Below are positions 1-64,000 of a stretch of DNA of 64,000 nt, piece by piece. Made by a program: the position numbers and the translations under genes. The notes under the pieces are model-generated. The model made no database searches. It was not told where the DNA came from and saw nothing but the letters and a program-made list of their open reading frames with translations. Positions within the stretch are counted from its first letter, which is position 1. Every line of letters starts with the position of its first letter. Source of the stretch: Isoetes taiwanensis (lineage: Eukaryota; Streptophyta; Lycopodiopsida; Isoetales; Isoetaceae); NCBI GenBank assembly GCA_021234155.1, contig JAJEKV010000064.1, positions 4,278,001 to 4,342,000 on the forward strand. Reading direction: 5' to 3'.

Positions 1-862
1 CATGTGGTCGAGCCAGCACACTTTCACAGGTATTCTCATCTGAAAGAAGGTGCGCTAATGCTCGAGCTGCTTCTGATTCAGTTACGGAACATTTAGGGAT
101 ATGTGTTTTCCCAACTGCTTCCAGAAGCCAATCGACAACTGCACCATTACCCGATGAGACAACTGCCAATCTCCTCTTCTCTCCAGAGGCTGTCAGATCT
201 GCCAAAAAGGCTGCGACCCTTGGACGCCACCATTCAGCTCCTTCACCATATGATTCCAAAACTGATTTTATACATTGAAAGAGCACGATTGTTGTCGCCG
301 ACGCATCCTTAAGTTCAGTAACTGCATTCTTTATTCTGTTTACTAACCTTTCAACTATAGATGAAGTTTTGTTTCCAATTTCTCCTGCAAACTCTTGTAT
401 TGTACTTATGACAAGACCTACCCCCCACGATGAATCTGATGGATCATTTTTTTCCTCAACTGGCACCATTAATATCCCTCCAATGAGTAGGGCAGCACCA
501 GCAGTGGAGAAATATAGAGGCCATCTTGAGAAGCCTTGTTCTTTCTGTTGAACTGTCTCATCGGGAGTTTTTGGCATTTCTGGTGGTTCTGAACACCTTT
601 TTGATAAACTGAAACCATTTTGGCTTGCATTCTCTTCCTGGATTCTTGAATGCTCAGTAACAGCTTCAGTTAATATAACAGTCTGTACTGAGAATGCCCT
701 TAAACGCTTGGGTCCAGTTAAACAATTGTTAAAATTACTCACACCTTTGCGATTGGATCCGTCAGATACAACATAGTTTGATCTCCAACTCCACCTAATG
801 CCCACCAAGTTTTGCCTCCGCTTCTGCACAAAATGCCGACAAGAGGTAGAAAGACGCAGCAT
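1..862 (-). CDS. ARM-type / SERAC1-like, probably mitochondrial membrane protein (5' part of gene)
   Basis: An uninterrupted reading frame runs from an ATG at 862 to the window edge (about 287 codons), so the gene is cut by the window. The N-terminus (MLRLSTSCRHFVQKRRQN) is rich in Arg/Ser and lacks acidic residues, as in mitochondrial presequences. One hydrophobic segment (WPLYFSTAGAALLIGGILMV) follows around residue 115. The rest is helical, and the stretch VAAFLADLTASGEKRRLAVV followed by SSGNGAVVDWLLEAVG resembles the ARM-like region before the hydrolase domain of plant SERAC1-like alpha/beta-hydrolases; that match is from memory. The hydrolase domain would lie outside the window. An overlapping short frame that starts at 930 is a shadow. 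The gene is sure; the family is tentative. Confidence 0.7.
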   Translation of the reverse strand, partial: MLRLSTSCRHFVQKRRQNLVGIRWSWRSNYVVSDGSNRKGVSNFNNCLTGPKRLRAFSVQTVILTEAVTEHSRIQEENASQNGFSLSKRCSEPPEMPKTPDETVQQKEQGFSRWPLYFSTAGAALLIGGILMVPVEEKNDPSDSSWGVGLVISTIQEFAGEIGNKTSSIVERLVNRIKNAVTELKDASATTIVLFQCIKSVLESYGEGAEWWRPRVAAFLADLTASGEKRRLAVVSSGNGAVVDWLLEAVGKTHIPKCSVTESEAARALAHLLSDENTCESVLARPH

Positions 863-1810
863 TGAACCTTAATCAGGTTCAGAAAAACCGCAATCGAAAG
901 ATCCTTATGAGCCCTGAAATTTGATTTCATGCTTATGACCTGGCTCTACTACTTGGAGCATCCGGGCAATTGGAAATTAAGCAGAAGTTCAAACAAATAT
1001 GAAAAGGAATTGAACTCCATCGTGGTTAGGATAGAGGATATGCCGGATCGAATGTTTGAGCTGGAAGCGGATGTTTGGCGCCATTGGCCGGCAGACGACC
1101 AAGGTGCTCACTTGGAGTTTGACTAGGCAAGCAGGTCTTTTAGGGTTCCTGTTTTAGTCTGCAAATTGAAAGGTAAGCCATATTGCAAAGGCCTATTGCG
1201 TTTAGGGACTCGCACTAAATATAGAAAAAACTAGCCGATAGTATGGCCACAGCCTCTCCAACAGAGTCGCCCTGGAGAAGGGAAATTCTGCTCAAAACAC
1301 CAACACGACTTTCAAGCTTTGGAGTTTGAAAGAAGGTTCCTCCTGTCGGGACTATGACATGCAAGAATTGCAAAAGACACTCATTTCACAAGGCAAGGGG
1401 CTACATGTTGAAGCTCATGAACAATGTGCCATTGCGTGCGAGAATTGCAAAGGCAGAAAACAAAGCACCAAGAGCTAAGTTCCCAGCTTCAAGCACTGAA
1501 GGCAAGTGTAGACATTGCAGCCACTGCCCATGTCGAGGTATCTCGGGCACGTCCAACATGCCCTGCACGCCTGGCAGCCGCTAGCATGCAAAGGCAAGGC
1601 AACTAGGTTCTAGCTCAGACAGATAGCAAACCCCCAGGAAGCTGACCCACTCAGCTAAACCCGCTAGGCCGTCGAACAGAGGATATTGGGTGAGCACTCA
1701 AGGAGCAATGTGACGTCCCCTGCTCATATATGATGCCCCTTCCCCCCTCCCCAATTGAATAGGAGATTCCCTCTTGTCAGCATTTATCCGACGCCATACT
1801 CTTGATGGTG
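863..1810. other. Upstream/intergenic sequence, no supported gene
   Basis: This is probably the promoter and upstream region of the minus-strand gene ending at 862. Short frames exist (for example 929-1126 on +), but they have no splice support, recognisable domain or partner exon. I see nothing else. Confidence 0.4.
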
Positions 1811-1822
1811 AGCAAGATTCTG

Positions 1823-2700
1823 ACGTGGGAGGATTAGGCATATCATTCATCCCATCTCCCTTGGACTGGCCTAGCTGTGGAAGCGCATAATACATGAGCA
1901 CATGACAAACATCACATATAAAATAACCACCTCGAAGGGTGGGATATAATATCATAATCAAATACAATATACATCAATATAGGGAAATCCTACCCAAGCT
2001 CAGACTCATGGGGATCGATTGATGGCTTAGTCCTTCAGAGATCAATGCAGACAGAAATCGACAAATGGATTGGGCTGTCAAAGGAACATGGCCATTGGGT
2101 AGTCCACTCCATCCGCCCCTCCTGTGCGTACTTTGTAGATAGTCTGAAAAGTATTGGGACTTGACTGTAGCCTGTCGGGGATATAATCGAGGACTACTCC
2201 AGGGTTTCATCTCCCCTTGGCCGATGAGGCATGAAGAGATTAATCTCCTCCAGAAGGTTCATGCCAACTACAGGTGGCTAGACGGTCACGGTTTTCCTGA
2301 CATGAGAGGATTAGACATGTCATTCATCCCATCTCCCTTGGACTGGCCTAGCTGTGGAAGCGCATAATACATGAGCACATGACAAATATCACATATAAAA
2401 TAACCACCTCGAAGGGATAATATCATAATCAAATACAATATACATCAATATAGGGAAATCCTACTCAAGCTCAGACTCATGGGGATCGATTGATGGCTTA
2501 GTCCTTCAGAGATCAATGCAGACAGAATTCGACAAATGAATTGGGCTGACAAAGGAATATGGCCATTGGGTGATATAATCGAGGGGACTACTCCAGGGTT
2601 TCATCTCCCCTTGGCCGATGAGGCATGAAGAGATTAATCTCCTCTAGAAGGTTCATGCCAACTACAGGTGGCCAGAGGGTCACGGCTTTCCAAACCTGTA
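1823..2700. repeat. Two-copy direct repeat, ~477-bp period
   Basis: Copy 1 begins near 1823 and copy 2 near 2300; the shared block CCCATCTCCC lies at 1851 and again at 2328. The second copy lacks about 83 bp (counterpart of roughly 2098-2180), so the offset falls to 394 by the end. Identity is above 90% by eye. Neither copy has a clear reading frame. The sequence may be an LTR or satellite fragment, but no LTR ends or primer-binding site were found. Confidence 0.85.
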
Positions 2701-3038
2701 CACGACTTAAACCCCACTGAGGCAACACACCACCTAGGAGGTGTCGAGCCCATAGTGTCAAGGTATTAGGCCTAGACTGCAACGATCCTCCAGTAGACTC
2801 TACACGCCAAGGGATCAACTGCAGTCAGACAAGCCTTCCTTGTCAGTCAGTCTATCCTCGCCACCCATAGCCAGGTAGGCTCCTATGCACAGGCTGCATA
2901 TTAATGGGAATTAATGAGGTCTATCATTAGGAGCATAGAATTCATGGCTTCTAGGTATCTATCCCCCCTCCCCCTCCCCTTCCCATTCCCCAAGCACAAG
3001 AGATGTGAAACAGAGATATCACCCATCATACTGCAATA

Positions 3039-3161
<123 letters not shown>

Positions 3162-3339
3162 CACTAGCCTTGACAACAGCCCCACTAGCACAATCATCTA
3201 CCTCAGTCAATCCCTTGGTAGTATTATCCATCCACACATGGACTAGGCTAATCCAAGATGGTACTCCACATCCATGGTCCATGATACGTTTCAAGGCATA
3301 CAAAACTAGCCTAGTCTTATAGGCCTTGGACATCGGATA

Positions 3340-5667
3340 TGACTCTTTACGGATTAAAAGATCAAAACAAATACTATATTAAATTTGATAAGACACTTTA
3401 ATATGTCTTTACAGAACTGTGCCTGTTCATAGAGGTCAATACATGTTCTTGAACTATTTGTTCTCAAGTACATCATTAGCCCCCAAATTATGCAGGCTTA
3501 TCATTCAAACACATATCTAAAATTTATTTCGACTGAATGCCTTAGATATCTGGATAATCCAAAAAAGAAGGATCTCACTAATAATTTATCATTCAAACAC
3601 ATATCTAAAATTTATTTTGACTGAATGCCTTAGATATCTGGATAATCCAAAAAAGAAGGATCTCACTAGTAATCTCCCAAAAAGTATGAGTGATTGTCTA
3701 TAATCGTATCTTCAAGTCATCAAATTTGAAATAATACTCTTAAGAGATGAAGTCTTGGTTACCTGCATCTAAACATGCCAAAGTTAGCAATACACTCGGT
3801 AACTAAACAAGGGATGACAGGTAAGCAATAAAACTTTATGGCTTATCGCCCTTTACCTAAAAGATATTATAACATATCAATGAGGAAGGCCAATGTTTAT
3901 AAAAAGAAAAAAGGGTCTAAGCTGCTTTTTATATTCGGATTAGACAATGCAATAATCAATCTGATTGTTAAGATGTAACATATTACGAATAAAATGTATC
4001 TCTGTTCGTAAAAAGGGTCATAGAGCGACCTGTTCAAAAATACATATGCAAAAAAAGATAGCTTGCATTTTAAAATGTACTTGATAAGTTCTATTAGAGT
4101 GTCACTATTCAATGAATTTGTAGCCAATATCTGTTGGTTCTTTCCAAGAAAACATCTAAGAATATTGATCTTTTCATGAAGCATTAAGAATATTCAAAAA
4201 CCTAGTAGGTGATGCTCCATATACTTATTTGAAGCTCCATTATTGCTATTGGGTTAAGTCCCTTAAGATGTACAACAGCTCCTTGTATGCCCTTAGAAGC
4301 TTCATTTATATTCTTGATTCTTGAATCAAACTATTCCTGAATAAGCTACTTGAATAATCAATTGGAAGGGTGCATCTAGTTATCATTTTCAAACAGTTGC
4401 AACCTTTGATCTGTGCAAAGCAAAACATAATATGCTATGTTCTATTTTCTCAAAATAATAGATGACGCTCCTTAGCACATCACCCAAAGATGCAAATATC
4501 CAACAAATTGTCTACAGAGGCATCACAGCCATATGAAGTAGATTTCAACATGGCAAGGAGAACTAAGATATGGAATCGGCCATATTTTATACACAGCGGC
4601 TCCATGAAATAGAGGTTTAGGGCAGCCACAAATGAAACTCTACTCATCGTTGTCGCAAAGATAGGGGTTGTGACAGGCTTATATAAATTTCTATTTTTTC
4701 AGCTTCAAAAAAATATGTATAGCATATTTGGTAAGTATGTAGTCTTTAGCTATCTAAACTCAGGTTAAAAACTTGATATTATTAACAATTTTGCGCACGA
4801 CTTGCCATATTTGCACTTATCAATCTACTTTGTTAATTTGGGATTATCCGGCCTGGCAGGAAATATTTTTGGAATTTATTTTAAATGATTTCACTATGAT
4901 TTTAGAGGTTTTGGCAGCCGAAAAAAAATCTCGATTCTCCAAAAATCGAGAAAGAATTTGGCCCTAAATGTATTTTTTGCATTTCCCCTTTTATTCCATG
5001 AATCTGCATGCACGAATATGGATAGCATTCACAGACGCACCGCCTATCTTACCGAAGGCCTTCATCTGATGCTTTGATTTCTCCTGATTGTCACCAGATG
5101 GCCGTACTATTATTAGGTTTGCTCAGAAGCATGGACGTATGCTACAACCTCTATGTTTCAGGTAGACTCATTTTCGTATTTGTTTTAAGAGTCTGGATGC
5201 CTTTGATTTTGTCTTGGATTAGGCACATAACTTAAATAATCTCCTTACAGCCTTTTCCGAAGATTTGTTCTGGTGCTTCATGGAAGTATTCTTAGCAGGA
5301 GCTTGGATTGTTACGCTATTATCTAATATCTTGCTTGTGATCTGCAGTCATTCTTTCCAATTGTATCACTTGCAGTCAGCATATATTCTGGATTTGGGGC
5401 CATTATCTTCAGTGCATATATTGTTTGTGACACGGACAATCTTATCAAGTGTTTCTCCTATGATGATTACATATGGACCTCTATATCTCTTTATCTTGAC
5501 ATCTTGAACCTCTTCCTAACGCTTCTGCAACTCCTTAGAGGAATGGATTCAAATTGAGAGGATCTTCAATACAACTGGAATAAGATATGTGAACTGAAAG
5601 AACTGTTTCATTTTACCGATTTGGCAAGCAAGCAAGTACTTCTAAGTGTTATTGGTTCATTTGCATA
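3340..5667. other. AT-rich intergenic DNA
   Basis: About 2.3 kb with no convincing coding frame on either strand. It contains the 88-bp duplication listed separately. Nothing else was recognised. Confidence 0.5.
3498..3673. repeat. 88-bp tandem duplication
   Basis: Two adjacent copies; TCATTCAAACACATATC starts at 3501 and 3589. They differ at only a few positions (for example ATTTCGACT against ATTTTGACT), so the duplication is recent. Confidence 0.95.
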
Positions 5668-5763
5668 GTTATGTGTCCACAATAAGATCTGAACTCAAGA
5701 CTTCTTTGGATCTAAATTAATAGATCTGATGACAATGACGCTCTTGAACCACCCATGTACTCA
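5668..5763 (-). mobile_element. tRNA-like SINE remnant
   Basis: Read on the minus strand there is an A-box-like TGGTTCAAGAG (5741-5751) followed 45 bp later by a B-box-like GAGTTCAGATC (5686-5696). This is the internal RNA polymerase III promoter layout of tRNA-derived SINEs. There is no cloverleaf that would make a functional tRNA. Tail and target duplications were not found. Confidence 0.4.
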
Positions 5764-5844
5764 AAAAGGTAGTTTTAGAAGCTTGAGATAACTTTTCAAG
5801 ACAGCATATTATACATTTCGTTATTATATGGCTATCATTATTGC

Positions 5845-6118
5845 AAAAATTTTTACATTAATTTTTTATTTTTTTTTTTTTTTTTTTCAAAAGTTTGTTT
5901 GGGTGTGTTATGGCAGATCTTGTGTTTTTTTGCTGGGAAGCAAAAAAAAAATCAAAAAACACGATGTGTAGCATATGAACCATTAGTAAGACTGTTCATA
6001 TAATGGTGTACACATCGTGCTTTTTGATTTTTTTCCTAACAGAAAACACAAGAACTGCCATAACACACCCAAACAAACTTTTGAAAAAAAAAAAAAAAAA
6101 ATTAATGTAAAAATTTTT
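5845..6118. mobile_element. Fold-back (MITE-like) element, 274 bp
   Basis: The two halves are inverted copies along nearly their whole length. AAAAATTTTTACATTAAT at the left end pairs with ATTAATGTAAAAATTTTT at 6101-6118; the inner blocks CAAAAGTTTGTTTGGGTGTG and CACGATGTGT also pair. The centre is near 5980. No clear target duplication flanks it. It is non-coding and was probably mobilised in trans. Confidence 0.8.
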
Positions 6119-6186
6119 TGGTGTGGTGTGTTTTTTTTTTTTTTTTTTTTGTGTTTTTTTTTTGGTGTGTTTTTTTTTTTTTTTTT
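6119..6186. repeat. Poly(T)/GTGTG low-complexity tract
   Basis: T-runs of 10 to 21 bases are broken by GTG or GGTGTG. The tract abuts the fold-back element and may have arisen by slippage at its end. Confidence 0.8.
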
Positions 6187-6589
6187 AATTAAATAATTTC
6201 ATATAAGAAAATCATAAAACATAAAGCATAAGAGACAACTTAAAATGCAATTTGCTCATGCACAAATGTATGTGCTTTAAATTATTTGGAGACATACAAA
6301 GCTGTCATATGGAAGCATACAAAACATCTTTTATTTAGTTGGCCACTCTCTGAATAGCAAAACACCAAGAGCACAATGTTCTAGACACAACTCTATGCAC
6401 CCATGGTCTGTGGGTGCTCTCGAGCGAGCATACTCAATCCTTTAAGGTTTCGTACTAAAAGAGCACGAACACGGTTCATCTCAGCCCTGAACACACGTCG
6501 CTCACGTGTGGAGACTTTCACGCGTTCATCGTCCATAGCAGTGAAGCATTCCTCAAGAATATCATAAACATTTTTTTAATGAAACTTGC

Positions 6590-8120
6590 AGCTCTAAGAT
6601 GTTCCTTCCTTCGCGATGCCGCCATCTCCAATGCATCAAAAAATGGGCCATTCTCAACGTCTAGAACATTCTCTAATGCATTATCAATTTCCTTTTGCTC
6701 ATCAATCGAGCCATCAGAATCAACATCTATGAAGGGGGTAAAGAGTGATTCACTAAGTTCATCAATGTCCTTGTTTGCACCTACACACATGAACAAGTAA
6801 TTCGTCAATAATATGATAAAATAATAAAAATAGAGAAAATACTACATATTCAAAAAAACGTACTATGCCTAAGAAATAGATAAAGAATGATCTTTAAAAT
6901 TTAAGGGGATGTAATCTTGGAAGGGAGTGAAATCGGGATCCTCAGGTGGAAAGAAGGCTGGGGTCTCTTGTTCATACTCAGTGTCCTCCACGTGCAAGGT
7001 TCCTGGAATCTCTGTGTCATAACCATCATCAAGAGAATCACTGCTTCGGGGACTAGAGAGGGGAGTGCATGAGCCATCAAGCTCATCTAATTTTCTGGCA
7101 TCGTTCTCATCATCCCAAACCCTTCGCCTTCTTTTCCCCACTCTGCGTATGGGAACAACGTCACTAGGTAGACCATAGATAACGCAGCGTACATCTTTGA
7201 TGGAGGCCTGAGTGGGTGTGAGGGTCAAGCGCCATGCTGCTTCAACTCGCTCTTGGCTAATGTGTGCGGGATTGGATGGGAGCACCCAAGCACTAGATAG
7301 AATAAACTTTTCGGTTCTTAACATCCGTGCTATGGTGTAGCACAAACTAGGGGTTCTTTGCTTTCTTCCATGGTACAATATGAAATGCTTGGCTGCATCA
7401 AGTTTCGATTGTCTAGCGTGACACAATCCTTGATTTCACCTGCTCCATATAAGGCATACTTATTCTTGCCTTTCTCCATTTCCTCTGCACTAACCCCTTT
7501 GGCATAGTACTTAAAATGCATTTTGCCCATATCCTTAAGGCAATATCCAAGCATCCGTCGAAACAATGCAAGCGTGTGTCCTTTAGGGCCTTGCACATGA
7601 TTACTCCGCCCGGGGGTTTATGCTCAACCCAATCGAGCATGCTTGAGGCGGAGTTGACCGAATTAGGGGTTGTCATCTCCATCCCGAAAACACACCGCAG
7701 ATGCAAATGGTCCAACTCCGATCCCCGCTCACGTGAAACCATTCACGCTATGCAATCGGTGTCAAGAAAACGCACACCTTCAAGTATATTTCCTCCCGGA
7801 TGTCCGCGCCGCAATGCTTACGGTGGCGCTTAAGTCAAGGACACTAGAAGCCCGTGAACTAGGCTTCTTCCCCTTTGCTTTGTTGGCTTTGGCCTTCGCG
7901 CTTCTCCTCAAGAAGCCTTTTCTTCTAGATCCACGAGCTTACGCTTCTCCTCCTTCTCCTTAGCTAGCGTTGCTTTTCTTTTACGTTCTTTTCTGAGAAC
8001 CCTAGCAAACTTCATTATTTGCTCTTCTCGCTCTCGCTTTTGCATATCATGAAGAGTTATCTCCTTCTTTGGCTGCCCCTCTTCCTCCCAATGATTAAAG
8101 GTTTCTCGGGGCTAAAGGTG
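6590..8120 (-). pseudogene. Decayed HUH-endonuclease (rolling-circle Rep-like) gene
   Basis: Several minus-strand frames line up as one broken protein. First comes a basic, charged region (ARVLRKERKRKATLAKEKEE, about 7960-8020). Then comes LDHLHLRCVFGM near 7690, which has the H-hydrophobic-H signature of HUH endonucleases. After a frameshift comes RRMLGYCLKDMGKMHF near 7540, matching the single-tyrosine YxxK/YCxKD motif about 60 residues downstream. A C-terminal part follows (6869-7426; TIARMLRTEKFILSSAWVLP). An acceptor TGTGTGTAG near 6787 may add a last acidic exon. Stops and at least two frameshifts make it non-functional. No helicase domain is seen, which argues against a Helitron or a CRESS-virus Rep. 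A replitron-like transposon protein is my best guess. Confidence 0.55.
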
Positions 8121-8329
8121 CATCGGGTTCTTCCTCTTCCTCAACAAAGCCGGATTTATGGAAATAAGGGGCTGCAAAGAAGAAAACTTGCATCCAACGC
8201 CCTAGCAAGAGTGGTGAAGCTGCTTCCAAGAATCTGCCTTCCTCATCTAAGCAAACTCGTGCACATGCAAAGCAGACTTTCGGGCTTGCTTGTGGCAAAA
8301 ATTCATCAGGTCTAGAGGCTTCGTTGGAA

Positions 8330-9359
8330 AGGAAAACGAAGTTTGGATTTGGATTTGGATTTCAATGTGAGAAATGGTGCTTGGAAAATAACAAAGGTTT
8401 GGATTTCGATTTGGATTTCAAAAGATGAAGAAACGTAACAAACCCGAAGGTGATGGCTGTTCGGAGTTGCATGGGCCATGGTAGACAGGTTCAAGTGGAG
8501 GATCTCGGATCTGTAATCAGAAAGAAACTCTGATCTTCTGTGACAGAAATGGGTGTTTTGTGAATAGGAAAGGGCCGAAAATGGATTGCTCGAGCAGATC
8601 GAAGCTTTAAAAATCTCAACCTAACTTCTACCAAAAAGAAACTCTGACCCAAATCGGATCCATCGCTAAACTCGATCTTTTGTGAAATTGGTCGCTTTCG
8701 AATTGGCTTGGCCGAATTGGCTTTGGGGCGAAAACCCGTGGCTACTGGTTTAAAAGTCGATCGACGGTTTTGTGGCTACGGTTTTGATGGACGATGCAGC
8801 CACGGTTTTGATGGACGATGGTCGCTGCATAATTAGAACCCCAAATTAGAACCCTAAATTTAAAACAATGGTTTAAAACAAAAAACATTTCCAATGGTTC
8901 CCAAAAAACCCCAAACAACCATGCCAATGGTTAACCAAGGCATTTTTCAATTTTTCTTTTTCTTTCCCCCACCAAAAATCGAAATAATCATTTGGGAACC
9001 TTATTGGATAGGTGATATTTTGAAGCAGGGCTGAGTGGCCTTTCTAGAAAAGCAGGTTTGAGTGGCATATCTTTACAGCAGGAAACACTGGAGCAGTGCA
9101 GTATTGTTTGGCCTCTCATTTATTCTATATGTTTCATAGTTACGAAATGTAAGTATGCCAATCAGAGTAAGGGTCTGGATCTTTTTAACAACTCTTTTGC
9201 TCCATCTTTTGCTGTTGCATATACTGTCGTAGGGCACTAATTGTAGTTGCAGGTTCCAAAAACGACCTAACAGGATTATTAGCTTGAAAGCAAGCACGAA
9301 TTCATTAATTAGATAAAATAGCGGGATTTTGAGAATTTTGAATACAGCTCTTCGGGTCC
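8330..9359. other. Region without recognised gene
   Basis: It holds GATTTGGATTTG repeats at 8340-8430 and two copies of ACGGTTTTGATGGACGATG at 8777-8822. It may be the upstream part of the decayed HUH element. No terminal repeats were found. Confidence 0.35.
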
Positions 9360-9489
9360 ACCATAAGCAAAAAATGGTTCGCTTTAATTTGAAATTGTCC
9401 CGCCCAACATGGGCGGGAATAGAGACCATAAGCAAAAAATGGTTTGCTTTAATTTGAAATTATCCCGCCCAACATGGGAGGGAATAGAG
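9360..9489. repeat. 65-bp tandem duplication
   Basis: ACCATAAGCAAAAAATGGTT starts at 9360 and again at 9425. Each copy holds the short inverted repeat CCCGCCCAACATGGGCGGG (second copy imperfect). Confidence 0.93.
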
Positions 9490-9639
9490 AATTAGGTGCA
9501 GGTCATCCACTTTAAATTTTACTGTGGGTAGCGACTATGCTGGTTGCGACCATGAGTGGGTAGCGAGCAACCATGCTGAACCTGCTTTTTTCTCCTTTGG
9601 ATCTTTGAATTTTCTCTGTCGTTTCCTTCTTTTTCAGAC

Positions 9640-10010
9640 GTTGCAGGATCTCATTACCATGCAGGACCGCATCCCATGCCAAAGACTTTTTACAGGGCTT
9701 CCGGATCTTCAAGGATCTTCAACGATTTTTTACAGGGCTTCCGGATCTTCTAAGGTTTTTTTGCAGCAGCCATAGCCAAGGCCATAGCCATGGCTTTCAT
9801 TACAGGGTTTCGGATGTTATAGTTTCTGCAAAGGCCATAGCAAAGGTCATATCTCAAGGCCATAGCCAGGGTTTTTGTTGCAGAACTTTGGATCTCAGTA
9901 TTTATGTAGCGGCCATAGCCAGACCTTTTATTATAGGGCTTCTTGGAAGCCATTCCGGCATGGGCTATGGCAGCTATTTTGGCTATGGAGGTTGTTACAG
10001 CCTGTTCTCA
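9640..10010. repeat. Degenerate GCCATAGCC / TTACAGGGCTTCCGGATCTTC repeats
   Basis: TTACAGGGCTTCCGGATCTT recurs near 9690 and 9730 and in eroded form near 9800 and 9935. GGCCATAGCCA or close variants recur about eight times between 9770 and 9980. No protein is supported. Intergenic DNA with no gene follows to 10600. Confidence 0.6.
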
Positions 10011-10616
10011 CCCTGAAACGTGAATGCAGACAGAGCCTTCTAGATCCTCCTGAAGTTCGGGGGCCACTATAGGCCTAACAGCAGTAAGAAATCAGAAGAT
10101 CGTTAAGCATAGAAATAGTGTGGATCTCAATGCATTTACATTTTTCGTTACTGAGGCATATGGGTGCATGCAGGCAGAGCTCTCAAATCTGTGATAGGGC
10201 TTGCATTTCGCTTGCCACTCCCTTGGGTTGATCACAAGTATTCCATAGCTCTATGTAGATCTTTGTAATTCGTAGCCAAGGTATTCCACAGCTCTGTAAT
10301 CTCAATAAAAGTTCCATTGTCAAGGTATTCTACAGATCAGAGAAATAGCAAAAATCAGAGAAATAGCAAAGAGAAATAGTAAAGATAAAGGCATTTTACA
10401 ACAAAATATCGGAGAAATAGGAGGTTTTCTTACTCAATTACGGGTAAGTTCTGAGAATTCATTTGTCTTTTCAGTTTGTAGATGATTCTTACCATATGAT
10501 TGCAAGCTTTCTATCCGTACAGAATCAGGCAAGCTCTAATTTATGGAAGGTTAATGCTCCATGAAATCGCCATCGCAATTTGGATGAACATAATTCTGGA
10601 GACACATCTATGTTCT

Positions 10617-10869
10617 TGCTCAAGCAAATCGCCACAGCGATTCTATTGAGCAGAAACAAATTGTTATTTTATGTTTTTTTTCTTCATTTGTATTTTTTAT
10701 TAAGCATTTTTTAATATTGGATAAACAGCAATTGTGTTGAGCAGGATCTCGAAGGAAAACAAAGCATTCGTGCTCAAGCAAATCGCCACAGTGATTGTGT
10801 TGAGCAGGATTTCATAGGCAAACAGAGCATTCCTGCTCAAGCAAATCGCCATAGCGATTGTGTTGAGCA
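10617..10869. repeat. 63-bp-period array of an imperfect palindrome
   Basis: Three full units at 10617-10652, 10771-10806 and 10834-10869, and a half unit at about 10726-10744. Each unit is an imperfect 36-bp palindrome: arm TGCTCAAGCAAATCGC, centre CACA (one unit CATA), arm GCGATTGTGTTGAGCA with single-base variants. The last two units are spaced 63 bp apart. The surrounding 10870-12020 holds no recognised gene. Confidence 0.8.
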
Positions 10870-12026
10870 GAAAATATGTTTTTTTTTTAAGATTGTATTT
10901 GTTTTATTACGTAGAATAAGCTTTAAAATTTTAAAATAAAAATGTTATTATGTCAATGGAAGTAGCTACGCAGCTCTAAATGTTCGCGGTCGCGATCCTT
11001 CTGAACATTTTTACGCTTTCTAATGTGCAACTCTTACTCAAAAAAGAGCTCGGCTTAGCCTTACAAATGTCAATTTCGGATACACTGCTATTTTATGGGT
11101 GAAAATCATAAAAATAAACGGCAACTTCTACTCAATTGCAACCAATTACGGCGTTTTATAGAGAACCAACAACCTATTTCATACTAAACGAGAATTCCGA
11201 AATTCTCTAATTAATTAATTCTTGCATTTGAGTCACTGTGAATCTTACATATTACATTTGGTTTTCCTGGCCTGGTGGCAAAGCTTTTTGGTTTGATTCA
11301 TAGAGAACACTACAATGGGTTTGTCCCGTGACATCGTTAGATTTTCCAGAAGAACCATGTCTTAACGTAATTCTGAGAAGGTGAAATTTTGTTCTTCTGT
11401 TACTAAACTCTATAATTACCAACATTCATTCCTTGCTTCTGTATTTATCTTTATATACTATTGATCTTGGTCCTGCTTTCAGAGGCATGACTTATATTTA
11501 ATTCCCTATATTTCCTACATCCAAATTTTGAATGCCTTCTGAAATGATAACGCTAGCACAGCATGACAATCTGCAAAGTCCATTACCATTCTTGCCAAAA
11601 TTCAAAACCAGCTTACTTTCTACTTACCTATTGGAAGAAAATTGAAGGCCAAAGAACAAAAAGTCGGAATAGCAGATGATCAAAATTTTATTCCTGCAAA
11701 GACTGACCCAAGCTGGAGCTATCATAGCTGAATTCCAAATGTGCTATGCAGTTTCAAAGCAAACTCCAGCTGATATAAGCTTGCCCTATGATACATGCAT
11801 CTGGATCTCTTCAATTGCATCTCCAAGCAAAGAATAAAGGACCAAAATCATAAGGAAAAAGACCTGCTTTGCCACCCTTCTTATGCTTTAGCAGAGCTTG
11901 TAATATGGTAGTCTAACTTTGTTTCGTATATGCATGTTGCAAAATTGTAATATGGTAGTCTAACTAAGTATTATTCCATCCTGGCTACAAAACATATTCT
12001 TGTTGGTTTTTTAAAATAGCATGCAT

Positions 12027-12055
12027 TAGAGTTTTTTTGAGGTCAAATAAGAGCC
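12027..12055. repeat. Left terminal inverted repeat of the 15.4-kb element
   Basis: It starts TAGAGTTTTTTTGAGGTC and is preceded by ATGCAT. It matches the reverse complement of 27364-27392 at 28 of 29 bases. The next 170 bp inward are C-rich with repeated CCTAAC/CCGAACCTAAC units. Confidence 0.9.
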
Positions 12056-12350
12056 TCCTAAGAATATATTAGGGGGGCCGCCACGTAGGATCCCGAACCT
12101 AGCTTCCCCCCCTCCATACCTAACTTTCACTCTCCCCTAACCTAACTACCTAACCTCCGAACCTAACTCCCGAACCTAACCCCGCAATCATTATTTCCTA
12201 ACGAGCTAGGATTTTCGTTTTCCCACCTTCGAGCTTATGCCATCGAGCTTCAGCGCCATCAATCGAGCTTGCCCTCGCGCCATCGACCTTGCCATCGCGC
12301 CATCGATCTTGCCATCACGCCCAGGCAGTTTTTAAATTCGAATTATGGCG

Positions 12351-12410
12351 GATTCTTGCCAGCAAATAGAGCGAAAATTTTCAATTTCGCTCTGTTTGTT
12401 GGCAAGAATC
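12351..12410. repeat. Long hairpin inside the left end of the element
   Basis: The left arm is GATTCTTGCC followed by AGCAAATAGAGCGAAA; the right arm is TTTCGCTCTGTTTGTTGG followed by CAAGAATC. They pair over about 26 bp with one or two mismatches around an 8-base loop. It could be a subterminal transposase-binding structure or a transcript hairpin. Confidence 0.75.
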
Positions 12411-12529
12411 TTCCTAATTCTAATCTCCGCTCCGGTTCTCGGTCTTTTGCAACGTCAATGGCAAAGGTATTTGGTTTCCGAGTCGTCATTGCATTCCTTT
12501 GAGTGTTCTTCCTTCTAATACTTCTGTTT

Positions 12530-14950
12530 CAGGATCAAACTAATTCCGAGGGTCAATTTAGAGTGCAAGTGCCAAAAGAATGCACGCCTTACGGGGAATA
12601 AGTTCACTTGGAAGCAACCAATAGATGAAGATGCATTGCGAGCTTACGGAGCCATGAATATAGACCTCCGGGCTAAAGGCCAATCAGTATCCATGTGATC
12701 CTTTCACTCGAGCCCATCAAACTTCCACTCGCATCCGGTCTTATTGAATTTGCTTGTAAGGGATGACAAGGGTTACTAGGTTCTTGTAATAATTTGGTTA
12801 ATGGTATCTTGATCCACATTTGCGTGCCATGTATAACCACTTGTATGGATTCAATTGCAAAGTTTTATCGATGTTAATCAGCTCCAACAGCGAACTAGTT
12901 TTGTCTCAACAATGCCGCAAGCTCAATGAATTGGAGGTAGAAAATCAGAAATTGGTGACTGAGATGAATGCACTGCAGCAAGGAATGAAGAGGGTTGCGC
13001 AAGAAAATGATTCCCTTCACAAGCAGGTCAAACGCTTAAAAAGAACTCCACTGGGGATCAGGGAGAGGGCAAAAAACACGAAGCCCATAAATATATTAGC
13101 CCCAGGGGTGGAGGCTCAAAAAGGGTCATGGCTATTAAAAAGCTTGTTGATCCAAATCTTGCAGAAGAAAATAAGAGAAAACCTGCTAATATTTCCGGTT
13201 TATTAAAGAAATTAGTTACTAAAGATGATGTATTGAGAATGTTAAAGCTTCCTGGTAGCATTCAACTTAGGAAAGCTGTAGTACATCAAGCTATTGCGGG
13301 GAGTTGGGGAACAATCAAACCTCGAGAATCGGTGCAAGAAGCGTGGTGTGACAATGTCGGAATAAGTAGGCAAGCTTATATTGCTTTGTTCAAATGCTTG
13401 CAGGATGGCCTTAAACAACAAGGCATTACCAAAACTATTCTACTACCAAGGATGACTAGTGTGAGGACTTGTAGGTCATCGAGAAACAGACAAGTGCAAG
13501 AGCTTCTTGGTGATATGTATCAGCTGACCAGCAGTGTCAACTTGGATACATTGGCATCCTATATTAAAGGTAAGAAGAAGTCGAAGTTTGGTGATACTTT
13601 CTACCTTAATGAAAATAACAATTGCTGGATAGACTTAACTAGAATGCTTCAGCTTTTGGTTCGATTTTATGATATGAAGGTAGAAGAGTCTTGTTGGCAA
13701 ACTAAGAATTGTTTTGATTTGGATGAAATGGAATTGGTGAAAGGCGAGAAGTACGAGAGGGTTTCACTGAGTCTAATGAACAGAGCTTTGAATACAGGGA
13801 ATGAAGAGTCAAATCTAGATGGTAAGTTTTCCGTCCAGTCTGAAGATCACATTTGGTGGGTTGGTTTATTTCAGGTACCAGAGGAAAATCACAGTATACT
13901 GAAATGGGTTTTTGATCAAACACCCATTCCCACAATGATTGCCTCTCACGGAATCGGAGAAAAACTTGCAGTTCCTGGATATGGTGAGTACGAGGTTGAA
14001 TGGCATCTTGCTACAGATTTGAAGACAATAAAATGCATGTACAGAATGAAGCATGGTGCTGGTAAGACTACTCATGCTTGTCCCTACTGTGTCTATGCAA
14101 GAAGAGATTCAGCTGGATTGGACAAGAGTACATTAGACATTAGAATGTGTCCAGGATGAGCCACCAAATAGAGAAGAGAAGGACACAACCTTGATGCCAA
14201 TTCTGCAAATTCCGTTAAGAAGAGTACACATATGCACCCTTCATGCTTTCTTGAGAATCATAGACAAGATGGTTTACATGAGTCCTGTTTGCTTGGAATA
14301 AATCACCCCAAAGCTCTAGGGAAGCTGCCATGCATGAAGTTGAAAAGGTGCTATCTAATGTGGGACTTCATGGTGGGCACTACAAAATACTTCAAGATCC
14401 AAAGGTATCCGGCAAGGTTCCCCTGAAACCCAGTATGGGTGGTCCAAAGGCTAAGAGGTTTTGCCTCCATGAAAAGAGAACTTATCCGGTGTTTGGGAAG
14501 CTTACAAGGATCTTATTGCACCCCGAGGATGATCGAAATGATCGTGGCGAGATCACGCTGAAGAAAATCAAGGCATGGCGGGATTTCTCTCAGATCTTGG
14601 TAAAGGAAATGCGCGAAAAAAGGTAGTGCGGGGAAAATGATGTTGCCAAATTCAGGAGGCGATCACAAACTTCACTAAGTCTTTCGACGGCATGGGGTGA
14701 GGCCAATTTGACTCACTATGTCCATATTACGTTCGCACATGGCGTGTGGTTTGTCGGGGAATATGGAAGCCTGGGAATTTGGAATACACAGGGGAATGGA
14801 GAAGTCCCATAAGCAAGCAAAGGCGCATTCTTCCATTTCACTCAACAGGAGAGGTTGGGTTGGGAATTCCTTGCAGCAGATGTGTCAATGGTTTTACTGA
14901 AGGATCATGTGCAAGTGGGTGAAGAAATCACGCGAAACGAGTGAATCAAC
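12530..14950 (+). pseudogene. Transposase-like gene of the 15.4-kb element (decayed)
   Basis: Coding traces start near 12535 (ARLTGNKFTWKQPIDEDALR). They continue through a coiled coil at 12880-13050 (ELEVENQKLVTEMNALQQG) and, after a frameshift, into a 343-codon frame at 13128-14159. That frame contains a WHLATDLKTIKCMY block followed by a THACPYC cysteine pair. Further frames continue: VHICTLHAFLRIIDKMVYM near 14230, NVGLHGGHYKI near 14350, then a YGSLGIW block and GMEKSH near 14770-14810. This order (Asp block with Cys pair, then HICTLHA, then GMEKSH) is one I recall from uncharacterised multicopy proteins in plants and cnidarians. I infer an RNase H-fold transposase with the Asp and the Glu of GMEKSH as catalytic candidates. 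At least four frameshifts or stops make it inactive. Confidence 0.6.
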
Positions 14951-15183
14951 ACTTGCTAAGTTGTTTAGACAAAAAAAATGAGAAAAAGAGGGCAGCTTGG
15001 TATAAGTCCGCAGCTGTTGAGCGATCAAGGGAGTGGAGATCAATGAGATGTAGGCAAGGCAAAGGTTATGTCCGTATTGAGAGCTCTTGATAACGTCTCT
15101 ACTGTAAAAGAGTTGGTTTATTTATCAGTTCGATAGTGCTCAGTGTGTGAAATGCTGTATTGTAAGTAAATTGGATGCATGTA

Positions 15184-15488
15184 TTGCACATCGTGGCCAC
15201 ATTGCGAAATATGGGCCTGTAACTAAAATTGGATCTCATTATTTGACCGTAGCTACCGGTCGCGAAATAGGCCCTTCAATAATTTGTAACTGAGTCGATT
15301 TCGCACCGTGGCGACGGTGCGAAATATGGGCCTGTAACTAAATTGGATCCACGTATTTCGCACCGTAGCCATGGTGCGAGATAGGCCCTTCAATAATTTG
15401 TAACTCAGTCGATTTCGCACCGTGGCTACGGTGCGAGATAGGCCCTTCAATAATTTGTACCTGAGTCAATTTCGCACCGTGGCTACGG
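15184..15488. repeat. Palindromic array A (57-bp period, six units)
   Basis: Units of a 26-bp palindrome (arm TTTCGCACCGT, centre RGCY, arm ACGGTGCGAAA) lie at about 15184, 15242, 15299, 15356, 15413 and 15470. The first two are eroded and the last is truncated. Spacers are 31 bp and of two alternating types, TAGGCCCTTCAATAATTTG and TATGGGCCTGTAACTAAA. The array lies between the 3' ends of two convergent genes. Confidence 0.95.
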
Positions 15489-15925
15489 AAGAAGAGCGGA
15501 CCCAACTCCACAAAACCCTTGTACTCGTTGTAGTACGCCCTAATAAGGCCATACATCTGTCCCTTACAAATTTCATGAATGAACTCTGATATGTATTGAT
15601 CCAGAGAGTGTGCTAAATAACCAGCACGAAGAAGAGGCCTGAACTGCTGTAGCATCTCGTCCAGATAAGGAGGGGGTTCAAGAATTCCCCTCATTGCAAG
15701 TCTCCTATAACATTCAGATGGATTAATTTCCATCAGTGGCTCATGACCACAATCAAATCGCTCCAGAATGAAGTTGATCAACTCCATTGCAAGCTCCTTG
15801 GTGGGACTGTGGTGCAACCTCCACTCCAAGAAATGGTCAAATAGCTCATCATCAGGCCGCACAGAATGCCTGGGGCATGCTTGCAGGCCTTCTGGAGTAG
15901 CCCAGGGAGGATTGGGTCCAATCAT
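15338..15925 (-). CDS. Element cargo gene A, unknown function (paralogue of cargo B)
   Basis: The reading frame from ATG 15925 starts MIGPNPPWATPEGLQACP. It continues with DELFDHFLEWRLHHSPTKEL, MELINFILERFD, GILEPPPYLDEMLQQF and YLAHSLDQYISEFIHEICKG, ending in YNEYKGFVELG. A close relative lies at 16837-17400 with the same block order. After FVELG the frame reads into palindromic array A; the paralogue has a GTAAGC splice donor there, and here the site reads GTCCGC, so the true end may have been lost. The frame can be opened upstream to 16060, but only through low-complexity repeats, so I prefer 15925. No known domain is recognised. Confidence 0.55.
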   Translation of the reverse strand: MIGPNPPWATPEGLQACPRHSVRPDDELFDHFLEWRLHHSPTKELAMELINFILERFDCGHEPLMEINPSECYRRLAMRGILEPPPYLDEMLQQFRPLLRAGYLAHSLDQYISEFIHEICKGQMYGLIRAYYNEYKGFVELGPLFFRSHGAKLTQVQIIEGPISHRSHGAKSTELQIIEGPISHHGYGAKYVDPI

Positions 15926-15939
15926 TTGCAAAAGCAAGC

Positions 15940-16420
15940 AAGGATCACCGACGGAGCAAGGAACAAGGAGCAGAGCAAGGAACAAGGAGCAAGAAGCAAG
16001 GAAGAAGACCAGGTAGCAGGGAACAAGGATCAAGATCAAGCAGCAAGAAGCAAGGAACAAGGAAGATCAAGGAGCAAGAAGATCAAGGAACAAGGAAGAC
16101 CAAGTAGCAAGGACCAGGACGATCAAGTAGCAAGGAACAAGGATCAAGATCAAGTAGCAAGAAGCAAGGAACAAGGAAGATCATGGAGCAAGGAAGCAAG
16201 GAAGCAAGGAACAAGATCAAGTAGCAAGATCAAGAGCAAGGAACAAGACCAAATAGCATGAAGTAGCACGAAGATGAAGGAGCAAGAAGCAAGGATCAAG
16301 ATCAATTAGCAAAGAACACGGAACACAAGGTGAGAAGTGAAAGCAAGGTGAGAACACGAGAAGTGAAAGCAAGGTGAAAACATGGAACAAAGGTGAGAAG
16401 TGAAAGCAAGGTGAAAGAAT
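15940..16420. repeat. AAGCAAGGAACAAGGATC-type minisatellite
   Basis: About 480 bp of strand-biased purine-rich repeats built from AGCAAG, GAACAAG, GATCAAG and AGGAGCAAG words, ending in GAGAAGTGAAAGCAAGGT units. It lies just upstream of cargo gene A. Similar words reappear at 20215-20350. Confidence 0.85.
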
Positions 16421-16549
16421 TTATAGCTACGAATCCAATAATGTTGAAGTATAATACTAATACTGTTGAAGTATAATACCAAGAAAGTTGAAGAATAATA
16501 CCAATAATGCTGAAGTATTATGGGCCTGTAACTAAACTGGATCCACGTA

Positions 16550-16632
16550 TTTCGCACTGTAGCCACGGTGCGAAATAGGCCCTTCAATAATTTGTAACTG
16601 AGGCGATTTCGCACCGTGGCCACGGTGCCGAA
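16550..16632. repeat. Palindromic array B (two units, 57 bp apart)
   Basis: The palindrome occurs at 16550-16575 (one change, CACTGT) and 16607-16632. Spacer and flanks match those of array A (GGGCCTGTAACTAAA and AGGCCCTTCAATAATTTG). It lies between the start of cargo gene A and the end of cargo gene B. Confidence 0.93.
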
Positions 16633-16836
16633 TATGACCACAAATAAAACATTCACATGAGAAAATACAAGGAAAATGGTAGAAGAAATCATTCAATTAC
16701 ACAAAGTGTAAGATTGCTAAGATAATACATGATAATATGAGGATGTTACTTAATTACACGGAAATCACTTGCTTATATACTTAATTTCTATGAAAATCTT
16801 TATACCAGTTTATACACATATTCCAGTGGAGTATCT

Positions 16837-17400
16837 TCACCTGTGATATGTACATATTATGTGTTGTGTGCTATGTAGCCATAGGTCACGTGTATCCCAA
16901 GGAATTGTATCCCAGGTGGAGAATCTAGACAGTAACCACAGGATGTTGAAGTCAAGGGAACGGAATAGGAGCTTACCAATATCCACAAAAGATTTGTAAT
17001 GGAAGTTGTAAAGTTCAATGAGGATATAAATCCTATTCTTCTCATTAGTAGGAATGACCAGAGGCACATACTGATCCAGAGAGTAGGCCATGAAACCATG
17101 GAAAAGCATGTCCTTCAACTGTTCTAGCCTATCTTCTAAATCTGAGGGGGGTTCAAGAAGTCCCAAAGCACTTAGAGTGAACCTTGCTTGACTCGAATTG
17201 ATCTCCTCCAGTGGAGGGAGATGACGAGTATAGCGATCGATAATGAAGTTGATCAGTTGCCTTGCAAGCTCTGTGGTTGGATCGTGACGCCATCGATGCT
17301 CCCAAAAGTTGCTAAAAAAATCATCAAAAGTGCACGTATTAATTCTGCCACATGCTTGCAGGTATTCCGGATCAGCCCAGCGAGGATCCCGGGGATTTCA
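16837..17400 (-). pseudogene. Element cargo gene B, unknown function (paralogue of cargo A)
   Basis: From about 17397 downward the frame reads NPRDPRWADPEYLQACGR, DDFFSNFWEHRWRHDPTTEL, ARQLINFIIDRY, LGLLEPPSDLEDRLEQ and GFMAYSLDQYVPLVIP, ending in YNFHYKSFVDIG before a GTAAGC donor at about 16980. Each block has a counterpart in cargo A, so the two genes are an old duplication within the element. A TGA just before NPRDPRW removes the start in frame; CGA would restore Arg. Function unknown. Confidence 0.55.
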
Positions 17401-17436
17401 CCTCTAACATTCCGTACCAAACATGTGCGTGACTGG

Positions 17437-17896
17437 TTAGGGGTTTTTTTTTGCCTCACACGTTAGTATACGGTCTGAAAAAAATACGGGTTCACCACCA
17501 CATTTTCGGACATGGTCGTTTAGGGGTGTGGTATGGAACTCCTCACCAACTTCATACGGTAGAGGGGTGCTTGAAGATCCAAGCTTTGAGTCATATGGTT
17601 CCTTCAAGATCATAGGGGTTTGCAATGAAGGTTTCGGTTTTTTTTGAATGAAGGTTTTTTTTGTTGTCGGCGGGGACTTTTCATTGCTCCCTAGGGTTTT
17701 AGAGTCTATACTCTCTACACGAAAAATTAGTCGCCGGTTTGTAGCGGCCGTAGATATGAGCAAGATTTCTTTCAATGGAGCATGACATGATGCAAAGATC
17801 AAGACCACTAAGGTTTTCTGTTATGGCCGTTTTGGCAAAGGTCTTTGGCGAGGATTTGACGTTCACTTGCCTAGAATATAAAATGGAAGGTACCAA
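17437..17896 (-). CDS. Small basic hypothetical protein(s) in the element
   Basis: Two overlapping minus-strand frames are present. The longer (17437-17808, 123 codons) has a Lys/Thr/Pro-rich middle (SPPTTKKTFIQKKPKPSLQT) and no recognised domain. It may be an exon or a remnant. Confidence 0.25.
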
Positions 17897-17938
17897 GGTT
17901 TTGAGGCTTGAATGCTACCGTTTATGATCTCTAGTTAT

Positions 17939-19430
17939 ATAATAGTCACTTGTTTGCAACATGTTTACTCCGCCTTCTCTTGCTCTTAGTAAATTATCCC
18001 TCGTCCAAATGCAAGAACACCGCTTCTATTATGAGCGGCTATTGCACTTGTAATTCTCTGTTGGGTGCTTCAATGCATATCTTAACCTAGAAGAATGTGG
18101 CTCGAGGGCCAAGCTTTTCAGTTGAAGAATGCCGCTGCAAAGTAGTTTTGTTATGCGGTATTTTTGCTGATATGGAAGCAGCCGGGACAAGTTTTGAAGG
18201 AGTTGTTGCAATAACAAAAGGTGCATGCAAAAAATAGCGGGGTTGTCACCGAGAAATCTTGTTAGAAAGCATTGCTATATGTGGAAGAGCTAGTGGAGCA
18301 AACAACACGGAGCTGGATGCACGCATTTAACCCTCGCTACAAGTTTTCAAGACCTTGTGCATGAGGACGTCCCTCCTAACCGGGTTTGGCACACGTTTTT
18401 CTAAATAATATGGGAACAAACACAATAAGGGATGAAGTTTAATTATATCCGCATACTACTAGTGTTGTTCTTGATGTCTTACATATGCAAAAGCTAAGGT
18501 TCTATCATGCTTAGAAGATATGGTAAATTTGAACTCTCTACAAGTATGTTTTTGCGGGGGTGGATTTAATCTTGTCTCGTGATACTACTAGTGTAGTTCA
18601 TGATGCTTCAACTATAGCAAAAAAATGAAAGTTCTATCTTGTAGCATTAATGAGAATAAGTCCGGATTTTGTATAACACATTTTTTTTCAGTTAAAGCTT
18701 TTCCGAAATGATCATGCTCTAGAAATCCTTTTTGTGTCATAGGGTTTTGAAAGTTTCTCTAATGCACGTCTTATATTAGGTGTTGTCAATGAAGCGTTTT
18801 CCTCATAAAAAACAGGATTCTATATATTGCTACTAAGTTGTCCTTTACGTATTGTTGTGGTGGTGGCAAGATTGTCGAAAGTGGTCCACCTCCTTTGGAT
18901 TCAAGGATGCCAAACGAATCTGCTCTGTTACTCGAACAAGGTCATCTGTTGCATCTGTGGATCATTGATGGTGAAACACGAAGTGGTGATAAACAAGGAA
19001 TCTCCCTCTTCTTTGGGGAGGAATTTTGATAAGTTGCGGGATACCGACAACCCGTATGGAGCATGCGCATGATCTCAAGGTTGTGTCCAATCGGGAGCTA
19101 CTCTTAGCTAACGAGAGGGATATTTCCATTGATCTTTGGGATGAAGGTTTTGAAAAAAGTGTACGAGCAAGGCCATGGATCTATTGAAATTGGTAGAGAA
19201 TATCCGGAAAAGTATGCCCCGACAAAGGGGGGCAGTACAAGTTAACGAGAATATGTGGAAAGAAGTGCACTGAAAGGGGACATGGATCAATTGAAGTCAG
19301 CATGGAATATTTGGAAAAAGGTGTGCGAAAGCAAGGACAAGGATGGAGTTACAATTGAAGCAAGCACAAGCTTTTGAAAGAGATGCACCGCAAGGAGGAC
19401 AGGTTAGATGAAACATCAGCTCAACATAAA
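17939..19430 (+). pseudogene. Eroded plus-strand cargo coding sequence
   Basis: Broken frames alternate along this stretch: SLVQMQEHRFYYERLLHL near 17990, ALLYVEELVEQTTRSWMHAF near 18270, GGGKIVESGPPPLDSRMP near 18860 and NRELLLANERDISIDLWDEG near 19100. They read as protein but are separated by stops and shifts. I recognise no domain. Confidence 0.35.
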
Positions 19431-19758
19431 GACTAATAACGTGATAAATGTTCTTTTAGCTCTTGGGATATACATCTCCTTTTTGTCTATGAAATGATTA
19501 CTTATTCAAATGCTTTGAACGGGCATGGTTACTTGTATATAGCTTTCCTTGCACGGTTTAGTGATACGACGACCATTGGTAAATAAGTTTTTATTGGAAT
19601 AAATATTCTCATTTGACAATACAAGCATCATCCATTGGAAAGGAAAAGCAAACAAAAATTGTTGTTTCTTGGCTTTCAAGAAGGGTTATGTTATGTACAA
19701 ATTATGAGCACGGATTTTAACTCATCCGGAACACCTTTATTGCTGAATTCTATATGCT

Positions 19759-20136
19759 CTACATAGCAAAGGCTTTGTTAAATGTATAATGATTTATGGT
19801 CTTTGAAGAAAGCTTTTGCAAACTATCTTTTGAGCACTTAGAAAAAAGCAAGGTGGGTATGGTGCGAGATATCTTGGTCCGTCTTTGGTTGCTTGGTAAT
19901 CGGTCTTTGGATCGGCCCGGGCTTTTAGAGTCTCCACAAACCATTTTTTCCGAATAAGGCGACGGCACAAACTCAAGTACAAGATCGGGTAGGGGTATGT
20001 AAAACGTAACATAGTCCCAGCGTATATCTACGGTGATGGGGGCGGGAAACCGGGTTTTTCTATTTACGTATGTAGGGGTTTTCGACCTCCAAAAGTCGTA
20101 TACAAGGGGTTTTCTGGTGACCCCTTGCACGCACAT
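19759..20136 (-). CDS. Hypothetical cargo protein, 125 codons
   Basis: An open frame with RKPLVYDFWRSKTPTYVN and ITVDIRWDYVTFYIPLPDLV, then a basic region (GDSKSPGRSKDRLPSNQRRT). There is no match that I know. The start is uncertain because the initiator is at the edge of a GTG/ATG cluster. Confidence 0.35.
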   Translation of the reverse strand: MCVQGVTRKPLVYDFWRSKTPTYVNRKTRFPAPITVDIRWDYVTFYIPLPDLVLEFVPSPYSEKMVCGDSKSPGRSKDRLPSNQRRTKISRTIPTLLFSKCSKDSLQKLSSKTINHYTFNKAFAM

Positions 20137-20214
20137 GAGGTATCCCCATGTGCCTAGGTGAAATCCCCGGGGCGAGGATGTTCTTGCAAAGTTACCATTT
20201 GCAAGAAACTAGTG

Positions 20215-20350
20215 GAGCGCGAACAAGGAACAACTAGTGGAGCAGCAAAAGGTGCAAGGAGCATGCAAGAAAGGAGCAGACAGTGAGGCAAAGAGCAACA
20301 AGAAGCGGACAGGGAGGCAAGGAGCATGCAAACAAGAAGCAGACAAAGAC
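20215..20350. repeat. AGGAGCAAG-type purine-rich repeats
   Basis: Short words such as GGAGCA, AAGGAGCATGCAA and AAGAAGC recur. They resemble the minisatellite at 15940-16420 and likewise lie just upstream of cargo genes (C and D). Confidence 0.55.
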
Positions 20351-20561
20351 AATGAAGGCATATATGCCTATTTAAAGAGAAATCAGGTATATATGCTATA
20401 TACGTACATTATATTTACGCTTTGGATTGCAGCCATGGATGAAGTTTGACACCATTTCTCACGCATTCACCAAGATCATTGTAGCTCATGTAGCATACGA
20501 GTACCATACAAGTATGTATATGATAATAATTTTGGTATGTATATACCATCAATAATTTTCT

Positions 20562-20891
20562 ATGTATATACCATCAATAATTTTGGTGGGTATAAATATA
20601 CATCAAATTGCCGAGTGCAGCAACATTGGCCTCCGTCTAGCCATGTGGTCTCATTCTGGTCCTAAACGTGATTCCATTACCTGCAAGATGAATCATGAAA
20701 ACTTCAAGCAGTGTCGCGAGCGAGAAATACCCATGGAAGACTGGATGACCACTGCCGCTCTCAATCCTCGCTATTATCCTGATCCCTTCGATGTTATCAT
20801 CCATCTAATATGGAATAGAGAGCATCAAATGTACATGATAGAAAAGATCACTGGGGTGCCTGGTGACAATGACTCAGAAGAGTCCCCCTAA
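20562..20891 (+). CDS. Element cargo gene C, unknown function
   Basis: The frame includes DSITCKMNHENFKQCRERE, IPMEDWMTTAALNPRYYPDP and FDVIIHLIWNREHQMYMIEK, ending GDNDSEESP. Its neighbour (cargo D) shares the order SITC-M-x-R-C, then VIHLxW. Both are preceded by the same 5' sequence (TATATGCTATAT near 20390 and 20910), so the pair arose by tandem duplication of about 515 bp. The true first exon may start upstream at ATG 20434. No known domain. Confidence 0.45.
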   Translation: MYIPSIILVGINIHQIAECSNIGLRLAMWSHSGPKRDSITCKMNHENFKQCREREIPMEDWMTTAALNPRYYPDPFDVIIHLIWNREHQMYMIEKITGVPGDNDSEESP

Positions 20892-20976
20892 ATCAATACT
20901 CAGAAGGTATATATGCTATATGCGTACATTATATACATGTGTATTTTGTACATTATGCTCGTATGTATAACCAATA

Positions 20977-21369
20977 ATGCTGCTACTGCATGTCAATAAT
21001 TTTGTTCGATATAAGTACGGTTCCACTCAATGCAGAAGGCATCCATTTGCTATGTCTCGGCCTGGTTATTCTTATTACAGGGGGTCTACCTTGCCTCCTC
21101 GTCCCGAAGATATGGACTCCATTACTTGCACTATGACATATAATGATCTTTATAGATGTTCTCGGAGGGGTATCCCCTTGATCCCCGGTTTGGAAGGAGT
21201 AGCAGAGGGCCGAAATCGTTCTTCCGGAGGGTTTTATCGTGTTGTTATCCACCTTTGGAGGGTTCCAGAGCGCGCGTCTATGAGATTAATCGCATCGCTC
21301 AACTACCTGCTCATGATTGCGAATGAGCTTCTTCATTCATGTATGCTATGCCTCTTATATGAGTTCTAA
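20977..21369 (+). CDS. Element cargo gene D (paralogue of cargo C)
   Basis: The frame includes MSRPGYSYYRGSTLPPRPED, MDSITCTMTYNDLYRCSRRG, a Gly/Arg-rich loop and FYRVVIHLWRVPERASMRLI. The conserved parts match cargo C; the loop is longer. The 3' end overlaps a 33-bp duplication (CTATGCCTCTTATATGAG at 21347 and 21379). Function unknown. Confidence 0.45.
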   Translation: MLLLHVNNFVRYKYGSTQCRRHPFAMSRPGYSYYRGSTLPPRPEDMDSITCTMTYNDLYRCSRRGIPLIPGLEGVAEGRNRSSGGFYRVVIHLWRVPERASMRLIASLNYLLMIANELLHSCMLCLLYEF

Positions 21370-21538
21370 GTATATGCTATGCCTCTTATATGAGTTATAA
21401 GTATGTAACCATAAGTGATACATGTGATCCGTCTATTTACCGCACATTTTCAATTTGGAAAGCTCTTGGCCATTTTCCTTACGTGTAGATTCTAAATTCA
21501 GTTCAGCATTCTCTTCGCAGTGTGTGGAATAATGCATT

Positions 21539-21737
21539 TTTCGCACCGTAGTCACGGTGCAAAATTAAGCCCTCAAAAACTTTGGAACTACTATTTTCAA
21601 GATCGTGGCCCGCGATTAAAATAGACCTTCCCAAAGAATGTGGAATAGTCATCGAGCCAAGCACCGTGGCGATCGCGGCGAAATAGACCTTTCCACAGAA
21701 TGTGGAATAGTCATTTTCGCACCGTGGCCACGGTCAA
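21539..21737. repeat. Palindromic array C (four units)
   Basis: The palindrome is clear at 21539-21564 and as a truncated copy at 21713-21731. Two eroded copies between them keep the ~57-bp spacing. The spacers (for example CACAGAATGTGGAATAGTCA) differ from those of arrays A, B, D and E. It lies between the 3' end of cargo D and the 3' end of the H3-like gene. Confidence 0.85.
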
Positions 21738-21866
21738 CACTAGTAGATAAATGCACAGCCGCAATAAATAGAATAGCAAATAATTACAGATAAATATAAA
21801 ACACGCATCACGATAAATATTAAAACACTCATATATTAACAACCAAAAAAGTGTTACAAAAGGATG

Positions 21867-23259
21867 CTAAGGGAGGCATCCACGGAAGTATCTAGCTAAG
21901 GCATAGTCCCTGTCCTGCACAGTAACACGTCCTCTGTGCACACAACAGCGGACACTGTCCTCAAAGAGGCTAATTAGATGAGCCTCTGCTGCCTCTTGCA
22001 GTATGTCCAAGGCCTCTGCTTGGATTCTATTCACCTCCTCCTCCACCATCGGGACGAAGTCTGGTGCTCTGTCCCTCCTCTTCCTCCTTGATTCCTTCCT
22101 CCTCTCAATAATTTCCTGCATCTCAAACCTGACCATTCTAGCGAATGCAAACTTGGGAATCAGAGGCTGGGTGCGTGCTGCCAATTACCTAATCTCCCCT
22201 CAAAGCACGAGTGCGGGAGGAGCACCCTTTATCTTCTCAGGGCCACCATATCTAACACTAGGCTCCCCTTCCTTAGGCTTCCGCTTATTACCAAGCTTAT
22301 CTGTCTCCTTGGCTGCATCTCTCTCAGCTTGTCTCCAACTAGGAACAAGCCTAGGAGGCTTTGCCGGCTCGGATTTCTTCGGCTTGGATTTCAGCTTTCG
22401 CCGGGGCTTCCTAGTACCTGTTCCACTCGAACTAGGTTTCCCGGGATCAACATCTTTGGTCCCACGATCTTTGATCTTTTTGGGGCGGCTGATCCCATCG
22501 ATCTTCCCCGGACCGGTGATCTTCGATCTTGCTAGCCCGTCGATCCTGGCGATCATCTTTGGACCATCGATCTTTGGTCATCTTTGCACTTCCATATTCT
22601 GCACTTCTTCCTCCCCCCCACCACTGCCAAACGTTTGGGAATGCAATAATGGTCCCAACGTCTGAGACGAGGAGATAGCCTGATTCATGAGCCACTGGGC
22701 ACCATGGCCCTGGTCAACCGGCCAAAGCATCTGGCCGTGTGTAGAACCCCCGGTGGTTTCAACATGTAATCCAGCTCATTACACAAGAATTGGAATGGCC
22801 GTGGCACATGACGTATGACCCGACGGCTTCCTCCAATGTCTCCGCTCCAGGGGTGGGGAACGGCAGGCTGGCTGTTGGATCCAGAGCTGTGTCCACTGAT
22901 ACCACAATACAGTCATCTGGAACTGGAATATTGTGGCAGACAGTGGCGTCACGGAAAACTCCTTCCCCAACAACCTTACCAGCGCTCAGCAAGGTGACCC
23001 GACTAGGAAGCACGGTCGGGTTTTCGAAATATTTGTCCACACTATTATTAATAGTGTGGACGACATTTCCAAGGGTTTGCCCGAAGTCTTCTGTAAGGAC
23101 AATCTCCTCTACATCCATCTGCTGGCTTGTGATGGGAATACCTGCCTCGCCCTCTGTGATTGGAATAGAAGTCTCGGCGCTGCTAGAAATGACCTCGTCA
23201 ACATTCTGGCGCTGGTCAAGCGCCTCATTTTGTGGGATTTCAGAGCTAGCGCCTTCCAT
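21867..23259 (-). pseudogene. DUF8039-like domain fused to a histone H3-like fold
   Basis: Reading from ATG 23259: an acidic N-terminus, then KVVGEGVFRDATVCHNIPVP and ETLEEAVGSYVM, a pattern I know from plant transposon-associated DUF8039/CACTA-type proteins. After shifts near 22815 and 22755 the sequence continues as FQFLCNELDYMLKPPG, GQMLWPVDQGHGAQWLMNQA and a long Lys/Arg/Pro linker (TGTRKPRRKLKSKPKKSEP). The C-terminal ~105 residues follow histone H3: EIR, LIPKFAFARMVR (alpha-N), AEALDILQEAAEAHLISLFE (alpha-2), RVTVQDRDYALARYFRG (loop 2/alpha-3). LIP and AEAL..LQEAAE are also features of plant CENH3. An extra ~20 charged residues separate alpha-N from the core. In-frame stops at 22578, 22200 and 22185 can each come from one C-to-T change. 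The H3 fold is well supported; the single-gene fusion is inferred from adjacency and frame. Confidence 0.72.
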
Positions 23260-23343
23260 GGATATGAGCGGATTTTAGCAAGGAGGAGAAATTCAAATAA
23301 GCAATATTGTCTGTCCCGATCCCATAAACCCCTAGACTAAAAA

Positions 23344-23590
23344 ATGTTCTTGGTAGCCACGGTGCGAAATCGGGCAGTCTAAAAACTGCCGACATCCTGT
23401 TTTCGCACCGTAGCCACGGTGCGAAATAGGGCAGTCCGAAAACTGCCGACAGCCTGTTTTCGCACCGTAGCCACGGTGTGAAATCGGGCAGTCTGAAAAC
23501 TGCCGACAGCCTGTTTTCGCACCGTAGCCACGGTGCGAAATAGGGCAGTCCAAAAACTGCCGACATCCTGTTTTCGCACTGTAGCCACCA
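23344..23590. repeat. Palindromic array D (five units, exact 57-bp period)
   Basis: The palindrome occurs at 23344 (right half), 23401, 23458, 23515 and 23572 (left part). The 31-bp spacers are nearly identical to each other and contain their own small hairpin (GGGCAGT and ACTGCC). They share nothing obvious with the spacers of other arrays. The array lies between the start of the H3-like gene and the end of the next minus-strand gene. Confidence 0.97.
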
Positions 23591-23767
23591 TTAAAGAATA
23601 CCTAACATATACATCTAACAAGGATTTATTGCTCACATTGAATTCTAACAATTAATGAATATCATAAATGAACATTCATACAAAAGCAATTTCGTCATAT
23701 GAAAACAATTGATACATTATAGAAAAGACAATTTATAGAAAAGACATTATATCAATGCAAAAGTTTT

Positions 23768-25283
23768 TTAAGTACATTTCCTTTTCTTGGCATCAGGGCC
23801 TGTAGTACCCGAATCAAAATCTTCTAAGTCCTCTTCTTTTACTCCAGCCCCAATTGCATCTAACAGATACAATATGTCAGGGTCCTTCTGTGCACAGGAC
23901 AAGCGCAGTGTTTCCTTGTCCGCTCCACCCAAGTCTAGAGCTACTTTATTTGCAAGGACAGAGTACATTTTGAAGCCCCTGAAGACATACATTGCGATAG
24001 CCCTATCTACTGCTACCACTCGATCATAGTTTGAGGCTAGGGGCACGTGGTTGCCAGCTAATGACAGAGCCTTAAGCTTGAGGACCTCCTGTACTCCAGA
24101 TGGACTATATTTATTGTGAAACACAATAATTCCCCCCTTGTGAAGGTAGCCCATATAATGTGCAATACTGGCGTCCCGACCTAGGGTGACTCTCTGATGC
24201 CTTGCACAGAAGTCATCAATAAATAACTCCTGCATAAAAGAAACATCAGATTCAAGAAGAAATAGAAAATGAAACCAGATAAATACCTCTTTTGTCCCAT
24301 TCGACAACGGTTTGGGTTTGTTATTTTGAAAGAGGACTTTGGCAAAGCTCACGTTCTATGAATTGAAGCAAGTGTTTGAAGAGCTAGCGACTTCAAATTT
24401 GACATCTTTCAACGCTTCATACCCCTCAGACTTTTTTGCATGACAATTTCAAATGCATCCTCACGGAGGTATTGAGGATCCATCATAAGTCACGGCCTCC
24501 ATCATTTTCCGGGGACATCGGGTCTCAAAGTCTATAAGTCCTCCCGGGCCGACAACATGGGCATATATCCGCCCAATATCTCGCGTCTTCTCTCAACCCT
24601 CGTCGCCGGATATGTCCGGCAACAACAAGTATGGTTTCCCACCTACATGGATGGGATATGCTTCTGATAGCCCCCAAGTAGATAACTTTTTCTCGGAGAC
24701 CTCCTCTTCCACAACCTCGATCTCCTCATTTTCCAGTACGAGCTTCTCTTCCTCAGGATCTATCGGCTCCTCTCTTGGTGAGGGGGGCGCGTTGTTTGGC
24801 GACGAATTGCACTTGAAGAAGAGCGGCATCTTTGCTTGGCTTAGTGTAAATCATGTATGTCTTTGAACATGATATCTAGGCCAAAAACTTTCCTTCCCCT
24901 CTTGCACCATAGATTCGCGGTAGTTTCTTCAAGAACCTTCTAATTCGGTCTTGATCGGGTTTGAAACATCTTAAGAAAAGCACGCATGCTTAGTGAAGGC
25001 AAACTAGTCACGGGACATGGTTTCCGCGTCGGGACCAGCTCGACCATGAAGCTATGAAGGATGCCGCCATATGCATCGAGTAAACCTGTTGTTAATCGCG
25101 TGCCATAATGTCTACGCTTCGGGCAAAATTATTATATACGATGGGTTGCATCCAGCGGCTCCTCTAGCTCCTCTTCGAACTCTTCGAGGGATGCTTCGGC
25201 CCGAAAATCCCGTTCTTTCTCCACTATTTTGTCATACCATGCGCTAAACAGCTCCCATGCCTTATCTGACCCGCTATTTGCCA
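23768..25283 (-). pseudogene. Large cargo gene, unknown function
   Basis: From ATG 25283 the frame reads MANSGSDKAWELFSAWYDKI and an acidic stretch (EASLEEFEEELEEPLDA). After stops and a shift it passes through GTRLTTGLLDAYGGILHSFM, a second acidic region, LSTWGLSEAYPIHVGGKPYL and GLIDFETRCPRKMMEAVTYD. The last open part (23768-24352) has GGIIVFHNKYSPSGVQEVLK and ends in the nuclear-localisation-like KKRKCT. A 57-nt stretch at 24230-24286 has GT-AG ends and is probably an intron. Multiple stops show decay. I recognise no catalytic motif. Confidence 0.5.
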
Positions 25284-25388
25284 TTCTCGTGGAGCAGCGC
25301 CTCAATTTATGACAGTTAGAATGTGAGCGCCACTAACAACGTGGCAACGATGCGAAAATAACACTTCCTTAATTTATGCTATGCACAA

Positions 25389-25684
25389 ATTCGCACCGTG
25401 GCTACGGTGCGAAAACAAGACTTCGATAATTTATTGTATTTACAATTTCGCACCGTGGCTACGGTGCGAAAACACCCCTTCCATTTTTTATTCTATGCAC
25501 ATTTTCGCACCGTAACAACCCTTCAATATCTTATTGTATGTATAATTTCGCACCGTGGGCATGGTGCGAAAATACCCTTTCATTTTTTATGCTATGCACA
25601 TTTTCGCACCGTGGCTACGGTGCGAAAATGGCCCTTCCATATATTATGAGAGCCACAATTTCGCACCGTAAGTACGGTGTGAAA
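25389..25684. repeat. Palindromic array E (six units)
   Basis: Units begin at 25389, 25446, 25503 (left half only), 25546, 25602 and 25659. Spacing is 56-57 bp except at the truncated unit. Spacers are AT-rich (TTTATTGTATTTACAA and TTTTTTATTCTATGCACA types), again specific to this array. It lies between the start of one minus-strand gene and the end of the next. Confidence 0.95.
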
Positions 25685-25764
25685 ACACGTCCACAATCAG
25701 AGGTGTACATAATTTCGCAATTAATATACAATAGATCTCCAATTAACAATCACTTATATTTATA

Positions 25765-26977
25765 TTAGATAGATTCATATACAGATATGACTTTGGGTGG
25801 CATGCATGACCCCAATTTATAGCTTTCTTCTCTGCGCTTTCCCACCTTCTGGCCATCTATCATGAAATGGAAGAAATTTAAGTCTGTCTCAAACTCTAAT
25901 TGCCGCCGAACATCGAATAGAGACCACTCACTCTCCGCTCTCAGACTTTTGAACAGCTGATTATCCTTATGAATGTTCAAGTCTATGACAACGGAATGAG
26001 TGCCATCATTGTCATCTTGTTCGACAGGAATCCAGACGTACTTTCTTCCTTCACGGACATTTCGCCATCTCCTATACTTAAAAGTGACATACAGAGTTTG
26101 CTTCCGAATGCAATATCTGAACCGAACCGTGTCTCGACTTATCCTGCATTCAGTACATTCAGCTCCATCGAACACTCCAACCTTCAAGAAATACACTATC
26201 TAAAAACTATCCACAAATTTGTTGAACTGTAAACATCTTCAAGGTCTTCTTTACATTGTGGTAGCTCTTGAATATGGCAATGAAACGGATCAATTCCTAA
26301 ATTTATCTTCACATGCCCATGAGACTCCTCCCTTCTCCTTCAATGCCGCGTGAACATTTCCTGCGACAACTTACTCCGTGCTAATAAGATAGAAGTGGCA
26401 TCCGAGGCCTGCGCAAGATAAATCGGACAAAGTTTGGGCAATGGAAGCTCGGTTAGCTTGGATCTTCGTGGAGAGTATTCATACCTCGAACCATATACCC
26501 CTTTCTCTCGAAATGCTTGGTGTGCTACCTTGAACAACAAGCAGCCCATATCTTGGTGAAAGCAATGGAATACATCGCTTATCGAAAGTGTGAAGAGACA
26601 GTGTTCTCCACATCGGATATACACAAACACGAGAGAATAGGAATGAAGGCTGGATAAGTAACTTGAACTAATTTGAATATGGATTGCATAGAATTACATA
26701 CTCACAATTTGCTTCTAACCGTGGGAAAAGTTCGTCGCTTGCTTATTTTTTCTTTTGCCATATCTGTTGGAGTGTATACATGCCTTACTTGTATAAATAT
26801 CTCTTTGCCTGATCGAAATCCGACCACCAAAGCCTTCCAATGTGCAGAAACATCATTTCTCCTGCATCTTTTGACTCGCCATTCACCTCGCATTGCAGGT
26901 TGAAGTGTAACAAAGCTCCCGGTCGACACCACGAAGCTTTCAAACTCATTTTCGACTGTGATAGAGCTTATAGCCAT
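25765..26977 (-). CDS. Multi-exon cargo gene; first exons weakly BAH-like
   Basis: Exon 1 (26977-26706) begins MAISSITVENEFESFVVSTG and has KALVVGFRSGKEIFIQVRHV followed by YTPTDMAKEK, ending at a GTGAGT donor. Exon 2 starts after CCAG at 26649 in matching phase and reads CGEHCLFTLSISDVFHCF. The order (Val-rich strand, VRHVYTPTD, then LFxLSxSDV) resembles BAH domains of plant EBS/SHL-type chromatin readers, but similarity is weak. Frames at 26340-26530 (GVYGSRYEYSPRRSKL) and 25765-26196 (FDGAECTECRISRDTVRF to MPPKVISVYESI) continue it, or belong to a second gene. It is the first gene read from the right end of the element. Confidence 0.4.
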
Positions 26978-27363
26978 CTAGTCACAGAATTCAAATCAGA
27001 ATATGGAGCGGAATCGAAATACTAGGAAAGGCTACGCGATTTTACCTTGATCGAAGTTTTTCTGCGGTCGAAACTCCCCTTAGCGCAGGTCGAAGCAGTT
27101 CCCGAGTGAACCGAAGTTCCCTTGTCGCGGGCAATCGATCTTCGCGCAAACTCTGTTGTGGAAAACACCTGAGCGGGAAATGAGGGGGGCTAACGGTTAT
27201 AATTGCCACGTGTGTAATCTGAAACCCGAAGCTAGAGGCACGGATATTACCGAAGCTACATGCAGTTGACACCTGGAAAGGCGAAAGCAAGGCTCGGTAA
27301 AAAAGTTCTGTACAAGCTCGGCTCCCCATTGGCCGCGAGCTTTTTGACGTGGCATCGAGTAAG

Positions 27364-27392
27364 GGCCCTTATTTGACCTCAAAAAAACTCTA
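27364..27392. repeat. Right terminal inverted repeat of the 15.4-kb element
   Basis: It ends CCTCAAAAAAACTCTA and is followed by ATGTAT. One mismatch to the left end, at 27367. Confidence 0.9.
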
Positions 27393-27398
27393 ATGTAT

Positions 27399-29008
27399 AT
27401 CTCACTACACCAATAAATATAACAAATAATCCCACGTTAAGAATTTGAAAGAAAAACCTTTACACTAGCAATAGTTAATTAATATTGTATTATCTCCAAT
27501 GTCACACACATATATTTTAATGCTAAAATTATAGAAAGAATAGTAACAAAATCAAACAAACATCGTGGAACTTTGCCTGATTACTGTGTTCAATCTCATC
27601 CTTTATACAGATCGAATTTCAACTTATATACAGTTAGGGATCACCGCTTTCTGGCAATCCATTGATCATACCCTTTGGATTACAATTTCGGCAGCTAGAT
27701 CCTTGTGTTTGAATCCACCTGGCCGGGAACACTATTCACCGAGCTAGGTTTTAGGAATAACCATAAATAATTTAATATTTACAATCTAAGACCATTGTCC
27801 TAGATATATTTATATTCAATGATAAACATATAGACCTTTTATGTTTCATCTAGGTCTATATATTCTTCACTCCATCGGCTGTGTCATAACAAAATCTACA
27901 ATTCTGTCGTCTTTATTCTAGTTTTTGGCTTTGATTTTTTCTCATGAAGGGCGAAGAGAAACTACTAGGGGCAACTTGAATTATTTGTAAATATCAAGGT
28001 TTTTTTTGCAAATACCAGGTATTTAAAAAAAAAAAAAAAAAACTGATACTAAACCAATGGTATGCTAAGTTGAATAAGTTGTAAGGTGTTTCTTTTATAC
28101 TGATTAAACTTATGGAGCAACTCATAACTTATGGAGTAACTGATTATACAGTAACTCATCTATTAAGTCTTGAACATACACATGGTGTATTTGACCCACA
28201 CTCCAAGACCTAAACTCTAAAATTAAGCCCTAAACCCAAAGGTTTGCCTTTTGTTTCTTTAATGAGTCATTTAATACAATGATCTTTCTCTTTTGTGTTC
28301 AACAGCCCTGCCAGTATTTACGAGCAACTCCAATCCCTACATGCCTTATCAGTATTCATGAGCAACTCGAGAGTTAACACAAATGTCATGACTAGCGGCA
28401 TCAAGTAGAATAACTTTAAAGATGGAGACAATTCCGCCAACAAAATCTATTATTACACTACCCACTCGTTCCCATACATCTATTTGCATCTGCTGAAATC
28501 TGTTGCCCTAAACCCATTCCATCATCATCCCATCTAATTACTTATAACATTCTATTGCATCTGCTCAAATCTCTTGCCTTAAACCCATTTCATACATCGT
28601 TGAAGCCCAACATCATTAGGCACATGTTTCTAGTTGCATTAATGTTTGCATATACTTTGTTTTATGACTATAGGCAGCTGAAATAGACCTGATTTTCTTT
28701 GAAATACAAATGCAACAAGAAGTTTGTGGTTTTAAGTACAAATGCAACGATAAGTTTTCGGTTTAAAGTCTCCTTTTTCTTGGAATTATTTGCCTGCGTA
28801 ATACGATAAGATTCCTAAGGTCGAAATAATTGAAACAATAATAATACAGAAATTCTGAATGATGTTTCTTTCTAAAATGCAATACAAGAATTGAAGTTTC
28901 GATTAAAGATATGTGATACAGTCCTTGGAAGTAAACCAGAGAACATTCTACTGTCTAAACCGACCAAATTAAGAAAGTTAATTCTTTTGCCGATGCATGA
29001 ATAATCAA
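27399..29008. other. AT-rich intergenic DNA
   Basis: There is a poly(A) tract near 28026-28044 and a repeated CATTTCATACATC/AAACCCATT motif at 28480-28600. No coding frame is supported. Confidence 0.5.
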
Positions 29009-29547
29009 CTACAAACCCCTGTCTATCCTTGGATGATTCGTAAGATAATGCACGTAGTCTTCATAACTTTCCTGCCTAAAACTTGTATTGTTACACATTT
29101 TTCTTTTATTAACCAGAGAATCTACCACATCATTCTCAGACCTGCACTTGCAGCCTAACAATCTCCACCTTTTTCCGTCCTTTGTTGCCTCTTCAGAAAT
29201 TTCTGAAGCTCTGAAAGACCCTGAAATACTTCGTCTAAATCTTTTCGATATATTTGCAGCTTTGATGCCTAGCATTTCGCCTAAAGTGATGGTTTTTCTT
29301 TCAAAGAAACTGGACCTGAAAGACTGCAGAGCATAAGTCAGCAACATGCATATTAGGCTCAAAAAACTAAAAAATAAAACTAATAACATACCTCTGTTTC
29401 AAAGCTGGTACAAGATTGCGTTGAAAAACTAACAGACATGATTGAATGATCTTCATGTGCAGAAGAATTGAGCATGTTGATCTGAAGATCGAGATGGCAA
29501 CCGGGCAGAGAAGCGATCTCAAATATTTCCACATTATTCTGCTGCAT
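29009..29547 (-). CDS. At3g17950-like small plant protein, two exons
   Basis: Exon 1 is 29547-29392, ending at GAG|GTATGT. Exon 2 is 29323-29009 after CTCTGCAG. The joined frame is 157 residues. It contains HSIMSVSFSTQSCTSFETE, then SFRSSFFERKTITLGEMLGI, then a basic stretch. The SFF..K.ITLG.L.GI block, spanning the splice junction, is the hallmark I recall of the plant family typified by Arabidopsis At3g17950 (function unknown). I chose ATG 29547 because it gives a start near the conserved SLPGCHLDLQ; an upstream in-frame start at 29712 is possible. No membrane segment is convincing in the chosen form. Confidence 0.75.
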
Positions 29548-30285
29548 CTTTTTACCTAAACTACGAATCTTTGCAAATGAAAACGGGAGAAGGGCCAATC
29601 TGAGCACCTTTTTATCCTTAGAAGAAGACCCGAGTACCTTAGAAAGAATGTGGATCGAGGTCTCAAGCCCACCGCCTAAGAGGCATAGAAGGCGGCAAAT
29701 CAACAATTCCAAATCTCAGACCGCCACGTGGCCAATAATTTCTGGCACTAATAGAACGGTCGGAAATGACCCAGTCAATTTGGGCAAAACAGCAATATAA
29801 TTACAACTTAAAGGGGCCTAACATTGAAAAGTTAAATGATACAGTCTTGCATTTGACAATACAAAAAATGTACATCTGGAGAGCCGCATCATATACATTG
29901 CCTATTAAAGACAATGTTAATCTACCCACCAAATAGACCTGTGATTATACAACATATCTTGGTCATCAAAGTCATCCAAGCCTTTTTACTAAAGCTTACA
30001 CATGGTACATTGTGCTGTACACTAGGAACTTCAGAATGTGAGCACCAACCAGAACTTTGGTTGCACCATCTGGCTATTTCGTGTATTTGTATGATAAAGC
30101 TGATACTCTTTCTGACATGTCAAGTACAAAGCAGTCAACCATCGCATACCTGCCCAATTCTTTCCTAATGCAACTACAAAGACATCCACCGCCAACCTCC
30201 AAGCACAGCAATTACAAAGACATCCACCACCAACACTTACTTTGGAGCTCTCCAAGAACAGTTCCAATGCAAGTGGTCACAAGAA
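29548..30285. other. Intergenic region between two minus-strand genes
   Basis: It should hold the promoter of the At3g17950-like gene and the 3' UTR of the sugar-transporter gene. A short duplication (CAATTACAAAGACATCCACC-type) lies near 30165-30235. Nothing else was recognised. Confidence 0.4.
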
Positions 30286-33252
30286 TTAGCCACGTGCTAG
30301 CAAAATTGCTTGGATTTCTTGCAAAGACCGTCCTTTAGTCTCAATTGTTGCTTTCTTCACAAAATATGCAGCAGCAAGACAAACAGTTGCAAAGAAGCTG
30401 TACACGTTTAGGGGACCAAACTGCTGTAGAAAATGCAGAAACGCCAATCCAACTATGAAGTTTGCAACCTGAAATTACCCACCATTTGGACCATAGATAG
30501 AATCCACAAATAGGGAGAAAAACTGTTCAGTAACTTTATATATCAGGAATTAACATGCTTACCCAGTGCACGGACATTGCCACAGACATGGCTTTTGCTC
30601 TAACAGAATCAGCAAGAATCTCTGATAATAACAGGCCTGGAATTGGGCCTGCTCCAAGAGCAAACATAAAAACAAACCTGCAAAAGGGAAGGGAACACGA
30701 AGGCAAGAACAAGAGAATTTCAGATGTGAAAATAAACGTACTGGCTAAGTTTCGGTGCAACGAGCTGAGTTTCAAAACCACCATAAGGCATCTAAAAGGA
30801 ATAACTTTAACTCACATCAGAATTCCGACGACTGAAACTTGACCTTGTAAATCAGCAAATATTTGAAATGCAGCAGCTGATGCCAATATTGACATGGCAA
30901 ACATCTGGACAGGAAAGCAAATGTCTCCATCATGTGTTTATGAAATACCAGCTAATTAATATTCCCAAACATATGTTTGATGAGCACCTTACCATTCCTA
31001 GAAAACTAAAGATAAGAAGAGTACGGCGTCCCAGTTTCTCTGTCAGATAGGTGGCAATAAGGGAAGCTACAAAATAATGGTTCCTAATCAAATAAGGAAG
31101 TTGAAAATGCATATGGAGAGTGTCTCACACAATAATAAGAAAATCAGAGTTGAATAACAACTTTATAGAGGAATGATGGTTTCTGCTCACCTAATAGATT
31201 TACGCATCCAACACAGACACTTGCTAACGTTGCAGATGTAAAGCCAGCATTCTGAAAAACTGTTGAAGAGAAGTAGAATACAGCATTGATTCCAGAAAAT
31301 TGTTGGAATGCAAAAAGAGCAGCTCCAATAATTAAAACTGTAAAAACATGGGAAATAAGATGCTGAATAAGGATAATGTGAAAGGAGTTAAGGATAACTA
31401 ATTAACATAAACTTTCAATTAGCATTCTTACCTCTTCTATTCTGCTTCTCCAAAAGAGCTCCCCATGAACTAGATTCTCTTTCAATGGATGCACCCTGTT
31501 GGATCAAATCTGCCATAGCTGCTTTCATATGTTCCTCTCCCCATAAGCGTCGGAGTTCACTGGCAGCGTCATCTCGTCTCCTTTTCTGCAGTTAGGCCCG
31601 AGTAAGGCAGCGCAGAGGGATGACTTTTGCGACAAAAAAGAATCAGACATTCTAAAACAAGCATTTCCAAGTGACACAAGAAAGCGCTTTCCTCTATATT
31701 AGCATAGCGGGTCTGGACCAATTATTTCCTAGTCACCTTAAATAGCCACCGAGGGCTCTCGGCACAGAACTCCATTCCAACAAGAAGCAAAATAGCAGGT
31801 CCAGCTGCAATCCAAAAACATGCACGCCACCTAAGGGAAAATTAATATCACTGTTAAAAACTTGTTTCTTTTCATTGTAATCTGAAGCCATGTGACTTAC
31901 CAACCGTATAACTTAACTGTTGGTAAGCTTATCAAAAGGGCACCAAGGATTCCAATGCATGTGGCAACTTGACATAAGCAACCATAAGCGCCCCGAACAT
32001 AAGTTGGGGAGATCTGTTATTTCTTTTCTTAGTAAGTTTGTTGTGTATCAATTGAAAGCCCAATGTATTGTGTGCAGTAAATGTATACCTCAGAAACATA
32101 AAGTGAGGTAACAGGCCCCACAATCCCCAATCCTACACCAACCAAGCTTCGACCAACAAGCATCAATTTGTTACTGGTTGCAACTGCGCTGCAAACGCAA
32201 AAAACTACTTAACTCTGCAATATCTGATGGATCATAATTCCAGAATGTCATCACACCTTAGCATAGTGCCTACGAGCATAGGAAACGCACTAAGTTGCAT
32301 GGCAGACCTTCGTCCAAGACCATCAGCAATTAAACCACTTAACGCACTTCCAAAGAAAGCACCTACCAGTAGCAAACTAACTAGCAATCCTGTAAAACCC
32401 ACCATTCGCCTATTTAACTCTGATCTTTCTGAAAAGAATAGAACATCCATTAGCTTTATAAGGGGAGATGACCTTGTGATATGTAATCATCAGCAAACCC
32501 CAGATCTTCTGCAATATGCTGAAGGGGAATATTCACCACTCTGATTGAAATGTGCGGTGGTGTTAACAAGCTCAAAATTTTAAATGCATGACAAGTATTT
32601 GTTGTTCTAACCGAGAAACTTACGCCATGTGGTAACCAAATAGAACGTTTGAGATTATTGCCACACAAGCATGCGGCAATGACAAATGCCAAGGTGGGTT
32701 TGTAGATGGTTCTGCGGGATGAAAACAACATTGTATTATCATCTTCAAATAGTAAATGCTGCTAATCACAAATTTACCTTGTGCACCATTATTCTTTGAA
32801 ATATACAGACAGGAAGGCATGCGGGCATACTTGAGCCTCCCATTAAAGCCCAATCTGGCAGGGCCTATTTCTTCTTCCAGCGGGACATCCTCCAACTGAT
32901 TGCGTAATGCAAAATCCTGTGATGACTCCCCAAGAACAGGGCCATTGGAAGGAACCACCTGTTTATAAGAATAAAATGAAGCCCCTCTTTCAGATGGCGA
33001 CCAATGTGATACATCCAAAACCATATCCTTGCTGCTTGACCTAAAAATTGGCCCTTCTCTAGCTTGAACTGCGAGCTCAACATTTCCCTCTTTACCCTTT
33101 CCATAATCAAAACTAGAACAAATTGCAAGCAGTTTTGCAATGCTTCCTTTTCTGGTTATTGTTTGCCCTAACTCATTGTCGGCCAGGTCGCCGTCGCCGT
33201 CGCTAAGCTTTGCAGCAGGACTAAAACCCTTTAGGGCCAGATTTTCCTGCAC
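30286..33252 (-). CDS. Plastidic glucose transporter-like sugar porter (pGlcT2/SGB1 subfamily)
   Basis: A major-facilitator sugar porter in 13 exons: 33252-32778, 32711-32624, 32540-32473, 32389-32257, 32188-32089, 32013-31901, 31830-31737, 31585-31432, 31337-31201, 31066-30993, 30904-30816, 30677-30563 and 30468-30286. All junctions keep frame. Landmarks: VLFGYHMAVVN (TM1), ADGLGRRSA (loop 2-3 GRR motif), PRWLFK (loop 6-7), ALFAFQQFSGINAVFYFSST (TM7), EKLGRRTLL, FALGAGPIPGLLLSEI (TM10) and IETKGRSLQEIQ (C-terminus). The closest relatives I know are Arabidopsis At1g67300 and At1g79820, which also share SLPH before TM1. The role would be hexose movement across the plastid or Golgi envelope. 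The N-terminus is uncertain: the frame opens at a GTG (33252) after a TAGTGCAG that could be an acceptor, so a first exon may lie upstream. The donor at 32472 (GTCATC) is weak. Confidence 0.9.
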
Positions 33253-33875
33253 TATTGTACGAGAACGAAGGCGTGAATGCGGCAGAAAAATCTGATCTAC
33301 TTACTTACAAAATGCTATTTTGAATGCTGTGCAGTTAGAGAATCCATGGCTGTTGAGCTCGTCGGAAGGACAGGCGATGGTTGAAAATCCGTGGGCGATT
33401 CGCATCCTGGGTGGCGCCATCCAACGGCCTTGATGTAATCCAAATATCACAGCCCTTACGAAGCATGGCGCTCAGCCATTTCATCTTGACCGTCCACGTT
33501 TATCGCCAACCTGATCCACACCTACTAAAGATTCCGCATGGTAATTCTACCCTAAGAGGCGCCTCACATGTAAATTTTTCTGTATTCACATGCAGTTCAT
33601 TTGAGACGGCCGGTTTGACGTTGAGCCGTTCGTCCACGAACTGCTGGAGCAGTTTACAGCTGAGCGGCTCCAACGGCTTGACGTCCGGCAAGTTTTTGCC
33701 GGTGACATGTGAAGCGTCCCTAACTAAACTCCCAAGGAGTTGCCATGCTATTTTTTTAAAACTCCCCTCCCGCCAACCATTTTTTCTAATTCTGAAGGTT
33801 ACACAATGGGGTGGAGGACCCCATCTCGAGCCAACGTCTCAAATATCATCCACTATCATGTTTAGCAAAGGAAGG
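33253..33875. other. Upstream region of the sugar-transporter gene
   Basis: It contains ATG 33341 on the minus strand followed by a GTAAGTAAGT donor-like site at about 33305, which may mark a 5' exon. An imperfect hairpin at 33609-33692 pairs GCCGG...GTTGAGCCGTT with AACGGCTTGACGTCCGGC. No other gene. Confidence 0.45.
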
Positions 33876-34735
33876 AAGGAAAGAAGGTATTTTTATCGTC
33901 CACGGAGACCAATTGGTCTATGGGACCCAATACAAAAAGCCGCCAGACAGTTTTGGATTTACTACCCGGATTAAAACCCCCCGGAAGTGTTTTCGAGGGA
34001 AAAACCGCGGGCAAAGAATCACCTGGCGACAAAACCATTCCAATATACGAAATGCAAAAACACACAAATATATACACTCACGTATCGTACCCATAGTGCC
34101 TGATCAGCGAGCAGCCAGGCGGGGGCAAAGGTGGGCTCGCAGATCCAAGACTTCCTCGAATGTAATGACCCTAGAGCACGCATCGACGTGTTCATCAAAG
34201 AAATGTAGGGGCAAGTCCTACTGCATTTAAGGAACATATCCGCCCGGACTGACCAATCCTTGGCAACTCGAAAGTGTGAGACTCCATCCTCAATGGCACC
34301 CGCTTGATGTTCTCGACAGAGCTCGCCCCGGCGGGCTCCCCAATCCACCGCCTGCCTCGAGCAAGGAGATGGTGGGCACCTGCGGCGTAATGGAGGCAAT
34401 GAGTCTCAAGGCTTCGGGGTACCGGGAACGCAGTAGAGTCATGGCCCCGCCAACGCTGGGTTGATGTGCTCCTTGTAATGGGCCGCTTTTGACCGCTTCT
34501 AGAGCCGGGGTTCCGAGCTTGCCAAGGAAGCAAGCGCCCGTGTATTCCCGCAGGCCGCGGACGACGGGCTCGTGGTCCACCGCGACGACTCAGGTTCCCG
34601 CACGCTCCATCCGGGCGAACCACTGATCTCTCTTACCCCTCCAACAGGCCCTGAGCCGCTGCGGGCCCATTGCCACAACGTAAGCCAGGTGCGGGAGCCG
34701 AGCGTCACCCATATTAACCACTTTCTGAAAATAGA
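33876..34735 (-). mobile_element. LINE family Y, 5'-truncated copy (3' end)
   Basis: The GC-rich sequence matches 37337-38165. The protein frame KVVNMGDARLPHLAYVVAMG corresponds to KVVAMDEARLPNLALAMAMG in the longer copy. The 3' end (minus strand) is GGTCTCCGTGGACGATAAAA followed by a TTCC/TTCT simple repeat (33860-33885 on +). It holds only the ORF2 C-terminal region and 3' UTR and is not functional. Confidence 0.75.
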
Positions 34736-34967
34736 CGATGTGTATACACCGTGTTTTATAGACAACCAGTTTTTTTCTGTGTTGTCATGTTAAAGCCAAA
34801 GTGAAAGAAAAAACACATGGTTTTTTTGGATTTTATGCTGGTTCGGACATGACAATGGATGATATTTAAGACGCTCGCATGAGGAGGCCTTGGGTACCCC
34901 ATTTTTTTAACGACATCGGTACCCCTTTCTTAACAGCCAGTTAACCAACTGGTAAGGCGAGACGAAT

Positions 34968-35425
34968 GCCAAAGCTAAATGCCATGCCGAACTGATTAGA
35001 CAATGCCAGTGATGAACAGAAGAATGTCGAAATGATTAGAATCGTCAATAGATCAAGGTTAGAATTTGATTCTTTGCCATTTTCGTATTTGCAGAAAGGA
35101 TGAATAGGCATTTCAAAAGTTGTATTTCAGGCATTTTAGAATGAAGAACATATGATGCTTTAGCATAAGTCAATTGAGCTATTTGGTTGTTGCCAAAGCT
35201 GAATGTCATGATGAACTGATTAGATAATGCCGGAGATGAACAGAAGAATGCCGAAATGATTAGAATTGTTTGAAGAATCAGTTTCAAGGTTAGAGTTTGA
35301 TTCTTCGCCATTTGCTTATTTTGCAAAAAATATAAATGGGCATTTAGAAATCTGTATTTTCGGCATTTTAGAATGAAGAAAATAGGATTCTTTAACATAA
35401 GTCAATTGAATTGATTGATTGTTGC
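34968..35425. repeat. 224-bp tandem duplication
   Basis: GCCAAAGCT...GAACTGATTAGA starts at 34968 and again at 35192. The copies are about 85% identical by eye. No coding function is seen; intergenic DNA continues to about 36000. Confidence 0.85.
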
Positions 35426-36059
35426 ATCATTATAGTCTGAACCATAATTCATAATGGTAATTTTATCTTTATATTGGAGATCTGGTTCCAATTGCTAAGA
35501 TATCTAGATTACTACTGTACTTTGTATTGGGGACATAATTATAAAATGGATTTGAGTGAAATACATGAGTCTATTTATTGTGTTCCATGATGTTTGGAGC
35601 TCTCGGTGTTAAGGAAATTAAACCATTTATTGAAGAATATTGGACCCACTTCTTGTCTTTATGTTTGAATCGTTTGGATTATTTCTCTTCCAAAAGCTAC
35701 ATTTGATGAAGTTTAACTATACTAATACATTCAATTTTTTCCTTTATCATAAGTCACGCTTTTCCTTTACATAATTTGGACATGTTTATTGTTGCAAGAT
35801 TATGGTCTGAACCTATTTTAGCATGGAAAAATTGGTTGATGTAGCTATGGCTATTTTCATAAATAGTGTCATGCTTTTCTTCACTTTTTCAATTTCACGG
35901 TGAATGCAATGGAGCTAAAAAGTCAAGAGAAAAGAAAATGAAAGAAGAAATAGGATTCATGGCTTTGGCATTATTTTTTATTTCGCATTGGCTTTTAGGA
36001 AGTTTAGCAAGTGTAAGAAGGGATTTTTGAGTCTTTCCTCGGCAATCAACATTTAATGA

Positions 36060-36700
36060 GGTAATTGAAACTCGTCCTTAGCCACTTTAATTCACTTGTC
36101 CGTGATAGCAAGTGGCTTGAGTTCTACCATATGGATTATGCTTCATTTGAGAAACTTGTTGACTTAATGTCCCTTACTTGATTGTTCCTAGTAGAAAGGT
36201 GAGAGAACAATGTTGAAGATTGTTTTCTGTGGATTAGGAGATGGCATGAGGTACAAAAGGATGAGAGACTTGTTCCAGGTTGGAAAATCCACAATTGAGA
36301 AATACACATATGTTATATGTGAGATTTTGTCTAACAGTCGCAAGCTTTTGAGAGTGTTTATACAAATTTCTAGAAGGGAAGAGTCGCAAAGAATAGAATG
36401 GAATAGAATAGAATAGAAGGGTTTCTATCGTCCACGAAGACCAATCGACCTATAGTTACGAACAAAATGGTGCAGCGGACTTATTATGTCCGAGTTAAAA
36501 AACCTCCATCCCATAGGGTCTACCATGTGGTAACTTCCAACAAGATAATAGGAATGTGAGAGAAATCGATATAAAACCTTATGTGCTTGGCGATAAAGCA
36601 TATTCATCTCGTGAATTTTGTATGAAAATCTTCAATATAAAGCAAGGCCAAGTTGTGAATGAGAACACATTTAGAATCTTGAAGGGTAAATTTTAGGTTT
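36060..36700 (+). pseudogene. PIF/Harbinger transposase relic, interrupted by a LINE end
   Basis: The 5' part has DSKWLEFYHMDYASFEKLVD near 36110 and GDGMRYKRMRDLFQVGKSTI (36237-36300), the helix-turn-helix-like region of Harbinger transposases. The downstream part (36560-36700) has DIKPYVLGDKAYSSREF and VVNENTFRILKGKF, matching the Asp- and Glu-bearing ends of the catalytic domain. The central part is missing and a LINE-Y tail lies between. Confidence 0.6.
36375..36555 (-). mobile_element. LINE family Y 3'-end fragment
   Basis: On the minus strand the end GGTCTTCGTGGACGATAGAA is followed by (TATTC)n, seen on + as AATAGAATAGAATAGAA (36395-36418). Only the tail-proximal part is present. It sits inside the Harbinger relic. 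Confidence 0.6.
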
Positions 36701-37316
36701 TGGACAATTTAAGATAGACAGACATATTCTACTGTAATTATATAATTAAGTTCTAGTCAAGTCACTGCCACCCCTAGCTACAACAAGTCCGCCAACAAGT
36801 AGAGTTAAACCTAGCTTCTATACTTGAATACTCCTTTTGATATGCTTATAAATCGCTATGCAGGTTCCTTATGGGATTAAGCAGGTAGAATACAATTTGA
36901 AGTACTGATGATTTTATCTTTGTATTGGAAATCCATTGTCCAGAATTCCAATTGCTAGGATGTATAGATTACGGCCGTATTTGCTAATACATTTCCAAGG
37001 GTTTGAAACTTACATTTTCAGACTTTTTTTGTTTTATATCAATAATGGTAAGTCATTCTCCTTTTATGTTATTGAGACTCTGAAAACTCGTGCAATTGTC
37101 TATTTCGGTCAAACTACATATTCTTGCATTAACATGATGCAATTGTCTATTATGGTGCAAACTCATGCATTAACATGTACCATCCATTTTCTTCAGCTTT
37201 AGTTTGATATAATTGGTCAACAACATATAAGAGATCGATGATTTGTTTTCTCTTCTTCTCAAGTATAAGCACAACTTGTACTTCTGAATATGTTCTTGAC
37301 GTGGGAATCCAAAGTA

Positions 37317-39575
37317 TAAATAGAATAGAATAGAATATGATTTTATCGTCCACGGAGACCAACTGGCCTATGGGACCCAAGTACAAAAGAGAGTAAACAG
37401 CGATTACTACCGGGATTAAAAACCCCAGCCAGAAGGTTTCGGAGGAAAAACCTTAGTAGCAATAAGGATGCCGACATACCGCCTGATTATATACATAATC
37501 ATCACAAATCGCCGAGGTTAATGCCGGACGGGGGCATAAGCGAGTCCCGGCAGATCCATTACCTCCCGGAGGTACTGATCCCAACAAGCCTACAGAGGCC
37601 GCGGCGAAAGAGCTCATGCAAGGCCCGATGGGGCACAACTAACCGAGCATACCGAGCTGGGATATGCTCTACGCCGACGGGCCCGGAGGGCGTGACTTTC
37701 ATCCTCAATGCCGCCTCGCTGGACAAAGACGACGGACTCTGCCCTCACGCTGCGGCCCCGAATCCATCTCCCCGTCTCAATGCGGAGGTGGTGTGCACTC
37801 GTATGAATGGAAGCAATCACCCCGCTTTTCATGGGTAGATGGGTGCGCAGGTAGTGGTGTGGGCCCCTCGTGAGCATGGGATTAACCTGCTGTCGATAAT
37901 TTGCCACCTTGACATGTGACGGGGGCCTCTCAGATCCCAAAGCTTGGCCATGAAGCAAGCATCCAAGTATCGCTTCAAGGCAACGCGTTCCTTCGGTGTA
38001 TGCACTTTGGTCCACATCCGTGGTGCCTCGCACATTCCATAGCGAGAACCACCGGGCTTGCTTGTCTTTCCAAAGAAGCTTTGAGTCATTTGCGGGCCCA
38101 TCGCCATCGCCAAAGCAAGGTTGGGCAGCCGGGCTTCATCCATAGCCACCACCTTCCGGAAGTAAATAATGTGACGTTCCAGAGACCCTCTCAGAATGGA
38201 AGGAAGCCCGTCTCTTGGAGCAAGATCGATATGGGACCGTGGATTTCACTCAAAGGTGCCGGCCAAGAAAGCCTTCGTACTGCTCTAGATCGTTCCAAGT
38301 GGTGAGGGATATCACTTTGGCCCCCACACACACGCCCCATAGAGGAGGACCCGGTTCAACCAAGGCCCCGAACAAGTGTGCTGGTGACCCCATGCATACT
38401 GGCTACGCCTTCAGGATTGTTGTTTTGCATTGCATACGTGGCTTTCGAGCTGCGCAGTGACCCGTGAAACGATGGATGCATCCCGGTGTGTGGTAGTAGA
38501 AAACTTAATGCCCAAATACTTATAAGATCGAGCCACCTCCACTACCGCCCTTTGGTAAGTGAATGAGGGAAGACGTGGGTGCCGGGATGATGGGACAAAG
38601 AAGCACCCTTGTCTTGGCCAAGTTAACTCTCATGTCGCTGAATTGGCGAAAGTGTCCAAAGCATCCGGTGGCGTTGCATGTCCCTCGGGGTATATGCGAA
38701 GCAGGTCAACATCATCAGCATATATGAGTTGCCGGATTATGTGGTGCATCAGCGCCTCCCGGGTGCTCGCCTAGCCATTCTTCTAGCTGGTCAATGTACA
38801 AGCCGAAGAGCGTCGGGGATAGAGGGCAGCCCCGGGCGCACCCCAATGCTACTAACAACGGGCTCCCCGACGGTGTGAGACGACCGAGCAAGCCTCGTGA
38901 TAGTGCGTATATAGCATTCTCGCAAGTCGACGGGGGTCCCTAGGTCGTTTTCAATGGGTCCCACAACTTATCCCCGAGGCACGCGTGTCAAAAGCCTTTT
39001 GCGAAATCCACAAAGCAACAAAGCGATGCATTTCGGGCGTTGATTCCGGCTATCCTCTATGAGTGTTCGCAGAGTGAAAATATGGTCAATAGTAGAATGC
39101 GGGGGCGGAGGCCCCGCAAGCGGCGGTGAGCCCGACTTCTCCATCCCTCCGCCCAAAGTGTCAATCGCTGCTCAAGAATCCCGCAAGCAACTTGGCAAAG
39201 ACAGAACTGACCATAATGGTACGATAGTTGGCTAGGCTGTGGGGGTCCCCTGCTTTGTATATGGGCACAACTCTACTGGTAGTCCAGTGCGGGGGGAAGC
39301 CTTCTTGCAATGCCCTGTTGAAGAGTGCCTTGGAGAACCGGCACCATTGGGGCCCGCCCACTTGAGAAGCTCTCGCACCGCATACCATCCAAATCTGCCT
39401 GCCTTCCGGTTAGCGGCGCTATGTGCCCATTATGACATCCCCTTCAGTAATGACCAGTGCTAGGCCTGTCTGCGGAGGTACTGGTGCCCGGCTTCCCATT
39501 GGGTCATACAGCTGCTGCAAGTATCTCACCCATTGTTCCGGGGTAATATTTCCTGTGGGCTGTGCAGGCCGTGTC
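37317..39575 (-). mobile_element. LINE family Y, 5'-truncated, decayed reverse transcriptase
   Basis: The GC-rich element starts with NITPEQWVRYLQQLYDPMG. It continues through PPHWTTSRVVPIYKAGDPHS and LANYRTIMVSSV (RT motifs 0-1), LRTLIEDSRNQRPKCIALL with FRK (motif A region, frameshifted) and LIYADDVDLLRIYPEG (YADD box, 38700 region), to a C-terminal domain (YFRKVVAMDEARLPNLALAM) and a 3' UTR ending GGTCTCCGTGGACGATAAAA plus (TATTC)n at 37317. Many stops; inactive. Confidence 0.75.
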
Positions 39576-40947
39576 AGAACATGAATTGTTCCATCTCCTC
39601 CCCATTTAAACAATTCGATGCATATCCCATCTAAATCATGTGTTTTATTGCTCTCCATGCCAGAAATAGTTTCTCTAACATCGGCCTTAGAAGAAAGATC
39701 AGCATCCCAAGATATTAAAGGCATCCCTTCAATGTTACTTTTGGCGTAAATATCCTGGACCATTTTTAGCAGATCGTCCATATCAAGCACAGGCTGTTCA
39801 CCTGGAGAAACAAGCGTTTCTTAGCTCTCAAGAGCTTTTTGTACCAGCTTGGTTTCCTTATGCATCCGGTTGGCAGCTTAGACCTCGCTTCTTTGCACTC
39901 GTTATCCCACCACGAATTACATGGTTTCCCTTTTACAAATTGCCTCGTGAAACCAAATACTTTCCCAGCAGCCTGGCGGATCATATCAGTGAAGTGCTTG
40001 GCATCTATGGCCATCGTATCTGTCCAATGGAATTGAGCGACCATTTCCTCTACTAACACCCGGTATGGCATGCATAATTTATAGTTTACTTTCAGTCTAG
40101 GATGGAAAGGGAGGCGCGCAGCAGCAGTGGCAACATGGTTGGATTTCAGCGTGACATGCAAAGGGAGGTGATCTGACTCAGACATCTTTGTGCCCACATG
40201 ACAAGAGTGGACCATGTCCAAGCTACCTGCCAGCAGATAATCTATGGTACTTGCCCCTGAATGATTCATGCAAGTGAAACTTCCAGAGTCTGGAAATTTC
40301 GATATGCCATTGACAATTTTCAAATGGCAAATAGTGCCAAGCTCAAGCAGGAAGTCACCCATCACGTTAGAGATTTTATCTTCTGAGGATCTACAAAATA
40401 AGGGCTCTGTAATCTCCTGCATCTGGACATCAGATACATCAACATACCTTTTTGACTGGTCACTACTCGTCCGCGCATTGAAGTCTCCGAGGAGGAAAAC
40501 TTCACCCTGTGACATGAATTGTAAAGTGTCTGCACAAAGCCTTTGAAAAGGGTCATCTCTATTAAATTCCTTGCTGTGGTATAGAGTGGCATTCAAAGGA
40601 GCAAGATAGCACGCTGCCACATATAAATCCTTGCTCTTTGTTTTAATTTTCAGCCATAGGTATTGCCTATTTGTGTCCTCTGAAACAATTTGTATGCTAG
40701 AAGCAATGTGCTCCCTGCTGTAAACTGCAATCCCTCCATAACCTCGGCCTGCTCCAGCAGTTTTCTCATTCCATACATGCCCTACTAATACAAATCCAGG
40801 CACATCAGGGAGTGATCGGAATTGGTGCTCCCACGTTTCAGTAAAGATTAAGATATCCTTTTTGTTCCAACTATTAGAGGTTGCATTGATCTTGGCTTGA
40901 TGTAAGCCATGAGCATTCCACAGACTGACATTCAGAACCCAATCTCC
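39576..40947 (-). pseudogene. LINE family X ORF2: endonuclease and start of reverse transcriptase
   Basis: The frame from 40947 reads WVLNVSLWNAHGLHQAKINA, then GRGYGGIAVYSREH, AACYLAPLN, GEVFLLGDFNAR, STIDYLLAGSLD and SDHLPLHVTL. These are the APE-type endonuclease motifs in order, including the Asn-Ala and Ser-Asp-His boxes. A stretch with WWDNECKEARSKL follows, and the RT N-terminus DLDGICIELFKWGGDG near 39610. The RT domain then stops and family Y begins, so the 3' half is missing. A stop near 39766 separates the endonuclease frame from the rest. Confidence 0.8.
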
Positions 40948-41652
40948 CTAACTACATTTCCTGTTCGTGATTACGGCCTTGCCATTCTGGTCTAAGTAGG
41001 CAACATAACCAGAATTTCTAGCATCTTTCACTCTTGCCCATTCCCTTTTTCTTACTTCAATTTGTGACGGAGTCAGATCATGATCTAACCATATTCCTTT
41101 CACTCCTTTCAAGACTGCCCTGTTAAGCATGATCCTATCCCTTGCTTCCTTGCTTGGGAACCTAACCAAAATGGGGCGTGTGTGGTATCCTGGCTTGCCT
41201 AGCCTCTTTCCAGAAATAAAATTTGGCTCGTGAAGGTGCATGGTATCCCTGAAAAATTTTCGGATTACCTCTGATGTGTTTTCTTCTTCCTCTTCACTAA
41301 TACCGGATATCTTCAAATTCTTTGCCTGCGAATCTGTCTCAGTCTGCTCTAATGCAACATGCTCTCTATAAAGCTTCATTTGTTCTTGTGTTGTTTCTGC
41401 AATCAGGTTGGCCAGATTGGATTCCAGGGTACGAATTTGCTCTTTATAGTCCGCTGGTGGATTAGATTCCGCCAACGGCCTCTCCTTCTGCGCGACCAGT
41501 TCAACCGTTTCCCGAAGTGCAACCACTTCAGATCGCAGCCCCTTGATCTCTGAACTTAATTCATTGATCAGAGATATCAGGTGAGCGGAATCGCCATCGT
41601 ATTCCAGTAGGTCACCCGCACCGGGTGACCCATTCTTCTTCTTGGGTGGCAT
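40948..41652 (-). CDS. LINE family X ORF1 protein (L1/Transposase_22 type)
   Basis: 234 residues, intact. It starts MPPKKKNGSPGAGDLLEYDG, followed by a coiled coil (SSEIKGLRSEVVALRETVE and LESNLANLIAETTQEQ). The RRM-like/C-terminal domain has NLKISGISEEEEENTSEVIR, FISGKRLGKPGYHTRPILVR, FPSKEARDRIMLNR and WLDHDLTPSQ. The layout matches L1 ORF1p, an RNA-binding chaperone that trimerises and coats LINE RNA. It lies directly upstream of ORF2 with no gap. Confidence 0.85.
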   Translation of the reverse strand: MPPKKKNGSPGAGDLLEYDGDSAHLISLINELSSEIKGLRSEVVALRETVELVAQKERPLAESNPPADYKEQIRTLESNLANLIAETTQEQMKLYREHVALEQTETDSQAKNLKISGISEEEEENTSEVIRKFFRDTMHLHEPNFISGKRLGKPGYHTRPILVRFPSKEARDRIMLNRAVLKGVKGIWLDHDLTPSQIEVRKREWARVKDARNSGYVAYLDQNGKAVITNRKCS

Positions 41653-42678
41653 ACGAAAACCTACCTAAGGCGCCAGGCGGAAGCGACCAAAAAAATAAAT
41701 CGCCAATTGAGAAAGTCCAAGTGATCTAAGGCTTTCTTTTGTCTTTACATAAAACAGAACTTCACTTCACTTGCTTGTATTTTCACACCTAAAGCTAAGA
41801 ATTCATATGCAATCAAGACTCATTCTTGCATGTGTAGAAACTTTATCTCATGTTATGATGCATATTTCGAAACATTATTCAAAACGATGCTCCTCGCTTG
41901 TAAAGGTCTCATGTTAGTATGCATATTTTGAAACGTTATTTGAAAGGATGCTCTTGATTTGTATTACAGAATAGAGTAAGAATGCAAATTCCTATTCTGG
42001 AATAGCATAAGACTCCTATGTGTATTCCGGAATAGCTAGCGTAAGTGTGCAAGATTCTATTTTGGAATAGCACAAGACAACACGGGTATTCGAAAATCCT
42101 ATTCCGGAATATAGTAGAAATATGAAAACACTGACTAGGTTGTTCTCTAGATAGAGTTTGGCATGCTCTGATTAGTTATTCTTTGCACTAGCAAAAACTT
42201 TATGTTTACATTTCCTTCACAACTTGAACTTCTTGTTTAATGTTCATACTTTAAATTGTAATCTATTACAAATTCACCTCCTTTTGTCGTGTGTTCATAA
42301 TAACCCAGTGCTAGAAAAATAAATGTAGTTGAAACGACATATACTAAATTATAACACGATGATGTTAATGATTTAACCCCTAAAAAGCGCTATTTCAAGA
42401 TGCTGATATGTTGACCCCGTGATAAAAAATAATAATTTTCTGCTAAAATAGCACATATTAAATTGTAATCACCATGAGTTTTTGAACTTCACCTCTAAAA
42501 AGGGCCATTTCGAATGGTTAATGTGTTTTTTAGAAGGGAATCTTCAATCGAGAGTGCTGCAATACTCTCGTTTAATATGCAACTGTGTTTAATGTAAAGA
42601 AGACCATTTTCTTTACATTGTGAGAAATTTGAATCAACCAAGTATATATAAGGCAGATCTAAATAATATTTTGCCCTT
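41653..42678. other. AT-rich intergenic DNA
   Basis: Short palindromic words TATTCCGGAATAG/TATTCTGGAATAG recur four to five times between 41990 and 42115. No gene. Confidence 0.5.
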
Positions 42679-42750
42679 CGGGGCATGGTCTAGTGGCAGG
42701 ACCTTAAGCCACCACACTCGAGGTCATGGGTTCAAATCTGGTCAATATCC
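42679..42750 (+). mobile_element. tRNA-like head of a SINE
   Basis: GGGGCATGGTCTAGTGGCAG begins a 72-bp tRNA-like stretch with A box TGGTCTAGTGG (42686-42696) and B box GGTTCAAATCT (42729-42739). The spacing is that of a tRNA gene. The acceptor ends do not pair as a normal tRNA, and a tRNA-unrelated body follows, so a SINE is more likely than a functional tRNA gene. Confidence 0.55.
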
Positions 42751-42812
42751 GTCTTGTAATGGAGATTTTAACAATCCATTGCCTCGAGGTCACGAGTTTA
42801 AGTACGACCAAC

Positions 42813-43212
42813 CGATCCTGTGGTAGAGACCTTAAACTTGCCATATATACTTGATATTCAAATGCAAAGCAGCTTCATGATGAATAGAATGACGTCCTTC
42901 AATTTAAAAAAATACTAGCCTTCAAATGCAAAATACTAGCCTTCAAATGCAAAGATCTAATAAAGGGTAACGATCCTGTGGTAGAGACCTTAAACTTGCC
43001 ATATATACTTGATATTCAAATGCAAAGCAGCTTCATGATGAATAGAATGACGTCCTTCAATTTAAAAAAATACTAGCCTTCAAATGCAAAATACTAGCCT
43101 TCAAATGCAAAGATCTAATAAAGGGTAAGGAGGCATGTGATGATGAATAGAATGACGTCCTTCAATTTAAAAAAATACTAGCCTTCAAATGCAAAGATCT
43201 AACAAAGGGTAA
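42813..43212. repeat. 158-bp tandem repeat, 2.5 copies
   Basis: Copy 1 is 42813-42970 and copy 2 is 42971-43128, nearly identical. A partial third copy is 43139-43212. Each contains two or three direct repeats of ATACTAGCCTTCAAATGCAA. The array joins the SINE-like head to the P450 fragment. Confidence 0.93.
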
Positions 43213-43735
43213 GGGAGGCACTGGATGAAATTTTAGGTAACGGAATATGATAACAGAGCCGAACATTCCACAATATCTATATTTAAGTGCGGTGGTAAAA
43301 GAATCCTTGAGGCTACATGTTTCAATTCCTCTTTTAATAGGAATGAACGTGAGAAAGAAAAAAGTAGCAGGCTATGACATTCCTGCAAGGAACAATGTTC
43401 TAGTGAATGTATGGAATCTAGAAAACAATCCAACATATTGGAATGAGCCAGAAGTGTTCAATCCAGACAAGTTCATGGGCAAAAATAAGAAAGCAAATGG
43501 AAATAATATTGAATTTGTGCTATTTGGGGCAGGAAAAGGGTATCATATGTTGGCAATGGCAATTCTTTCTCCAATTTGTAGAGACTTTAGTCATTCCAGA
43601 GCAGGGCAGATGACTGAAGGTGGTGATGATGTACGAATCATCATGCCACTAAAATTTAGCAAAAAACTTGGAAGTTATAACACTGCTAATACTGATAGCA
43701 ACGTGGGAAAAAGAAGCAATGACAACAATAGCTGA
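43205..43735 (+). pseudogene. Cytochrome P450 fragment, heme cysteine lost
   Basis: ALDEILGNG (43208-43235) is followed, after a shift, by IPQYLYLSAVVKESLRLH with the ExxR of the K-helix. Then come VAGYDIPARNNVLVNVW, NEPEVFNPDKF (PERF-like) and FVLFGAGKGYHML where functional P450s have FGxGxRxCxG. The Cys that ligates heme is replaced, and the N-terminal two thirds are absent. The sequence resembles plant A-type P450s (CYP71 clan), C-terminal exon only. Confidence 0.85.
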
Positions 43736-46234
43736 TGGAATATACTCTAGTCATCCGTTCACCAAAATGAAAGGAGGACTCAAAAGTACTGAAGGGGTAT
43801 TGTAGGTTGAGTTTCTGAAAGTAACACAATATTCCTCACAAATACTATAACCATCGTCTAACATTAACCATCCTCTAACTCCCGTACCATCCTCTAACAT
43901 ATGTTATCACGCTTTAACTTAGAGCTTTTGAATGGTAGTGAGTTAAAGTGTTGGTTTCCTTCTTTGAAGATATTGGATGTAGATGTGCAGAAGGAATATC
44001 CCATTGGTGATAAACAGCAAAATATGGATATGTCTGCAAATCCTACAGAAGTTGCTCCAGAGAATCTGGATGAAAGGAAGGTATCTGGTTCGCAAGAATG
44101 TAAAAAAGATATAGAAGCAGTTCCAATGGTGGTTGGTGAGGATGTTCATGATTCATCACCAGATGAAGCGATGGAAAAATGTTCCAATGATGAGTTGGCA
44201 TGGCAAAGTCCTAAAAAGCGTAAAAGTAAAGCAAGGGTGAAGCATAACCTGAATAACGGTGATATCATAGAGTCAGGGACTGGTGATGATTCATCTGAGG
44301 AGGAAGATAGGCACAAGGATAGTTGTGGTCTAAATTCCTTTATTGCTGGCGATATTAGTGAGCATAACATGGACCAGGCCTTGGTATTATATAAGCCACA
44401 GGAAACTGAGGTAAAAGTGGGAAAAGCCTCATGAAAAAAGAGGAGGAAGAAGAAATCCAAAATACCTCATATTTAAGATCATGTCTTGGAATGTGAGATA
44501 AGCACGTTCATCTCCTCAAAAACGGCAGAGGTTGGCTAATTTAATTAAACACATTAATCCAGATATTTTATGTATTCAAGAGCATAAATGTGATAGTTGT
44601 TTGGGAAGCAAACTTCTGCTATAATAAGTACTTCAGGCAAGGCTCGGGGTGGTACAATGATAGCCTGGAGTATGGATGTTCATGTCACATTTACAGCAAA
44701 AGATAAATTTGGAAGGTGGACAGTAATTAAATGGAAGCAAGGACTTCAAGAATGTGGTATCATTAATGTATATGCATCTAATATTCCTAGAAAAAGAGCA
44801 ACTTTATGGGCTTCTTTATGTAATAAACTACCAAAATGGGGAGAAAATGTGGCTTGGCTTTTAGTAGGGGATTTCAATATGGTCGAATCAGCACAAGACA
44901 GATTAGGTGGTGCAAACTGACTGTAAGCGGCTTTGACGGCAGCAGTGGCAGAAGTTACTCTTTCAACATGGGTTTATGGAAGTTGATGGAGATTCATCTT
45001 TTACTTGGACTAATAATTGGGTTGGTCCAGGATTGTCACAGGCTCGTCATGATCGAATGTATGCAAATGGTGTGCTTTGTGATATATGTCCACGGTTATG
45101 GAGGCTTAATTATTTGGCACAAGCAGTCTCGGACCATAATCCTCAAATTATTGAAAATCGTGAACTTACTCATAGTCGACAAAAGAGAAAAACGGTATTT
45201 AAATTGAATACTAGATGCTTGCCTAATGAGGAGTTTGAAGTAGGATGTCAGGAGGCTTGGCACAAGGCTTCATCTCAACAACATGGTATGCGAAGAATTG
45301 TTGAGGCTTTGGCAAATGTCAAGATTTGAGAGCGCAACGAGTTCGTGAAGAACAAGAGACATTAAGTTATATGCTGAATTAGAGGAGCTTAAGAAAGTGG
45401 GTACAGACTCTTTTAGATTGCAACAGGTTATTGATGCTATTCGTGGTCTTGAAGTGGCCCAAATTCAATCAAAGACGAAGTTAAACTGGATTAACCCGGG
45501 CCGAAAGATGGAGATCGTTGTAATACGCTGTTTTTTAGAGCTTCAAAGCAGAAGAGGTATGCCGCTACTATGCACTCTTTATCTCTGCCGGATGGGAGGG
45601 CAATGACAGAGCCAAATGAGATTAAGCAGTCCCTTACTCAATACTTTGAAACTTTTTTTAAGGTCAAACACTTGCCTCATGAAGATGTAATGCAGGATAT
45701 TATGCTTTCTAAGGTTCATGCAATTCTTTCACAAGAGGAATCTCAATTGTTAGAGGCCCCATGTCCATGTCTGAATTGCGAGCAGCAACATTTGAGTTGG
45801 CTTCAGATAAATGTCCAGGTATGGATGGTATCCCTGTAGAATTTTTTAAAAGGTATTGGGAATGGACGTCAGTGAGCATTATGGAGGCATACAAAGATTT
45901 GTGTACTTCACATCAATTTGATAGGATTTTGAATACGGGTTTGATTTCTCTTATTCCTAAAGTGAAAGAACTCGTGGAGCATTCATGATTGGCCCAATAA
46001 CTCTTCTATCTACTATCTATAAAATTATTGCAAAAGCCTATGCAGAAAGACTTAAACAGGTTTTGGGATTGCGAATAGATGCGGCTCAGTCAGGCTTTCT
46101 TCCAGGTCGGCAAATTTTTCATAATATAGTGGCAGCATATGAAGGAGTTCATTGGGCTCAATGTTCAGGTCAAAATCTTCTATAAGTCGTATTTAATTAA
46201 AGTGGGACAAATCTCGAATTTTGGGAATTTTTTC

Positions 46235-46640
46235 GAATCTCGTGGGGAGGGAGATGGGGCACACCTTGATAAGGAGAAGGGTAGGAGGAGAAGGAGGGAG
46301 GGGCCACAAAGTTGAAGAGGGGAAGGGGCTAAGTTGGAAGAAGAGGGGAAGGCGCTAAGTTGGAAGAAGAGGAGGGGAGAGGAGAGAAAAAGGGCAAAGG
46401 AGGACGGGGAGGGGATATGTTGGAAGAAGGAGGAGGGAAAGGGGGAGGGGGGAGGGAAGGGGCAGGGGGAGAGATAGGAAAGAGGCAAACGAGGAGGGGA
46501 GGGTAGAGAAGAGCAAGAGGAGGGGCAAAGGGAGGGGCAAGAGGAGGGGCAAGGGGAGGTGGGCAAGGGGGCAAGAGGAGGGGGAAGAGGAGAAGGGGGA
46601 AGGGGGAGAGTGGGGAAGGGGGGAGGGGAAAGCCAAAAAC
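46235..46640. repeat. Purine-strand tract (GGGGAGG/GAAGA)
   Basis: About 400 bp in which the + strand is almost only A and G (words GGAGGGG, GGAAGAAGAGG, GGGGCAAG). It can form triplex or G-rich structures. The Pro/Ser-rich frames on the minus strand are artefacts. Confidence 0.85.
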
Positions 46641-46929
46641 AACTAAAGGGGAATGTATCCCCTTGAGATTAAAAAAGATTAATATTAAAATATAATTAAT
46701 AATTTCTTTAATTAAATATAAAATATTTTAATTAATTAAATAAAAAAAATATAAACCTTTCTCTTCTCGACTAGTGAGTCGAGAATTGGAAAGTGGATTT
46801 GCCAAGACGTGGCCAGTGAAGGAGTGGCAGAGAGTAAGGGTTTCATTCATATACAAAAAACCAAGCTCTTTAATGTACTGCGAAAAGGGTAGAGGTTATT
46901 ATGAGCGATGCAAAAAAAAAAGGGGTGAG

Positions 46930-47600
46930 GTGGGATGGCGGGCATACAGTAGAAGCAGGCTGGCGTTGAGGATAGCGTGGCTGGCAACGTGGACCCAGTT
47001 ACTTTCCAAAAACAATTTCATCGCAGCTTCTTTTGTAGCTTCCCCTTTTTGAAGATGAGCCACAGTAAATCCAAACGACTTTTGCAATTCATCTTTCACA
47101 ACCACAGCTTCCTTCTCTGCCCAAGGGAGATCGAATCCAGGGAGATCAATCTCTGGGTTTCCAATGACCAGGGCAGAAGATGCTTTTGAACCTCTCTTCG
47201 TCTCTTGCTCCCGCTGCTGCAATCAGGAACGGCTCGTCTTCAATCAGGAACGGCTCGTCTTCAGCTTCATGAAAGGCAGCAAAAGGCAGCATTGAAAATT
47301 CCTGCAGAATCACAATTCCAATCACAAGAAAATAAGCTTGTTTCAGAGAAAAAGGACAAAAACAAACAGGCGAATAGAAATTTATAACAATGGCATCGTT
47401 TACCTACCTCATGAGGAATGACAAGCAGCTTCTTGGGTTTGAGACGCTGCAACTCCGGCTGGTACGGTTTCATAAAAATCTCCATTGTCTGCCACGGTGG
47501 TTGTTTTGAGCGGATATGGGGATCCCCTTTTACACCAGGAGGAGCAAGTCCAAGGGCGCTGCAATGCCTCCTGTCTGCAGTAGCCTCTCCCTGCAGTCCG
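46930..47600 (-). pseudogene. Captured fragment of a CHAT-domain protein gene
   Basis: The exon ending at 47408 (GAG|GTAGGT donor) reads PYQPELQRLKPKKLLVIPHE, the typical entry strand of CHAT domains. A second exon begins after GATTGCAG near 47222. It reads ASSALVIGNPEIDLPGFDLP, KEAVVVKDELQKSFGF, KGEATKEAAMKLF and WVHVASHA; the last is the His motif of CHAT (caspase-like) proteases. The usual segment between the two exons and the Cys-bearing C-terminus are missing. The order is right for a plant TPR-CHAT protein, with intron retained, as expected for a gene fragment captured at the DNA level. Confidence 0.65.
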
Positions 47601-48184
47601 ATCCCTGAAGAGTTGCCATGTTGCTGTTTACAGCCGCTCCGCACACATTAACCCAACTCCCATGTGCATTCGCCCGAAATTCCAATTGCAAAATGAAGGC
47701 GGTGGAGAGGCGGATCAGGCAGGAGCATATCGTGGGGTGCAGAGGCGGATCAGGCAGGGCTTTTTCTCAAGCTTGAAGAACCGGCTTAGTCCGGCGGAAT
47801 TTCTAACTCTGCAGGCCCAAGAACCTGCTTTAATCCGGCATTTTTCTAGCTTTAATCCGACATTTTTCTAGCTTCTAGATTCGGCAGGCATGCTCAGACC
47901 GGGCGATCATTCTCCTGCTCAGGCATGCTCTAAATAATTCCTTCTCGTATTTCTGATCTCCCTATTTCTGATCTCCCTTTCACATTTTTCAATCAGACTC
48001 TGCACTGCCATAACAGATCGGGCAGTTTTGCCAACGACAGATCTTACGCAACGCAGCAGATGAAAGGAAATGGTTCTTGGATAGCACATCTCCGCTTCCA
48101 TGCCATAGCCAGGATCTTGAGAGTTCGCCATAGCCAGCCACGATTTCGTAAGTGTACCAAATTTCTTCTTCTAAAAAGGTACGT

Positions 48185-48285
48185 ACCAAATCTCCCCCCT
48201 TTTCAATTTCAAATTTCGAAAATTCCCCCCTTTTCAATTTCAAATTTCGAAAATGTCCCCCCTTTTCAATTTCAAATTTCGAACT
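48185..48285. repeat. ~31-bp C-rich tandem repeats
   Basis: Three copies of CCCCCTTTTCAATTTCAAAT plus TTCGAAAAT, with a decayed relative near 48887-48910. Position: inside the nested transposon. Confidence 0.85.
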
Positions 48286-49028
48286 TAAGAGGTGGGAGAA
48301 AAAAAAAGCCAAATACTGAGAGAAAAAAGTGGAATAATAGTGTGTACTCAAAAAAAAAATACGGATACAGATATATACGGTTATTTTTCTAAGGTTAATG
48401 GAAAAAAATAGCGGGGTACGTACCAAATTTTAAATTTCTAGGATACCATTAATTGGGCTATAATTTTATTAGTGTCGCCCATATAAATATTTGAATTTTT
48501 GTCGCAAATTGATAGCATGGTTGTGTGCTTGTATAATCATATTTTACACCTTATGTTGACCTTAGAGGTGCTAGGCATATAATTCTTATGTCTAAGATAA
48601 AAAGTTGGCTTATACAAGATAATAGTATACTTTAAATTAGTTCACTTTATTTCAAAGGAAATGATGCATGGCTATACTATATATTGCTTTGCATGGACCA
48701 TGTGCTAGTATGTTATACTATACTATATAACTATATATTGCTTTGTATGGACCTTGTGCTAGTATGCTAATGCGTGCATTATGAAAATTGTAGTATAAAG
48801 TACTAAACTCTGCTAATTAAGGTGTGCTAGTTAATAACCATTTAGGACATTGTCCTAAATCTCTTTTTTTTCAAAGGTATGTACAAAATCCCCCCCCTCC
48901 CCCTCTTTTTTAAATTTTAAATTAGTATGATAAAGTTTATTGTTTTTCTCACAGCACATTAGTATTTAGCACACATTAGTATGTAACAATTGTTTTTATA
49001 CTAGCACACATTAGTATTAGCACACATT

Positions 49029-49576
49029 GTTCTTAGGGCCATTTTTGGAAAATCTGGGGCACGAGGTTTTTTTTTCGACTCGCGAAGTCGAGAAGGCAAC
49101 TCAAAAGTGAAAACACAAGTTTTAGGGGTCATAGGGCCTTTCTCGACTCGCGGAAGTCGAAGGAAAACTCAAAAGCGTTAAAAATCCAGCTTTTAGGGGT
49201 CATAGGGCCTTCGACCCCCTAAAACCGCGTTTTTTTGAGTCGCCTTTTTCGACTTCGAAGTCGAGAAAGGCCTTCGACCCCTAAAACCCAGATTTTTCGC
49301 TTTGAGTCGTCTTTTTCGACTTCGCGAGTCGAGAAAGGCCTTCGACCCCTAAAACTGCGTTTTTTAAGCTTTGAGTCGCCTTTCTCGATTTCGCGAAAGT
49401 CGAAAGGCCCTATCACCCCTAAAAACTGCGTTTTTCGCTTTGAGCCTCCTTTCTCGACTTCATGAGTCGAAAGGCCCTATGACCCCTAAAACTTGTGTTT
49501 TAACTTTTGTTGCCTTTCTTTCTCGAAATCGAGAAAGGCTCTCAGGCATGTATTTTCCAAAAATGGCCCTAAGAAC
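49029..49576. mobile_element. Fold-back element with internal ~70-bp palindromic array
   Basis: The ends GTTCTTAGGGCCATTTTTGG (49029) and CCAAAAATGGCCCTAAGAAC (ending 49576) are perfect inverted copies over 25 bp. Inside, palindromes of the type CTTTCTCGACTTCGCGAGTC followed by GAGAAAGG recur near 49075, 49140, 49245, 49313, 49382, 49452 and 49518. Spacers carry GACCCCTAAAACTGCG-type sequence. No coding capacity. Confidence 0.8.
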
Positions 49577-50955
49577 TGTGTTTTAATTTATTTTTTTTTG
49601 CATGTAGCATCACTTGACTAACTTGATTTTGTCTTTTGCAGTCCTTATCTCGACCAGATAGTACATGCTTGGGAGCAATGACAAGACCAGTTCATTGAAG
49701 AAAGATGCCGAGAAGAGGGTGGTGACATCAGTTGGACATACAAGCACGTGGCCTATGAAGGAACTCCTCATACAAATTTCTATCGTCTGTAAGTTGCTCC
49801 GTGACTTGGACAGAGCTCCACGCGCCGTTTGCAGTAGGTGGTTCATGTGTGAAGAGGGTGTAATCATTGTGACAATACGACCACTATGGTCTCTTCACCC
49901 ACTGTAATGTATATTGTAATGAGCCCATTTATAAATATAAGGTATCTCAAAACTAGTATTTTTTGGTGATTAAGTAAACAATTTGCTTAATTTTTGTTGG
50001 AATTTATGATCTCTTGTCTACCCACCTAAGAAAATAGAGCCAAAAAGTCTTGGTAAAGGAATTCACCCTCACGCGAAAAACTCTTATTTTGAATGACAAA
50101 TAAGCCCCAAAACAGGGACTCGACTCGATATCCAAGAAAACTGGGAGAAAGCTTGGATGCACAGTTTCAGACAAAAATTCGAATTAAAGACAGTTTTCGG
50201 GTCGGGTTGCTCCTTTTTGTGTAAAATAACAGGGTTCCGGAAAAAAGTGGGAATAGAATGAGTCCCACTTTAATTAAATACGACTTCTATATTTAAAATT
50301 GGATTTTGCTAAAACTTATGATAGTGTGAAGTGGGGATGCCATGCTTTTGAAATTGGGATTTGGGTCTGGTTTCCGATCTATGATGCATAGAATGTTGGT
50401 TTTTGCTAAGGGGGTAGTACTGTATCATGGAGAACCATTGGTGCTTTTTCCAATTGAACGTGGAATAAGGCAAGGTTGCCCTTTAGCTCCTTTTTTGTTT
50501 ACTATAGTGGCAGAAGGACTTTCGCAATTATTGCATGAGGCTGAAAAGGATGGTTTGGTAAAGGGATTATTATTGGTGGAAGGTGAACAGGTTTTGGTTA
50601 ATCAGTTTGCAGACGATACCTTCTTGCTAGTGGATGGTGAAGAGAATAATGTGCAGCTAATCAAAAAGATTTTGGATATATTTTCAATTGCATCTGGTTG
50701 TCTCCTTAATTGGGCTAAGTGTAGTGCCTTATGGGTGGGGAAGGAAGCAGTTCCGCATTTTTTATATCTGGAAGGTTGTTTTACCATCTGCAAAGACAAA
50801 GCTTCTAGGAGTCCCCTTTGGTCTAGATATTGACATGAATGAAGCATGGGATGAAATTATCTTAAATTTACAAAGGCAACTGATTTGGTGGAGAGGTTCA
50901 AAGTTATCCTTGGCAGGTAGAATTCAAGTAACTAAGTCAGTATTGAACAATACGC

Positions 50956-51435
50956 ATAACTAACACATAAGTACTATTATAATATTAATTAACATAAATT
51001 AACACAAACTATTACATCTAACAATTTTAAATTAAAATCCCCCTTAAACCCCCTTTGGTTTGGGTGCATATTCACACGGGGGGTTACTCCGGGCAACGAG
51101 AGCTGTCGGATGGGCATATTTGCCCTTTATTCCAAGATCTGGACCGTACATAGCGATCCTCGTTTGTGGGGTATGCATGTACAAGTTTTTGTATACTGTA
51201 TATTAAGGTTTGCAAAATACTATAAGGTTTGAGAGAATGTACTTAATGGTGTTAATTTTGTACATGTATTGTAAATATATTTTTGGGGCTCTCGCTGCCC
51301 TACGTAACCCCCCGTGTGAATATGCACCCAAACCAAAGGGGGTTTAAGGGGGATTTTAATTTAAAATTGTTAGATGTAATAGTTTGTGTTAATTTATGTT
51401 AATTAATATTATAATAGTACTTATGTGTTAGTTAT
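50956..51435. mobile_element. 480-bp fold-back element with ~140-bp TIRs
   Basis: The left arm begins ATAACTAACACATAAGTACT and the right arm ends in its reverse complement at 51435. The arms match nearly perfectly for about 140 bp, through AATCCCCCTTAAACCCCCTT. A 200-bp unique centre has no frame. It lies at the junction where the LINE RT is interrupted for the second time. Confidence 0.88.
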
Positions 51436-53530
51436 CTTAAAAAAAATTTTGGGCCCTTCGGGCCCTAACAAAAACAAACATTATGTGCAGTTAGTTACAC
51501 GTTGACCAAATTGTTAAAGAATACAATTTTGCATATATAAAACACAAGTATTTAGATAACACCATTCTTATTCTCGTCCTTGCCAAACTTCAAATTTACT
51601 AGTTACTCTCTTTGCCAAACTTCCACCCCTTACTCCAAAACAAGGATGCCAGTTTATGTTAATAATGTTAATGGTAGTTGTGTGTTGATTATTATATTAA
51701 AAAAAAAAATTTGGCCCTTTGGGCCCTAACTAAAACAAACATAGGTAAACTTTATGGGTCTAAACATTAATTACTAAAAAGCACAATAACATCAAAAAGA
51801 CAAACAAATTATTTCCATTACATGCCAAGAGCCGCCCAAATATACGCAAACACACTGTTATAAAATGGGCAAAAACACCAATAACATCATAAGGTTTACT
51901 GAAGGGGGCCATGGCGCCCAATATAAAGCCAGTACTACTAGTTCAAGAGAATCAACTGTCAAAATAGTTTAAAATACCCCCTTCTATTGTAAACTGTACA
52001 TTGTCATGCATATGCTAGTGCATATGATAACATGTGCTGGTATCAATGCAAGCACATAATCTGTAACATCTGGTGCAAGATGTCCAACAAATATGGAATG
52101 ATCTGGACCGAAATCACCACGGAATAGTACAGTCGGAATAGTACAGTTGCAAATACCTCTTAACCGATTTTACAATGTCAGAAATTTCATGATGAGCATA
52201 CCTCAATTCATCTCGATTCTTTAACCTCAATTTTGGCATCTATGCCCATAACAATTTATCCATGTATATTACCTTTTAAGGGGTCTGAGATATATTACCT
52301 TTTAAGGGGTCTGAGACGCAGCCAATATGCCAACCTGCCAATGTGGCCTCAAATTCTTGTTGCCAGATGTCAAGTAAAATGAGTAGAGTGTTGAAAGTAA
52401 AAAAAAGGTTCTTGAGCTTGTACAAGTTCAGAAATGTGTGCACTTCATCGCAATGCCATCAACAACAAAGAAATCATCACATTCCAGCTACAACAAGATA
52501 TAGAGATATGCTAAAACCTTTACAAGGCAAGTTTAAAAAGGATCAACATACCAAGGCACATTTTTTCGCCCTTGCAAACTGCCTGCATGCTGCTGTCCAT
52601 GTTAAATTCCTGTGCATGTTAGATTCATGCTTCAATGCTTTTGCAACAATACTCTTTGATGGAGCAAGCAACAACTCTGCACATGTCTGTATGAAATTGA
52701 TCAACTAACAGCAAAACGTCCTTTTTCTGAATGGTACAATTGATAGGAACAATCAGTATAATGAATTGATTATCAAATACCACAGGAACCTAAAACCTTC
52801 AAAGATCACAAAACCATCTTACACGAATTTGCAGACCACCCGCATGCAGTACATCCTTTCAAGGTCCAATTAACACTGACAAACTCCATGGCCCAGAACC
52901 GTTATGCATTAAGCCTTCATCTTGGGCTGCACTAAAAAGACCCGCCAGTTCAGAATGAATCTGGGAAAGCATTAACATGTTCCTGGAAGAAATTATTGCA
53001 GTTTTAGATCTGCATCTCCAATGCTACCCATCCAGAGCTGCGTAGTCTCTCAGCAATCAATGCTCTAAAGATGAGAGCATTTGGGCATAATACGTTGCCA
53101 TTCATCAACTCAGGACCGGCAGTGAACCAAAATGAACAATTTCGATATAGAATGCCACCTAACCAAAGCCGCCATCAAATCCATCCTGGCTGCCTTGGAC
53201 ATTGCCCCTTTTCCGTTCTCTGTAATTTTCTCCCCAAACCTTTGCTTCTGCAACAGATCTGCCACAGCCCTAGAAAAACCCTAGAGAAAACCTATTCCAA
53301 AACCACAAACCTAATATTAACCTAATATTTGAAACCTAAACTAAAAAAACATGCAAACAATAAAAGCCCCACAACCACACGATTTTCCCTCTTCTTTAAA
53401 ATCAATGGCTAACAAATGGGTGCACTCTAGAAATACCGTTTAGTACGTCCACGTGAATACGCCCGTGAAATCATATGAAAACCATGCCAAAAAGCGTATA
53501 AAATCACAGAAAAAACCCCCTGTTATAATG
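51436..53530. other. Rest of the second insertion in LINE Z
   Basis: Two direct repeats containing TTTGGGCCCTTYGGGCCCTAAC with flanking A-runs lie at about 51440-51480 and 51697-51742. The remaining ~1.8 kb has no supported gene. Its right boundary is near 53530, where the LINE C-terminal frame resumes (53538). Confidence 0.45.
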
Positions 53531-54939
53531 CTAGATATTGGCTCCAGCTTCTAAGTTTGCAGAGATAAAAAAGATTGTAAGAGATTTTATATGGTGTACC
53601 GATCAAGGAGGCACTGTGAAGGTGGCGTGGAAGAAATGTATGTTGTTTAAACAACAAGGAGGACTTGGTATGTTGGATCTTTCTTCACAGGGTAAGGTCT
53701 TAGCTTCTAAGCTATTGTTCAGTTTGTTGAAAGATGATTGTGCATCACCAGGTATGAAGTTACTTAAACAATCAATAAAGAAGTGTATGGTTTTTCATAA
53801 GCGAGGTGTGAGAATTGAGCTCCCTTGGGCATTGTTATATCCATTGAAAGCTTATTCACATGCCTCTCCAGTACTGAAAGGCTTGTTTACACCGGAAGGT
53901 AGTCCAACAGTGATTACATTTGATTGGGAAGCTTGTCTCGGGCATCTTCCCCTTTTACGTGGTTGCCTTTGTATACTCATGGACAACTACACCCGGTTGT
54001 AGAATTTATGCATGTGCATTCCCAAGCGAGGTGGAGGAGAGCGGTATTATTTCTATTGAGCAAGTGGTATTTTGGTATTGACATTCTTTGCTTGGCAATG
54101 GTTTCAGGAGACATATGGGTTGTTGGATAAAGATATCACTATATGGGCTTATGTAGCAAGTGCTCTTCCTCTAATTAAGAAGGTGGATAACAAGAGTTGC
54201 TGGAACTTTGTTCAAGGTATTAAAGAAGGCAAGAAGCTAGTAAGTTCATACTACAGATTGCTTACCTCCTCAAGTATTTTATCACCTTCTCGAAAATGGC
54301 ACTTACAGACTTTGCCTTCTCAATGGCAATCCATCTGGAACCTTGTTTGGTCTAAATATAATCCTCCAAAGGTAAATGTTCTACTTTGGGGGTGATTTAT
54401 CGCTCTTTGAGAGTTAATCGGATGGTTCATCGCTTTTAAAGGGAGTAAGCCCACTTTGCCCAATGTGTGAGCGGTGCATTGAAACATTGGACCTTTGTTT
54501 ATATTTGTGTATTTGAGCTGAGTAGTAGTCTTAGGTCCGGCTGCATTCTCTTTTTGGAGTATCTTTGGATAGTCAGCACTTTCTTTTGGGTATTTATCCA
54601 AATCAGTGGACTGCTTCTAAAAGGATTGCATTTCACATGGCAAAGTCTTGGCTAATATGGAGTGTATGGAAGCGAAGGCGAAGAAAGGTCTTTTATGATA
54701 AGCGTATTTCTTCTCAGGTGGTGCTTCAAGAAATTCGTAAGAAGTTGTATAATTGCTTTCAGATCTCCAATTGGCCTCATCGTATTAAAATTCCAATATG
54801 GAGTGATCATCTAAAAGTGATTGATGCTTCAAGGACATTTCTTACTTCTGGAAGACTTCCAGAAGTACTTAGTACTTTGTAATATTTTGAGTGTATAATC
54901 TGAAGTAAAACACGTTCTTTAAAAAAAAAAAAAAAAAAC

Positions 54940-56197
54940 CCCGGTCAAACCTAGATGTAGGCCAAACATCAGCCCTGGTCAATCCCAGTAGTTGTATTAT
55001 CAATCCGGATACGAAATTTCGTATGAAACCGAGTACTTGATATCCTTTAGCCTCAAACACCCCAATTTGTAAATACAAGTCATAATAGACCATTGCTATC
55101 AAAGAAGCCTATAGTCAATGTATGCAAGCAGAATTAAATTTTAATCATTCGATGTACAAACTCCAATGGTCTAAAGCCCTTATTCCTACAGCACATATAT
55201 CCATGCACAATCTTGTCCTTACAGTTTTATTTCCCCATGCTTAATTACATTCTTAGACCATCTGTGCAGTCCATTCCAGATTTTCAGGGAAATAATGCGA
55301 GTACATGTAACTCTTAAAACATTTATCTCAATCGTCACAATACTAAACCTTGTTACATACATGTAAACCTTTAGCACAACCCTATAGCCTTAGAAACATT
55401 TTAGAAGAGGCAACGTGCCATGCATGCATGCATGCATGCATGCAACCACACATACTTTGCATGTCAATTCTAAGCTGTAAAATTTGACTAACGCTTGCCC
55501 ATATTTGCATGCATGTTGCCCATTGCTTGGTTGCATATAATTACACCTTAGACAATTAGTTCCAGATTACCAACCTGCTTATTCCTCATGGCACTTTATT
55601 CTTTTCTGCTACAGCCTTCTATACATGGGCAGGACATCCTGTTTTATAACTTCAAGGAGGCAGCATGTTTAAGCACGAAAATGCCATACACTTACTTAAC
55701 CTGAGCACGTATTTATCGCACCATCCTATTGTACAAGGACCTGTACTTTTCTTTTAGCCACTTCAAAGTGGATGCCTATTTAAACACTTCTGTACTACTT
55801 TTACTTTGCCACCAGTCTGTTTTGCAAGACTATATTTAAAATTTTAATACATGCCATAACTCATAGACACTAGTTTTCCATAACTATATCCTTGTTCTTA
55901 AAAATAGAGACTGTTTACAGGTTTATACCAAAATCAGAATTCCATTACTGTAATAATGATAACTTATGACAGAATTCTACCTTTTCCATACAGTAAACAA
56001 ACTTTGAGTACATCTCAAGTACATATTTTATCTATTGTTTATCAGAAAATTCACATATGCAATACAACCTGTATTTAGACGAAAAATAGATTGATATCAA
56101 ACCCTGTTATGCTGGTGGTGCTTGCAAAAATATCTTCAATCATTAATGTTTTCCCAGAAAGTAGGGAAGCCATTTCCAATTCCAGATCCTAGCAAAT
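54940..56197. other. Intergenic DNA with a (CATG)n run
   Basis: A 26-bp run of CATG/GCAT repeats lies at 55419-55444. No coding frame or other structure recognised. Confidence 0.5.
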
Positions 56198-56736
56198 TCA
56201 AAAACTTCCAGCAAAGAAAAGACAAGGGCAGGAGAGGTCCAGTACCTGCAGCCAATCATCATGACATTAGCAAAATATTGGTAATGCACGAAGGGCCAAA
56301 AGTCATTTTCCAGATTTCTGTAACTCTTTGTACTAAGCATTATAAGCCCATTAATTTAATTCTTAATTCCTGCACGTCCACATTTATTTTGAACAACAGT
56401 TACCTGAAATTCGTCTTGGTCAGATTCATATTCTTGTTGCAGTTGTGTTTCTGGAATACTACAGTCTCCAATATCCAAAATCCCAGCACTACTAGTGTGC
56501 ATGTCTTTTGCTCCAAAATTGCTCTTCTTGTTGGTATATCCTCCTCTGGAAGCATTTGCTTCCCTCTTTGAGTTTGCAGCATTTCTTTGCATATCTCCCA
56601 TTGTGTAGGTGCCCTTAGAGCATTCAGATAATGAAATACAGGCTTGGAATTCTTCCTCTAATAAATTATTATTCAATGCTTCATATTCAGAGTCGGAACT
56701 AAGGGGTCTGCCGTCTGAATCATATTCCCATTCCAT
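56198..56736 (-). CDS. Possible two-exon gene for a small acidic protein
   Basis: Exon 1 (56736-56404) starts MEWEYDSDGRPLSSDSEYEA and is Glu/Asp/Ser-rich, ending TQLQQEYESDQDEFQ before a GTAACTG donor. An acceptor TGGCTGCAG at 56246 joins in phase to a short exon ending in TGA at 56198. The product would be about 127 residues. No family is recognised; the composition is plausible for a real protein, but support is limited. Confidence 0.35.
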
Positions 56737-56739
56737 ATT

Positions 56740-57480
56740 ATATAAAGATCTAGATATCTAAGGACTTAACAACAACTATTCAATGGGATTTTTTCTGCCA
56801 TAAACCGTGCAGAGCTTTCTTTAAGCGGGAAACCTATTCCTTTACATGTCTGCTGTCTGAGGTTTTGACCCAAAATTCTTAGAAGAGATCTAGTATGGAG
56901 GATTCACTTACCTTGTCTGGCAGTTGCTTTATCTCTCATGCTTGAAACAGAGGTATTCACTGCAGATTTCGGACTGCTCCCATGTGTTTAGCTGCCAGAT
57001 GTCGCCAACCATCGCCATCGAATAGGGCAAGGTGAGTTTCGGAATAGGGCAAGGTGAGTTTCGGGCAGTAGGATTTTCGGTTATTAGCATCAAACCTATT
57101 TCCAGACAAACAATATTTGACTACCTTAGGGCCAATATCTTTATTGTTTCAAAATACAGCCGATGTTTAACCCATAGGAACCATTCTATATGATATGCCA
57201 AATTTGAGCTTATTAGTCCTGAAATGATACCTTAGGAGGAAAAAAAACTGCCATCTAATATATGATTTACATGGATATGAAAGTTACCTTGGTTTTTCTC
57301 ATAATTTTCATCTGTGGCCAATGTACCGCCTTTACCCAAAAATTTGCAGTTCTTTCATATTCCACCCATGTCAGATGACCATGTGGATCACTATTGTTTC
57401 ACTATAATTTGAACTAGCAATAATTCACTATTGTTTCACTATATAATTCACTATATTGTTTGCAATAGCAAAATTTATGG

Positions 57481-57517
<37 letters not shown>

Positions 57518-58375
57518 ATATGTTAATAAGTTCTGCTACTGATGTAAGTACTAACCTAGCTGAATATATTGAAGCATTGTACTGACATGAACTTGTACAA
57601 AAAAATTGAGAGTAGACTTGGCTAAAGGTAGATTTGAACCACATACTAGACAGACCATTCACTTTAGTATAGTTCAAATAGAAATACGTCACATCATTGA
57701 CCAGTTTTTTAAGGTGCACAAATATGATATGTACCACATGATTGAGAAGCAAATTATACATGCAATATAAAGAGGACATCTTACACAAGATCATGAGATT
57801 GGTAAAGGACTATGTTAAATCCAATATGTCCAAAAAAGTTCCACATAGTGGATTACAAAATCTTGAAGAACATAGATTGGTTCGTCAACAACTTTTATAT
57901 TGCTCGAGCGGATAAGATAGATAGATAGTATTATAAGAATATACCTCTGAGAATCCAAAATCTCTACTTTGTTGCCACTCCAATGCATGTGCAAAAGTCT
58001 GAAATCCCTGTTTGCATTTAAAGAAATTAAAATTTAGCAAATGATAACTCAAGAATGCTTCTTTGATAGCTAAAAGTAAAAAGTTAGCTGTGAGAATTTG
58101 AAATCTTGGCCCTGGTGCTCCAATGAATGCTCAAAATCCTGAATTATATGTGCATTTGAAATAAGTAGATTTTGCAAGGGGGAAGAGAAAATCTCAAAGA
58201 AAAATATGTTCTTCTGTCACAACAGCTAGGCCGGGCAGGCTTCGAAATTCCCGATTAAGTCTACCAGAAAAAATCAATGGACTTGGATGGAGGCGCCTTG
58301 CTATATGCTTTTGCTTTTAGCTGATAATCTCACTCTCTCTTTGCTTTTCGGGGCCCCCTTCCTATTCTCTAACTG
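56740..58375. other. Intergenic DNA
   Basis: A 21-bp duplication (GGAATAGGGCAAGGTGAGTT) lies near 57025-57061 and a 32-base poly(A) run at 57485-57516. No gene is supported. The poly(A) could be a retro-insertion tail, but no element body was identified. Confidence 0.45.
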
Positions 58376-59184
58376 ATGAGCCTACGAATTGCACTGCCCC
58401 CGCTCGTATGGTCACCGCCAGTAGCGTTTTTGAAAGTAAATTCTAACTCTACTAACCTAATAGAATACCCCGGCACTTTTATAAATTTTCTAGAAATTTG
58501 CTACTTTTGCTATTCCATAACACGTAGATCGCCAGGTTACTGTTTTTTTTTGTTGGAACCAGCTTGTGGCTTGTTCAAAACTAAAGTGGAAATTAAGGAG
58601 ACTAACTCCGTGTTTTTCGAAGCCTGCTGGGCTCGCTTGGCTCAACATTTGGGCCCATCTGTCTAGATGCAAAAGAGACGACCTCTTCATGGCGCTGGGT
58701 TCAATTCTCTTAGATGCTGTTAACAGCTTGTTAACAAATGATCAACAAAAATGGTTTAGAGATGCTGTTAACAGGCTGTTAACAAAAATGATTGTTAATA
58801 ACAGCTCGTTTACAAATGGTCAACAAAAAATGGTTAACAATTGCAGGCCCCCTCCTATAAAATATGGAGACGCTTACGGAGAGGGTGTAAAAAGTTACGT
58901 GTGGCCACGCCTACTGTCGCGCCATCGTGGCCAAATTCAAAAATCTGCTATGGTGTCCGCTCAAATCCGGCTTCCTTGTTTGCTCGCATAGCAGCAGAAC
59001 AACGTGAATGCCAATTTGGAAAGCAGATGTTTTTTGCAAATTCCATACGGAGATGAAGTCGCCAACAGATCGAACCAGTGTTGGAGATTTTCTTCTCTGT
59101 TTGCTTCCCATCCCTTTTTTTATTCTTTTCCTCTTCATGCAAGTATAAGGCATCGCATTGAACTCAGCTCAAAAAGTGGCAAAC
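58376..59184. promoter_or_regulatory. Upstream region of CFAP58
   Basis: No conserved gene is seen. The 58725-58830 part has repeats of GATGCTGTTAACAG and TTAACAAA. The last 300 bp before the CFAP58 start presumably hold its promoter and 5' UTR; no TATA box is obvious. Confidence 0.3.
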
Positions 59185-62100
59185 ATGGCTGCTGAAGAGG
59201 AATACAGAAAAGGAGAAAAGTTTAGGGGCCATGAAGCATCAATACCAGGCTTTGAATTGAAGGCTTTTGAGGCCCTAGAAAGGGAATTCCAAGAGGTGCA
59301 TTTATTTGAAATTTAGGAGATTTCAATAAAGAAAATCATAAAATAAATGGCATGTTCGCCATTAAAGCTTCATTGAAAAAAACACAGCAAGGATTATAGC
59401 AGCCCAAGTTTTTTCTCTCTAGAGAAGATAGCATTCACAATATTTCAAACCATTCTATTGTAGGGAAGAATCATTCTTGGAATTACGATGCTTTTATTAA
59501 ATATAGTAGACAACATGCGACCATGCACCACGTCTCTCAATCTCCCAATTACTGTATGTGTCAAGACGTAGTTCTTATTGTTCTGAACTTTTGCTTTTCT
59601 GCCAATGAGAATTTTCATAGTTGTTTTCCCTATAATCTTCATTTCTTGGTTGATTTTTCTTTCTTTTCCATTCTCTCATTCATTATTGGCTTAATAACAA
59701 CAATGATGGAGAAAGCATGCCATTTCCTATGCATGGGGAGCAGAAAAATTCATGACCAGGGATTTCATTGCAGACAGGCTTAGATGTGGCTCGATTACTA
59801 ACGATCCACCAGCTCCATAATGGCTATTGCCATTTGCTTCAACCAACCCCTCATGCCAATCTTACATTAGTTGAAGAGATTGTTAATGATCTACAGTTCT
59901 TGGGATAAACACCATCAAGTTATAGTGCAAATGTCTGGTTGAAGAGCAGTGTGATTTAATTAACCATCTCATTGCGGCCATTGCATTAAAAGTGTTACTA
60001 TTTCTATAATCATGAGTAGCTAATGTTTTAGCATTACATTGGGCAGGTTCTACAGGAATTGCTAGGGGACCCATCTCTAGACCGTTTCAGAGTGGAATAT
60101 GAAAAATTACATCGGGCTCTTAAAAAATCTCATGGTATGTTGCTTCCCCCTCTGATCCCTTGGTTAAAAATGCCTAGTGCATAACTGATGCACTGGTGTT
60201 TTTTTTCTTCATCCAGAAAGCGAGAAAAGGCTGGTCCGAAAATGTCGGGAGCTTAATACAGAAATTCTAACAAATGCCACGAAGGTTCAAAATGCACTTA
60301 AGCTTAATGAGGAAGACCAGAATACTATTACGGTTTTGAAAAAAGAGATTGACAAAGCATGGAAGCTAGTTGATGCTTCTCAGGAAAAAGAAGCAAAGGC
60401 GAAGGACAATATACAGTATTCACTTCACTACAATTGTTTATGACTGTATGGGAGAAAGAGGAATGATCCATGCTTAAGTGCGTTTAGAATAGGCTATTGT
60501 GTTATTAAGGCTCTTGACCAACCACATTAGTCTTTGCACTATGGTTAGCATAAAAATTTCTTAATTTTGCTTTTCCAAAAATATAAGGTATAATGCTCAA
60601 GATTGCCATTTATGAGGCTGTCTGTTTTTCTATCAATAAGCAGCTGTGTTCAATGCTTTCATAAAATCAGAGAATTGAACTCCAAAAGCTGTACAAATCA
60701 CCAAAGGCATGAATGCTGTCAGTTTGCATTTTTCAATCCTTTGTAGGCTCGGCTTCATGACCAATATGGACCCATAGAAGCTCATCCATAGACCGCATGT
60801 GATGTGTGTCTCTTTTATGTATGTTATCTGATTCTGATCTCATGTGCAATTGCTATAATTTCTTTCCTTCTGATGCAGGCAACTGAAATTAGAGATTGCC
60901 AACTTAAGCCAAATAATTGAGCAGGGCTGTGGAATAAGCACAGCGCAAGAGAATGAGGTATTGCATTTATGTGAGAAAATATGTAGTAGAAAAGGAATAA
61001 AGCTTACTCAAACAGTATGAATGTGCAGCTTGGTGATGTTGTTAGAATGAGGGATAAATTGGTAAAAGAGCGGGATCAACAGCTAGAGCAGATTTTGCAA
61101 CTAACGAAAGTGAATACTGAGTTGATTGAAAGGTCACGGGTTTCTGAAGAAGTAAAGGTTAAGCTGGAGTATGAAATTGCATTGCTTAAGGAGCAGCTTG
61201 CAGCAAAGCATGCAGACTCTGAAAGGTATTTGCTCTTTACTGTGTGTGATTGAATCTTCATATCCTTGACGGACATGTCTCAGATGTCCATCTAATGCAG
61301 GGAGGCAAGAAAAAGAGGAAGGATGGAAAAAGAAATAAAAGAGCTGAAAGGGACACTAGAAGCTAGGCAGAATGACATCCAGAAGAAAATTGCAGAAGGC
61401 ACATCTTATCAGGAGCAAATAAGTACCCTAGAGGCAACTGTACAAGAGCAGAAACTACTGGTGGAGCAAAATAAAAAAGAATTTGATGCTTTGAATCAGA
61501 AGGTTTTGATCTTTAAGCCAGTATCATTCTTATGGGAGAACATTATAGTCTGTCTCTCTGTTACTTATTTGTTTATGTTATATTCTTAGGTTATGAAGTT
61601 GGATGTTGACCTACAAGAGCAGATACATACAAATACTTTGTTACTAGCAGAAAATAGCCAAAGGCAGGTGGAGGTAAATGTGAGGGAGCAAGAAATTCAG
61701 TCACTTAAGGCAGAAATTATGCGTGTCCAAAAGGTAACTATTCACTTGCATAGACTCTAATAAATAATATCGAACCATCACAGAGTATTTCTTTCAGCTT
61801 CGTGAAGCAATAATGGCAAAGTTGAAAGCAGAAGAGAAAGCAGTTGAAGAGGCGCAAAAGCAAAAGGACAAGCTACACACTGACATACTACACTTGGAAA
61901 AAGATCTAGAACATCAGCGTAAACTCACTGAACATGAGCGCAAGCGGCAGGAGGATCTCCTTCGTGAACGAGATGTTCTGAACAAGCTGAAAACCCAGGC
62001 AGGATTTCCTTGTTTAGAACTTTATAATGTATATAGGTAAGTTGTCAATTGGGTCTATGTTATGAACTTAGAGTTATATATTCATATAAAGCCAACCTCT

Positions 62101-63988
62101 TCTACGAGCATATGTTCAATGCATATTGAGGTTTGTTTCAATAGGTAAGTTTGTTATACTGTACTAGTAGGTTTTACATGTACTTTGGCTTCAAATACAA
62201 GACAAGCCTCAAATTAAAGTACTTACATTATACTGTTAGACTAGTTGTTCTACATGCAATTTGGCTTGGAATACAAGACAAAACCTCATGATTAAAAGGT
62301 TTATGATCATATTACATGTCAATCACCCCTTTTTAGGTAGAATATTGCAGATTTCTAAACCCTTGCATTTGTTCCTTGGAGCAGGCAGAAAATTCTGTGG
62401 AAATGCAGTCCGATTTGGTGAAGATCAATGAAGTAGCTATACATAACCTGGAGATAGAAATACAGAACTATCGGTCTGGAGCAGTAAAGCAGGAAAAATT
62501 AATTCAACAACTGGAAAAGGATCGGCAAAGGTGTAATAATGAAGCAACTCAGGCTGGAATCAAATATATGCAGGTGACTTAAAGTCTCTCCATAAACAGA
62601 AGACCTGTTTTGGTTTTCAAGTATTTGTAACAATATCTTTATTCTTTTTTCTTGGATCCAAATTAGAGCAGGTTGAGTTTGGATCATTTTCAATGATCTA
62701 ACACAGCAAAAGTCTGAATAACTGTCTTTAGCACAAACCCCAGTGAGTTGCAAGTTGTTTTTTGCTGGTAATATTATCTGGTATTCTTAGATTAATTCAA
62801 TGGGTCCGTCGCTTGGATACTGCTTTTATATAATCCTTGTATATTGTGGAAGGTAGCAACTTGACCAACATTGTAGTTTTAAGTCTGAAGTAGAGCAAGT
62901 GAACTTAGGAAAGTCAATGAAGTCAGATAATGTGCCTATTTACTTCCCGAGTGGCACTTTAATTGGAGGGCATTACTTTCACAATTTTGAGCATGATCCG
63001 ATAGTCTTGAAGCAGAAACCAACTAAACATGTTTGATAAGAGCTAATCAAAGATATAACAGCCTTGATTAAGATCATGATCATGATCATGATCATGATCA
63101 TGATCATGATCATGATCATGATCATGATCATGATCATGATCATGATCATGATCATGATCATGTAAGCTTTTAAGCTTTCACAACCTAACACGACGGCGAC
63201 AAGGATTGGAGCTTCTTGTTTCCTACTTTTACGATTGGAAGTAATCTATTAGTTTTTTTATTACTTATATTGTCACTATATACTGAAATTAAATAATTTC
63301 ATCCACTAGGCATTGGATGATGTCAAATTTCGTGATGGACTCGTTAACGAACTGCAAAAGAAGATATTTGATGCCGAAAATAAGTTGAAAGTTCAACAAA
63401 ACATGTATGAAACAGCCCGGAGTGAAAAATTACTATATAGCAAGACCCTCTTGGAAGCTCAAGATCAGATCAATGAATTACAGAGGAGAATTAAGATTAT
63501 GAACCACGAAATTGAGAAGCTAAGAGAGGATTTAATCAGCAAGGATTCAGCTCTTATAAAAGAACATTCTGAGCTTCTGAAGGTATTTCCAATTCTTTTA
63601 GTTATGGAGGACACGATTGTTCTTTATGCTGATTTTGCTTATTCTATACAGTCACAATAAATGCCCATCTTTGATACTGTTCTGAATATGCTAATTACTT
63701 ATGCTTCAATTTTCAAAAAAGATGTCTAATGCAAGTTCTTGCTGCTTTAGACATGTGCCTCTGACTTACACTGTCTTGACCTCATAGGTCGAGAAAGAGA
63801 GGGAAGGACTAAAGAAGGAAGTGGGTGATGTGAACCAAGAGGTGAAAGAATTGAAGGCGGTTATAGAAACCCACCTGTCAACAATTGAAAACCTGAATTA
63901 TGTAACTGCTGAGGCAGACGAGGAGATCTTTCGTCTAAAGAAGGTGGTTGATGTCACAAAGAGTGAAAGAGATATATTGGCAACACAG
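59185..63988 (+). CDS. CFAP58: Cilia- and flagella-associated protein 58 (5' part, 11 exons)
   Basis: Coding exons: 59185-59295, 60047-60134, 60217-60415, 60879-60957, 61029-61225, 61301-61502, 61590-61733, 61798-61998, 62385-62573, 63311-63582 and 63788-63988. The joined frame is open and continues past the window. Matches to CFAP58 (CCDC147) in order: FELKAFEALEREFQE, GDPSLDRFRVEYEKLH, EKRLVRKCRELNTEIL, VLKKEIDKAWKLVDAS, ERDVLNKL, LEIEIQNYRSGAVKQEKLI, LKVQQNMYETARSEKLLYSK and LEAQDQINELQRRIKIMNHE. It is coiled coil throughout. CFAP58 is needed for axoneme assembly in sperm flagella of animals and protists; in plants it is kept only where sperm swim. Intron 8 has a GC donor (CAG|GCAGGA) instead of GT. 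Confidence 0.93.
63072..63162. repeat. (GATCAT)15 microsatellite in a CFAP58 intron
   Basis: An uninterrupted 91-bp run of ATGATC units between exons 9 and 10. The unit is self-complementary (ATGATCAT), so either strand can fold on itself. Confidence 0.97.
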
Positions 63989-64000
63989 GTATTGTGGTAT

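Follow-up and report, generated by a model that had tools for sequence, protein, structure and literature searches.

Genes and Features of the Element

The window, that is, the whole stretch of 64,000 nucleotides analysed here, carries a long DNA element bounded by inverted repeats and, within it, on the minus strand, a gene that joins a histone H3 part to a domain of the element (the fusion gene). Also found between the repeats were a putative transposase gene, a gene neighbouring the fusion gene (gene-a), further open reading frames (ORFs), and arrays of a palindromic repeat (Table 1). The similarity of the two inverted repeats extends beyond the 26 nt that were searched. A preliminary description of the locus had attributed an H3-fold protein to a mobile element; its coordinates and the strings quoted in it were found in the window as given, and the inverted repeats, together with the many copies described below, support the view that the protein is encoded by such an element.

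Table 1. Features of the element, in the order of their positions in the window.
Feature	Position	Strand	Remark
Whole DNA element bounded by inverted repeats	12024..27395		15.4 kb in the window
Terminal inverted repeat, left	12024..12049	+	26 nt searched, 0 mismatches, 0 expected
Putative transposase gene	12802..15090	+	in pieces
Palindromic repeat array	15192..15488
Element ORF	15338..16066	-	no family match; by eye like the ORF at 16837..17397
Element ORF	16837..17397	-	no family match
Stretch missing from copy H	17377..20168		about 2.8 kb
H3 histone-fold module (alpha-1 to alpha-3, with loop-1 insert)	21867..22184	-	3' limit is the stop codon of the gene
H3 alpha-N helix region	22185..22256	-	two in-frame stops in the window copy
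Basic linker at the place of the H3 tail	22257..22577	-
Remaining linker	22578..22806	-	frame-broken in the window copy; Q/D/H-rich in several relatives
N-terminal part: acidic start and conserved domain	22807..23259	-	no known fold assigned
Palindromic repeat array, 57-nt period	23353..23592		upstream of the ATG of the fusion gene
Gene-a, neighbour gene	23768..24850	-	in pieces in the window
Palindromic repeat array	25340..25685
Further element ORFs	25765..26977	-	no family above cut-off
Terminal inverted repeat, right	27370..27395	-	0 mismatches

The putative transposase starts with a coiled coil and has a C-x2-C motif and, late in the protein, GSLGIWNTQG and an EKSH motif. No Pfam transposase, including that of the Transposase_21 type, matched its broken read-through. 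A second pair of ORFs that are alike by eye and match no family lies at 20556-20891 and 20971-21369 on the plus strand. The palindrome was found at 15 places in the element, with 29 matches over both strands, where a mean of 0.04 was expected. Elsewhere in the window, we noticed pieces of LINE-type endonuclease and reverse transcriptase at 39766-41664 (minus strand) and 50330-50833 (plus strand).

Ten copies of the element (A to J), each taken with 10 kb on either side, were compared with the window, and parts of one element were common to all ten. Both ends of the element were present in copies B, C, H, and J and in the window, and the left end only in D and I; neither end was seen in copies A, E, F, and G, all of them truncated or altered. 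The element spanned 12.9-13.1 kb in B, C, and J and 14.7 kb in H. The stretch that copy H lacks (Table 1) is probably a later nested insertion into the window copy.

For copy C, the two flanks joined together aligned with a related unoccupied stretch in L035 at 84% over 248 columns with no gap at the joint, and with another such stretch in L005 at 86% over 92 columns, with a gap 3 nt off the joint and none at the joint itself. Copy B was inserted in a LINE reverse transcriptase, in which, by eye, 21 residues separate two conserved motifs; the same spacing was seen, also by eye, in the LINE at 50330-50833 of the window. No target-site duplication was found at these two sites (B and C), the ones judged among the five copies with both ends. 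The combination of perfect inverted repeats and yet no target-site duplication at the two judged sites (loci L033-L036 and L005) is recorded here as such. Two classifications of the element were considered and rejected: the termini, which are CATTAG, and the absent duplication at the two judged sites fit neither CACTA, with its CACTA termini and 3-bp target duplication, nor hAT, with its 8-bp duplication, and the broken read-through gave no hAT match.

Identity and Limits of the H3 Part

The minus-strand frame 22184-21867, which comprises 105 codons, matched the Histone profile of Pfam (PF00125) at 54.1 bits (cut-off 26.4, E = 2.3e-14). Among PDB chains, histone H3 (49.3 bits) and fission-yeast Cnp1 (49.2 bits) matched it equally well, both with E of about 5e-12. 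Weaker similarity was found to the profiles of CBF/NF-Y (21.2 bits) and TAF (13.4 bits), and the identity of the window protein to a fungal H3 is about 41%. Chance resemblance to H3 is excluded by the match to the histone profile together with those to the PDB chains. The same results uphold the earlier view that the C-terminal part of the protein follows H3: the profile search proposed as a check of it gave a significant score, so that the outcome named as counter-evidence, a missing H3 score, did not arise.

The histone profile match and the H3-type proteins nearest to the frame place it in the H3 family. Like canonical H3, the window protein has alpha-N, the histone fold, and most of the interface and DNA-contact residues. 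Unlike canonical H3, it has no canonical modifiable N-terminal tail, which is replaced by the linker and the fused element domain, and it has an insert in loop 1. In relatives of the window gene, the stretch PPGTQALREIR...LIPKLAFARMVR corresponds to alpha-N plus the fold. The structure predicted for the H3 part comprises alpha-N, long alpha-1 and alpha-2, and alpha-3, at low confidence (pLDDT 62.7). With this weak model as query, the top three rows of a Foldseek search were chains A of nucleosome entries, which we take to be H3 by convention, at E-values of 0.48-0.67 that are not significant. Searches of plasmid and viral contigs gave no relative, and the fused read-through had none in the protein database at E <= 0.01 among the best 7998 candidates by shared words.

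Architecture of the Fusion Gene

The window copy of the fusion gene is broken: its ATG at 23259 lies in one frame and the linker and H3 part in another, and two in-frame stops occur immediately upstream of LAARTQ. In the copy at L017, a single frame connects the ATG, the N-terminal domain, a Q/D/H-rich and a basic linker, and the whole of H3; it contains one nonsense codon, which is also present in L018. Stop-free ORFs from the linker through H3 were found at L013, L020, and L022. On contig C1018, the matches to the N-terminal domain (14286604-14286990) and to H3 (14285824-14286105) share strand and reading frame, their starts being offset by 885 nt, which is divisible by 3, and one stop-free frame of 489 codons holds both domains. 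Across these copies, the fusion gene reads as one intron-less gene of about 450 codons.

The genome searched comprises 1,658,258,908 bases in 1110 contigs. The H3 query gave at least 150 matches in it (150 scored of 5322 candidates), which are 44-100% identical to the query and include the window itself and a few copies split in two pieces; the matched H3 part is stop-free in 25 of the 30 best. When the 150 listed H3 matches were compared with the 150 listed N-terminal-domain matches, 35 of the former had one of the latter upstream, on their own strand and 780-1628 nt away, where about 0.04 would be expected with even scatter. No N-terminal-domain match was found on the opposite strand within 3 kb or downstream of the listed H3 matches. 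Separate adjoining genes in place of a fusion are ruled out by the frames of L017 and C1018 and by these co-location counts. Thus, the two features that the preliminary description had read from the window, a broken upstream frame and a fusion of H3 to a domain of the element, were both recovered, the former as a frame change and two in-frame stops, the latter as the one frame of L017 and the stop-free frame of C1018; relatives with the two domains as separate genes, or with the H3 part absent, did not appear.

Gene-a accompanies the fusion gene, with a match no more than 8 kb away in 32 of the 49 best N-terminal-domain loci. Two arrangements of the two genes prevail: either they stand in tandem, gene-a being upstream by about 1 kb, or they have opposite orientations and are 2-7 kb apart. 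In a second family of the element (see below), the fusion gene likewise has a relative of gene-a upstream of it. An example of the two genes in family 2 is C1018:14281421-14286990.

The N-terminal domain matched no Pfam family at its cut-off, and the Pfam searches gave only rows below the cut-off (DUF816, E = 0.095; TORC_M, E = 0.036). The label DUF8039, presumably accession PF26133, which had been given to this domain before, was not recovered: no match to it was listed at limits of E 1 to 10, in a library from which the DUF8039 model is possibly missing. The structure predicted for the N-terminal domain (pLDDT 40) is unusable.

Long-Term Constraint on the Two Domains

The copy at L050 (outside copy J) is diverged from family 1 and has the same domains. 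Its gene is broken as well, with the N-terminal domain and the linker in different frames and a stop before H3. Compared with L017, it is identical in 39 of 90 residues of the N-terminal domain and in 50 of 110 residues of the H3 part (43-45%), at a pS of about 0.80, which is saturated, and a pN of about 0.40. Since this identity persists between families whose synonymous sites are saturated, selection appears to have kept both domains. The comparison of L050 with L017 shows long-term constraint on both domains, and it is the main evidence for it.

Within family 1, the pooled pN/pS of the H3 frame was 0.42 (435 pairs from 30 copies), compared to 2.16 and 0.56 in the wrong frames, and in the wrong-frame control at 0.56 the ratio falls with divergence much as it does in the true H3 frame. 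The 30 loci had been picked by H3 similarity, a choice that itself lowers pN and favours kept residues. Because of this choice and of the wrong-frame control at 0.56, the H3 ratios within the family, which point in the same direction as the comparison of L050 with L017, are weak evidence when taken alone. With subfamily majorities, covering 26 of the 30 loci, pN/pS was 0.28-0.56 in H3 and 0.47-0.90 in the N-terminal domain. No constraint was seen on the N-terminal domain within family 1, where the true frame gave a pN/pS of 0.76 and the wrong frames 0.75 and 1.05 (29 copies, 403 pairs).

In the H3 part, F104, E105, D106, C110, T118, L126, A127, and R128 are kept in all 30 best copies, R83, H113, and D123 in 29, and R116 and R131 in 28. 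By eye, L050 keeps R83, E94, E97, F104, E105, D106, C110, H113, R116, T118, D123, and L126, and it lacks A127 and R128. We take the kept residues to include positions of the H3-H3 interface and of DNA contact.

These results bear on whether the element merely carries a fragment of a host H3 gene, acquired by transduplication. That both domains are common to two families with saturated synonymous sites, that a stop-free frame of 489 codons exists, and that most of the best matches have no stop in the H3 part make such passive capture quite unlikely, even with the window and L050 copies broken, the pN/pS of the N-terminal domain of family 1 being high, and a precedent for H3-like capture in a fungal hAT element (PMC3538342).

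Position of the Element Protein between H3 and CENH3

The residues Q68, F84, and T107 mark H3 against CENH3, and CENH3 has a characteristic Trp and a longer loop 1. Family 1 has A68, I84, and S107, i.e., changes in the direction of CENH3 at three H3 positions. P63 is present in family 1 and L050, as it is in two plant CENH3s (hand-entered reference sequences). A68 is found in L050 too, but together with F84, and the CENH3 Trp in the loop is absent from both families. An insert of about 20 residues in loop 1 occurs in both families and in none of the nine H3/CENH3 rows compared. Like CENH3/CENP-A, the element H3 has several of the same substitutions and a longer loop 1; unlike CENH3/CENP-A, its loop 1 is about 20 residues longer still, it has no Trp, and the second family has F84.

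A tree of 14 rows, in which the plant references were hand-entered sequences and neither host H3 nor host CENH3 was included, contained a group of H3 and Cnp1 (82/88) without the element rows, the other forks being open and the branches long. Among eight database relatives, three bear the names of fungal H3 or histone-fold proteins and none is named CENH3. The other five (P0001, P0002, P0005, P0006, and P0008) are CENH3-like by eye (RWQ, PFAR), and no source names them as such. The window protein is an H3-fold protein whose branch between H3 and CENH3 is unsettled. The likeness to CENH3 asserted in the preliminary description is therefore borne out in part: A68, I84, S107, and P63 of family 1 agree with it, whereas F84 of L050, the missing Trp, and the unsettled tree do not.

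The spread of the copies is relevant to a centromeric function. Twenty copies on contigs longer than 10 Mb showed no departure from even spread (KS p = 0.28, judged by contig position), and the placement in centromeres suggested earlier found no support in this distribution. A CENH3-derived H3 part might still take the element or its complex to centromeres, and residue resemblance, including the longer loop 1 and the CENH3-like appearance of five database relatives, is the one thing that would point to such a role. We consider it improbable in view of F84 and the missing Trp, the unsettled tree, the equal PDB scores of H3 and Cnp1, the three relatives with fungal H3 or histone-fold names, and the dispersed copies.

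A Second Set of H3-like Loci

With the fungal H3 as query against the genome, the best 150 of 8309 candidates were scored and listed down to E = 3.8e-44. Fifteen loci are 82-83% identical to the fungal H3 over its whole length and are presumably the host H3 genes. A gap in E-values, from 4.4e-61 to 1.5e-48, separates them from the next 135, so that the listing contains a second set of at least 135 loci on 66 contigs, which are 65-77% identical to the fungal H3 and whose match begins at residue 13-33, so that the tail is left wholly or mostly unmatched. These loci are far more numerous than the 15 presumed host H3 genes. Open frames of at least 300 codons were found in 65 of the 135 listed loci and of at least 400 codons in 44, the longest having 567; C1036:6073306 and C974:15275230 are example loci. 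The second set is probably larger than the 135 loci listed.

A CENH3-like query found many of the same places at 54-63% identity, and this lower identity places the second set nearer H3 than CENH3. No listed N-terminal-domain match occurred closer than 5 kb to any of the 135 loci, and no listed gene-a match closer than 15 kb, where 0.37 would be expected by chance; both counts are uninformative on the fusion partner. By its appearance, the second set may be another mobile H3 fusion.

A Possible Role of the Tail-Swapped H3

Tentatively, we interpret the tail-swapped H3 of the fusion gene as an anti-silencing or tethering factor that would act at the level of chromatin, a reading that is plausible though not quite probable. 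The gene, one of several in a DNA transposon, encodes the N-terminal domain of the element, a variable linker, and the alpha-N helix and fold of H3. The H3 part may pair with host H4 and enter nucleosomes or tetrasomes; pairing with H4 and binding of DNA are suggested by the conservation of the corresponding faces. The H3 tail has modifiable sites at K4, K9, K27, and K36. As this modifiable tail is replaced by the element's own part, the chromatin of the element could escape the silencing marks H3K9 and H3K27 on that subunit, and the N-terminal part may tether element proteins to chromatin. The loop-1 insert, which might hinder a normal nucleosome, counts against the nucleosomal model, and the lack of A127 and R128 in L050, together with its broken gene, counts against the preferred interpretation as a whole, as do the low confidence of the H3 structure model and its Foldseek rows, none of which is significant.

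The main rival is a non-nucleosomal role, in which the H3 fold would be the dimerisation and DNA-binding part of the transposition complex, e.g., on the 57-nt palindromic repeats. NF-Y, TAF, and CENP-T are histone-fold proteins that act without canonical nucleosomes, and a similar role of the element protein would agree with its long basic/acidic loop-1 insert, with the recurrence of the palindrome in the element, and with the weak similarity to CBF/NF-Y and TAF. However, the core-histone profile is by far the closest, and the residues of the H3-H3 interface and of DNA contact are mostly kept. A non-nucleosomal role seems rather unlikely to us.

According to Manning et al. (2013, PMC3538342), a hAT transposon of the wheat pathogen Pyrenophora tritici-repentis carries an H3-like ORF, H3L, in 26 nearly identical copies, and its authors placed H3L with neither H3 nor CenH3. 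The two cases are alike in that an H3-like gene travels in a DNA transposon with inverted repeats and is multiplied by it. However, H3L stands alone as an ORF within a hAT element, whereas the quillwort H3 is fused to a domain of an element without a hAT match. Moreover, the H3L copies described there are nearly identical, whereas the quillwort element resides in a plant and has diverged families with long-term constraint. Virus-encoded histones, which according to a review (PMC9145170) include two single H3s that are 75-77% identical to animal H3, resemble the present case in that a genetic parasite has its own histone. They differ from it in that the quillwort case is an integrated transposon and a fusion protein. 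No H3 fusion in a plant transposon was found in the literature searched, which is a narrow basis. Compared with the fungal precedent, the novel points are that H3 is fused, that the host is a plant, and that there are diverged families and constraint.

More generally, it is conceivable, if doubtful, that several transposon lineages encode their own H3 and build tail-swapped nucleosomes that host silencing through H3K9 and H3K27 cannot mark; at least one such lineage would have the heavily altered H3 fold described here, and the second set of loci would perhaps be another. The element-type H3-fold matches, at least 150 in number, outnumber the 15 presumed host H3 loci, and the fungal precedent suggests that transposons took up H3 more than once. 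If the chromatin-level interpretation of the tail-swapped H3 holds, the strategy of this transposon would operate on the nucleosome itself, in that its H3 offers silencing no substrate, and the element would amount to a natural tail-swap experiment on H3.
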